64,000 bases of DNA from Fistulifera solaris. Taxonomy: Eukaryota > Bacillariophyta > Bacillariophyceae > Naviculales > Stauroneidaceae. The notes below the pieces were generated by a model, which was given only the letters and a program-made list of their open reading frames with translations, had not been told where the DNA came from and made no database searches. Shown here in pieces: positions 1-64,000 of the stretch (position 1 is its first letter; the number at the start of each line of letters is the position of its first letter). The stretch lies in contig AP026147.1 in NCBI GenBank assembly GCA_030295235.1, forward strand, positions 682,001 to 746,000, in the 5' to 3' direction. The position numbers and the translations under genes are program-made.

Positions 1-1346
1 ATTCAAATTTATGAGACGAGTTGATTTTTCCGGTTTTGTGGAGGGAGAAAAGAGCGGACGTAAAACGTGCGAGGTCATTTATAAGCGCTTTACTATCAGA
101 GTTGTGTTGTTGTGAGATGTCCGTTGTAAATAAATACTATTGAGTTTTGTGTTCACCAGAGGCCCAATCTTCAGAATACGGGTTGGTCCCTTGTCGAATG
201 TTCTACTGACCGGTCATCGGTCATTCGAGTCTTGTTCCCATGTCTTGCACACAAAAGTCTATACTAGCGGCCCGAATTTAATTCTGAGTCATGAATGGCT
301 TCGCGTTCCACGTTCCGGAAACGAGAAACTTTATTACTTGTAGTGCCCAAGTTTTGCTTTGCTATGAAGCCTAAAAGCCTGTGACGACTCGTGACTCGTG
401 ACCGAGACAAAGATGATTTATTTTTGGTGAATTCAATGGTCGATGGTGCATCACTCTTAATGCATTTCATAAGACTTGTCCCTATAAGGCTGTTGGTGCG
501 CTATGTGAATATTTGTGTGACAGAACAGCCCAGTTTTCCTAGCAGGGCTCCGTAAGCTTGATGTAGACATTCCAAGTAATGCAGCATGGATTCTTTTTTC
601 AATTTGGAGTTTGAATGTTTGTCAACTATTTTCCTTTGATGCAAATACATTATGTAGTTGGAAGGTAGGATGCGGTGAGAGCCGAAAATGGGGGTGGGTC
701 GAGATAACACCATATCCGGGTTTAGTTTGCCTCTGTCGATAAATTTCCTTACGAGGCCAAATGCACGTAGACATTCGAGACCTTACAAATTTCCATGTAA
801 TGAACGGTTTTATTACTTTGTGGGGTAAAAGATAGCTTAACGTTCATAAGGACTACCAGTATGCTTGTTTTTGCCCTCTAAAAGACTTGTTTAGACCCCT
901 GTGAAGAATTTTCTGGCTTCACCTTAGCTGGAAGGTACGTACGTATGGCGTACGGACGTACGGACACATTATAAAACGCTAACCTTATCATCGCACTGAG
1001 CCCATCCCACGTGCCCCTACCCTAGAGCCTACAGTACGAGGTATCTAAGTAAATTCTATTGTACTGTCTCTTTTGTACACAAAGGTGGAGCAATGCAGCT
1101 AATTGAATTTTTGTCGTTATTCAAAATGTACAAAATTTATCCGTTGCTCGCGCATCTTGCAAAACCATCAACAACAAGCAACAACGCAAAAACGATAAAA
1201 GAAAAGGGTTGTGGTCTATGAAGCTTTGCGAAACGAACCCAACCAAAAGGGAAGAGAAGGAATAGAACAGCTTCTTCTTTACGCGGGCGTGAAACAGGAT
1301 CGACGTTTGACTGAAACGAAATACGAAGCTCTCCGACTACCATAAA
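1..1346. other. intergenic, no gene recognised
   Basis: No open frame here looks like a protein and no RNA gene was recognised. A GTACG-rich patch lies at about 933-966, in which GTACG-type words repeat in both orientations. The last 200 bases are the probable promoter and 5' UTR of the transporter that starts at 1347. Confidence 0.6.
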
Positions 1347-3507
1347 ATGCCTGACAAATATCCTGGAGGCGTCAGTGGTCCTCGTAGATCTACACCGATC
1401 AGTCCGACGGCAGATGAATCTATGGATACAGTTGCGGCAAATGCAGAAGCTGCTCGGTTAGCCCGCGAGCTCGGCGTCGTCGGGTCGACACAGCCTGTTT
1501 CTCGACCTCTCTTTAGCCGCTTTCGGCAAAACAACAATAGTTATGCATCCTCATCGAATAGCAATTACAATCAAGACAAACAAGAAGAGCCATCTTCTTA
1601 TGTTCGAATGAAAGATGATTCACAGCGCTCTCAACCATTCACTGCGTCTACAGAGTTCGATACGTCACCCAGTTATCCAGCTCATTATCCTCATATCACT
1701 ATTTGCAACAGTCAAGGAGAACCGATTCATGAATTTGACTGTCACGGACAACGCACTCCGTATAGAGAAGGACCTTACTTCTTATCGCGTGATGCAGCAG
1801 GTCGTCTTGTCAAGAAACGTTGGTGTAAGTACAGAAGTTGTGCCGATTTTTCCATCGTTCAAGCAACTGACGTGTCTATTCTTTCGCTCACGCGTGTTAG
1901 ACGGAAGACTCGAAGACGGCTATCTAGCGAGATCGTCTATTTATTTGCACGAGTACTTTGGATTCACTATCTATACGCCTCTTACTCATGAAGAGCAGGT
2001 TGAAATGAAGAAACCGAATGGAAAAATTCCTCGCTGGATGTATGAATTTACGTCACTTCCCAATTTGGCTATACCCATGTCGTATTTTTGCATCGGCGTT
2101 GCTTTGCAGTTACTCAGGACGCCTCTGATTGTCTACTTTATTGAAGATCTGAACGCAACGCCGGCCGAGGTAAATGTTCTCTTCACGGTCATGGCCGTCC
2201 CTTGGTGTTTCAAGGTCATTTATGGATTTTTGTCCGACTGCTTGCCCATCAGCGGTTTGCGTCGAAAGCCGTACTTTATGACGGGCTGGGTCGTTTTCAT
2301 CGTTTCGAATCTCATTTTGATGATCAACCCGATCCCCTCCATCCCTGTTTGTATTCTTCTGGTCTTTACACAAACCGCGGGATACATGCTCGCCGATGTG
2401 ATGACGGATGCATTGATTGTGGAACGAAGTCGCTATGAATCGCAAGAAAAACGAGGCACTATGCAATCCAAGGGATACATTGTTCGATTCTTTGGATCGA
2501 CAGTCGGGGCGACCATTGGTGCTCTGGTCTACAACAAAGATGATTGGGACTGGTCACTACCGATTCGATTGATCTTTTTCATCAATGCGGCGTTCCCTTT
2601 GATATTCCTGTTACCATTCGTGCCCTATTTGCTGGAGCTCGAAACAGACTGCTTGCCGAAAAATTTTTGGGATCAGTGTCGTGAATTGTTTCACACAGCA
2701 CAACTACGGGCCGTGTGGCAACCCATGACTTTTGTGTATGTATACAATGCCTTGCAGCTCACCAACGCTGCTTGGATGAACTTTCTTGTAGAAGGCCTCA
2801 AGTTTTCCGCCTGGCAAATCGGACTAGTTTCCATTGTTGGATCCATCATGTCGTGGTTTGGAATCATGACGTATGAGCGATTCTTTTTTGCAAGTAACTG
2901 GAGGATCGTTTACTTTTGGTGCACGACACTGGCGTCGGCGATTGCTTTGGGGCAACTCATTTTGGTGTTTGGGGTTAATCGACAGTGGGGTATTCCGGAT
3001 ATATGGTTTAGCATGGGGGACGACGTGCTGGTAGAGTTCGTTATTGCTGTGCAGTTCTTGCCAATGTGCATCATGTATCTGGGATTGTGTCCTCCAGGCT
3101 CAGAGGGAACAACTTACGCGATGCTGACCACATGGAGTAACCTCGCTGGCTCTCTGGCATTCGATATTTCGACAGCGCTTACATCTGTATGGGATGTTTC
3201 GTCCGAAACAATCGCTGCCGGTGATTACAGTGGAATATGGAAGTTGTCATTATTTTGTGGGCTGATTGGTCCGGTGCCTCTCGCACTGCTAGGTTTGATT
3301 CCCAAGAATAAGGAGGATCAGCGAAAATTGCAAGAAGACGGCACGAGACACTATTTCAAAGGTGCACTGTTTATTGCATTAATGATTTTGACGCTCGTAA
3401 TAACGTTTGCCGAGTCCATCTACGAAGTGGCCTTACATGAACAAGATCGCGAAGAAATGAGCGAAGAGCGCCGACGCAAATTGAGTAGGATGATGGTTGG
3501 GCACTAG
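1347..3507 (+). CDS. folate/biopterin transporter (BT1 family)
   Basis: Multi-pass membrane carrier of the BT1 branch of the major facilitator superfamily, whose known members move folates or biopterin-type pteridines; here the substrate is inferred from family only. Two exons are joined by a 76-nt GT..AG intron (1825-1900) that restores one continuous frame of about 694 residues. The N-terminal ~190 residues are Ser/Asn-rich and hydrophilic, probably cytosolic. The membrane part begins near 'LPNLAIPMSYFCIGVALQLL' and contains the BT1-typical stretch 'FKVIYGFLSDCLPI..RRKPYF', the 'ADVMTDALIVERSR' segment and about 11-12 hydrophobic helices, ending in a charged tail (EERRRKLSRM). The ATG at 1347 is chosen because the frame upstream has no other credible start. 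It looks intact. Confidence 0.88.
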
Positions 3508-3721
3508 AACGATCCGGTTGTCCACTTGTCGGGCATCTTTCACCCAAAAGTTTGAACAGTTTCAATATCTGCAGCACTAGAATAGATATTGCGTGTATGT
3601 AACTTCGTTTGTTTACTGTTGTTCTTAGCTAAAGGAGTTTTGGAGCAATAGCGCGTGTTTTTCGAAAGTGCAGATATCTAAGTATGTACATGTAATGCTT
3701 TGTAGAGCGTCCGAAGACGGC

Positions 3722-4906
3722 CTAATACACTTGGATAAGGATGTGTGACATGCACGAGTACACGCCAGCATTTTTTCCAGTACTCTTGACCGAAGAGGTA
3801 TTTAATCGGTGAGCTTCATTTTTGCGGTTTTGGTCCACGACAGGAGTGACGCTGATTTGACACGCGATGTCTTTTGCTAGACAGAGCCGTCCATTCAGAT
3901 ACTTCTTTTCTGAGTGAGATGCCATGTCCGAAGCCGCAGTATCAGTGCAAATATCCGATGGGACCGGTACCTGGATGATGGTTTCAACTGGCCTTCCAAT
4001 GATCAAATCTTTTGATTGCATACAGGAGAGTTCGAGAAAGGCTTTGTTAGCGTACACGACGCAAAGGGTGGTGTCGACTGCGTAACGACACGAGCTTCGT
4101 CCGAGATCGAGACGGCTTCTTCAATATCAACCGCGTTTTCCATCGAAATTCCTGTTGGAGGGAGAAGTCCAAGCGATTGAGTCATCGGGTTCGAGATGAC
4201 TTTCCAGAGGAACTGGTCGCCTAAGTCTGTCTCCTTTTGTTGCTTCATTGATGGTGCGCTCCACACAAGAGCTTGTGCCATCCACTGCCCCTCGCAGAAT
4301 ATGGATCTCGGAAGGTTCAACAACGTATTGGTTCCTCCCTTTTGTTGGGATTGAATCGCTTTTTGCCTTGATCTCCACACGTCAGCCGGGAGGAGCTCAC
4401 AATGCGAGACATCGATTGCTGGATGTTTCGGACTTTTCCTTGCCTTCAAACTATACTTTGGAGAGAGTGGGAACGATCTGTGGCTCAAAAGCGTTCGCCC
4501 GAAGTCCCAAGTTCCAGAGAACACTTCGAGCCTCTTTCATGAGGTCCGAAGAAGGAAAGCATGTTTTCTTTGCGGCCTTCATGGCGGTTGACGCCGTGTA
4601 CTTGTCTTCGCGTACTAGAACTTCAGAGAGTCGAGTCAAGATCGTTTGCTTTGAATTCAAAAACTCAAAACACGATTCGAGACCTTCATCTTCTTCGCAG
4701 ATACGATCGGACGTAATGTGACGTTCCTCCAAAGCAAGTCCACTGCATATGAAGAAGTCATCGTCAGAAACATCGGAGCTGCCATCGAGCGATGAAACAC
4801 CGCTGTCACAGCTAGAAGGACTTTGTTCGGAATAAACAACGCGCCTTTCTTTGTAGGACCGCTCGTCCGGAATTATGCTGAGTTTACGTTTTAGCAGTTG
4901 TTCCAT
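3722..4906 (-). CDS. PAS-domain protein, paralogue of the divergent neighbour
   Basis: About 395 codons on the minus strand. The N-terminal third is acidic and Ser-rich with no domain I recognise. The C-terminal half carries a PAS-like core: 'ARVVTQSTPPF' followed by 'VVYANKAFLELS' and 'LIIGRPVETII', then 'CQISVTPVV' and 'SHILIQV'. The same blocks occur in order in the gene at 5627 ('ARLVIQALSPF', 'VVHANAAYSRLTG', 'CRTAIAPIV', 'THYIIQLER'), so the two are paralogues. PAS domains bind small ligands or partner proteins; what this one senses is unknown. The frame changes twice: near 4455 (a small intron is possible) and at the 3-base A run 4063-4065, where one extra base would join PPF to VVYANK. 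The two changes cancel, so the total is a multiple of three. I suspect sequence errors, but decay of one paralogue cannot be excluded. Confidence 0.65.
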
Positions 4907-5626
4907 GATTTCGGATGATTATGATGATTCGAGAGCTTGGCGATAGCAATGATTACGTAAAAGAAAATCGTTTGTTGGAAATGATTGTTTGTTTGTAGTT
5001 TGTGAACTGATCCATCAATCCGCCGTAAGATCTGCCCGAACGACTATTTTCAAAGAATGGTTTGTTGTTGATGTCAAGCTATGGGTCTAGTCTACTCAAA
5101 GCATCCACACGAAAAAGGCGAACTGCAGTGCCAAAACATGCCTTGTCAGACAAGCACAAAATTACGTACGTCGAAAATCTGCGGCTCAGCCAATCATAAT
5201 CGAGATAGGAATGATGTCATTGGTGTGTTTTGGAAAGTGATCAGTTCAGAACTTGAGCTGAAACATGAAAGGTTACAGCGCATGTGAATTGAGAATCGGG
5301 TACAATTTGGATGATACATATGGATTCTTTTCAGGGCACGTCATTTTCTGCCAGCTGATGCCAGCTGAATTATCTGTTCTGATTGGTTGACGAAATGACG
5401 TCAAGGGTTCGGTGGAGGAGCCGCTTCATCATCCCTCTTCTAAATGACCTTATAGTGTGCTGTGGCTATGAACCAAACAGCAGTACCAGGTACCAGTAAT
5501 GTGAACTGCGAAGTGCTTGTCCGCAGCGCTCTCGTTGCTTCAGTCACTGATTCACTTGGCGACCACTCAACGAGTCCAAGTCCACAATGAACGCAACCAT
5601 TTTCAATAGAATACGATTATCATAAC
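4907..5626. promoter_or_regulatory. shared divergent promoter region of the two PAS genes
   Basis: This 720-bp spacer separates the starts of two divergent paralogues. It contains an 8-bp TGACGTCA palindrome at 5396-5403, a TGATGTCA variant near 5214, an ACGTCA near 5338 and CCAAT/ATTGG words near 5187 and 5382. TGACGT/ACGTCA elements are known bZIP sites and are the core of the CO2/cAMP-responsive elements described for diatom carbonic anhydrase promoters. Function here is inferred only from the match and the position. Confidence 0.4.
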
Positions 5627-8257
5627 ATGCCTGCAAATGAAACAGACGATGCCGTGGAGACAGCTAACAACGATGGGTTGATGAACGATGCCGAAGCGGA
5701 GAACAAGGAAGTAGCCTCCACCGATTCGACGCAAAGTAGCGATGGCAAAGGTAGCGGAGGCTACAGTGCTGATTACTCACAATCTGAGGAGGACCAGTCG
5801 TCTGACGATACCGGATCGAAAGAAAAGACTTTGGAAGCATCGACATCTGTCGCCGGTCTGCGGATATCCGATAGAAAAGTAGACAGCGAACGAGGAGATA
5901 AACAAGATAACACATCCTCGGATTCACTCAGTTCTCTCGAGAATTCGAAAAAGCACAGGTCTTCGAGACAGCGCAAACGAACGCTGGGACACCTAACAAA
6001 ACACAAAAACGATGCGATAGAGACAGATAACACTTTTGCAGAATTTTTGAAGTCACTGGTCGGTCAAGGCTTTCTCCCTCAATTAAATGGCATGCTAGCC
6101 ACATCTTCCTCCCATCCAATGGACCCTCGTATCGATCTTTCGCATGTTCAATACGTCCCAGAAGCTGAAATAGGAGCGCATCAGAATGCGGCTAGTGCGA
6201 ATTTTCCAGTACTGACAGAGGAGAACTATTTGCAGCTGATGGATGTAAGTCACGTGAAATGAATATGAATGTCCATCATCGGAAACCAACTCAACCATTC
6301 TGTGTTACAGTCGGTACGGCCGTTTTTCAGAGTTCCAGGTGTTCCTCTGTCAGAGCCCATATTAAAAAAAAGAACAAAAAGAACAAAAAGAAAACGAAGG
6401 ATCATCTTCAGATCCTGTTTCCTCGGAAGGCTTCACATCCTTTTTACAACAACTCACACCGGAAGCAGTAATGATAACACAACTCATTCGGCTGATTCTT
6501 CGGACTCGAACAAAATACATCCGGATCCCAAAGACAAAGATAATACACATGTTTCTGAGCAAATAAAACAAAAGCGAAAAGAGGAAGGTGGAGGCGATTC
6601 CTCGGGGTCTTCGCAGAAGCGTGTAAGAATAATAGAGACAGCTAGAAGTCCTAAAGCCTCTCGTGATGACGCAGGTAACGGCGCCGAGCCCAGCGATCCA
6701 GAGCAAATCATAGAGAGAGCGAGATATTTGGCGGCTAGAGCAAACGATTCTACTACGAGCTCCTCGTCCAACAGTGAAGGGAACAGACAGGTGCCACACA
6801 CGTTGTCCAGATTAGTTACTGATATTTCATCGTCCAATCGCACAGATAGTGCCGCTGGAACTTCGGAGTCGGCGGGAAATACGGGAAGTGCGAGCAATCA
6901 AGGCAGTTCCGGTAGCGGTGCGGACGGAAAGGGTAGCAGTGAGGAGGGTAAGGGAAGTAGTGAGGATAATGGAAAGAGTAGGGGTGATGACGCCGGCGGG
7001 TCGGATGAAACCCCGTTTGGGGAGAAGCCGTATAATTCTACGTTAAAAGCTAAGATTGAATCGGGACATAATCAAAGATACAGTCACCACAAGGTGACGA
7101 ATTGAGAGAGAAGCTGATTCATAAGAAGCGAAAGCGCATAGAAATGCGACGCGAATATGAAGCTCAGCAGCACTTCGAGTCGTCGGAAAGCAGTGGCTAC
7201 AACTCAGAATCGTTGTTTCGGCCTGGAAAGCATATTCAAATGGATCAGGTGCTTCAAGTTAGCAATATACCCAGGTGAGTTTTTCACTTTGTGGAAAAAA
7301 ATTATATCGTCATTGAACGACTCACTCATCTTGCGTTCGGCCGCTAGACTTGTGATTCAGGCTTTGTCTCCATTCTTGGTCGTTCATGCAAATGCCGCAT
7401 ATTCACGACTTACGGGCCTTGAAGCGCACGAAGTTGTTGGGAAATCAGTAAACTTCCTATTGGCGTTACCGGAGTCCGCATCCGACGAACTTGAGCGAAA
7501 TGCTCAAGTGGATCGTGAACGACAGAGTCCTCAAAGCACGCCAGTAGAACAAGGCGAACACGCTGAATCTGCTTACGCCGGGCTATCAACAAGTGAAATG
7601 CAGCCTAAAGATTCCAGTCGCTTCGAAACTCTTGAACGATTGATTGTTTCGTGTGGATTTGGCCACATCCAATTTATCAACGCTCTAGCCGTTAACAAGC
7701 ACCAAATGGTTGGCCGCAATGTGTCCTTCTTGAGCCAATCCGTTGATGATGCAAAAGAAAATCAGTCTGAAAAAGACGAGGACAGCAAGTCTGCGAACGT
7801 GTCAAGAAATGATGTGGTCGATAAACAAATCATTCGTTGCCGAACGGCGATTGCTCCCATTGTTTCCAGTCAGGTACCTGCAGAAAGCAGCGTACCAACC
7901 GACCATGATACAAAACGACGAAAGCAACAGCACAGCGGAACCTCTGAGAATGTGAGCAACAAAACGAGCATTCTGAAAGACCCACCAGGTCAACATAGAC
8001 GTCATCATCAGCCGCAAGTCATCACTCATTATATCATTCAGCTGGAACGACTAGCCGCCGGCGGAGTAAAACAGTTGAGTGTCGACGATTCCATTTCATC
8101 CAACTCTACTTCGGTAGAAGCGCGTCTGGTTGGTTTAAGTAAAGCTGCTCATCTGCAACAAAAGGCCGCTGTTGGTCATCCTGAAGTGTTGTTGGGCGAC
8201 GACGAAGCTTCTGGGTCGACTACGAATCAGGAGGAAGCAGTGATTGCTGTCGCTTAA
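5627..8257 (+). CDS. Ser-rich nuclear-type PAS-domain protein
   Basis: Probable regulatory protein of about 830 residues with three exons: introns at 6245-6310 (66 nt) and 7275-7347 (73 nt). Exon 1 is acidic and Ser-rich with a basic patch (RQRKRTLGHLTKHK). The middle is low-complexity (Ser/Gly/Asp) and ends in a strongly basic segment (KLIHKKRKRIEMRREYEAQ), a candidate nuclear signal or DNA-contact helix. The next block is 'LFRPGKHIQMDQVLQVSNIPR', spliced to the PAS core 'LVIQALSPFLVVHANAAYS', which ends with 'THYIIQLERL'. Frame changes occur at the 8-base A run near 6365-6372, near 6470, and near 7100 just before the basic segment; on either side the protein looks natural. The divergent neighbour at 3722-4906 is a shorter paralogue. 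The ATG at 5627 is preceded by AAC, a reasonable start context. Function beyond the PAS fold is unknown. Confidence 0.72.
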
Positions 8258-8626
8258 AATATTCCGTATTCTTTATCAAACTGGAAGTGTGTACAACATG
8301 CAATTCATGGTTAAATGAAGTGAGCTTCAATGATAACGGATCTCTAGAATAGTGTGCAAAGCATTATAACCGCACTGCGTTCCAACAAGTTACGGGACTG
8401 ATTTAGTGTTTGAGTCTTTTTGACGGTTTACGCTGTGTACTCTTTTGAGATAGTCGCTCACCAACGTCTGATAGTCTGTCCCGCTCAAATAAATTGGCCA
8501 TTCATCTTATTTCTTCTGATATTTGCGAGAAACACGTTCATTTTCGTTTTGATCGAAAGCTTCCACCATGAAAGAAGGAACGACGCATCGATAACCGAAG
8601 CTGCCTTTTCCTTCCTTGCGTTCGTC

Positions 8627-14234
<5,608 letters not shown>

Positions 14235-14647
14235 GCCAAGTGTATTAAAATCACGATTTTAAATCCCAAAAGCCCACAAATATCCTAGCTCGTTGCATTA
14301 GACCACAAACTGGTTTCGAAGCTACGTTGAAATTACGAACGAGAAGAGATTCTTTACATAGGTTTTGTAGAGCCTATAAGACTTCGACATTTCGGTTGGA
14401 GGCGCCAGCCAGCGCATTGAAAACGACGATGAGTGAATGCGCCTTTGTTGACAGTTGACACACACCATGACACAAAGCGAACCAATAACGTATTGTTCCT
14501 TTTGTTTCTTTATTACATCGACGTTGAGTATTATAATTTGATCTTGGCTTAATAATAATAAGGAGAAAAGAACGAAAGTCAGCGCTCGATTATACACCCG
14601 ACAAACGACCCAACGAAGCACGAATTGCAACACCATTTCAATTCATC

Positions 14648-14968
14648 ATGACAAAGTCCGCAACAAATAGCAGCAACCCAGATAAACGTCCTTGGACTGA
14701 CACGAATTCTGACAAGAAATGTCGCCCTGACCAAGCGAATATATTTCAACGCTGGATGTACCGTACAGATTTGCACAATGGAGCCTACATGTTGAACGAT
14801 TGCGAGAAATGGTCGCTGTACGCCTTCTTCTGGATCTGTGTGTACTTGGTTGGCATGTATCTGTACGCCTTTTCGGCCGGTTTCTGGCACGGATTGATGC
14901 ATCCTCAGGAGGATGAAGTTACCGTATTAGATCCACTGGTGCACTCGACCATGGAGGGTGAATTTTAA
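14648..14968 (+). CDS. small membrane protein, resembles serine palmitoyltransferase small subunit
   Basis: A 106-residue protein in one exon. After a hydrophilic start (about 35 residues) comes 'FQRWMYRTDLHNGAYMLNDC' then 'EKW', and one long hydrophobic helix (YAFFWICVYLVGMYLYAF). This matches the plan of the small activating subunits of serine palmitoyltransferase (W.Y....L..A.YML..wE followed by a single membrane helix), which bind the SPT catalytic dimer in the ER and raise sphingoid-base synthesis. The match is short, so function is inferred. The tail (about 30 residues) is acidic. Kept as a real gene because it has good codon structure, its own start (CATCATG) and space on both sides. 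Confidence 0.5.
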   Translation: MTKSATNSSNPDKRPWTDTNSDKKCRPDQANIFQRWMYRTDLHNGAYMLNDCEKWSLYAFFWICVYLVGMYLYAFSAGFWHGLMHPQEDEVTVLDPLVHSTMEGEF

Positions 14969-15504
14969 TTTCAAAACGAATGACGGCGAGTGTCAAGCAT
15001 GTTGTTAGTAGAAACGCAACGACAGCCATCTCAACATAAATTCCAGAAGAAATGCTTTGGTTTTTATTCGAGTGCCTTTGTCGTCTTCGAGCTACGAAGG
15101 AGTGCCTCGGAGGTCTTTGTACGCACGTTTTGTTGGCTGTTGAATAAAGGATAAATAGCAAGTTCTTTCTTTTTTATTGATTACGGAGTAATAAAAAATA
15201 GACCCCTAGCTGTCCAGTCATTCGATGTTTTAATCTTGCCGATGGAAGCATTGCCCAAAGGATAGAATTGCTTTGGCCTAAACTTATTTTATTCATCGAT
15301 CAAACGTCACACGAAAAAAATTAGGGGAGAACGAAGGTGGCCTGTTTTCTTTATAGTTCAATTTATAAAGTTCTGTCATATCCACCTAGGCTGTTAATAA
15401 TGATAAGAACCAATCCCACAAGTAAATGTTAATCAATTGACAGGATTACGGGGTCTAGTCGTATCTCGTATCGCTCAAGAACAGAGTGCTATTCAAACGA
15501 CGCC
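14969..15504. other. intergenic, AT-rich
   Basis: No gene recognised. The stretch contains the 3' end of the small membrane protein gene with an AATAAA-like word near 15143, then AT-rich sequence leading into the duplicated block that starts at about 15505. Confidence 0.5.
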
Positions 15505-15925
15505 ACGACTCGATTCCAGTCATGAGTAACGATTTTATTATTTGTTGGTAGCGGTTCCTTGTGTGTTTCGTGCCATTCGCAAAGCCTACGATGCCAAAGA
15601 AGATCCCAAAGCGTCAATATCAATAAAAGGATTTATACTTGCATAAATCTATGATTTAAAATCCAGCATCCATGCGTGTGCTTTTTTGCAAGATGACTAT
15701 AGCACAAAGTGTTGGTTCTAGACCTCACGACTAACTCGATTCCAGTCATGAGTGATAATTCGTCGGCAACAAACCCTTGTGTGTTTAGTGTCTTTGTCAA
15801 ACAATGGAATGCTAAAACGCATTTCGAATGATCATGTTTTGTGAGGCAACTTTAAATTGCACGAAGCTATGATTCTAAATCCACCATCTATGCGTGTGCC
15901 GTTTTTTCTAGATGACTATCGCACA
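15505..15925 (+). repeat. two-copy tandem repeat (~222 bp) overlapping a gene start
   Basis: Two diverged direct copies. The word CTCGATTCCAGTCATGAG occurs at about 15509 and 15735 (226 apart), and GATGACTAT.GCACAAAG at 15692 and 15911 (219 apart). The shared order includes TTGTGTGTTT, an ATCTATGATTT/AGCTATGATTC block, and CATGCGTGTGC. The second copy ends in the first codons of the hydrolase gene (ATG 15912), so the first copy carries an orphan start that reads MTIAQSVGS and then stops. Confidence 0.8.
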
Positions 15926-17071
15926 AAGAGATGGAGTACATTCTTTCAGGACATTATGGAATTGGAGGTGGGATCGGTTGCAAAGGGATTGGAAAGCGCT
16001 TGGGTGGAGCATTTTTCGACCCGATTGGGATTCCCTATGGAACGTGCTTCGTTCAACGTTCTTGTCACAGTTAACCGCACAAGCCAACCTCCCTACAACA
16101 TCTTCTTCACGCAACACCATTTTACCACCTCCGGATCAAGATGGCTCGGTTCGTATGACATGGATCGGTCACGCGACTTGCTTTTTGCAGCATTCCGATT
16201 TCACCGTCTTGACGGATCCTATCTTTGGTCGCCGCGCTTCGCCCTATCCCAATACACCCATTGGCTTTGCCAGGGAAGTACCTCCGGCTTGTTCGATTGA
16301 AGATCTAGGACAAAGTATTGATGTTTGTATGATATCGCATGATCATTACGATCACCTGGATTTGGAGTCGGTACGGAAGTTAAAGTCGGTCGTACAATTG
16401 TGGTTTGTACCTTTGGGTATTGCCGAATGGCTTCAGCAGCATGCCCAAATTCCGGAGGAGCGTATTATCGAGGTGAAATGGTGGGACAGCGTACGACTGG
16501 AAAAGGATAGTTTGGCACAGACTTGGAAAGTCGCTCAACGTTATTCATTGGAAGACGCTCCGTATCATCATCCTTCGTTGGATCGTCTCGCGAGCCCACA
16601 TGAAGCGTGGCTGACTTGTTTGCCCGCACAACATTGGAGTAGTCGTTCCTTTTTGATCGCAATTACCGATTGTGGTCTTCCATGGCCTGTCACTTTCCCT
16701 CCGAACAACTATTTTATTTCGGTGGAGACACGGCCCGCCCCGATTCCTTCCCGCTCTTTGAACAGATTCGTGATTATTTGGCCCGACCCATTGATCTGGC
16801 GGCACTTCCCATTGGAGCCTACGCACCGGCTGAATTATGCCGCGATGCGCACATGCATCCCCATGAAGCAGTGCAAGTGCATGAAGCATTACGAGCACAA
16901 CGCAGTGTGGGGATACACTGGGGGAGTTTCCCGTTGGCAGAAGAGCCATTGCATGAACCCGCGGATCTGTTACACGAATGTGGGGTGGCACAATTTGACA
17001 CAGTGGAACACGGTGCGGCTGTGATTATTCCAGTGCGAGGGAATGTTTCGGACATTGCTATTAGTGCTTGA
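15912..17071 (+). CDS. NAPE-PLD-like metallo-beta-lactamase-fold hydrolase
   Basis: About 386 residues. The metallo-beta-lactamase signature is clear: 'TWIGHATCFLQ' followed by 'VLTDPIFGRRASP', the metal-binding 'SHDHYDHLD', then 'PAQHWSSRS', 'FGGDTARPD', 'LPIGAY' and 'SVGIHWGSFPLAEEP'. Members of this branch include N-acyl-phosphatidylethanolamine phospholipase D and bacterial UlaG-like lactonases; substrate here is unknown. The first ~90 residues (W-rich, 'LWNWRWDRLQRDWK') are not diagnostic. The frame changes at the 5-base T run 16650-16654: one extra T gives 'RSFFDRNYRLWSS', which is what the family has there, so this is almost certainly a base missing from the sequence. The start is fixed by the tandem repeat, whose second copy ends here. 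Confidence 0.82.
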
Positions 17072-17654
17072 CTTGGAGGTCGAACTGTTCATTTCTCCTC
17101 TAGTGCATTGTAGAGAACGTTTTGAAAGGAAGAATAGACTAAAAGATAAACTTATACATCTATATAAGCCCATTCCATGATGATGAGACTTTCTCTTGTA
17201 ATCGACTTCTCGCGACACCTAGCCTTTGCGTGCGTGGCTTTAGAAAAGGGGAGAGTACCAGGTAATGGCACTTGTTTTAGAAGATCTGCCAATGAGTATG
17301 GAAATCACTCAAATAGCTTTAAATGCTCAATTAGTGCTTTGTTATGGATGGTGATTGAAATGCAATGGTGACTAAACGTCGTCCGCAGCTGTAATACGTA
17401 ATACTTAATACTTGTACAAGAGTACTGTACTTGTAATAGCGGCTCGGACGGAAATTTAATTCACGACTGAAATGCAGTCGTGGCAAATGTCGTCCACATT
17501 CTGAACCATAGCCAATTTTAAAATAAATCTTGAACAAATATTAATCCAGTATCAACCGGATTTGCAGCAACGTCGACTGTATTCTCATCATTCTCGTGCA
17601 TGCAGGTTCTAGAGCAGTGGTAAAACTTAAATTTGACCGATAAGGCAACAAAGA
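17072..17654. other. intergenic
   Basis: No gene recognised. A dyad of the form CGACTGAAATGCAGTCG lies near 17464-17480; related words occur near 20669, 20884 and 52260. The interval leads into the first dispersed repeat. Confidence 0.4.
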
Positions 17655-19615
17655 TGAACGATGCAACGCTTTGAAATTTGGAAACAGAACGTTGATGGAA
17701 CGATTGATGCGACGCTTCTAATTTCTACGTATTTTCGCGTAGCTCTCGTAAGGAAATTTATCGACAGAAGGAAACCCGGATATTGCGTTTTTCGCCTTCA
17801 CCTATTTCTTGTATCCACAGGACACAGATGTCAACGTTTCTTTGCTCGCCGTATTCGAATCGTATTAAAAAGCAATAAAAGCCATCAATTTGGAAACATA
17901 ACGTTGATGGAACGAATGATGCAACGCTTCGAATGTCTACGTTATTTAACGTAGCTCTCGTAGGGAAATTTATCGACAGAGGGGAAACCCGGGCAACACA
18001 ATTTATAAGCCTTGATTCGTCCGTTTGAACAAAAGTGACTGTCAGCTTAACAACAACGTAGCAACCTCTTATTGATAATTAGATATCGATATCAACTTGA
18101 CTCAGAGCGATAAAATGAGGAAGATGCGTCGCATTGAAAGTCAACGTGTGTTTCACGTAGGCCTCGTAGGATTTTTTATCAATGTAGGTAACTGACTACA
18201 GTTTTCGCTATAGTACAATGCTGCGAACCTCGAAATAAAACGATGCGATGCTTTTTATTTTCGTTCTCGTCGTTGTCATCTTCACTTATTCATAGTCTAA
18301 TGATCTTGATGATAATGATTTAATCGTTTGATTTATTTGCATTTCGTTTCTACCTTGCTCTAGTCATCAATCCCGTTTTCGTCGGAGACGCAAATTGGCG
18401 ATCGAAAACTGGTCTCGAAAACGGAAACGGCTGAAAAGAAACGGCGCTCCGCACGACTTAACTCGACAATCAACCTGTCGCATCCTTCTTTCTTCTCACA
18501 AATCGCACCTTGTGTCAAATCACACACAAGATGCGATTTGTCACTCACAGAGCAGTGAATCTTTTCACTCGCTCACCTTGTTTCTATTTTGCGTATTGCA
18601 GTCAGATAATATAATGATCTTCGTCCGCAGGGAAGCCTCATACTGACGGGTAGTGCACGGGCCCTGCGGAGTAGCTTCCTGCCACAATGGGAGCAAGAGA
18701 AATCGCGTGTGCCTTGAGCCTCCGTCCTTCTCTTGCTCTGGAGAGAGGCCGAGTGATGTGCTGAGCCCTGAGGCCTTCACCGCTCCTCGCCTCAAATTCT
18801 CTGTTTCAAGGAATGAGTGTATGTGCTGTGCCTCGGGGCCTTCACCGCTCCTCGCCTTGATTCTCTTTTTCAAAGCGCCATGGCAAAGACCATGGACAAA
18901 GTGCGGCCTGAGGGTAACTTCAGTGTTGGTACCAGCGTATGCGTGGCAGGTTGCGAAGTAAGAGGAGAGAAGCTTACTCGACACCCAAAGATGGTGTCGT
19001 GCGGGAGGAAAAAGCCTCCAAGCAGAAATCCACGGTGACGACCTGGTATGCAATCACTCCGTAAAGTTGCCATGGAAATTCCACGACAGAGGAGGATGGC
19101 ACCAACGGCGACGGCCTCAAAAGAGGACTGATACGACCGATTGCGATGACCATACCTATCCCGGTGGCGTCCCCCAGATTCGTGGCCGACCCCCGCTAAA
19201 GGAGGGCCGACTGAAAACCAGCTGGAAGAGGTTAGCTCCATAGTAAGGCAGCATGGTAGAAATTCCACCCGAAGGATGACCCCGGCGACAAAAGTCGACT
19301 GAGAAGGCATACCTTGAGGTGGCGGCCCCGTGTTAGGGCAAAGTCCCAGCATCGAGAAGGCTCGCTCTACCCGACCCCAAAGGGGGAGTTGTTTGATTGC
19401 ATAAGCATACGCGTCCCCCGTCCGACAAAGGGCGGCGCCCAAAAGAGGTGAAAAATGGATCACAAAGTGTAAGCTCTCTTCCACACAGTCTCGGTCAAAG
19501 GACTGAGACTGCACCAGCAAAAAGCTGGCCTATAAGATCAATCTGACGCAAAAGTAAAATACAATAAAGAAAATAATATGATTAGAAACAAGCAACACAT
19601 AAGAAAACCGCTTAT
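17655..19615 (+). repeat. dispersed hairpin-chain repeat, copy A
   Basis: First of three long copies. It is built of (1) AT-rich tandem monomers of about 210 bp with the words ATTTATCGACAGAGG and GATGGAACGA, (2) an AT-rich middle from 18075, with GGCCTCGTAGGA, to the block GCTCTAGTCATCAATCCCG near 18358, and (3) a GC-rich part 18640-19555 that is a string of hairpins. Clear stems are 18691-18701 with 18728-18738 (11 bp), 18878-18883 with 18890-18895, 18980-18985 with 18993-18998, 19375-19378 with 19382-19385, 19488-19496 with 19501-19509, and 19514-19518 with 19524-19528. Loops are purine-rich. It ends near CAACACA..AGAA.CCGCTT. No conserved frame is shared by all copies. Family unknown. Confidence 0.85.
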
Positions 19616-20335
19616 ATTTAGTAGATCTCACAGAAATTCTGTTGTAGTCAAGAAATTGTGGACCAGTTTTTCGATGTCATCGAAATGCTGTGCGCGTTCC
19701 AAACAAACTGATAACGGTGGTCGGGATCATAACATGAAAAAGTGCGCGTTTCAACAATTCTTGAAACTACGTTTTGGATCCTAACGAAAGAAATCGCAAA
19801 TTCCAGAAATTATGGAATAAGTTTTTTCAGGATACAGAAATTCTGTGTTGGTCCAGAAATTCTGGACCAGTTTTTTTTCGATTTCACCGAAATGCTTTGC
19901 GCGTTCCAAACAAACTGATGAGCGTGTTTGGCATTAGAACGTGAGAAAGTGCGCGTTTCAACAATTCTTGAAACTGTGTTTTGGATCATATAGAAAGAAA
20001 GGCGAATTCCAGAAATTATGGAATAGGGTTTCCTAGTAATACAGAAATTCTGTGTTGGTCCAGAAATTTTGGACCAGTTTTTTCGATTTCACCGAATTGT
20101 TGTGCGCGTTCCAAACAAACTGATTAGCGTGTATGGCATCAGAACGTGAGAACGTGTGATTTCCAACAATTCTTGAAACTGTGTTTTGGATCCTGACGAA
20201 AGAAAGTGCAAATTCCAGAAATTCTGGAATAGGTTTTCCTGATCATACAGAAATTCTGTGGTGATGCAAATTCCAGAAATAAATTCTGGACCAGTTTTTC
20301 GATCTCTCCAAAATACAGAGTTTCTGGGGACAAAT
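19616..20335. repeat. dyad satellite, locus 1 (~205-bp units)
   Basis: About 3.5 units. The anchor GCGTTCCAAACAAACTGAT occurs near 19693, 19900 and 20108. Each unit has, in order, a TTTCGAT..ACCGAAA dyad, a GTTTCAA..TTGAAAC dyad, an ATTCCAGAA..TTATGGAAT dyad, CAGAAATTCTG and the long TGGTCCAGAA..TTCTGGACCA dyad. It directly follows the end of repeat copy A. Confidence 0.85.
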
Positions 20336-20397
20336 AAAACACAACAGGCGCAATTTTTCTGCTGGATAGTCGAAAGTGTAGGATCATTTTATCTACG

Positions 20398-20903
20398 AAT
20401 TTACTATGGGCCAAAGTGATAGTTTAAGGAGACCTCCACTGCATTATTTCAGTCATGAGTCATGAACCAATATTGTGTCAATCGACAATGCTGCCTACAA
20501 TTTACTCGCTTAGCTTTATTAATAAGCTCCACTTGTTGATGTTGCAGTGTAAAATGTTTTAGCATCATTTGCAATACATGTCAGTATAATTTACATGGAA
20601 CAGCCTTGCCAAACGTTGTATTCCGAATTTACTATGGGCCAAAGTGATAGTTTAAGGAGACCTCGACTGCATTTCAGTCATGAACCAATATTGTGTCAAT
20701 CGACAATGCTGCCTACAATTTACTCGCTTAGCTTTATGAATAAGCTCCACTTGTCGATGTTGTAGTGAAAAATGTTTTAGCATCATTTGCAATACATGTC
20801 AGTATAATTTACATGGAACAGCCTTGCCAAACGTGGTATTACGAATTTACTATGGGCCAAAGTGATAGTTTAAGGAGACCTCGACTGCATTTCAGTCATG
20901 AGC
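20398..20903 (+). repeat. tandem repeat, ~222-bp unit, 2.3 copies
   Basis: Units start with GAATTTACTATGGGCCAAAG at about 20398, 20625 and 20843 and run through CCTACAATTTACTCGCTTAG to CAGCCTTGCCAAACG. Copies are over 95% alike by eye, differing by small gaps (for example in CACTGCATTATTTCAGTCATG). The third copy is cut off shortly after CAGTCATGAG, about 160 bp before the adaptin start. Confidence 0.9.
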
Positions 20904-21063
20904 GAGACAACGTGTGCCTCTATGCGTCCTAGGCCGCGTTTTTCACCATGGCGCCATTTTCAACGCCCCCCGCCGTTTGTTATTCTTATTGCTTTGCAAT
21001 TTGACAAGACAGGCGACGTAGCAGTAAATACAGAAAAAAGAAGAAAAAGAGTTTATATCAAAC

Positions 21064-24040
21064 ATGTCGCCTCTCGGAAAGAAGGAGACTCAAAAGTACG
21101 TTGTCTTTATTGATTAATAAGTTGACGAATGGTTGCGGAGGCGTTGCGCTTTGATTGTTTATCATTTCTTCTCTTTTGCGTCTCATTCACTAACGTATGT
21201 ATTCCTTTAGTATTTTGCAACCCAGAAAAGGGTGAAATGCACGAACTGCGCATGGAATTGCATTCTACCGATCGGGCTGTCAAAGTTGATGCGGTCAAGA
21301 AAGTGATTGCCAGTATGACCGTAGGAAAAGATGTTTCGATGTTGTTTACGGATGTCTTGAATTGCGTACAAACGGGAAATATTGAATTGAAAAAGTTGGT
21401 TTATCTTTATTTGATTAACGTAAGTACAAGTCGACAGCATGCTGCTTTGTATATAACAGGGGTTGTGTATCTTTCTTTACTCACTCGCTTCCTATCTTAC
21501 AATGCCTGTTTAGTACTCCAAAACACAACCAGAATTGACGCTTCTCGCGGTCAATACATTCGTTAAAGATGCAAGTGATTCCAACCCTCTCATTCGAGCT
21601 TTAGCGGTCAGGACCATGGGTTGTATCCGTGTGGATCGCATCACTGAGTACTTGTGTGATCCTCTCAGTCGCGCTCTTCGCGATGAAGATCCCTATGTAC
21701 GAAAAACCGCTGCCGTTTGTGTCGCAAAGTTGTACGATATTGCTCCCGATCTCGTAGAAGAACGAGGTTTCATCGAAATCTTGCACGATCTCATCAGTGA
21801 CAGCAACCCGTCGGTCGTGGCCAATGGCGTGGCCGCATTGTCGGAAATTGCCGAGAGTTCCGGAAAAGATGTCATGCGAATTACTGCGTCAGTACTGCAG
21901 AAATTATTGGCGGCGTTGAACGAATGTACCGAATGGGGACAGGTCTTCATTTTGGATTCTTTGGCCAAGTACACCCCAGCCGATGGTCGCGAAGCGGAAG
22001 GGATCATTGAACGTGTTACCCCGCGTCTCCAACACGCCAACTCGGCCGTGGTCATGTCGGCCGTCAAGGTTATTCTCAGTTACATGGAACTCATGGGATC
22101 ACAAAACAGTGATGCCATTCGAGCCTTGACGCGCAAATTGGCACCGCCCTTGGTCACACTCTTGAATTCGGAGCCAGAAATTCAGTACGTGGCACTCCGA
22201 AACATCAATCTCATTGTGCAGAAACGACCCAATATTCTGGAGAACGAAATCAAAGTCTTCTTTTGCAAGTACAATGATCCAATTTACGTCAAAATGGAGA
22301 AGTTGGAAATTATCATCAAGCTGGTCAGCGAAAAGAACATTGACCAAGTGTTACTTGAACTCAAAGAATACGCCACAGAAGTCGATGTCGATTTTGTCCG
22401 TAAGGCAGTCAGTGCGATTGGACGTTGTGCGGTGAAACTCGAACGCGCTGCCGAACGTTGTATTGCTGTGTTGCTCGAATTGATTCAAACAAAGGTCAAT
22501 TACGTTGTGCAGGAAGCCGTAATTGTCATTAAAGATGTGTTCCGTCGTTACCCGAATCGGTACGAAAGTATCATTGCGACGTTATGCGACAATTTGGATA
22601 CCCTGGATGAACCCTTGGCCAAGGCTAGTATGATTTGGATTATTGGAGAATACGCGGAACGTATTGACAACGCGGACGAGTTGCTCGAGACTTTCTTGGA
22701 AACATTTGAAGAAGAGGACCCCGCGGTGCAGTTGCAGTTGCTTACCGCGACGGTGAAATGTTTTCTGAAGAATCCCGAGGATACGCAAGACATGGTGCAA
22801 CGTGTGTTGGATATGGCCACCGAGGAATCCGACAATCCGGATTTGCGCGATCGCGGTTTCATTTACTGGCGTCTGTTGTCGACGGATCCCGATGCGGCCA
22901 AAATTGTCGTTTTGGGTGACAAACCCGTCATTGAGGACGACACCTTCAAATTGGAACCGGCGTTGCTCAATATCCTCATTGGACAGATTGCTACTTTGAG
23001 TAGCATTTACCACAAGCCCCCGGATAGTTTTTGTGGTGCGTCGTCGTGCCGGTTTGCCCACCGAAGAGGATGACGAAGACGACGAGGAAGACGATGACGA
23101 CGAATACGATGAAGAGGTACGAGATAGTGGTGCGGGTGGAGTGGATCTCTTGGATATGGGCGGCATGTCAGTCAATGACCACAAGGTGAGTATTGAATCT
23201 AGGTGAACGTTTTGTTGTTCATTTACGCTTTCCAACTCATTCGCGTTCTAATCACCAATGCCAACGTTGAACGTTATTCATACACAGCAATTCACTCCAA
23301 CTGCACCCATGACTCGAGTGGCCGGCCCTGAGAAAGCGGGAGGTATCGAAGTGTTCAGCGGGTTTGTTCAGGAAGGTGGCAAAATCTTTATGGAGCTTGA
23401 GTTCAGTAACGTTTCGGCCGGGCAAGATATTAGTACATTTGCTATCCAGCTGAACAAGAACGCGTTCGGTCTGAGTCCTGCCAACCAGCAAGTTATTTTT
23501 CAACCACCTATTTCACCGGGTTCCAGTGGAACCACCCGTGTCGAAATGGCGATGAATCCAGCAATGCAGGTACCCACTCCCAATGGACAAAACGTCAACC
23601 CGCAGATCCAAGTCGCAATAAAGAATATGCACAACAATGGCGTCTTTTACTTTGCAGTAAATCTCAACTTCGAGTGTCTCTTCAGTGCCGATGGCGAGAT
23701 GGAAAAGACAGCATTCATTGAAGCATGGAAATCAATTGACGATCGACATGAATTGTACGCAACCGTGTCTGATCTGCCAGCCGATTCCACATCGATTGAG
23801 GACGTTCAACAAAAGTTTGCAGCGTACAACATCTTCTTTATTGCGAGACGTCCTGTACCAAACGCAGAAGGACAAGAAGTCGTATATTTTAGCATGAAAT
23901 CAGTCCATGGAATGACTTTCTTTGCGGAGTTGACGTTCAAACGAGGCGTCAACGCAGCCAAAGTGTGCTTGAAAACTGAAGCAACTTCGTACGGTGGTTT
24001 AGCAAAGAGTGCCCTGGAATCCCTGCTTCGTGGCGATTAA
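21064..24040 (+). CDS. clathrin adaptor beta subunit (AP-1/AP-2 beta adaptin)
   Basis: Large beta subunit of the AP-1 or AP-2 clathrin adaptor; many protists share one beta between both complexes. About 888 residues with introns near 21096-21210, 21420-21513 and 23186-23287. The trunk has '[11 protein letters not shown]', '[12 protein letters not shown]', '[18 protein letters not shown]', '[17 protein letters not shown]' and '[18 protein letters not shown]', nearly invariant in beta adaptins; an acidic hinge ([18 protein letters not shown]) follows at about 23066-23115, then the C-terminal ear from '[13 protein letters not shown]' to '[10 protein letters not shown]'. The frame breaks at the A4 run 21226-21229 (one A short: KKGE expected) and the T5 run 23028-23032 (one T extra: SFVVRRR expected). 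The phase at the first intron also does not fit exactly. Housekeeping role and intact sequence elsewhere argue for sequence error, not decay. Confidence 0.92.
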
Positions 24041-24410
24041 CTCATGAAATAACTTATACTCCTTATAGTTTGAAATTATTGAAATAAACGAAGTATTTAT
24101 TTTTGCGTAGCCATGCAAACTGCAACAGCTATCACGATTTGTTTGGTCATTGTAGATTTTCTTTCGAAACGAAACTACGCGGAATTTTGTGTCGAAGATG
24201 ATACCTGGTATGCCGGGAAAGCAATGCAGGTCATTGACCTTGTTGTGAGGCAGGTGACGGATCCAAATGTGCAGCGAATAAGAAGCATACTTTCATTCGG
24301 AGACCAACCGACAAAGAGTAATGTCCCAATTCCCAGTCGTCACAACAGGAGATGAAAAGAAATAGTTTCTTGAGACCCAGTTTTTCTCATTGACCAACTA
24401 GCCTCCCATG
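24041..24410. other. spacer between convergent genes
   Basis: 370 bp between the ends of the adaptin and palmitoyltransferase genes. An AATAAA-like word lies near 24082. An 80-codon open frame at 24113-24355 is not supported by any recognisable domain. Confidence 0.4.
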
Positions 24411-25586
24411 TTATGGCGCACGCACTTTCCGCAGTAATCTCTGCCGAGTGGAATAACCCATGACCCGATCATAGTCGTCAAACAAGGGATCGGTGGGAAG
24501 CATCCAAGTCCATTTGGGTCCAATTCCGAAAATATCCGTTAAGGGGATTTCGGCGGCTGTCTCATTGTGCCAAGTGTCGGCTAATTTCATTTTCAAGCGA
24601 TCAATTGTAGAAGTCCCCGTAACAACGTTGAATATGACATTCATTAGCATACTGCTCGTAAACATCAGCGCTCCCAAACTAATGAGACTCATCACGCGAA
24701 CCAAAACGATTTCCACACCAGTAAACTCGCAAAGGGCAGAAGTGCAAAAGAAGTAATTGACGATAAAGAGTAACAACACCAAAGCACTCGCTGTCCATGT
24801 GTAAATGAGGAAGAGTATGAAATGCTTCATGTTGGCCGCTCCGATGCAATTATTCATCCAGGGGCAGTGGTGATCCATGCCACTGATACATCGATTGCAT
24901 ATGCGACAGTGATGTGACTTTTCCGGCTTGTAGGTTTGACATTGACTGCACATGGAATGAAAGGTATTGTGCTGATGCTCCGGTAACGGCACCGCGGACG
25001 ACGGTACAGCTCCAGGATCGGTTAAAGCGGTCTTTGCGTGAGAAGACAGCATCAAGACCGCCAGAGTGCAGTACAAGCAAGTGAGCGTCAACGGCACATG
25101 ACCATGCACCGCCAGCAACAGAACCGTATAAATCGAATAACAAATTAAAATCCAGACCATCACTGACATGATAGACCCCGCGCGGTCTTTGTAATTGATC
25201 CAAACTCCATTTTCTTCTCTAGTTCCGATACTGCAAGACCAGGGCTCGTCATTTCCTGTATCTTCGTAATGTCGAGCATCTTCCAACGGCGGAACTGCTT
25301 TCAATGAAGACGCTTGCAATAAGCGATGCAGAGCGGCAAATGCTCGAACGAGAGGATTGCGTCGATCTTGTTTACTCAAATCAATCGTCGGAAGACCGAA
25401 ACTACTGTCATCAAGACTTTTATCGCGCTGATTCATGGGATGAAAGAAGCGCTTCTTCTCTTCGTCGTCATCGGCATGATCGAGAATGAGATCAAAGTCG
25501 TCGTCTTCGTCCTCATCGTTTCTTCGTTGCGTTGTTACACGAGTCCGCCGCACCAACGGCGTTCCTTCGTCACTGTCGTGCATCAT
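24411..25586 (-). CDS. DHHC-type protein S-palmitoyltransferase
   Basis: Zinc-finger DHHC acyltransferase that attaches palmitate to cysteines of target proteins on Golgi, endosomal or plasma membranes. About 391 residues in one exon. Layout: acidic N-terminus (DEDDDFDLILDHADDDEEKK), two hydrophobic helices ('MVWILICYSIYTVLLLAVHG' and the next), the cysteine-rich block 'CSQCQTYKPEKSHHCRIC', 'GMDHHCPWMNNCIGAAN' with the catalytic DHHC, two further membrane helices, and a cytosolic tail. All catalytic Cys and His residues are present. The open frame extends 19 codons further upstream but begins with TTG, so the ATG at 25586 (MMHDSDEG) is chosen. It is convergent with the adaptin gene. Confidence 0.92.
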   Translation of the reverse strand: MMHDSDEGTPLVRRTRVTTQRRNDEDEDDDFDLILDHADDDEEKKRFFHPMNQRDKSLDDSSFGLPTIDLSKQDRRNPLVRAFAALHRLLQASSLKAVPPLEDARHYEDTGNDEPWSCSIGTREENGVWINYKDRAGSIMSVMVWILICYSIYTVLLLAVHGHVPLTLTCLYCTLAVLMLSSHAKTALTDPGAVPSSAVPLPEHQHNTFHSMCSQCQTYKPEKSHHCRICNRCISGMDHHCPWMNNCIGAANMKHFILFLIYTWTASALVLLLFIVNYFFCTSALCEFTGVEIVLVRVMSLISLGALMFTSSMLMNVIFNVVTGTSTIDRLKMKLADTWHNETAAEIPLTDIFGIGPKWTWMLPTDPLFDDYDRVMGYSTRQRLLRKVRAP

Positions 25587-25734
25587 GATGTTTTTAATGA
25601 TACTAAGGGAAGGGAAAAGATAATGGAAAAGGATTACAAGCAACAGCTACGTATGCGGGTGCGCGAGGATACACGTAACAAGCATTTTTTATCCCTTTAC
25701 CGAAATACCAGGTAATGGAAAAGAGCTCGTTCAG

Positions 25735-26210
25735 AAATTCTGGAATCTGTGTTTATGAATAAAGAGGTCATTCAGAAATTCTGGAAACTGTGTTTTGGAT
25801 CATAAAAGGTTAGAAAGTGCGAATTCCAGAAAATCTGGAAAAGTTACTCGTGTTAATCATTTCATACAGAAATTCTGTGGTGGTCCAGAAATTCTGGACC
25901 AGTATTTTCGATCTCACCGAAATGCTGTGCGCGTTCAAAACAAACTGATTACGATGTAATGGATCCTAACGAGATACAATGCGCGTTTGAGAAGTTCTGG
26001 AATCTGTGTTTTGGATCATAAAAGGTTAGAAAGTGCAATTCCAGAAAATCTGGAAAAGTTACTCGTGTTAATCATTTCGTACAGAAATTCTGTGGTGGTT
26101 ATACAGAAATTCTGAGGTGGTCCAGAAAGTCTGCACCAGTTTGTTCTTTCTCAACGAAATGCTTTGCGCGTTCCAAACAAACTGATTTGGGTGTTTGGGA
26201 TCATGAGGTG
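25735..26210. repeat. dyad satellite, locus 2
   Basis: About two units of the same family as 19616-20335: CAGAAATTCTGTGGTGGTCC, GGTCCAGAA..TTCTGGACC, the GCGTTC.AAACAAACTGATT anchor (near 25934 and 26168) and TTCCAGAAAATCTGGAA dyads. It runs directly into repeat copy B. Confidence 0.85.
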
Positions 26211-26214
26211 AGGG

Positions 26215-28270
26215 TAGCGAAAAATATCGACAGAGGTAAACCCGGATATTGCGTTTTTCGCCTTCACCTATTTCTTGTATCCACAGGACACAGATGTCAA
26301 CGTTTCTTTGCTCGCCGTATTTGAATCGTATTAAAAAAGCAATAACAGCAATCAATTTGGAAACAGAACGTTGATGGAACGATTGATGCGACGCTTCTAA
26401 TTTCTACGTATTTTCGCGTAGCTCTCGTAAGGAAATTTATCGACAGAGGGAAACCCGGATATTGCGTTTTTCGCCTTCACCTATTTCTTGTATCCACAGG
26501 ACACAGATGTCAACGTTTCTTTGCTCGCCGTATTCGAATCGTATTAAAAAGCAATAAAAGCCATCAATTTGGAAACATAACGTTGATGGAACGAATGATG
26601 CAACGCTTCGAATGTCTACGTTATTTAACGTAGCTCTCGTAGGGAAATTTATCGACAGAGGGGAAACCCGGGCAACACAATTTATAAGCCTTGATTCGTC
26701 CGTTTGAACAAAAGTGACTGTCAGCTTAACAACAACGTAGCAACCTCTTATTGATAATTAGATATCGATATCAACTTGACTCAGAGCGATAAAATGAGGA
26801 AGATGCGTCGCATTGAAAGTCAACGTGTGTTTCACGTAGGCCTCGTAGGATTTTTATCAATGTAGGTAACTGACTACAGTTTTCGCTATAGTACAATGCT
26901 GCGAACCTCGAAATAAAACGATGCGATGCTTTTTATTTTCGTTCTCGTCGTTGTCATCTTCGCTTATTCATAGTCTAATGATCTTGATGATAATGATTTA
27001 ATCGTTTGATTTATTTGCATTTCGTTTCTACCTTGCTCTAGTCATCAATCCCGTTTTCGTCGGAGACGCAAATTGGCGATCGAAAACTGCTGAAAAGAAA
27101 CGGCGCTCCGCACGACTTACTTGACAATCAACCTGTCGCATGCACCCTTCTTTCTTCTCACAAATCGCACCTTGTGTCAAATCACACACAAGATGCGATT
27201 TGTCACTCACAGAGCAGTGAATCTTTTCACTCGCTCACCTTGTTTCTATTTTGCGTATTGCAGTCAGATAATATAATGATCTTCGTCCGCAGGGAAGCCT
27301 CATACTGACGGGTAGTGCACGGGCCCTGCGGAGTAGCTTCCTGCCACAATGGGAGCAAGAGAAATCGCGTGTGCCTTGAGCCTCCGTCCTTCTCTTGCTC
27401 TGGAGAGAGGCCGAGTGATGTGCTGAGCCCTGAGGCCTTCACCGCTCCTCGCCTCAAATTCTCTGTTTCAAGGAATGAGTGTATGTGCTGTGCCTCGGGG
27501 CCTTCACCGCTCCTCGCCTTGATTCTCTTTTTCAAAGCGCCATGGCAAAGACCATGGACAAAGTGCGGCCTGAGGGTAACTTCAGTGTTGGTACCAGCGT
27601 ATGCGTGGCAGGTTGCGAAGTAAGAGGAGAGAAGCTTACTCGACACCCAAAGATGGTGTCGTGCGGGAGGAAAAGCCTCCAAGCAGAAATCCACGGTGAC
27701 GACCTGGTATGCAATCACTCCGTAAAGTTGCCATGGAAATTCCACGACAGAGGAGGATGGCACCAACGGCGACGGCCTCAAAGAGGACCGATACGACCGA
27801 TTGCGATGACCATACCTATCCCGGTGGCGTCCCCCAGATTGGCGGCCGACCCCCGCCAAAGGAGGGCCGGCTGAAAACCAGCTGGAAGAGGTTAGCTCCA
27901 TAGTAAGGCAACATGGTAGAAATTCCACCCGAAGGATGACCCCGGCGACAAAAGTCGACTGAGAAGGCATACCTTGAGGTGGCGGCCCCGTGTTAGGGCA
28001 AAGTCCCAGCATCGAGAAGGCTCGCTCTACCCGACCCCAAAGGGGGTTGTTTGATTGCATAAGCATACGCGTCCCCCGTCCGACAAAGGGCGGCGCCCAA
28101 AAGAGGTGAAAAATGGATCACAAAGTGTAAGCTCTCTTCCACACAGTCTCGGTCAAAGGACTGAGACTGCGCCAGCAAAAAGCTGGCCTATAAGATCAAT
28201 CTGACGCAAAAGAAAACGTAAAAATAAAAAATAAACTAGAAACAAACAACACAAAAGAAGAACCGCTTCT
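26215..28270 (+). repeat. dispersed hairpin-chain repeat, copy B
   Basis: Second long copy, closely matching copy A. It starts with three tandem monomers of about 210 bp (ATCGACAGAGG near 26227, 26437 and 26645), then the AT-rich middle, then the GC-rich hairpin chain 27295-28205, and ends at CAACACAAAAGAAGAACCGCTT near 28266. A 279-codon minus-strand frame (27227-28066) stays open in this copy but is broken in A and C. The copy lacks part of a GGTCTCGAAAACGG block present in A and C near the GCAAATTGGCGATCG word. Confidence 0.85.
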
Positions 28271-30720
28271 AGTTAGTTGTACTACGTAGTTGTAATAGCA
28301 GCAGTAATATGATATATGAATGCTTTTCGTCGTACTTATCGTGACCACCAGCCTGTGAAACCGCGTTTGCAAGATGGACGGATAGATTAGAATGGCCATT
28401 TTTCTTGTGCACTCTTCTTCTAATCCCCATCCAACACTGGTTGTTACAGCCGAAGGCTTGGCTTGTAGTGTTGACGAGATGGTGTCATTTTCCAGTCGTC
28501 CATTATTCGTCAAGCATTGATCCATCTCATTGAATTCTTCAACATCAAACGAACGATACAGCTAGTCAATTCGTCTCCGACCGTCTTTGTTGTTAAGTCA
28601 TACAAACAATTCCAACATCTGAGGCGATAGAGGCTTGCTGAATTCAATGCCAAAGCCACATCAACTCGATGTTCATTCAACTTTGGTGCTCGCTTCTTCA
28701 TCTCATCTACTGGTTGCATCCGCGTCCGTTGTTGCATGCGGAGGAGCTGTGAGGCTGTGACTATTCCACCGAAACATTCCTGCAGAGCGTTCTCTGATAG
28801 TCGACGACTCGTCATTTTAGTGTCGAGTGAGACTAATCAAAGCTTGGATGACAGTCTTTCCGTGCATGTTGTAGTAGCAGCAGCTTGAAATCTTAGAGCT
28901 CCCGATGCAGCTGAACCCATTTCGACATTTACCGTACGTGTGAATTCATCTTTTGACAGAGGATTCTCTTCGAGTAACAAAGTTAGATTTCGTGCTTTCG
29001 TTTAGGATTTCAACAAAATACTCTTTCGACCATTCCGAGTGAACCCGGACTCGAAGTATCGCCACCGAAGTTGACACCGAGAAGATGCGCTGGCTCCGTC
29101 AATCCTTCACTTCCGGCATCGTAGTATTCCCGTCCATCGTCGCCGCTAGGATTATATGGTGTAATGAAGTCGGTAGGGCCGCCAGGGGCAATTTTTCGAC
29201 AAAGGATGCGAATTAAAAAGTAAGATTTTCGCGCTTTCGTTCAGCAATACAAACATTGCCGGTCATGTACGGCAAACAATCCTAGGCCTTGAAGAGTCCA
29301 TCGCTTTACTGAAGTTTCCAAGTCGTCGACGCTCTGAGCCAATATGATGATACTTGGTCTGGTCGTGGTCGTGACATTGATGAATGCTCGTTACTCTTTC
29401 GACACCTTGCGCTTATGCGAAGCTTGCTCATCGATGGCGAGGGAGCACTGACGTTTTTGCAAATCATCCGCAACGTTGCTTGGCGTTTTGTACCATTAAT
29501 CTGTTATGCGGTGCATCGTTTAACTAGTGTCGACGAAAATGAATTTTTCCCGCCCGTCTTTGCTGCATTGATCTCGTCAAGTATTCCCTGATCGGATCAG
29601 CAAATAGAGAAACGCCGTACAGGAAAGTCTGAATGAACTATCTATGCGTTCCATCTAAAGTCAGCCGACGCCCACAGAAAAAGAAATCAATAGAAGAAGC
29701 AAGGACATGGGCTCTTAATAAACGTCCCAATCCCCACTTCACAGACGACTCGATGATACAAGCGTCCAGAAATTGTCCCAATTCCCACTTCATGGACGCC
29801 TAGCAAGTGAGCGCTGGGCATGCATTTGCAGGAAGAACTTTGATGCATGATGGGAATCGGTGATTTAATATGAACTTGCCATGCCGCGAAATGCTAGCCA
29901 GCTCAGCGCACTACAAGTGGCTTGCGATAAATCGGCGATCATTCCTCTTTCGTTTTTGCCCCCGGCACGTCTCCATTTTACTATCCATGCAATTATTCGT
30001 GGACTAGACTACTTCAGTAAGCGCACTGATATTTTCGACACTGAAATAGGCCAAAGATCACGGGAGAATTCACGGCCAGTCGTTCAAAGAATCGCCCACC
30101 ACTTGATCTCTCATCAACGAACAATTCCGATTTTATTCGCGTTAGTACGACAATCTTCGATAAAGTCTTTCGTACGTTCGTACGCACTAAAGATGGTTGC
30201 AAGCTGTAGTTGACAACATGCGGATTGATGAGTATGATGCGCATGGTTGTTGAGTGCTTTTGTTCGAAAACACGGACGGCAATGACTTCGGGTCGTGTGA
30301 CCGGTGCAATCATGGCAATGGTGTCAGTTTCGTCATATTGCTCTTTCAAGGAGGGCAAAACATTGCTTGCAGAGCCCGAAAGACCAAATCTTCCTTATCC
30401 GCTCCTTCCGATATACTAGCGTCGCCAAACAGAGTTTGCAACTTGAATTCTTTGTCTATCAATCGTTTCCGTGTCTCGTGTTTATGACTTTTTTTTGAAA
30501 ATAGATGCAATCGGACTAGACGTTCATGACGAATCATCCATTGCCGCGTACTTTGCTAAGAACCCAAGCTTCGAAAGAGTCATCATACAACACAGTCATT
30601 TCTTCCGAATTGTTGTCCTCTTTCTTCTTCATTTTCTCCTTCCTCCACGTCATCTTATATAAACAACACGGCTATTTGTTCACATACACGGCAGTAAAGA
30701 TTTTTGCTGCTAGACGGAGC
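28271..30720 (-). pseudogene. degenerate coding remnants, family not recognised
   Basis: Minus-strand segments read like protein but change frame often. From high to low coordinate they include 'EEMTVLYDDSFEAWVLSKVR' (about 30530-30600), 'RKRLIDKEFKLQTLFGDASI' and 'GADKEDLVFRALQAMF' (30346-30480), 'YDETDTIAMIAPVTRPEVIA' (about 30270-30340), 'APGGPTDFITPYNPSGDDGR' with 'LTEPAHLLGVNFGGDTSSPG' (about 29030-29210), and 'ENALQECFGGIVTASQLLRM' (28730-28800) continuing to 'QAKPSAVTTSVGWGLEEEC' (about 28400-28480). I recognise no domain. It could be one decayed host gene with introns, or remnants of a transposon. The intervening 29220-29880 has no long frame. Repeats flank both sides, which fits a decayed accessory insert. 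Confidence 0.35.
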
Positions 30721-30931
30721 TTGTTTGCTTGCTTACAATGCTCGCATCAACGTTGTCATCACGCTGTGCTGAATGAGACGCCCTACCAGCAATCGCCAGT
30801 ACTGTATCGTTCTATCGTCTTCCCTGTCGTTAATACAGTAGTGGCAATCGCAAATTGCTGATCTGCTAATCGGCGATGTTTCGCGTGATGATCTCTTGAA
30901 CGGCTGCCAATTGGTGTTGTCGGAATAAAAC

Positions 30932-31100
30932 CACTCTCCCACATTTTCTGGAAACGTGAAAACCCCACCCCCACATTTTTTCGGAGAAGTGAAAAGAACA
31001 CTCTCCCACATTTTCTGGACATGTGAAAAGAACACACTCCCACATTTTCTGGAGACGTGAAAAGAACACTCTCCCACAATTTCTGGAGAGGTGAAAATAT
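30932..31100. repeat. 34-bp minisatellite, five copies
   Basis: Five head-to-tail units of about 34 bp, with ACATTTTCTGGA words starting near 30941, 30973, 31008, 31042 and 31076. The unit is roughly CTCTCCCACATTTTCTGGAG followed by ACGTGAAAAGAACA. TTTCTGGA echoes half of the dyad satellite motif, but the unit length is different. Confidence 0.85.
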
Positions 31101-31384
31101 CGCAAACATAAGTATTACTCCGTAAAAAATAATACAAGTAGCGACCGACAGCTTCATCAACAATGGATAACTTGCAATCTTCACATCATTGAACGATGAT
31201 AGTCTGCAACGACTTTCAGACTTTGATGACAGAGAGCGGTTGACAGTTAAGAACAGGCTAAGTCTTCTTTCATTTCCAGCAAGAGCTGAGACACTCAGGT
31301 AAAGTTTCACCGTAGGTGAATCAACATCGAGCTTATGAAAATTGGGCGAACGAACAAATTGTAAAGGTAGTAGCATTATGTCTG

Positions 31385-32105
31385 TTTTTGACTCAAATAA
31401 CTGGTCCAGAATTTCTGGCTGACACAAAACCACGGATTCCAGATTTTCTTGAATTTGCACAAACTGGCTGTAATTCTCGAAACACTAGTTCCCGTATAGA
31501 AGGAAAGTCCACAGCATTTCTGTATGACCCAAAACACCGATTCCAGAATATCTGGAACGTGCACGAAACGTCTGGTTTGACTCGAAACAACTGGTCCAGA
31601 ATTTCTGGACCAGTCACACAGAATTTCTGGACCAGTCACACAGAATTTCTGGCTGACACAAAACCACGGACTCCAGATTTTCTGGAATATGCACTCACTG
31701 GCTGTAATTCTCAAAATACTAGTTCTCGGATATCCCGAATCTCCACAGCATTTCTGTTTTTCGCAAAACACCGACATCAGAATATCTGGAACCTGTACGA
31801 AACGTATGTTTTGACTCCAAACAACTTTCTGGAACAGTCACACAGAATTTCTGGCTGATACAAAACAACGGATTCCAGATTTTCTGGAATATGCACTCAC
31901 TGGCTGTAATTCTCAAAACACTAATTTCCGACTATCAGGAACGTTCCCAGCAATTCTGTTTCTCACAAAGCACCGATTTCAGAATATCTGGAGCGTGCAC
32001 GAAACGTCTGTTTTTGACTCGAAACAACTGGTCCAGAATTTCTGGACCAGTCACACAGAATTTCTGGCTGACACAAAACCACCGATTCCAGAAGCAATGC
32101 CGAGA
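31385..32105. repeat. dyad satellite, locus 3 (~200-235 bp units)
   Basis: Three full units. The block GA.TCCAGATTTTCT starts at 31435, 31669 and 31871, with a fourth start at about 32084. Long CTGGTCCAGAA..TTCTGGACCAG dyads with 11-bp arms lie at 31591-31613 and 32028-32050. The fixed order is: long dyad, CACAGAATTTCTGG, GATTCCAGATTTTCTGGAAT, CTGGCTGTAATTCTC, a CAGCATTTCTG word, CAGAATATCTGGA, and CACGAAACGT. Confidence 0.88.
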
Positions 32106-32124
32106 GATGCTTTGCGACACAAAT

Positions 32125-32650
32125 AGTTGCGTTTCGAATGAAGATGAAGTTCATATATTGGTTTTTCCATGGTATTTGATTATACACTTCGTGCTTTTCT
32201 TTGTGGACAACTTTGGTGCCCTCATTGCTTCGGTGGCGTTTCAAGTGACTGAAATTAAGTCGCGATCGCGTACAACCAACACTTTACGACCATAGTGAAA
32301 ATGATGGCAGTTGACGATACGGATGCTTTTCGAAGCAAATACCAGTAGTTGCGTTTCGAATGAAGATGATAGTTAGATCATATATTGGTATTTCCATGGC
32401 ATTCGATTATACACTTCGCGGTTTTTTTATGTGGACAACTTTGCTCACATTATTGCTTCGGTGCCGTTCAAGTGACTGAAATTTAGTCGCGATGGCGTAC
32501 AACCAACACTTTACCATTATAGTAAAAATGGCAGTGGATGATACGGATGCTTTTCGACGCAAATTATTGCGTTTCGAATGAAGATGATACTGGTAGTTAG
32601 TTCAAATATTGGTATTTCCATGGCATTCGATTTTTACATCGCATAGACTA
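32125..32650 (+). repeat. tandem repeat, ~221-bp unit, 2.4 copies
   Basis: Units begin GCGTTTCGAATGAAGATGA at about 32129, 32350 and 32569, followed by ATATTGGT.TTTCCATGG, GATTATACACTTCG, TGTGGACAACTTTG, CGTACAACCAACACTTTA and GATACGGATGCTTTTCGA. The third unit stops near the start of hairpin-chain copy C. It is unrelated by eye to the other arrays. Confidence 0.88.
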
Positions 32651-32654
32651 AAAT

Positions 32655-34245
32655 TCGACATCAACTAACTTGACTCAAGACGAAGAAATGAGGAAAGATG
32701 CAAGGCAGCGAAAGTCTACGACGAATGCACGTAGGCCTCGTAGGAATTTTATCGATGTAAGTACGAGACTACAGACGAGACTACAGATTTCGTTATAGTC
32801 AGTAAGGTTACTTGTAGTCAGTAGCAACACCTCACACCTCGCGATGAGGCCTTCGATCGATCGTTCGTCGTCTGCTGTCGTCTCGTTATTGTCGCCTTTA
32901 TTTTTTGCACTTCTCATTCATAATGATCTTGATGAATAATAATTAACTTCTCATGTTTGATTTGTATTTCGTTTCTACCTTGCTCTAGTCATCAATCCCG
33001 TTTTCGTCGGAGACGCAAATTGGCGATCGAAAACTGGTCTCGAAAACGGAAACGGCTGAAAAGAAACGGCGCTCCGCACGACTTAACTCGACAATCAACC
33101 TGTCGCATCCTTCTTTCTTCTCACAAATCGCACCTTGTGTCAAATCACATACGAAGTGCGATTTGTCACTCACAGAGCAGTGAATCTTTTCACTCGCTCA
33201 CCTTGTTTCTATTTTGCGTATTGCAGTCAGATAATATAATGATCTTCGTCCGCAGGGAAGCCTCATACTGACGGGTAGTGCACGGGCCCTGCGGAGTAGC
33301 TTCCTGCCACATTGGGAGCAACGAGAAATCGCGTGTGCCTTGAGCCTCCGTCCTTCTCTTGCTCTGGAGAGAGGCCGAGTGATGTGCTGAGCCCTGAGGC
33401 CTTCACCGCTCCTCGCCTCAAATTCTCTGTTTCAAGGAATGAGTGTATGTGCTGTGCCTTGGGGCCTTCACCGCTCCTCGCCTTGATTCTCTTTTCAAAG
33501 CGCCATGGCAAAGACCATGGGCAAAGTGCGGCCTGAGGGTAACTTCAGTGTTGGTACCAGCGTATGCGTGGCAGGTTGCGTAGTAAGAGGAGAGAAGCTT
33601 ACTCGACACCCAAAGATGGTGTCGTGCGGGAGGAAAAAGCCTCCCAGCAGAAATCCACGGTGACGACCTGGTATGTAATCACTCCGTAAAGTTGCCATGG
33701 AAATTCCACGACAGAGGAGGATGGCACCAACGGCGACGGCCTCAAAAGAGGACTGATACGACCGATTGCGATGACCATACCTATCCCGGTGGCGTCCCCC
33801 AGATTCGTGGCCGACCCCCGCTAAAGGAGGGCCGACTGAAAACCAGCTGGAAGAGGTTAGCTCCATAGTAAGGCAGCATGGTAGAAATTCCACCCGAAGG
33901 ATGACCCCGGCGACAAAAGTCGACTGAGAAGGCATACCTTGAGGTGGCGGCCCCGTGTTAGGGTAAAGTCCCAGCATCGAGAAGGCTCGCTCTACCCGAC
34001 CCCAAAGGGGGGTTGTTTGATTGCATAAGCATACGCGTCCCCCGTCCGACAAAGGGCGGCGCCCAAAAGAGGTGAAAAATGGATCACAAAGTGTAAGCTC
34101 TCTTCCACACAGTCTCGGTCAAAGGACTGAGACTGCGCCAGCAAAAAGCTGGCCTATAAGATCAATCTGACGCAAAAGTAAAAGTACAATAAAGAAAATA
34201 ATATTATTAGAAACGAGCAACACAAAAGAAGAACCGCTTTATACT
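32655..34245 (+). repeat. dispersed hairpin-chain repeat, copy C
   Basis: Third long copy. It lacks the 5' tandem monomers and has a more diverged AT-rich middle (32655-32970). From GCTCTAGTCATCAATCCCG near 32985 it is nearly identical to copies A and B. The GC-rich hairpin chain is 33255-34165, and the copy ends at CAACACAAAAGAAGAACCGCTT near 34240. Small single-base length differences from A and B lie in short runs. Confidence 0.85.
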
Positions 34246-34402
34246 CAGCAGGTTGGTAGCGGCAGTAGAATCTTCCCCTTGTACTGGTTGTTACCAATAG
34301 GATTCGATTTTTCAATAAAAAGTATGCTCATCTCGAATCCAGTGACAAAGTATTATGTTAGAGTACTGTTTCTTTCTATTTTTCGGAAACTCTCAGGCAA
34401 GA

Positions 34403-35279
34403 TTAATTGATCAAATCACTCGACGCGCACACTTCCGCATGACTCATCCGGCGTTCACTTTGAGCCCGCAACTTTCGTAAAAATGTCGGGCGGGTTGTAT
34501 CTTTGCTCTGTCTTCGTTGAAGGGACCGCTCGCTGTGGCTTTTTCTCTGGTCACCACATTTACGTCGATCAGGTAGAATAGAATCAATATCAATGGAATT
34601 CCCTTCAATCTCCTGGAGCTGACTGGTAACACTGTCATCATTTGTCATGACATCTTTCTTTGGTCGGTTGGAGTTGCGTCGTATCTTTTGTAAAAAAGCA
34701 TGCTTGTGTCGCGGTGCCTTAGATGTATCGAGAGAGTGTTCTCCATCTTGTATCGCAACAGAGTCGAGATTTTCATTGGAACCGTTCTTCTCATGGTCAC
34801 TATTCGACGATTCTTTCCGCCATGCTGGAATCGGAGGAGGAGCTGATGACGACATTCGCATGCCCCATTGTTGCAACTGCAAATGTTTTTGCAAAACCGG
34901 AAATTGTAGTAACATGACCAGCGGCTCTAATTCTTCTAGGTCGGCCGTTCTTAGTGTCGTCAGGTCGGGGAGACTTCCGGACTGGACGTATCTGACCAGA
35001 ATATCAAACAAATACGGAGCGGTGCGTAGTGAATACTGAATGGGCGCCGCGTTGCGCGGCAGACGAGAGAAAAAAGCTCGTTGTCGGAGAAGGAATCGTC
35101 CATGGGAGTCTACGAAGCTTGTCGAATAGGTTTGGCTCCAGCGAGTAGAGCTGACCGGATACTGTCACAGGAATCAACTCGAGCGATTGCGATGGATCGG
35201 GTGTTTGCGGCTCGGTACAGTCGTTCCTTGTGCTATCGTAATCCCAGGAATCAAAAGATGCTAGGTTGTTCGGAGTCAT
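34403..35279 (-). CDS. BTB/POZ (T1-like) domain protein
   Basis: About 292 residues. The N-terminal ~45 residues are polar. A T1/KCTD-type BTB fold follows: 'ELIPVTVSGQLYSLEPNLFD' opens it, and 'APYLFDILVRYVQSGSLPD' with 'LEPLVMLLQFPVLQKHLQLQ' is the second half. The remainder is basic and Ser-rich (KHAFLQKIRRNSNRPKK, PTFLRKLRAQSERRMSH), suggesting phosphorylated tails. BTB domains of this kind form oligomers and often recruit cullin-3 ligases; the partner here is unknown. The frame changes at the A6 run 35070-35075 in the middle of the BTB fold, and the alternative frame continues the fold exactly, so I treat it as one gene with a base error. Confidence 0.7.
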
Positions 35280-35778
35280 GGCTTGTTATTAGGTTGAAAA
35301 TAGTTGATGAAGGCGATTGTTTGATGATGTTGCTCATAAAGAAGATGCAAAAGGTAAAAGTTTGAAGTGTGCGCGTGCGGATCTTTGTTTTGTTTCATGT
35401 TCGCGGTGCGGTTCGCCTTGTGATTTTGACTATTTCTATTTAAAGGAAGCGTTACCCTCGACCACTTTTCATAGACGCTGCACATTAAGTAAAGCGGCTA
35501 AAGAAGTTTTATGATTATTGGGAAAATTTGATTTCGACATAATGAAATTGTTTCGCGGTACTTGTATTGCGTTGTTTGTCGACGACGTCAACCTAACCCT
35601 TAATGTTCGTGGAATGGGAGCAGAAAATCCCAAAGACCTTTCGTTTTTCTTTCACACTTGCTCCTTTTCTCCACAATTTCTTGCGACGCAAATGTGAACA
35701 AATGAACATAAAAGCATATCAATACCTGGTAGAGTCTACATAAATAACACAGAAGACATATAAAACGCGCATTGCTGA

Positions 35779-38700
35779 ATGAGAGCAACAACAAGATTGA
35801 ACACAACGATGACAAGCCATCCTTCGCAAAAACATCCGCTTTGTGAGAAAGATGCTACAAAAGAGAAAGCTGCTTCCACAGACGTATTCGTTCAAATTAA
35901 ACCCTACGAGTGGTCGAAAGCTCGCGTATTAACAGAAACCGAGTCGGAAGCAACAGTGCAAGTCTTTGACAAGAGCAACATTGGCGTGTCGATTCAAACA
36001 GTATCCTTGAACGATTATCCGCATCAGCGTTTGCCTTTGCAAAATGTAAATGTATACGATGATTTGATTGATCTACCCTTTCTTCACGAGGTAAGTAAAA
36101 ACGCAAATACCAGTTGATGTATGTAGTTCCGATTCTCACACGACTATCTCGACAATATTCGTAGCCCGGAGTCTTGTGGAATCTACGGTCGCGTCACGCG
36201 AATTGTCATCCTTACACGCGATCGGGTCCAAACGTGTTGATTGCTGTCAATCCGTATCAATGGCTGTCACAATTGTACACTTCAAAAGAGCAAGAACGTT
36301 ATCGTCATTCGACGAACGAAAAGCTTCCTCCGCACGTTTACGAAATGGCGCAGCAAGCCTACCAAGGTTTGTCACAACAAAATCAGAGCATTCTCGTTTC
36401 GGGTGAATCCGGAGCCGGAAAGACGGAAACAGTGAAACTGTGCATGCGTTTCCTTTCCCAGTACGGAGATTCAAAGATCACCGACCGTCTTTGGTATGCA
36501 AATCCAGTATTGGAAGCTTTCGGGAACGCCGCAACCAAACGCAACGACAACAGTAGCCGTTTTGGAAAGTTTTTGACCTTACAGTTTGATGTCGATTGTC
36601 AATTGGTGGGCGGTCGTTGTGACATCTATTTGCTAGAGAAAAGTCGTGTCGTAGGAATAGCGCCCGGAGAGCGAAACTTTCATATACTGCACCAAATCGC
36701 TGCAGCCGGCACCGTGGCCAATTTAACGAGTCCGTGTTCCGAGTTCAAGTGTTTGACGGGAAAACGGAAAGAGTCAGATCGCTCGGATTATGCAACGACA
36801 CTTGAAGCGTTGCACAAAATGGGAATCTGCGGAGAAGATCTACATACGCTTCAACAAGCGCTATGGGTGATTCTGCATTCGAGTAATGTCGTGTTCGCCA
36901 ATGACGACGGCCGCCACGACAGTCGAGCCCATGTCGAGGACGAATCATCGATCACCATCCTTGCGGACTTACTGGGAGTGGAACTACCGTTTCTAGCGGA
37001 ATCTCTGACGATCAAGACCATGCACGCTGGAAAGAATAGCAAGATACAAGTCCCCCTTACTGTCGAACAAGCTCGTGAAGGGTGTCATGCCTTTGCCAAG
37101 GAATTGTACGCCCAAGCATTTCATTGGCTTGTAGAGCAAGTTAATCGGGCAACTACGTCGCCCAACGAGACAAGAAGCATCGGTATATTGGATATCTTCG
37201 GCTTTGAGTCCTTCGAAGAAAACCACTTTGAGCAATTTTGCATCAACTATGCCAACGAAGTGCTGCAAAGTAAATTCGCTGAAGACGTCTTTCAGTCCCT
37301 CCTTACTGAGTTTCGCGAGGAGGAAATAGATCTGGGTGTTGGCTACGACACGAACCGCGATGTGTTGGAATTAATGTCCAACGGAGTGCTATCGTTTCTC
37401 AGCGAAGAATGCATTCGCCCACAGGGTACGGAGGCTGTATTTGTTAGGAAACTGCATCAATCTTACGGTGCGTCTTCTCGGTTTGTGCAAGGCGACTCAC
37501 AGCACACGTTCGGTATCCGGCATTTTGCCGAGACTGTCATTTATGATGCCCATGGCTTCATTGAAACAAACCGCGATAAAGTTCCAAGTAATTTGCTAAG
37601 CCTTTGTTCTAGTTCGACGAATCATATTGTGAACCGCGTAGCGTTATTGCACGGGATTTCGCAATCAAACATGGTGAAGAACACGGTGCTGTTCAAGTTC
37701 AACAAGCAGCTAGTGGCTCTCATGAGGTCGTTAAACAGCACAAGAACGCAATACATTCGATGCATAAAGCCAAACCTTTGCAACGAACCTCTAAAAGTAA
37801 AAGACGGAGTCATACTTCGTCAGCTTCAATCCAGCGGTGTCGTAGCAGCCGTTGCAATCGCCAGATCTTCATTTCCTCACCAAATGGACCACTGCAAGAT
37901 CATGCGAAGATTTCGATGCTTTGGTGCTCGTCTTAACGCTTCCGCACCAACAAAGGTGCAAGTCATGTGCTCGCTAGTGATCGCCATGCGAGACTACAAG
38001 GGACCTTGCGACGAAACATTTTCTGATGCAGTCATGGTGGGAAGAACTCGAGCCTACTTTCGATATAATGCCCTGGAATACCTGGAGCACAAGCGAAATA
38101 GCAACTTTGAATTCTTCGCTCTTATAATTCAAAGTCAATTCAGGGGCTTTGTTATTCGCCGTGACTTGGCAAGGCACCGTGACGCCGCTATACGAATTGC
38201 TAGCTGGGTACGATCGTTTCAGGCCAGAGCACTGGTAAAGAAGATGCCTGGTAGCGCACATCGCATTCAGCACTGGTATCGCTCTCACAAAGTCCGTCGC
38301 CGAAAAGACATCAAAATAAATGTGGCAAAGAAGATTGAGATAAACTGTATCAGATCTCCGTCGTGTACTATTCAGGATCGTTGCCATTTCGCAGCAATTA
38401 AAATTCAGCAACTTGTTCGCCGCTTCCATCAAAGAAATCACTTGCAAGTCTTATCGAAGCAAGAAGAAGCCAGAGGCGTGGATTGTCACGTCGCAGCAAA
38501 TCTTTGTACGAGTCGGCTTGGAAGTCCGATCTCGGTGTTGATTGAATCCGAGAGCGCGATCGAAACCAAGCCAGCAGACCGGCGTTTCTCCCGGCAGCAC
38601 ACAATGTACAAGATAGAGAACATGGAAACTCCGCGACGAGATCAATCGGCTTCAAGTGAGAAATAAGGAATTGATTTTGCAAAATGATTTGATTAAGGCT

Positions 38701-39426
38701 GAGAACGATCAGTCCCAATCCGATAACGAGCGTCTACGAACAGAGCTTCATGCTATCAGAACCGAGATTCCCTCGTCGTCTTCCTCGCAAACCGAAGACC
38801 ACCTTTTGATAAGTCCAGTTGAATACAGTTTCGACCCCAACAACATGGATACGACACAAGAAAGTTCTGACGCTTCCTGGTTTTCATCCATCAATCCGCG
38901 CACTAAAACATCCTCACGAACCTCGCTGGGAGTGAGTGCTGGCGACAGGGCAAAGATTCGACGAAGATCCAATTTCTTCAAGTCGACGACTCTGTATACC
39001 CCCTCGTTGGAATCATCTGCTCCTCAAACGGAGATAAGCACTGTTGAGAAGAAGTACATTGATCTGAAACAAGACTATCAAAGACAGCTAGAGCGCAACC
39101 GTCGTCTGACCGAAACCAACGAAAGCATGCAAACTGTTCTGTTTGAATTGAATGAGGGAATGGGCCAACTGAGTAAAATGAATCGCGACCTTCGAGAAGT
39201 CATCCATCACTATCGCTCTATTTTCGCCGGCAATTCAAACGACCGACATCTAGAACGGTTAATGTCCGTGCCTGTCAAGCTCGAGCATGCCGAACGTTCT
39301 GTGAATAGCGCCACTAGTGTTTCGGACAGCACGCTAGCAAGTCAATCTTGTCCCTTGTTTAACAAAAAGGCACATTTCACGTTCGACCCGGCCGCAGCGA
39401 AAGCCATTTTCGGAGTAAAGCGGTGA
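35779..39426 (+). CDS. myosin heavy chain with IQ motifs and coiled coil
   Basis: Actin-based motor of about 1190 residues with one 74-nt intron (36091-36164). The N-terminal ~100 residues end in 'VYDDLIDLPFLHE', spliced to 'PGVLWNLRSRH' of the head. All motor signatures are present: 'RSGPNVLIAVNPYQ', P-loop 'GESGAGKTET' (36401-36430), switch I 'NDNSSRFGKF', relay 'DIFGFESFEENHFEQFCINY', and 'TQYIRCIKPN' at the actin interface. IQ-like segments follow ('IIQSQFRGFVIRRDLARHR', 'AIRIASWVRSFQARALVKK', 'AAIKIQQLVRRFHQR'), then a Ser-rich linker and coiled coil ('LERNRRLTETNESMQTVLFE'). No known cargo-binding tail is seen. The frame changes once near 38640 in the linker. The start may be the second Met at 35809. 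The class cannot be set without a tree. Confidence 0.9.
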
Positions 39427-39865
39427 AGAGTGTAGATTTTTGCTGTAGAAACGATCACGGCTTACAATTTGTGATAGCAAGAGTATCCCCCTTATAACGA
39501 TTGATTTGCTCGAAGCTCTCCCTCAAAACGTCTCTATTCTGAATGATTGACAGAGCATTCTGAGAAACGAGCCAATCTTTCCGACCGGGGTTAAAGTTAA
39601 AAAAGGGTTTAGTTGATAAAATGATCATCTCCTTGCGAAAGTGTTTTTAGTCAACAATGATACTTCTCATGGTGTCATCTAGCTAGTCGATACTGCGGCC
39701 AGTCCAGTCTCGCTGCGCGCTGGTTGTGTTATTTCAGTGTCGATGACGCGCCGATCAGGTCATTGTTTTAATTGAATGAATGAGAATGATATGCTTGCTT
39801 TCCTTTGCAACGAATGAGTTATGTTTGAGATTGAGCGCAGCGCGTCTGCTTCCTGCGGGCGGGCG
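39427..39865. other. intergenic
   Basis: The 3' side of the myosin gene. No gene or repeat recognised except the start of the reversed repeat fragment that follows. Confidence 0.4.
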
Positions 39866-40065
39866 TTATTATTTCTTGATGCCTCATCGCGGGGCTTTGC
39901 TACTTGCTACAGGACTATAGCGGAAACTGTAGATTACTTTTTTTATCGATAAAATTCCTACGACGCCAACGTGAAACTCACGTAGACGTTGCATGCCTTG
40001 CATCTTTCCTGATTTCTTTCACTTTGAGTCAAATTGATGTCAACTTGTACGTTGAACGGTTAGGT
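39866..40065 (-). repeat. hairpin-chain repeat, short reversed fragment D
   Basis: Read on the minus strand, this matches the AT-rich middle of copies A to C: CAACTTGACATCAATTTGAC, AGGAAAGATGCAAGGCATGC, CACGT.GGCGTCGTAGGA and the GTAGCAA.G..GCGATGAGGC region of copy C. Only about 200 bp is present, and the GC-rich hairpin part is absent. Confidence 0.7.
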
Positions 40066-40109
40066 TGCTGCGTTGGAGATAAGGTTACAGTCACTTTTGT
40101 TGACTAAGA

Positions 40110-40890
40110 ACTTTTGTCATGAAGAATTCAAAAGCGAAGTATTCTGGAATTTGCACGTTCTTGCGTTATCATCCAAAATATGCTTTCCACGATATCTGAA
40201 AGGTGCACTGTTTTTCGTTACGATTTGAAACACCCTGCCCAGAAGTTCTGGAGCGTCAACAGCATCTTTGTAAGATCGAAAAATATGGTCCAGAATTTCT
40301 GGACCAAGACAGATTTTCTGTATGATTGACCTAATTTTTCCAGAATTTCTGGAATTTGCACGTTCTTGCGTTATCATCCAAAACATGGTTTTATAGTTTC
40401 TGGAAGGCGCACTGTCTTTCGTTACGATTCGAGACACCATGCCCAGAAGTTCTGAAGCGTGAACAGCATTTTTGTAAGATCGAAAAAGTGGTCCAGAAAT
40501 TCTGGACTAGGACAGATTTTCTGTATGATTGACTTAACATTTCCAGAATTTCTGGAATTTCCACGTTGTTTCGATATCATCCAAAATATGCTTTCCACGA
40601 TATCTGGAAGGTGCACTGTTTTTCGCTACGATTTGAAACACCCTGCCCAGAAGTACTGGAGCGTGAACAGCATCTTAGAAAGATTGAAAAAGTGGTCCAG
40701 AATTTCTGGCCACCACAGATTTTCTGTATGATTGACCTAATTTTTCCAGAATATTTTTCGTACTACGTAGTCTATAATCATTCACGCACCTTGGTTTCCA
40801 TAATTTCTGGAAGGCGCACTGTTTTTCGTTACATCGAAACACCCTGCCCAGAAGTTTTGGAGCGTCAACAGCATTTTAGAAAGATCGAAT
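40110..40890. repeat. dyad satellite, locus 4 (~203-bp units)
   Basis: Nearly four units. The GGTCCAGAA..TTCTGG dyad recurs near 40289, 40491 and 40694 (spacing 202-203). Each unit also has a TTCCAGAATTTCTGGAATTT dyad, CGTTATCATCCAAAA, a CACGATATCTGGAAGG block, TGCCCAGAAGTTCTGGAGCG and GACAGATTTTCTGTATGATTG. The order is the reverse complement of loci 3 and 5, so the array is inverted relative to them. It lies next to fragment D of the other family. Confidence 0.85.
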
Positions 40891-40899
40891 ATAAAACGT

Positions 40900-41515
40900 T
40901 CTTTCCTATTATTGCCTTTCTTATTCATCCTCTGATGGATGCACGGCAAGAGACATCTGGGAGTTTCGTTTTCAAGGATTGCTGCGATTGACGACGCACA
41001 AAGTGAAGGATCATTATTGATGGCATTAAACTGATACCGATGTAATAAAACGTGATTGATGATGGCTCTTAATCTTGCTGCAACTTCGTGAAGGTAACCA
41101 ATTTCTATAAGGTAGACCATCAAGCCTGCCATCAGTCTTGCGAACAACGAACATTTCATTTGCATTCTCATAGCCAGAGAGGAAATCGATTTCCGTTCTA
41201 TCCGAAACTATGAGTATTTATTACTTCACGACAAATGCTTCTTCGTGAACACGGTGCAGGAAAGCATTTCAAAGAAAAAAAGGGTTTCTGAGCGACAAAC
41301 TTGTTTCCTCTTGATGAAATCAAAGATTGGCATAATCCGATTGATCATCCAGGACCGAGAAACATAGGACCGGACTGCCTTCAACGCGATCTTTCCATTT
41401 TTTAGCGCATAACATACAGTCGGGCATTGTGAAAAGCTTAATGGAGTCACACAAATCCTCTGAGAAAAGCTTCATGATCAACATGACTCGAATGCAGTCT
41501 AATATGGATGGTCCA
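40900..41515 (-). pseudogene. possible coding remnant, unknown
   Basis: Two minus-strand stretches look protein-like: 'FARLMAGLMVYLIEIGYLHE' with 'VAARLRAIINHVLLHRYQF' (about 41010-41160) and 'ILDCIRVMLIMKLFSEDLCD' (about 41430-41510) with 'SPVLCFSVLDDQSDYANL' (about 41320-41375). They are in different frames, with no recognisable domain and no clear start. This may be a decayed gene or chance. There is nothing else in the interval. Confidence 0.2.
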
Positions 41516-41516
41516 G

Positions 41517-42396
41517 CGAGCTGAACTTCAAGAAAAAAAAGCAACGGGCGGAAGAGCTACTTCGTCAACGAGTTGCTAAAGCGTTCAATCAACTAGACAT
41601 GAACCAGTATTCTGATGAGCAACCGGGCCATCGGATGGAACCTGATGTAGGAATTTTCGACGGGCAACTGGAGCTGGACGCGCTCAAGGAAGAGCTAAAG
41701 TTATTGAAAAAGGAAGTAATTGCACTTCGGGCAGAGAACCGGATACTGAGGTGTCAAATAACGAACTTAACTTTGACAGCAGGGACGAGTATCGAGCCGC
41801 CAGCATTGGATTCTTCAAAGGCATCAAACGATCATAAAGCAAAGAGTCGTCGTTTTCTTGGTTTCAGCGTCAACTCATTGTTTATCTTCTCAAAATGGCA
41901 AGGAAAAACTCAATCTGCCTGCAAGTCGCGAATACAGAAAAGGAGTTGGTGGTCGTTATCGCGTTATCCAAATACTACATTGAATCCGACATTGCCCGCT
42001 TTTGTCTCAATAGATCGTCAAACAAACAATCAGAACATTCTTTCGTCGCAAGTGGAATGGGATAAAATTCTAAAAATTTATCACGAGTTACTTGAACGTG
42101 ATGCATCAAGCAGACAGAACGTGGCGGAACTCAATCAACATAATGTCATTTTGCAAAGAAACAATGACGAATTGCTCCAATCTCTGGGTCGCTATTGCGA
42201 GCAACAACGTTCAAGTAGTACGGAACCAGCAGTACCCTTAAACGTTACAGTAAATCGGGCCTCTTGCTTTTGTGGTGTCAGCGGTGATGAAGAAACATGG
42301 AATGACCTACAACAAAATGGCGACGATCTCTCAGAGTTAAGTGCCTTCCCTGTCACGGCTTTAGCATTCACTCCTATTCAACGTATTGACTTGTAG
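41517..42396 (+). CDS. coiled-coil protein, possibly a detached myosin-tail paralogue
   Basis: The certain part starts at the ATG 41599 (265 residues), but the same frame is open upstream and reads like coiled coil (KKKKQRAEELLRQRVAKAFN), so the gene may start or be spliced further up. Segments in order: coiled coil 'LDALKEELKLLKKEVIALRA', a Ser/Lys-rich linker with 'RRFLGFSVNSLFIFSKWQ', and a second coiled coil 'WDKILKIYHELLERDASSRQ' to 'QRNNDELLQSLGRYCEQQ'. The myosin tail at 38.65-39.3 kb has the same plan: coil, Ser-rich linker with a basic R-R-S/F patch, coil beginning YIDLKQDYQRQLERN. Common origin by duplication is an inference from layout and position, 2.2 kb downstream on the same strand. 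No motor domain is present. Confidence 0.5.
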
Positions 42397-42596
42397 ATGG
42401 AGGGGACGTGACGTCGTGACTGCAAAAGAAATGATATTATTTCAGAACGCGAATCTTTAGCGGTCAAAGCAACATAAATAAGGAAGTTATGTTGATATTT
42501 TCCCTTATGCTTACTGTTCATTATTTACTAACGTATTGACTTTACTGAAAGTTACCATCCTCTTCTACCGTCTCTCCACTGGTGGCTACCTCTCAT

Positions 42597-44243
42597 TTAA
42601 ATTAGAACTCTTCTCGGCGAAGGAATTTCAATAGCTATAAAGCGTTGTTCCTCCGATTCTTGTTCGACTTCATCTCGGCTCTCGGTGCATACATCGTCTT
42701 CTGCTCGCGAAGTGAACGGTGTCGACATAGCCTTGCGTTTCAACGGATTCGCCGACACGGTCGGTTCCGTGCTTGTCGCACCCGCCGGCAAATTGACGCG
42801 GAACAAAGCAATTGCCGCCTGCAAATGCTTGTTTTCCGCTTCCAAACGCTCAATTTCTATGTCTTTCTTTTGCAAAGAATTGCTCAAACGTCGATTCTTC
42901 TCCTTCTCGTTGGACACATCGGAATCTCTCTTCAGCAAGAATGAGCTCAGACGTTGATTCGCTTCTTTGGCTTGCGTCAGCTGTTCTCGACACTGCTTTA
43001 ATTCGCGCTGCATGTACTGGTTGTGACTTTGCAATTCCATAACCGGTTGCTCTCTGACAAGACTTTCCATTTTCTTGTGCACACCTTGCTGCTCATCCGT
43101 TTGGTTGTTCTGGGTCTCCCACAAAGTACGAGGAGACACGAGCAAGTTGGTCGTTTCGGCAAAGGAGCGTCGCGGAGTTGCAGATAAAGGTGTCGGAAGA
43201 GCACTGTCGGTGTCCATCGTCTTTCTCTTTTTATGAGCTGGCGATAGAAACTGCGTCTGCTGCTCCGGAGATAGTAAGGTATCACTGCTACGACGACTGA
43301 AAGGAACATCGAGCTGAGGATAGTTCTTTTTCCAATATGCCAAAAACGACGACAAGCTGCAAACGGGCTGTTGTACCATATCATCGATCGGTTCCGCTTT
43401 CATACTTCCTTCGAAAGTCTTCACCAATTCCCAACCGCGTTCATGACAAAACAGCTCATACAACCCTTTCTTGGTGGTCGTTGATCGAAGAACAAAAGAG
43501 GGTTCAGTGTCTTCACTGTCGTCCTCACTGTTACTGGATGTCGAATGCATTTCCGCTTGCGTTAACTGATGCTCAAAGAATGTTTCTAAAGCAGCAGCAA
43601 TGCTTTCGTCCAAGGCATTCCCCGAGTTCGATCGTCTCGCACCATGTTGTGGCATGATCTTGTCATCGACATGCTTGCAGTCATCCGCACACTTGAGACA
43701 ATGGGCCCACACATGACGGGAGAAGCCGAGAAGCGTCAACAAGGCACTGGAACATATCATAACCTCTTCCTCTCCGGGCAAAGCGAATTTGCAGTGTTCC
43801 CTATCGGCATTGTCTGTGTTACTGAGAATCGTACTACTACCGTTGCCGAGTCGCTTGGACTGTTGAATGCGTTGGGTGAGAAGAACCGTCTGGTCTTTGC
43901 GTGTCGTCTGATAGAGAAAGTCCACTAGATACTCGGCCACACGCTCTCGGATATCATCGTTCGTCAGATTGGTTGCCAAACACGAACACTGCAACAAGAT
44001 ACTACCTCCACGCAATACATTTTTGCATTTCGGTTGGTCTTTGGCGACGAACTGCAAATACTCATCAATATGTGTGCGCAAATCTTCACGAGTCCACGTT
44101 TTGCGATGCAGATTCCACAACTTTTTCGGGTGTTTCATCGTCTGTGTTGACGGCGAAGGAGATGAACTGAGACTGACTCCTCGTTGAGTTGAAGTAGGCA
44201 ACTTTTTGTTGTAGAGGCCTTGTGTCGCTTCCGCGTTGCTCAT
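42597..44243 (-). CDS. unknown protein with C-terminal coiled coil
   Basis: About 548 residues in one exon. The open frame runs 100 codons further upstream, but the ATG at 44243 (MSNAEATQG) is the better start because upstream residues look like UTR. The N-terminal region is Ser-rich; 'KKLWNLHRKTWTREDLRTHI' and 'KNVLRGGSILLQCSC' begin a folded part with 'LPGEEEVMICSSALLTLLGF' and 'MPQHGARRSNSGNALDESIA'. That order (a Cys-containing helix pair, then HG..R.SN, then a helix) recalls the region before the catalytic core in some eukaryotic DDE-type transposase-like proteins, but no DDE core follows. Next come an NLS-like KKRKTMD, and a long coiled coil (about residues 420-500). A nuclear role is likely; function unknown. 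Confidence 0.6.
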   Translation of the reverse strand: MSNAEATQGLYNKKLPTSTQRGVSLSSSPSPSTQTMKHPKKLWNLHRKTWTREDLRTHIDEYLQFVAKDQPKCKNVLRGGSILLQCSCLATNLTNDDIRERVAEYLVDFLYQTTRKDQTVLLTQRIQQSKRLGNGSSTILSNTDNADREHCKFALPGEEEVMICSSALLTLLGFSRHVWAHCLKCADDCKHVDDKIMPQHGARRSNSGNALDESIAAALETFFEHQLTQAEMHSTSSNSEDDSEDTEPSFVLRSTTTKKGLYELFCHERGWELVKTFEGSMKAEPIDDMVQQPVCSLSSFLAYWKKNYPQLDVPFSRRSSDTLLSPEQQTQFLSPAHKKRKTMDTDSALPTPLSATPRRSFAETTNLLVSPRTLWETQNNQTDEQQGVHKKMESLVREQPVMELQSHNQYMQRELKQCREQLTQAKEANQRLSSFLLKRDSDVSNEKEKNRRLSNSLQKKDIEIERLEAENKHLQAAIALFRVNLPAGATSTEPTVSANPLKRKAMSTPFTSRAEDDVCTESRDEVEQESEEQRFIAIEIPSPRRVLI

Positions 44244-44792
44244 CACAAAGTTGCTAAACAATAAACTAACGGTAGAGCGGTCGACCTGCTCTTGTTTATC
44301 TATTCGAATAATCTGTTTGCTTTCGATTAGCAAGCAAACAGCTACAAGAGCAACAACAAGTGAGCTTTCTACGAAATAGAAAGGCGAGCAACGCTTTATT
44401 TGTGGCGATGGCTCAACATCGCCTTTTTCAAAAAGGAGCGATCTCCAACGTTTTTGTTTGGCGATAACTAGAAAGCCACTATAGTATCCAAGTGTTGAGC
44501 TATTATGTCCGGTATCCTTATCGTGAGTACCGGTTCGCCGCATAAGTTAACTCTAAGCATCATACTGAATGTCCGGATCCAAAGAAGTACTCCGGAGTTT
44601 ATCATTGGACAACAACTCGAACTCTAAAGGAATGAGAGCGCGGGAGACCTTTTTGCGTTTGCGTTATTGCGACGAGAGCGATGCTGATGATGTTGTTCAT
44701 CACTCATCACTCATCACTACTAAGCGTCATTCTTCATTGTTGATTGTATTGAACCCCCAAAACGACGCTTTTCAACATAAAAGACTTGACAA
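44244..44792. promoter_or_regulatory. spacer between divergent genes
   Basis: 549 bp between the starts of the unknown coiled-coil protein (minus strand) and the MIT protein (plus strand); presumably contains both promoters. No specific element recognised. CATCACTCATCA-type words repeat near 44700-44720. Confidence 0.35.
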
Positions 44793-45854
44793 ATGGAAGA
44801 AGCGTTTGCTTGCATTGAGCGAGGCAATCAAGCTCTCGACACGACGAACTACTGGCAGGCTTCGCATTGTTATTGTCGAGCCTTTCAACACTTGCATTCC
44901 TTGAGTGTATCGTCGTCGGTAACGCCCGATATAGCGGATCTGTGTCAATCGCAAAGCTTAGAATACAAACAAAAAGCACGGGAGTGTTTTGTGCAAGCTT
45001 TACAGCAGCAACAGGAGGAGCAGGCGGAGCATATTCCTAGTAACGACGACAAAGTCAATCGAGAACGCCTGGAACTGTTTGCGCACCTCTACGCTGACAC
45101 AAAGCTACTCGACCAGAATACACCTGCATCGAACACAACAACACTGGACGACCTGTCGTTACGACTGCAGGCGTTACATGCATTTGAGATACCGAATCAA
45201 TCCAAATCGAAAATAGAAGAACTCAATGCTGGTTTGCGTCGATTGGGACTACAACCGGTGACTTCACTCGAGGATACGAGAAAGCAATATGCGAGCAACG
45301 AATGGTTACATGTTGAGCCGAATCGAACACCCGATGAACAACTGGATGTGCTATTACGACAAGTACAAGAGCAAGTACATATAGTTGGCACGACAGATCA
45401 GGCGGGTAATGTGGCGTTTGACAACAAGGGTGATGACGATACGATGGACGAAGAAAGTCAAGTGAATCAACTTTTACAGCAAGCAAATGATGGACAAGCG
45501 CTAAGAGGTGATGTGACTGGTTGTAATGATGATGTGACCTCATCTTTAGCTATAAATGTTGATTCGGATGAATCTTATGACGAAGATTTGACTCGACAGT
45601 CACTGACATCCCTTCCATTATCTGCGCAGACGGCAGAAAAAGTCATGAAGGATACACTCGAGGCTGAGCTCCTGTTAACACAAGTCCTTGCATTGTTGGA
45701 GAAAGACGAGGAAGATGAGCTCGAGAGATCAAATAGTACGAATGATGATTCTCATGCGGATGCGACAGTTGTACAGAAGTTACTTCGACAGACACGCTCT
45801 CTATTGCGTCGCGCTGAACAAAATGCGAAACGCAATGATGACAAGAACAATTAA
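44793..45854 (+). CDS. MIT-domain protein
   Basis: 353 residues, one exon. The first ~70 residues form a three-helix pattern typical of MIT domains ('EEAFACIERGNQALDTTNYW', 'ASHCYCRAFQHLHSL', 'QSLEYKQKARECFVQALQQQ'), which bind ESCRT-III tails and place proteins at sites of endosomal sorting or cell abscission. 'LSLRLQALHAFEIPNQ' and 'KIEELNAGLRRLGLQPV' recur in spirit in eukaryotic proteins of the ANCHR/ZFYVE19 type, but no FYVE finger is present. The C-terminal half is acidic with helices 'MKDTLEAELLLTQVLALLEK' and 'VVQKLLRQTRSLLRRAEQNA'. No break is seen. The exact orthologue is uncertain. Confidence 0.65.
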   Translation: MEEAFACIERGNQALDTTNYWQASHCYCRAFQHLHSLSVSSSVTPDIADLCQSQSLEYKQKARECFVQALQQQQEEQAEHIPSNDDKVNRERLELFAHLYADTKLLDQNTPASNTTTLDDLSLRLQALHAFEIPNQSKSKIEELNAGLRRLGLQPVTSLEDTRKQYASNEWLHVEPNRTPDEQLDVLLRQVQEQVHIVGTTDQAGNVAFDNKGDDDTMDEESQVNQLLQQANDGQALRGDVTGCNDDVTSSLAINVDSDESYDEDLTRQSLTSLPLSAQTAEKVMKDTLEAELLLTQVLALLEKDEEDELERSNSTNDDSHADATVVQKLLRQTRSLLRRAEQNAKRNDDKNN

Positions 45855-46069
45855 ATAAAGCTAAGACAAATACGGGGTGCGGCATGTTCGCTTGCGATTA
45901 AAGGTTGAGGAGTGGTTCACGCGAGGAAGTTTATCACAACGCCAAAGGAGGGCACTGTTCCTGTGACCTCAAAACAACCCGCGACAGGAAATTGTAATCA
46001 AGACTCGTCATATAGAAAGACAGATGCGAATCATAGATTTCGAAAGTGATTATTTATTTGACAGGTCAA

Positions 46070-47025
46070 AAACGAAACGCAGCTCAAATTCCTGGACCAG
46101 TCACACAGAATTCCAGTTGGGCACAGAATCATTTACTCCGCATTCCAGAATTTCTGGAATAGGCATGAAATTGCCGTTCTACACAAAAACAATACGGAGT
46201 AATTCTAAAATTTCTAATACGTGATATTAATCTCTGTCGGATCCAAAACACCGATTTCAGACTGATTTCAGATTATCTGGAACGTGCAAGACATGGCTGT
46301 GTGACTTGAAACGACAAGTCCAGAATTTCTGGACCAGTCACACAGAAGTTCTGTCTGACACAGAACCACTTAGTCCGGATTCCAGAATTTCTGGAATGTC
46401 CACGAAATGGACGTTATACTCAAAACCAATAATTCTAGAATTTGTAATACGTTAACCTAATCTCGGACGGACGCAAAGCATCGATTTCAGATTATCTGGA
46501 ACGTGCAAGACATGGCTGTGTGACTTGAAACGACAAGTCTAGAATTTCTGGACCAGTCACACAGAATTTCTGTCTGACACAGAACCAATTACTCCGGATT
46601 CCAGAATTTCTGGAATGTGCACGGAATGGCCGTTATACTTGTACTCAAAACCAATAACTCTTGAATTTGTAATACGTTAACCTAGGTCTATTCTCTGTGG
46701 GATCCAAAGCATCGATTTCAGATTATCTGGAACGTGCAAGACATGGTTGTGTGACTGGAAACGACAAGTCCAATTTCTGGACCAGACACACAGAATTGAT
46801 TGACAAAATCTCTGCGTCACCCAAACTAGGTCTAACGATTCCAGAATTTTTGGAATGTGATCAAAATCTTTTGTGCGACGCAAAACATCGATTCCAAAAT
46901 TTCTGGATCTTCCAGACTTTCTGAATTTCTGGAACTTTTCGTAAAGACCGATATCCGAATTTTGGAAGGCACGCAAAATTTCTATGTGACGCGAAGCACC
47001 GATTTCCTCCAGATTTTTATTTAGA
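46070..47025. repeat. dyad satellite, locus 5 (~230-bp units)
   Basis: About four units. TGGAACGTGCAAGACATGG recurs near 46276, 46497 and 46729. Each unit has a TCCAGAATTTCTGGACCAGT dyad, CACACAGAATTTCTG, a CCGGATTCCAGAATTTCTGG dyad, CAAAACCAATAA.TCT, TTTGTAATACGTTAACCTA and GATTTCAGATTATCTGGAAC. Units are shorter and more eroded after 46800. Orientation matches locus 3. Confidence 0.88.
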
Positions 47026-47214
47026 GGAATCTAGAGTGTGTGGTCTGGGAGCTTGACGGAAATTACTCACTCCGAGCGGTTCCGATTATCTACGGTTTCG
47101 ATGTCGTATCGATTCCTAAATATCTATGAACGAAACTTGGTTTCAACGATAAATATTATCTTTAGCAACCGAAACGGTATGTTCGCTCATAACGCAAAAC
47201 AAGTAATGTGTTTT

Positions 47215-47375
47215 TTGCCAGAGAGAAAAATTCTCTCTGAAGTGAGAAAATTTCTCTCTTTAGAGAGATTTTCTCTCGATTTCTCTCTTAGAGAGAAATT
47301 TTCTCCCTTAAAAGAGATATTTCTCCCTATTTCTCTCTTTAGAGAAAGTTCTCTCTGTAGAGAGATATTTTTTCT
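47215..47375. repeat. TTCTCTCT/AGAGAGAA palindrome cluster 1
   Basis: About 160 bp of interlocked short palindromes such as TTCTCTCTTTAGAGAGA and TTCTCTCTTAGAGAGAA, separated by TTTTCTCCC spacers. The same series recurs at 48078-48240. Confidence 0.85.
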
Positions 47376-48077
47376 ATGCTTTCGTTCACTTCTTTGTGTA
47401 ATTAAGGTTAAAAATCGACGATGAAGAGACCTCAACACACAACGAACAACCGTTATCGCACAAAACAACCAACGCAAAAACAAAAAGACGGTGCAGCGAG
47501 ACAAGCATTTCTAATTACTAAAATGTAATTTGTCCCCGATAGCTAGTCATCAATTGACCTCGTCAACAGGAACAATGGGGCTTAGCTTTGGAAAGACGAA
47601 TGGCGCGTGTGCAGGCCGAGTGCCATTTTTGGCTCGGCGTCGTGCTGTTTGGTGCGTTCCATTTTCAATTTCCCTTTTGTTTTTACTGTGAAAACATATT
47701 TGATCCGCGGCTCATTGGACACAGTTTGTCTTTTCCATGCTGACTGAAGAGTCTGGCAAATTTCCGCGGTCTGGGGCTGCTTCGTTTTCCCGGGCTTGTT
47801 GAGTTTCCAGCACGCCACGGCCGCATCTCAGATCATTCAGAGATTTCCCTCTTAATCCTTTGGTCTCTCATTCTTGCCATTAATCAAAAGCGTTAGATAA
47901 TAGGTTTTGAGTTGATATGAATTACTCTTTTGAAAAGAAACCTCTTTCGATACTTGTCAAGCAGAAAAGTAATGCACCGACGCGAACGACGCCCGACGCC
48001 CACATTGTACAGTACAAGTACATAAAATTCGTTCAACAGAGGAAAACTCTAAACAGAAATCGTCTTACTCCATAATG
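47376..48077. other. spacer between the two palindrome clusters
   Basis: No gene supported. A 79-codon minus-strand frame (47582-47818) is open but has no recognisable domain. Confidence 0.35.
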
Positions 48078-48240
48078 AAAATTTCTCTCTGAAGTGAGAA
48101 AATTTTTCTCTTAGAGAGAGATTTTCTCTCGATTTCTCCCTTAGAGAGAAATTTTCTCCCTTAAAGAGAAATTTTCTCCCTATTTCTCTCTACAGAGAGA
48201 ATTTCTCTCTATAGAGAGAAAATTTCTCTCTATAATGACA
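48078..48240. repeat. TTCTCTCT/AGAGAGAA palindrome cluster 2
   Basis: Second direct copy of the 47215-47375 cluster, with the same opening (TCTCTCTGAAGTGAGAAAAT) and the same order of blocks, 863 bp downstream. It ends with extra TTCTCTCTATAGAGAGAA palindromes (perfect dyads). Confidence 0.85.
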
Positions 48241-48436
48241 AAAAATTACTTAGAGACAAACGGCATTTAAGCTCATAGCATAAAACGTGTATCGGAATTT
48301 GTCGCGAAATGTTGTACAATTGAGTAGAGTACAAATGTTTCCGTTGAAATAATTACTATATAAGCGTAAACTGTATAGTATGTTACGGAGAGACTTCCGA
48401 CAAGCACCCTGTGGTGTCTTAACGTGCCATGATAAA

Positions 48437-48530
48437 CTACCGGTACCGGTAGGGGGCGTGTGGTGCCTTCACTTACCCAGAAAATCTGACTGATTGGTGC
48501 TTGTCACCTACCCCGAAAAATCTGGGTAAG
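48437..48530. promoter_or_regulatory. palindrome and inverted repeat upstream of CysRS
   Basis: A perfect 16-bp palindrome CTACCGGTACCGGTAG lies at 48437-48452. It is followed by CTTACCCAGA (48472-48481) and its inverted match TCTGGGTAAG (48521-48530), enclosing a 39-nt loop. Position 130-220 bp upstream of the CysRS start suggests an operator or promoter element; function unknown. Confidence 0.45.
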
Positions 48531-48662
48531 TTGTTTTTCGGGCATTCATCGCTGTCGTCAGTCGGCCGTTACTGGTACAATAAAACGAGTGAAAGGAATA
48601 AACGACAATGAACAAGACCTTTTCCGAAGAGACAGCTTTAGATTACGTTCTTTCATGTTCGC

Positions 48663-50312
48663 ATGGCACACTTAGCACTGAAATCACGCATGCGAATGCG
48701 TTGTCACGGATTGTTTTCCTTCTTGACTCTTCTTTGCCTTTCACGGCCTCTTTCAATTCAAGCATGGTCGATTACACCGAAGTCTCGCCCTGTCTTGCAA
48801 TTCTATAACTCGGAAACACGCACGAAACAACCTTTGACCAAAGATCCGGCAAAAGATACAATCACAATGTACACTTGCGGTCCTACCGTTTACGATGCGG
48901 CTCATTTGGGGAATTTCCGCGCTTTCTTAACGTACGATGTCATGAAACGCGTCTTGCAGTATTTTGGCTACAAAGTTGAACATGTGTGTAACTTAACCGA
49001 TGTCGATGACAAGATTATCAAGAAAGCAAACGCAATGAATGCGAAAGATGCCAAGGAGATTACAGTAATGTACGAACAGCGTTTTCTGCGCGATTTAGAT
49101 CGACTCAATATTGTACGAGCGACACATTATCCTCGCGCTACCGAACATATTCCCGAAATGATGCAATTGATTACCAATTTACAACAAAATGGACTAGCGT
49201 ATGAAACAAAGGACGGGTCGTGGTATTTTCGAACGCGTGCGCAGCCCAAGTACGGACAGCGATTGGTGCAGAATCAAGTGGACGACGACGACACCACCGT
49301 CATCAACAATAGTGACGACGATAATAATACCGACAAGGAACATCCCGCTGATTTCTGTTTGTGGAAAGCGTTCAAAGAAGGTGTCGATCGAGATGATTTG
49401 GCGTGGTCATCGACAACGATTTCTCGCGGACGACCGGGATGGCATTTGGAATGCAGTGCCATGTCACGCAAATTCTTCCCACGGACATTGGACTTTCACG
49501 GCGGTGGACATGATTTGAAATTTCCCCATCACGAAAATGAAATTGCGCAATCTGAAGGAGCTTTTCCCGACACGTTGCCCTTTTGTAATTGTTGGTTTCA
49601 CAACGGCTTTGTCACCATTTCGGAGCAAGACACGAAAATGAGTAAAAGTTTGGGCAACTTCTTGACGCTGGAATCCGCTTGTCCAACACCCTTGCAAGTT
49701 CGAGCGTATCGTTACTTGGTTGTGACCAGTCAATATCGACAAGACTTAAAATTTACGACGGAATCTATGCAAGCCAGTACCAAGGCCTTGAAACGAATGG
49801 ACAAGGTGTGGTCGGCCTTGCAATCATACTACGAGCCTGAAGTCGGTATCACCGACTATAGGGATGTTGATGGCAGAGTACAAGCGCAATGGGAGAACTT
49901 TGAAACTGCCATCGCGGATGATTTGAGTATGCCCAGAGCAACAGCTTGTTTGTTCGCCCTGATCAAACTGGCTGAGCAGGAACTGAAAAGTTCAGGAGAT
50001 ACGGACATGGATGAAACAAAGAAACACCTTTTGCAAAGCATTGCATTGGTCATGAGGAAAATGGATCAGGTCTTGGGAGTGTTTTACACCGTTCCAGAAG
50101 ACGATTCAGCGAGTGATGCCGACGATCAATCCGCTCGACATGACAACAATACCATCCCAGAACGAGTTCAGAACTTGGTCGAGCAACGCAAAGAGGCCAA
50201 GAAAAACAAAGATTATGCACTAGCAGATCAATTGCGACAAGAGATACTGGAGTGCGGTTTTGTGGTGCAGGATGGTGCGCAAGGAGTGACGGTTATGCCC
50301 GTAGAGGCGTAA
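48663..50312 (+). CDS. CARS: cysteinyl-tRNA synthetase, plastid-targeted
   Basis: Class I synthetase that charges tRNA-Cys. 549 residues in one exon, complete. The catalytic domain has 'TMYTCGPTVYDAAHLGNFRA' with the HIGH-type motif (HLGN), zinc ligands (the Cys of TCGP, 'ECSAMS', 'HHENEIAQSE') and 'KMSKSLGN'; the C-terminal anticodon-binding region ends in 'KDYALADQLRQEILECGFVV'. The N-terminus is a hydrophobic signal peptide followed by 'SIQA|WSITPKSRP', where A|W then Ser/basic residues resembles the ASAFAP cleavage site of heterokont plastid proteins; dual plastid and mitochondrial targeting is possible. The start may instead be the Met at 48690, directly before the signal peptide. An acidic insertion (VDDDDTTVINNSDDDNN) lies before the zinc region. 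It is convergent with the MetAP gene, 60 bp away. Confidence 0.93.
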   Translation: MAHLALKSRMRMRCHGLFSFLTLLCLSRPLSIQAWSITPKSRPVLQFYNSETRTKQPLTKDPAKDTITMYTCGPTVYDAAHLGNFRAFLTYDVMKRVLQYFGYKVEHVCNLTDVDDKIIKKANAMNAKDAKEITVMYEQRFLRDLDRLNIVRATHYPRATEHIPEMMQLITNLQQNGLAYETKDGSWYFRTRAQPKYGQRLVQNQVDDDDTTVINNSDDDNNTDKEHPADFCLWKAFKEGVDRDDLAWSSTTISRGRPGWHLECSAMSRKFFPRTLDFHGGGHDLKFPHHENEIAQSEGAFPDTLPFCNCWFHNGFVTISEQDTKMSKSLGNFLTLESACPTPLQVRAYRYLVVTSQYRQDLKFTTESMQASTKALKRMDKVWSALQSYYEPEVGITDYRDVDGRVQAQWENFETAIADDLSMPRATACLFALIKLAEQELKSSGDTDMDETKKHLLQSIALVMRKMDQVLGVFYTVPEDDSASDADDQSARHDNNTIPERVQNLVEQRKEAKKNKDYALADQLRQEILECGFVVQDGAQGVTVMPVEA

Positions 50313-50372
50313 TCAATAGGCTCAATAATTAATACGGAAGTCGATCCACGCAAATATTTCTATTACTCCTAT

Positions 50373-51593
50373 TTATACTCCCAAGCCATGCTTCTCTCGA
50401 TTAATTTTCGTTTGCTTTTCCACAGCATCTTTACTAGTTCCCAACCATATGCCCAAATGGACTTTAGATTCGCGTTCCCAAAATTGTAGAGGCGAATCCT
50501 CGGTTTTTCCGGTGAGCGCTTCGACACCATCCGGTGTAATCAACAAAGTGTGTTCGAACTGCGCCGAGCGACCCCCGTCGACCGTCGTGGCCGTCCAATC
50601 ATCGGGCCAGCTCAAATGCTTGGCACTGCCCTGACAGATCATAGGTTCAATGGTAAAAGTATGTCCCGGAGCCATTTGACCATTGGGTTCATTGTTGCGA
50701 TAATGCAAGATGTTGGGTGTCGTGTGAAAGATACTACCGACACCGTGTCCACAGAAGCCTTTGACGGTACTGTATCCTTTCGCGACGACGTGATCTTCAA
50801 TCAAGGCGCCCAAATCTTTGTAATAACGATCGGGCTTGACGTACTGACAAGCTAGTAACCAAGCATCGTAGGTCGTTTGCAACAAATCACGAGAAGCATC
50901 ATCGCACTCGCCGCCAACCACAAACATTTCACTACAATCCCCGTGATGTCCATCCTTATAGACGGTGATGTCTAAATTAATGATATCACCGGCTTGCAAA
51001 GGTCGATCATCCGGAATTCCATGACAGATAACTTCATTCACGGAAGTACAGCATGATTTCGGGTACCTGTGATAATTCAAAGGCGACGGATACGCGTTGT
51101 TTTTGATAATCATTTCGTGTACCGCCTGATCAATTTCATCGGTCGTAACACCCGGTGCTACCATTCGCCCCGCCATATCGAGTACTTGACGAGCCAGACG
51201 TCCCGCTGTTCGCATGGCTTGAATTTGTTCGGGTGTTTTCGGTTCAATGATCCACGGCAAAAGCGGTCGTTGTGCGGCAGGACGTCCCGTTTTGGCATAA
51301 TCGGGTTGCGGAATATGAGCAGGGACCGTTTTTTGTGGTGTTTGTTGGCCCGGACGAATCGTTCCAGCGTACGGAAAGGATGTCATGACAGGTGTTGTAC
51401 TTGCAGGAGCACTTCCGAAGCCTTTTCCGGATCCTTTCTTCGTTTTGCTAGTTCGTTTTTCATAACAGCGTGTCAAAGACGGAGCAGTCGATTGTCGTGT
51501 TTTGAAAAGAAAGGCAGAAGTGCTGTGACTCGAAAGATAGATGCAACAGCCGACAAACAAGAAAAAGTTCTTGTTGAATTTCATCATTGTCAT
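50373..51593 (-). CDS. MAP1: methionine aminopeptidase type I, plastid-targeted
   Basis: Removes the initiator methionine from new proteins; type I fold with two metals. 406 residues in one exon. The metal ligands are visible in order: Asp in 'INLDITVYKDGHHGDCSEMF' (two), His in 'GFCGHGVGSIFHTTPNI', Glu in 'HTFTIEPMICQG' and Glu in 'AQFEHTLLITPDG'. The N-terminus 'KNFFLFVGCCIYLSSHS' is a signal peptide, followed by 'TSA|FLFKTRQ', a good ASAFAP-type site with Phe at +1, then a Ser/Thr/basic transit-like stretch, so import into a complex plastid is predicted. It is convergent with CysRS; both would serve organelle protein synthesis. Confidence 0.94.
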   Translation of the reverse strand: MTMMKFNKNFFLFVGCCIYLSSHSTSAFLFKTRQSTAPSLTRCYEKRTSKTKKGSGKGFGSAPASTTPVMTSFPYAGTIRPGQQTPQKTVPAHIPQPDYAKTGRPAAQRPLLPWIIEPKTPEQIQAMRTAGRLARQVLDMAGRMVAPGVTTDEIDQAVHEMIIKNNAYPSPLNYHRYPKSCCTSVNEVICHGIPDDRPLQAGDIINLDITVYKDGHHGDCSEMFVVGGECDDASRDLLQTTYDAWLLACQYVKPDRYYKDLGALIEDHVVAKGYSTVKGFCGHGVGSIFHTTPNILHYRNNEPNGQMAPGHTFTIEPMICQGSAKHLSWPDDWTATTVDGGRSAQFEHTLLITPDGVEALTGKTEDSPLQFWERESKVHLGIWLGTSKDAVEKQTKINREKHGLGV

Positions 51594-52661
51594 ATCACAG
51601 AAATAACAAGAGAAGCGAGCCGAATAATTGTAAGGTGATTAAATAGAGAGTATTAGAAAAGGAAGAAAGGATAAAAGAATGAAGTGCTTGTTTTCAACCT
51701 CTTATTCTTTCCTTTTGATGAAGGTAAATAATGAACAACAAAATTAAAAGCAACGAAGCGAAAGTGACGTTCCTAAAACGCAGTGCGTACGACGTACGTA
51801 CTGTATCTCCATCCTTAAATCGAGCCTACCATTGTCCGGATAGTTTAGATCGAAATTCATTGCAATAAAATACGATGAGACTATAGCTGACTAGCGGATA
51901 TTCGTATCTCGCTTTATTAAGATATACGTTCTCGGGATGTGAATTATAAAAAGTGTCTTAGATGTTCAAATGGGCCAATTACTTTTTCAATAAAAGAACT
52001 TGAATATTTACACTGATACAAAATGTATATGACTTTTTCTGGTGACTGAACTGATTTGCAGTCGCGGACTTGGCGTCATCGATCACGTCTATTCCAAAAT
52101 AATTGCTACAAGCTGCTTTTCGAGGGCGTAAATTAACGTGTTGCGTTTACAATACATATCTAAAAATACCGTGACACCCTTGCCTAAATAAATCTTGTAC
52201 TATCGTTATTTCTGGCCCTCTTCACGTCCACTTATTCACACTTGACAGGTTTTGCTTCATGACTGAAAATGCAGTCGTGGTAAAGTTGATTAACATTTCG
52301 GGTGTATACTACGGTGTCGGTCGGACATTTCGTTGCAGTCGATGTTGTAGCGAAAGACCTTCATTCGCAAGGAAGTATAACATACTTGCCTTCATTTTAT
52401 ATGTTTTCGTTTGCAAGAGTTGTTACCGCATTAAAGTGCTCTAGTCTATTTTTCGCTCTCCTCCACTATCCTGCTTTCTGTTATTACATTTCCGCTCGCG
52501 GCGCTTTTGTGATCGCACAGTACATACGCAAAGAAATCCGGGGGACGTTGCGAGAACCTCACGGCGCGAGTTTACGGCTGTTTCACCTTTTCCTGTACAG
52601 GCAGCAGCTTCTATACGTCTCTTAACTATTTCTTGTGAAAGATCATTTCAATAACAAAAAC
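51594..52661. other. long intergenic stretch
   Basis: About 1 kb without a supported gene. It contains a GTACG-rich patch near 51786-51803 like the one at 933-966, and a GACTG..TGCAGTC dyad near 52261-52276 like that near 17464. Promoters of the MetAP and kinase genes lie at the ends. Confidence 0.4.
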
Positions 52662-53831
52662 ATGTCAGCAACGGCCACATTGCGGTCCTTCTTCAAGCAA
52701 ACGAGAACTTGGGCGTATTTTCTGTGGCAAATTGTGCAAGATTTCTGGGAAAATCTTTCGGGGCCGCTTATTACGTTTCCCAATCATCATTGCACGGTGC
52801 GTCGAGGGCGAGAATTAGCACAAGGAGGATTTTCTATTGTTTGGGAAGCACATGCGGTGCAGCGCAACAACTCGAATGCTCTCAATACGAACCGTACTTA
52901 CGCTCTCAAACAGTGCAATGTCACGGATCGAGAGTATCTGCGAGCGTGTCAAGCTGAAGCGGCAGTCCACGAAGCATTGCATCATCCCAATTGTATGCCG
53001 TTGCTGGGGATGACGATTGTTTCGTCTCATTCGAATCAAAAAACGTGTTTCATGCTCTTTCCGTTCTTTACCAAATCGCTGCGCGATCATGTTAATGAAT
53101 CACTATTCAGTCATTCGAACAGCGCTATCAATCAGTGGACGGAAGAAATTTTGCTTCAAGTGTTCCACGGTATTTTACAAGGAGTGCAAGCCATGCACCA
53201 AGCACAATACACGCATCGCGATTTGAAATTGGAAAATGTTTTGCTGGATATCTCCCAAAAAAGCAACAGGATTACACCTATACTTATGGATTTCGGTTCT
53301 GCGGGGCCCTTGTATGCACCCGCATCGACGCGTTCGGACTTATTGCACATTACCGATCAAGCGGCGCAACATACGACCATCACCTACCGTCCTCCCGAAC
53401 TATTGGAGGGCACCTTGTGGCCCTGTGAGGCTCATACACGCACACTCGATTATCAAAAAGTCGATGTATGGAGTTGTGCATGTATCTTGTTTGCCATGAT
53501 GTACGGAGCTTCGCCAGTGGAGTGGCAAAATGGGAAAGTGGTGGAATGTACGCCACTCTCGATCTTGAATGCGCGCATTACGGTCACAAATCACCACAGT
53601 CCATACTCAACGGAGCTGCATCAGTTGATCGCGTCGACGTTGGTTCAAGAACCTGACCAGCGACCAGATTTGACGAAACTGATTCAGCAAATCGAGTCGT
53701 TGCTTGTGCAAAAGCAAGGAACCGTTCCCCGTACCAATCCGTCGGATTGTTGGTGGTATTCATTGAACGAGCATGTGTACGATACAGCGGAGGACAAAGA
53801 TGATGTATCATTATTGCGCTCTCGTGTCTAG
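52662..53831 (+). CDS. STK16-like Ser/Thr protein kinase (NAK family)
   Basis: About 389 residues in one exon; start at the ATG 52662 because the frame upstream opens only with GTG. Kinase signatures: Gly-rich 'ELAQGGFSIVWEA', Lys in 'YALKQC', catalytic 'HRDLKLENVLL', 'MDFGSAG' and 'TITYRPPELLEG'. The Gly loop form, 'MDFGS' and 'TYRPPEL' are typical of the NAK/STK16 (MPSK1) group, which act at Golgi and plasma membrane. STK16 is anchored by N-terminal acylation; the N-terminus here is hydrophobic and W/F-rich ('WAYFLWQIVQDFWENL') with no Gly2, so anchoring, if any, differs. The catalytic residues are complete. Confidence 0.82.
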   Translation: MSATATLRSFFKQTRTWAYFLWQIVQDFWENLSGPLITFPNHHCTVRRGRELAQGGFSIVWEAHAVQRNNSNALNTNRTYALKQCNVTDREYLRACQAEAAVHEALHHPNCMPLLGMTIVSSHSNQKTCFMLFPFFTKSLRDHVNESLFSHSNSAINQWTEEILLQVFHGILQGVQAMHQAQYTHRDLKLENVLLDISQKSNRITPILMDFGSAGPLYAPASTRSDLLHITDQAAQHTTITYRPPELLEGTLWPCEAHTRTLDYQKVDVWSCACILFAMMYGASPVEWQNGKVVECTPLSILNARITVTNHHSPYSTELHQLIASTLVQEPDQRPDLTKLIQQIESLLVQKQGTVPRTNPSDCWWYSLNEHVYDTAEDKDDVSLLRSRV

Positions 53832-54110
53832 CGGACGGCTTTATTTTGGATGGGACGACATGCATTTGGGCCTGGCACATTCGAACAAAACAAATCGCAA
53901 TTTGTTTACTACGCCCAACAGCATGGTTACAAGCTTATCTATTAAGTGCGCGCGCTTTGTATACCTGGTAGCCTTCTTGCAAGCACGCACAATATTTGTA
54001 AACGAAGAACTCTTCTGGGCCTCTCTGCAACTTATAAGCAAGCACTTTGATAAACTCGATACAACTGCACGTGCTCCATGGGACCTACAAAGACATCTCC
54101 TGTCCGCTTG

Positions 54111-54655
54111 TTAGAGATATTTTTCTTGCCGACAAAAAGAACGTGCTCTTTCTTTCAATGTTTCTATATTGACGCTTTCCCAGTCCACCGACTGATGCGG
54201 CAAAAGATTGCTCCTCCGGAATAGACGGTCGCCGGTAGACCTTGGCCCGAAGCTAGTGCCCGAACGGAATCCATAGTTTGGCGTACTAATTTGCGTGTCA
54301 GTTTGGGGCCGTCTTCTGCATGCAGCAACCATGCTTGCATGTCTTGAAGCCATTCTTCGGAATCTGATTTCGGTGATTTTAGAGAAGAAAGAGTTGATTT
54401 GTGTTTATTTGAAATTTTCGAATGGCGCTTGGAAGTTGACGGGGAAGAAGGACTCTTTCGCTGTTTAGTTCTAAATTGCTTGGTCGGTGTAACGACCGTA
54501 GATTGTTTCTTAATATCATCAGTTATTGTGACTTCTTGAAGACGATGTTTGGCTGGAGAAGATGGCGCAGTCATCTCTCTCTTTCTGTTATCGTTTGCTT
54601 TTACACTTCCGTGATCAGATCGGAGCAATAGTAACCAAGAGAATATATCTGACAT
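54111..54655 (-). CDS. small unknown basic protein
   Basis: About 181 residues. A hydrophobic start (SDIFSWLLLL), a long Ser/Lys-rich disordered part (KRHSKISNKHKSTLSSLK) and a short folded end: 'SDSEEWLQDMQAWLLHAED', 'KLTRKLVRQTMDSVRALASG', 'QSVDWESVNIETLKERARSF'. No family recognised. The frame changes at the A4 run 54202-54205; the downstream frame reads more naturally, so the end at 54111 is preferred over the stop at 54164. Confidence 0.45.
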
Positions 54656-55311
54656 TATAACTAGTATCTTGTAAGAGCGCGATAAATGCTTGTTGACGCC
54701 TGATGGCCGATGTTGTTGTGCTTCAAAATAAACATATTATAGTCATCGTTCATCGTCGTTTCGTCGCGACCGCAGTTTACCGCTACGACAGTCGTCCCAT
54801 TGGATAATGAAACAATAAACAGACGCTTTCAATAACTCATTCCTAGAGCAGCTAAGCCATCGCAATAACTGCTAGTTCTATCCCGATTTATCCCGCAGCA
54901 TGAAGAAGTGTGACGGTTTGGTGACGGTTGCCAAGCGCGAATCTAAATTGTATTGGCAAATAGTTGACGCAACCGAAGGCAAGTCAAACGAAGTAGCTTC
55001 TTTGTGCAACTTGTACAAAGAAACCTATAGACAAAAACTCTAGCAATAATATAGCAGAAAGATGAGGACCTTTTGAGGTTTCAGCCGCTCAAAGCAACCT
55101 CCCATTGTGTCGCGCTCTAGCATTTCGGCGCGTCCTGTCCTCTTTGTGTGTATACACACTCCGTTTGAAACTTTGATTTTCAATTGACTATGTAGATTGT
55201 TGCGAGAGAATGCTTCCGTCGTTGTTTTCATTTTGTTTCCACTTAAGGCTGCTTATACAACCCATGGTCATTCATATTTCACACGACATGAGAATCTCCA
55301 CAACATTTGTT
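54656..55311. other. intergenic
   Basis: 656 bp without a recognisable gene or repeat, between two minus-strand genes. Confidence 0.4.
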
Positions 55312-57144
<1,833 letters not shown>

Positions 57145-57709
57145 GTTTCCTTGAAGCTAAATAAGATGAATCAACCTTGTATTCTTGATTGGCTGGAAAA
57201 TGCCAATGCTTATTGTGAGAGAGGGTTGGTTCTTTCTCCTTTTTCTTTTTTACGCTTTCTCGTTTCTTTTTGTCGCGGGCGAAATATTGATTGGTGGTGT
57301 GTTTCGTTGCGATGACGAGCGAAGGACAGACGAAATGGTGGATGATGGATGCGTGACTGGATGGGTCTCTGGAAGTCATGAATGGATGAAGATCATGACC
57401 GTACACAACAACGTCAGATAAAACCACGTCACAAGCACTTGTGGCTTGGTCGTAGGAGAGAACAAAAGGGAAAAGGGGCCGAGTTAACATACTATACAAG
57501 GTACAGTACGTGCTGACTTTCTATAGAACAAAACGTAGTCTTCTTTGTTTTGACACACAAAAGTCCGCGAAACAACGAAACTTCGAAAGTGCTCCGCGCC
57601 GCGCGCAAAGCAACATTTTGTTTTTTGTTCTTCGTTTCATTTCCTTCTCTCTGATCTCTGATTGCAAGCTGCATCCTAAATAGACAATTACCAGGCAATC
57701 TCCTGAAGA
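57145..57709. promoter_or_regulatory. divergent promoter region, helicase and kinase
   Basis: 565 bp between two gene starts on opposite strands. No element recognised beyond T-rich tracts near 57229-57265. Confidence 0.35.
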
Positions 57710-58953
57710 ATGAAAGGTCTCTTGAATGCATTAGAACGAAAAAATAGCCGTCCTAGCAAAACTTGGAGCGCGAAAGATGCTTCTGTTTCGCGATCTGGGG
57801 CTTCCGTGACGATTGCGTCGAGCATATCATCGGGATCTGCTTCGGCTTTCGCACCCTCTTCCTCCTCTTCCACAAGTGATCATGATTATCAAATAAAATC
57901 GAAAGAACGCGCACGAACAATCGTCGAAATCACGCAAAAAACGTTGGTTGGGTTGCTTGAAAACGAAAACGAATTCGAACATGAGTACACCTTTTCATCG
58001 ATTAAAAAGAATCACAAGAACCTTCAATACACGAGTCGCGACGACTTAATTATAGGTGAAACGCTAGCGATGGGAGGCTTTGGATGTATCATACAAGTTC
58101 ATGCAACCACCTTGTCCTCATCGAATAAATACGTCATGAAAACATTGATTCCAATGTCACGCGCGGCATCAGATGCGAAACTCATCAGTGCGGCGCATCA
58201 ATTGGCCAAAGAACGCTACTTTTTATCGCACCTGAGTCATCCCAACATTATCTCGATGTATGCCATGTCAAAGGGTGGTTTGTCAGTTATTCAAGAAACA
58301 CGACGTCTCGATTCGTATTTCATTATCGAAGAATACATGCCCATGCTACTCACGGATCAAATTCAAATATGGCACCAAAAGCAGAGTCAGCATCGACAAT
58401 CTCGCTGGTCTTTCAAGAAAAAGATAAATCCCCAGATATTTCTCGAACAAGTTACATGCGCTGTACAGATTGCTTCCGCACTGAACTATTTGCATCATCA
58501 GCGAGTCATCTTTCGTGATGTCAAAAGTGCCAACGTCGGAATATCGGCACAACGTCAAGCGAAGCTATTCGATTTCGGTTTAGCAGTGCAGCTTCCCAAG
58601 GACGCTGATCTGGATGCTTTACAGCCTTCGCTCGGGGGTAGTCGCGTAGGCACATTACGAATGATGGCGACGGAAGTCTTGCGGAAGCAACCCTACAATG
58701 TGAAAGCCGATGTGTTTTCCTTTGCGCTGCTGTTGTGGGAAATGATCGTTTTAGATCAAAGACCCCCCGAAGGTGGTTGTGGTGTCTACGGAAGTCGACC
58801 ACCGTTACCATCGCACTGGCCCTTTACTTTGAAACGTATCTTGGAAAGAGCATGGGCGGATGATTTTCAAAATGAACGTCCGCACATGTCCGAGGTTTTA
58901 CTCTTTTGCGAGATCTGCAACGGCAACTGCTGTCGGAACAGACTGCGCGTTAA
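57710..58953 (+). CDS. protein kinase, TKL-like
   Basis: About 414 residues after allowing one frame change. Ser-rich N-terminus (residues 1-65), linker, then kinase: 'AMGGFGCIIQVHA', Lys in 'YVMKTLI', 'HLSHPNIISMYAM', 'VIFRDVKSANVGI' (Phe replaces the His of HRD; Asp and Asn kept), 'FDFGLA', 'VGTLRMMATEVL' and 'KADVFSFALLLWEMI'. The catalytic Lys, Asp and DFG are present, so activity is likely. The TKL-like label comes from 'RDVKSAN' and 'DVFSFALLLWEM'. The frame as given runs on to 59095, but at the T4 run 58904-58907 one extra T gives 'FLRDLQRQLLSEQTAR' and a stop at 58953, a natural kinase C-terminus; I prefer that end. Confidence 0.8.
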
Positions 58954-59236
58954 CAGATATCACGCAAGTAGAGTTTACATTTTGTTGTGTCCTTCAACTT
59001 TGTTAGTCAAGAATAGTACTTTTTTAAAAATTGGCTCAAATATATTGAAAACGCTCTTTACGACTCGTCCATGCCCTTTCAGCTTATTAAATTAGATGCC
59101 GAACCTTTTCTCGCGTGCGTACAATTAGCCACTTTGTTTTGAGAAGGAACTCACACATCATCATTATTTGCTCGAGAATAATTACGTGGTAAACAATAGG
59201 CGCGCCTTCCTCAATAATTGCGTTCATGCGACGAAG

Positions 59237-60144
59237 CTACAGCGTGTTAATGTATTCTTTCTTCCACAGATCGTATAGTTGCTGATCTGTGGTATCTGCT
59301 TTGCGCATATAGACGCATAGCTTCGACCCCGATTCTTCTACCAGGTTGAGAAATGAGTCCGCCTTTCTATATTGATAGAGTTTCTTTTGTTCTGTACAGT
59401 CATGAAAGAGGACTTTTGTCTTGGTGGGGTCTCCTCCTCGCGCACTCGCATGCAAAAAGGCTATTAACATACACGCCAATCGGTATCTTCCGTCTACCAT
59501 GTACACATCGAACGGTAACTCCTCCGACAACATGGGGGCTACTTGATAATCGAGCGATGCTTTCGCCAGCTCCTTTTCTGGATATCCCCAAATTCCAGTC
59601 TTTCCAATGTCGGCAAGGTAGAATCGAAAATGAGGCAACGATTTATCTCTGGCGTTGGCGACCCATTCCGCATCGGAATCAATCCCAGCATAGCGACGGA
59701 CTCCAACATGACTGGCGATATACGTTGATTCACCGAGTCCCCATTCAAAAACTGAGTCTGCTTCACTGTATATTCTACCCAATAAAGTTCTATCTTGATC
59801 CGTTAATCCGCCGGTTGTTTTCTGAGTCCACGAAGCAAGGCGAAATGTCGTGCGTGGTTCTGTAGGGGTGTGTTGTAACGTAATATTCAAGGAATCTTGC
59901 GCCGCTCGGTCAAAGAACGTAAGCGAATTTTTGTTGTCTGCTCCTCTTATTTGAGAAGACTTCAAAATAGTCGTACCAGTATCAGTTGGAGGCAAAAGAC
60001 AAGCAACGAAGATCCTTTCAAAAGATGAACCGGTCGAACGGCAAGTAATATCACAAAAACCAAACAACCCAATATCGACTGAATGATAAAGGTTATTCGC
60101 AGATTGCGCGAAGTTCTTCTTGATACAGCTGAAATGGTGGCCAT
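59237..60144 (-). CDS. membrane-anchored methyltransferase-like protein, copy 1
   Basis: About 302 residues. One N-terminal signal anchor ('RITFIIQSILGCLVFVILLA'), a short stem with 'FFDRAAQDSLNITLQ', then a Rossmann-type domain: 'VFEWGLGESTYIASHVGV' (Gly-rich SAM-type loop), 'YAGIDSDAEWVANAR' (acidic end of strand 2), 'FDVYMVDGRYRLACMLIAFL' and 'TKVLFHDC'. This matches class I SAM-methyltransferase-like proteins of unknown substrate, probably facing the Golgi lumen and acting on sugars. The frame changes once in the stem near 60000. The next gene upstream (60617-61523) is a paralogue in the same orientation, very similar from 'TTGGLT' to the end. No better-known family is recognised. Confidence 0.68.
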
Positions 60145-60616
60145 GATTAGACAGAGTGCTTTATTGAATATTCGTTTATAGGATTATATTTTGTTATCGT
60201 TGTGTTGCAACATAAAATAATGCTTTTACCTACTGACGCCTTCCCACTCGCGATCGACTCATCCATGCGGGACTGCTATCCACTTGAAGTCAAACTATAA
60301 CACTCTACCTGATACTCCGTAGTTATTCAACAGCTAACGCCATCTCAACGTTACCAAGACTAAGATGATCAAATAAGCACCAACGGCATTTTTTCTATCT
60401 TTCAATTCAATTATTCCATTGCTTATCTCTTGTGATGTTGATTGAAGATGAATGCTTGTACAATGGACTTTAAGACCCTAAATACCTGAGCCGACGTTGC
60501 CACCCCGAAAGTCTCTACTGTTGACACATGCGACCCTATGATCTAGGGTTAGTTGTTGTTTAGTTGATTCTGCTTGTGCTCATTTTCTATCTAAGCTTGC
60601 TTCAGTTATGCCATAA
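60145..60616. other. spacer between tandem paralogues
   Basis: 472 bp, no gene recognised; includes the promoter of copy 1 and the 3' end of copy 2. Confidence 0.4.
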
Positions 60617-61523
60617 TTACTCGACTTCACGATACTCCTCCAACCATAGATCAAGTAATTGTTGATCCGTCGTTGCCCTCTTTCGCTTGTATACACACAG
60701 CCTTCTCCCAGAATGTTCTACCAAGTCTAGTAGATGATCCGCCTTTCGATATTGAGGCCTATCCAGCAATTTTGGCCCTTCCCCTTCCTTGTAACAATCA
60801 TGGAGCAAAACTTTGGTTCGTGAAGGATCGGCACCCCGAGCACTTGCATGTAAAAAGGCTATTAGCATACAAGCGAGTCGATATCTTCCGTCCACCATGT
60901 ACACATCGAACGGTAGATGTTCGGACAACAGTGGAGCTAATTGATAGTCAAGGTATGACTTTGGCAAATTTTCTTCCGGATATCCCCAAAGCCCAGTATT
61001 ACCGATATCTGCGAGATAGAATCGAAAATGAGGTAGCGATTGATTTCTTGCGTTGGCTACCCATACCGCATCCGAATCGATTCCAGCATATCGCGGGACG
61101 CCGACATGACTGGCAATATAAGTCGATTCACCGAGTCCCCACTCAAAAACAGAGTCTGCTTCGTAATATATTTTTGCAAGAACCAGACGATCTTCTTCCG
61201 TGAGCCCTCCTGTTGTTGTTTTATTCCAGCCTTTCCTAAAAAAATCTGGTGCGTTTTCCGGTAGGCATATCTTGCAGTATAATTTGTTGAACTTCTTGAG
61301 CCGCTCGATCAAAGAATTTGTTTGATTTGACGCCCGGAACATTATGAAGACTATTGATCGCAGTTCCTTGACTTTGATTGAATTGTTGCATATCAAAAAG
61401 GGACCCCATGCGTAGGATTTCGAATATCGAAAAGAGTGCAAAGAGAGGAAAGAGAAATTTGGCTCTCGCTGTCGCCCCGCGTTTTGTCGCGTCTCTGTTT
61501 TGTTCTGTTGTCGCCGTGGTCAT
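60617..61523 (-). CDS. membrane-anchored methyltransferase-like protein, copy 2
   Basis: About 301 residues, paralogue of the gene at 59237-60144. N-terminal anchor 'FLFPLFALFSIFEIL', stem 'FFDRAAQEVQQIILQDMPTG', then 'VFEWGLGESTYIASHVGV', 'YAGIDSDAVWVANAR', 'FDVYMVDGRYRLACMLIAFL' and 'TKVLLHDCYKEGEG'. The last helices 'TTDQQLLDLWLEEYREVE' match copy 1. The frame breaks at the 7-base A run 61238-61244 (T run on the coding strand): with one base fewer it reads RTRFFRKGWNKTTTGG, in step with copy 1, so sequence error is likely. Substrate unknown. Confidence 0.7.
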
Positions 61524-61830
61524 GATTCTCTCACAAAGTTAATCTTTATGATATTTGTAAGAAGAAAGTCAGCTTAAACGGAAAGAGCTTCAACAAAAGA
61601 TTGACAGAAATTGGACTACGGAAAAGGAAATGCGATGAAGCGGTAAAACGTGCGTCGTGATTTTCTTCGTGACGAGTGACGAGTGACGAGCAGGTCGAAA
61701 ACAATGACAGCTCCAGACACTAAACCTTAACGTTACTGGAGAATATATGTATCTGATCGCGGACTATATAATATCATCATACATAATGTTTCTTTCCAGG
61801 TTATAGGTTATAGACATAGACTAGACTATA

Positions 61831-61857
61831 CCAAGGAGAAAATTATTTTCTCCTTGG
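61831..61857. repeat. perfect palindrome, 13-bp arms
   Basis: Arms CCAAGGAGAAAAT and ATTTTCTCCTTGG flank one central T, so the strand can fold into a nearly loopless hairpin or extrude as a cruciform. GACTATA words sit on both sides. Confidence 0.9.
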
Positions 61858-62278
61858 ACTATACTGGTAGTCATTTACATAGACATCATTATTTCACGAT
61901 TGAACCGACCTCTGTACCAGTACATATAATGACGCCTGTATGGCGGAAAGTTTTACTATCAAACGGATATCAACGTACAAAAGACGAAACGTATTATGCC
62001 ATGCAAATCAAACCCCCAAAAATATCAGACTTCTGTGATACGGGATTGTAGAGAATTCTGTTTTCACTGTGCAAAAAGTAATGACCCCTGTTTATCGTAT
62101 TTCTTGATTTAGCCCTTTCTGGCCTATAGTAAAATCACCAAAGTCCTAATTTTCGGCGATGCCCCCACCCCCACACCCCCTTGTCACAGCGAAAGTAAAA
62201 CTTTTCGGACTATAGTCATTTACATAGACATCATTATTTAACGATTGAACATTGAACAGACCTCTGTACATATAGTGT
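61851..62278 (+). repeat. direct repeat pair (~65 bp each)
   Basis: The block with GTCATTTACATAGACATCAT, then TATTT.ACGATTGAAC and GACCTCTGTAC, occurs at about 61870-61918 and 62214-62271, about 345 bp apart. Each is preceded by GGACTATA, and the first lies directly after the palindrome. Confidence 0.85.
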
Positions 62279-62719
62279 TTATCAGAAATCATGTGACGAG
62301 AGACCAAAAATACTGAGTAGGATTCGTGAAGAGTGAGGACTTAGAGAAAGTGTACAGTAGGTACTTACTCGCACTATTGTTAAGTAAAAGGCACACGGGA
62401 GAACTTTGGGCACCAACTTCCAGCTTTCTGTTTCCTGCCGCGCCGAATGCCGAAGGGCGGAGGAAGGCGACAAGGTCATCCATTTCTTCGTTCTGTCGTC
62501 GTCAAACGTCAAATTCCCGGTTAACGCTCCAACTCCAACGTCTGTACAGGGAGGATCGGAGACAAAAGGAATGGACTTCGGCCTTCTGGCAATCAAAGAT
62601 TAATTGAGCAAGCTAGATAAGAGACAACAGATACTCCGTTACAGCTACAATATTTCGACGCCAGGTCACGAGCTCAAACAACTCCACAAGTGTTACCTGG
62701 TACAACATAACCCTTTGTC

Positions 62720-63922
62720 ATGGTTCACCTAACAACAACATCAGCTCACCCCGATCGCGACAAGAATACTATGGCGACCCGATCAACAAAACAGGACAAA
62801 TTTCGATACTTCGGGGCTGCAACAATCCTCGCCTTTTGCATTGGGTGTCTTCTCGACTGGATCGCTTTACTGCAGGTAAAAAACGAGATGGTAACGTATG
62901 CGGACGAACTGGATTATTTGAAACAAGAAACTCTTGTTCTACTAGGAAATGACCAGCGGAAGTCTCCAACTTACAGGATTAGAATTGATGCGATGCATGA
63001 TACAACGGAGAATCGGCACATTGACGTTCAAACTCCCCCGTATTCTCAAGAAGAGTCGTTCGCAGGGTGTATTCTTTTTCTGAATCAAAACCCCCGCCTG
63101 ACTGAATGGATTGCCTACCATTACTTTGCGCTACCTCTGCGAACCTTAATCATCGCCTATGACCCTCGCACTACTGAACGAGCCACGGAACTAATTGAGC
63201 GTTGGAAGAACGTAATCTCAATCGTGGAATGGAATGACGACGACTATTTACCGGCTAATTGGACAGTCGGCTTACAACCTGATCTAAAGAAAAGGACTTC
63301 TTTGGCAACAATAACTCACAGGAAACGCCAACTCACATTCTCTCAAAAGTGTCATGAACGCGCTGTTGAGATGGGCGTGAAGCGCACAATCATTATTGAC
63401 CCCGACGAGTATCTTCGTGTGAATCCGAAGGTGGTTCCTGCTACGTTTGTCAATACCAGTGAACCCGGCCACGTAACAAAGATGTTTCAGCTGCTTGAAG
63501 CACCAAATAACACAATGTTGGTGGAGCAGGAGGGCGTTACGTACAAAGCGAACTGTTCCGTTTATCCTCGCGTGCAATTCACAACTTTGGGTCCCAATAC
63601 ATGGTACCGAATTCCCAAAGATGTGGAATATTCAAAAGCAGACTTGGTCGATCCGTTTTACTTCAATACGCTTCGCTACCGGTATCGGAATGCACGCATC
63701 ATGAAGCACGCGAAAGGGTTGGTGTACACCATGCACGAAACACCACATCAAATCACCAATCTTCATTATCCGCTCGATTTGAAATGCCTTAAATCGGCGT
63801 ACTCGATCGACAAGTCTCCCCTGCTTGTCAATCATTACATTGGCAGTTTTGAAGACTTTCTGCATTCATTTCGTATTGACGCGCGAAATGATGCACTTGA
63901 CTTCTGCCAAACTCCGGTCTAG
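62720..63922 (+). CDS. type II membrane glycosyltransferase-like protein (GT92-like)
   Basis: 400 residues, one exon, complete. N-terminal anchor 'FGAATILAFCIGCLLDWIAL' at about residues 31-50, then a lumenal domain. 'FAGCILFLNQNPRLTEWIAY' opens it; 'LRTLIIAYDPRTTERATELI' is the usual second strand; 'RTIIIDPDEYLRVNP' carries the DxDE-type metal and nucleotide-sugar site; 'HYIGSFEDFL' closes it. This order is typical of GT92/DUF23-like glycosyltransferases that work in the Golgi. Donor and acceptor are unknown. The actual start may be the Met at 62771 just before the anchor. Neighbouring membrane methyltransferase-like genes (59.2-61.5 kb) would fit glycan modification. Confidence 0.72.
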   Translation: MVHLTTTSAHPDRDKNTMATRSTKQDKFRYFGAATILAFCIGCLLDWIALLQVKNEMVTYADELDYLKQETLVLLGNDQRKSPTYRIRIDAMHDTTENRHIDVQTPPYSQEESFAGCILFLNQNPRLTEWIAYHYFALPLRTLIIAYDPRTTERATELIERWKNVISIVEWNDDDYLPANWTVGLQPDLKKRTSLATITHRKRQLTFSQKCHERAVEMGVKRTIIIDPDEYLRVNPKVVPATFVNTSEPGHVTKMFQLLEAPNNTMLVEQEGVTYKANCSVYPRVQFTTLGPNTWYRIPKDVEYSKADLVDPFYFNTLRYRYRNARIMKHAKGLVYTMHETPHQITNLHYPLDLKCLKSAYSIDKSPLLVNHYIGSFEDFLHSFRIDARNDALDFCQTPV

Positions 63923-64000
63923 ATGGGAAGAACGATCTCGTGGTTACGGAGGTACCGAAGCTTTCCATTTTCATTTGCGGAATCCTCTAGTACGAGATGA

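What the first reader, a model, noticed from the sequence alone, without database searches (positions are those of the whole stretch)
18640..34165. GC-rich hairpin-chain element in three copies looks like a structured RNA
The 0.9-kb 3' parts at 18640-19555, 27295-28205 and 33255-34165 consist of successive hairpins with purine loops (for example an 11-bp stem at 18691/18728, CCATGG arms at 18878/18890, a 9-bp stem at 19488/19501, and a 5-bp stem at 19514/19524). They also contain an internal duplication of the CTTCACCGCTCCTCGCCT block. Copies are nearly identical and far more GC-rich than their surroundings. No shared open frame explains the conservation. It may be a non-coding RNA or the RNA part of a mobile element.
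Basis: partly seen in the sequence, partly recalled or inferred. Interest (0 to 1): 0.75.

Follow-up and report, generated by a model that had tools for sequence, protein, structure and literature searches.

The report
Three copies of structured non-coding RNA
A stretch of algal-type nuclear DNA carries three near-identical, apparently non-protein-coding sequences of about 960 bases whose RNA would fold into one closed, many-armed structure with a repeated A-rich loop; it looks like an undescribed kind of large RNA gene, although no RNA has yet been shown to be made.

Summary
Three same-strand copies (18596-19553, 27258-28211, 33221-34177) are 97.5-100% identical by segment and 55% GC against 38-45% nearby. 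No long frame is intact in all three; tested frames match neither Pfam nor PDB. Rfam does not know the RNA. Between these ends + strand fold z-scores are -6.4, -8.6 and -6.7, although a palindromic array in the window scores as low. Identity drops from about 99% to 80-90% right after the closing helix. The 3' part has 11-12 AAA-loop hairpins, against at most 7 in 698 control windows. Differences between copies favour the + strand fold, clearly for copy 2, weakly for copy 3. Best reading: a three-copy gene for a ~0.96-kb structured non-coding RNA, probably made by RNA polymerase II, whose AAA-loop hairpins dock a protein (last step inferred). There is no two-sided covariation, no transcript data and no relative elsewhere. 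A mobile-element origin is not excluded but found no support.

The parts
18596..19553 (+). RNA body, copy 1 (between the closing-helix arms)
27258..28211 (+). RNA body, copy 2
33221..34177 (+). RNA body, copy 3
18596..18621 (+). 5' arm of the closing helix, copy 1 (TTGC, 1-nt bulge, GTCAGAT, 7-nt bulge AATATAA, TGATCTT)
19534..19551 (+). 3' arm of the closing helix, copy 1 (AAGATCA, ATCTGAC, GCAA)
18751..18873 (+). 65-bp internal tandem duplication, copy 1 (also 27413-27535 and 33377-33498)
18874..19553 (+). 3' part of copy 1 with 11 AAA-loop hairpins (12 in copy 2, 27536-28211; 11 in copy 3, 33498-34177)
18964..19481 (+). span of a predicted long-range 13-pair helix, 18964-18977 with 19469-19481; taken alone not better than chance
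18346..18595 (+). conserved upstream DNA (96.6-100% identical; copy 2 has a 19-nt and a 1-nt deletion and a 4-nt insertion); promoter or 5' leader
18498..18541 (+). upstream hairpin with 17 predicted pairs; of four changes in copy 3, two become G-U pairs on the + strand and two move one mismatch
18550..18574 (+). second upstream hairpin, identical in the three copies
19554..19622 (+). A-rich, faster-changing tail; AATAAA at 19563 (28223 and 28230 in copy 2, 34188 in copy 3)
18028..18214 (+). upstream repeat module, copy 1; also 26707-26892 (copy 2) and, diverged, 32667-32799 (copy 3)
39914..40101 (-). the same module at a fourth place, about 74% identical, with no match to the RNA body nearby

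Best explanation
Each copy is a gene for a long non-coding RNA of about 0.96 kb, read from the + strand. Seen in sequence: the two ends of the conserved block are complementary and are predicted to close the RNA into one multi-branched fold; the 3' two-thirds carries 11-12 hairpins with AAA-containing loops; no long protein frame is intact in all three copies; copies differ mostly where the + strand fold tolerates it. Inferred: transcription by RNA polymerase II (AATAAA just past the closing helix in all copies; no A or B box; no T-run after the 3' end, while a T4-T5 run lies inside the body); copies kept alike by gene conversion and/or selection; function as a scaffold or sponge whose repeated AAA-loop hairpins bind several molecules of one RNA-binding protein. 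I hold the structured-RNA step at about 0.6 and the multivalent-docking step at about 0.3.
For: Fold z on the + strand -6.44, -8.62, -6.73, 0/60 shuffles each. Closing helix keeps p>=0.96 for 13 of the 14 pairs tested in all three copies when folded with about 400 nt upstream and 250 nt downstream. AAA-loop hairpins 11 against 2.0 expected (0/300 shuffles; 0 on the minus strand) and CAAAG 9 against 2.1 (0/2000); 11/12/11 against a maximum of 7 in 698 control windows. Placement of changes, + strand: copy 1 to 2 z -4.41 (0/45) and -3.67 (0/100), copy 3 to 2 z -3.99 (0/45). Of 7 substitutions in the copy-2 body 6 are paired in copy 2's fold, three of them improving consensus pairs; of 8 in copy 3, 2 keep a pair as G-U, 3 make a new pair, 2 are unpaired, 1 loses a pair. 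Tail 80-90% against body about 99% identity, Fisher p 5e-12, 7e-5, 7e-6 for the three comparisons. Coding: the minus-strand frame shared by copies 1 and 3 (about 170 aa) is broken in copy 2, and 4 of 5 substitutions in it change the amino acid; no Pfam family above its cut-off and no PDB match for the longest frame.
Against: No two-sided compensatory change in 346 consensus pairs. Copy 1 to 3 placement is weak (+ strand 4/45 and 8/100; minus 24/45 and 9/100), and the minus strand also leans low for copy 2 (1/45, 1/100, and 0/45 from copy 3). Three of the seven copy-2 substitutions favour a helix that is not in the consensus fold. The minus strand also folds well (z -5.21, -5.41, -4.08), and a palindromic array gives equally low z. 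Cuts without the 5' arm already gave z -3.33 in copy 1 and -5.08 in copy 3 (20 shuffles each), so the arm does not carry the signal alone. As a helix, the closing stem depends on the search space: 0/500 in a narrow window chosen after seeing the fold, but 17/500, 173/3000 and 43/1000 in wide searches, where an unrelated 14-bp pairing ties with it. AATATAA in the 5' arm could be a TATA box, which would put the transcript start after part of that arm. An AATAAA in an A-rich tail is weak evidence. No transcript data and no relative from another genome.
Confidence: 0.6

Rival explanations
1. The RNA moiety or body of a non-autonomous mobile element or dispersed repeat family: structured, non-coding, spread by enzymes encoded elsewhere, not a host RNA gene.
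For: Three near-identical copies lie between unrelated genes, with repeat modules around them. Copies end at a similar 3' point near AACCGCTT after an A-rich tail. Genome-wide copy number is unknown.
Against: No target-site duplication beyond chance in any copy, no terminal repeats in copy 1 (the only copy searched for them); upstream homology of unequal extent; all three copies on one strand within 16 kb; no reverse transcriptase, integrase or transposase family among the 36 of 99 ORFs of at least 100 aa that I scanned.
Confidence: 0.2
2. A DNA-level feature: palindrome-rich repeat DNA, as in the neighbouring tandem arrays, that folds on paper but has no RNA function.
For: Palindromic arrays nearby give equally low fold z; both strands of the element fold well; the upstream hairpin is almost symmetric at DNA level.
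Against: AAA loops are on the + strand only; G-U-keeping changes in the upstream hairpin pair on the + strand only; the body is not a tandem array apart from one 65-bp duplication; the fold is multi-branched rather than a row of perfect palindromes.
Confidence: 0.13
3. A decayed or unusual protein gene on the minus strand.
For: A 279-aa minus-strand frame in copy 2; frames of 216 and 185 aa in copies 1 and 3 share about 170 aa.
Against: No frame is common to all three copies over its length; 4 of 5 substitutions between copies 1 and 3 in the shared stretch change the amino acid; no Pfam match above cut-off, no PDB match.
Confidence: 0.05

Closest known systems
Diatom long intergenic non-coding RNAs (Phaeodactylum tricornutum, PMC7445176; passages seen)
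   Same: Intergenic and without a protein frame, in a nuclear genome of probably the same kind of alga
   Different: Those lincRNAs are described there with a median size of 482 nt and lower GC than mRNAs, and the term secondary structure does not occur in that text; this one is about 960 nt, GC-rich, strongly folded and in three copies
Protein-sponge RNAs of the CsrB/RsmZ kind (recalled, from no call)
   Same: One hairpin-loop motif repeated many times along one RNA, often more than one gene
   Different: Bacterial, shorter, GGA loops; here AAA-containing loops in a multi-branched fold, and no partner protein known
Closed multi-branched RNAs such as rRNA domains, RNase P/MRP, SRP, telomerase RNA (recalled)
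   Same: Ends paired around a multi-branched fold
   Different: No Rfam match at gathering level, none at E<=5 apart from a chance-level bacterial sRNA; no telomere-template-like stretch over 7 nt on the + strand
Non-coding LTR derivatives (LARD/TRIM; recalled)
   Same: Conserved, non-coding, several copies
   Different: No terminal repeats in copy 1 and no target-site duplications

Membership tests
Any Rfam family | Covariance-model score above the family's gathering score | tested here: not met
   0 matches in the window; with lax filters only Atu_C9 on the minus strand, 13.3 bits against 40, E 0.81
Telomerase RNA | Template of about 1.5 telomere repeats in the transcribed strand (rule and repeat units recalled) | tested here: not met
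   + strand best ACCCCAA (7 nt); ACCCTAAC (8 nt) only on the minus strand of copy 3. The telomere repeat of this organism is unknown
Pol III-transcribed RNA with internal promoter | A and B boxes, T-run terminator (consensus recalled) | tested here: not met
   No A or B box; no T4 between the body's T-run and the end of the tail, but T5 (T4 in copy 3) inside the body. External promoters not tested
LTR or target-primed retroelement | Terminal repeats or target-site duplications | tested here: not met
   Target-site test in three copies, terminal repeats in copy 1 only
Structured non-coding RNA gene | Fold more stable than composition gives | tested here: met
   with the caveat
Structured non-coding RNA gene | Two-sided compensatory changes | tested here: inconclusive
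   0 of 346 pairs in three copies at about 99% identity
Structured non-coding RNA gene | A transcript | not testable with these tools
   no expression data held
Multivalent sponge or scaffold RNA | One loop motif repeated beyond chance | tested here: met
Multivalent sponge or scaffold RNA | A protein that binds the motif | not testable with these tools
   no binding data
Protein-coding gene | A frame kept across copies | tested here: not met
   Pfam and PDB

The most novel reading that the evidence does not exclude
An undescribed family of large (about 0.96 kb), closed, multi-branched non-coding RNA in an algal nucleus, whose repeated AAA-loop hairpins form a multivalent docking platform or sponge for one protein and which is kept in several clustered copies.
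Probability: 0.3. Interest if true: 0.75.

Novelty: new variant of a known kind. Interest (0 to 1): 0.5.

Why it matters
From recalled knowledge, large RNAs with one elaborate fold are few in eukaryotes and most belong to ancient machines. A clustered, AAA-loop-rich RNA of this size outside Rfam would be a new RNA family, and its sharply predicted ends and loop motif make it directly testable by RNA-seq, RACE and probing. Seven full-text searches found no description of it; they cover open-licence papers only and used general terms.

Tried and rejected
Known RNAs: no Rfam match above threshold, no tRNA, no longer telomere-template-like stretch on the + strand, no RTGATGA box.

Protein coding on either strand: rejected. 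The weak SopD hit of one + strand frame (12.2 bits against a cut-off of 25, E 0.1) is taken as chance.

Relatives elsewhere: no match in phage or plasmid records, none for exact 22-26-nt patterns in viral contigs or prokaryote genomes. These are not collections of eukaryote genomes, so this says little. The window's own genome is not held, so copy number is unknown.

More diverged copies in the window: nhmmer without filters found only the three copies, reverse-strand hits of the upstream palindrome on itself, and one E 7.2 hit.

Helix tests that did not help: wide duplex energy (17/500), gap-tolerant alignment (173/3000), two-stem test (43/1000), long-range helix 18964/19481 (129/500; 313/3000).

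Literature: PMC8329260 (passages and section 7), PMC7445176 (passages), PMC4247016 (abstract and outline); all other papers seen only as search listings.
Full report
What the window is. The 64 kb has 45.1% GC and carries eukaryotic genes: a BT1 transporter, an RNA polymerase largest subunit spread over five ORFs (as expected with introns), beta-adaptin, myosin, a DHHC transferase and cysteinyl-tRNA synthetase. The synthetase begins with a signal-peptide-like stretch ending QAW, which together with the GC content would fit a diatom; this assignment is inference from recalled knowledge. The genome is not held.

The copies. Self-comparison finds three same-strand copies. By segment they are 97.5-100% identical from 18596 to 19553 and 96.6-100% in the 250 nt upstream (copy 2 has a 19-nt and a 1-nt deletion and a 4-nt insertion there). 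Further upstream copy 3 falls to 75% and 66% while copies 1 and 2 stay at 99.7-100%. The 69-nt A-rich tail is 80, 90 and 86% identical in the three comparisons, and beyond it identity is 39-63%. The tail/body contrast is significant each time (Fisher 5e-12, 7e-5, 7e-6). Selection on the body or gene conversion limited to it could cause this; the data do not separate them.

Not a protein gene. Copies differ by 1-2 nt indels, several in A-runs of predicted loops. The longest frame, 279 aa on the minus strand of copy 2, exists only there. Copies 1 and 3 share about 170 aa of another minus-strand frame that copy 2 breaks, and 4 of the 5 substitutions between them in it change the amino acid. Copies 1 and 2 share a 102-aa + strand frame that copy 3 lacks. 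Six frames gave no Pfam match above cut-off, and the 279-aa frame has no PDB match.

The fold. Cuts without the 5' arm gave z -3.33 for copy 1 and -5.08 for copy 3 (20 shuffles each). A wider cut showed that 18596-18621 pairs with 19534-19551 as 4+7+7 pairs with a 1-nt and a 7-nt bulge. Cut at these ends, z is -6.44, -8.62 and -6.73 on the + strand and -5.21, -5.41 and -4.08 on the minus strand, 0 of 60 shuffles in each case. The helix stays (p>=0.96 for 13 of 14 pairs) when flanks are folded along. Its weight as a helix depends on the search space: 0/500 in a narrow window chosen afterwards, but 17/500, 173/3000 and 43/1000 in wide searches. What gives it weight is that its 3' arm ends where conservation ends. 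Control: 14 of 16 random windows of the same length gave z between -1.65 and +2.78; the other two, over the palindromic array at 31.1-32.4 kb, gave -8.88 and -6.57. So low energy alone does not prove an RNA. In 150-nt windows the signal is uneven (5 of 13 below -2).

The loop motif. In copy 1, 11 hairpins with stems of at least 4 pairs have an AAA-containing loop, against 2.0 expected (0/300 shuffles), and 0 on the minus strand. In the 3' parts the counts are 11, 12 and 11; 698 overlapping control windows from both strands average 1.58, maximum 7. CAAAG occurs 9 times against 2.1 (0/2000). This is the most specific feature and it points to the + strand.

Differences between copies. Observed changes were moved to random places with the same starting base. 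Real copy 2 folds better than all simulated ones on the + strand (0/45 and 0/100 from copy 1, 0/45 from copy 3), and nearly so on the minus strand (1/45, 1/100, 0/45). Copy 3 is weak: + strand 4/45 and 8/100, minus strand 24/45 and 9/100. One search moved all changes over a cut with the upstream hairpins; one search moved only substitutions within the body. Of 7 copy-2 substitutions 6 are paired in its fold, three of them in a helix absent from the consensus; of 8 in copy 3, two stay paired as G-U, three make a new pair, two are unpaired, one loses a pair. RNAalifold finds no two-sided change in 346 pairs.

Expression signals. AATAAA lies 10-19 nt after the body in all copies; no A or B box; no T-run after the end, but one inside the body. 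In an A-rich tail AATAAA is weak evidence.

Mobile-element test. No target-site duplication, no terminal repeats in copy 1, unequal upstream extents, and no transposition enzyme among 36 of 99 ORFs scanned. The upstream module occurs once more at 39914-40101 (-) without a match to the RNA body.

Comparison with the known. No Rfam family. Passages of PMC7445176 describe diatom lincRNAs with a median of 482 nt and lower GC than mRNAs; this element is longer and GC-rich. Seven searches gave no paper on such an RNA.

Verdict. A structured non-coding RNA is favoured, not proven. The mobile-element part is unsupported but open. A multivalent AAA-loop platform is the mechanism I think most likely, and it is inferred.

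Noticed in passing
19630-20314, 25771-26212, 31407-32092, 40142-40889, 46087-46797: Intergenic tandem arrays with units of about 200-235 bp, rich in the palindrome CCAGAANTTCTGG (16 in the window, 0 expected in 20 shuffles). TTCNNGAA is enriched (61 against 33) but GAANNTTC is not (28 against 35), so plain heat-shock elements are not a full explanation.
   Followed up: partly
39914-40101 (-): Fourth copy of the module that lies upstream of the RNA bodies (about 74% identical to copies 1 and 2), here without a match to the RNA body.
   Followed up: partly
47220-47375 and 48077-48229: Two arrays of short AGAGAGAAATTTCTCTCT-like palindromes about 0.9 kb apart, 90% identical to each other.
   Followed up: no
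59436-59764 and 60834-61162: Repeat at 81% identity inside two minus-strand ORFs of 276 and 274 aa without Pfam match; perhaps paralogous genes.
   Followed up: no
30932-31097: 34-bp tandem repeat, 4.9 copies, consensus CACTCTCCCACATTTTCTGGAGACGTGAAAAGAA.
   Followed up: no
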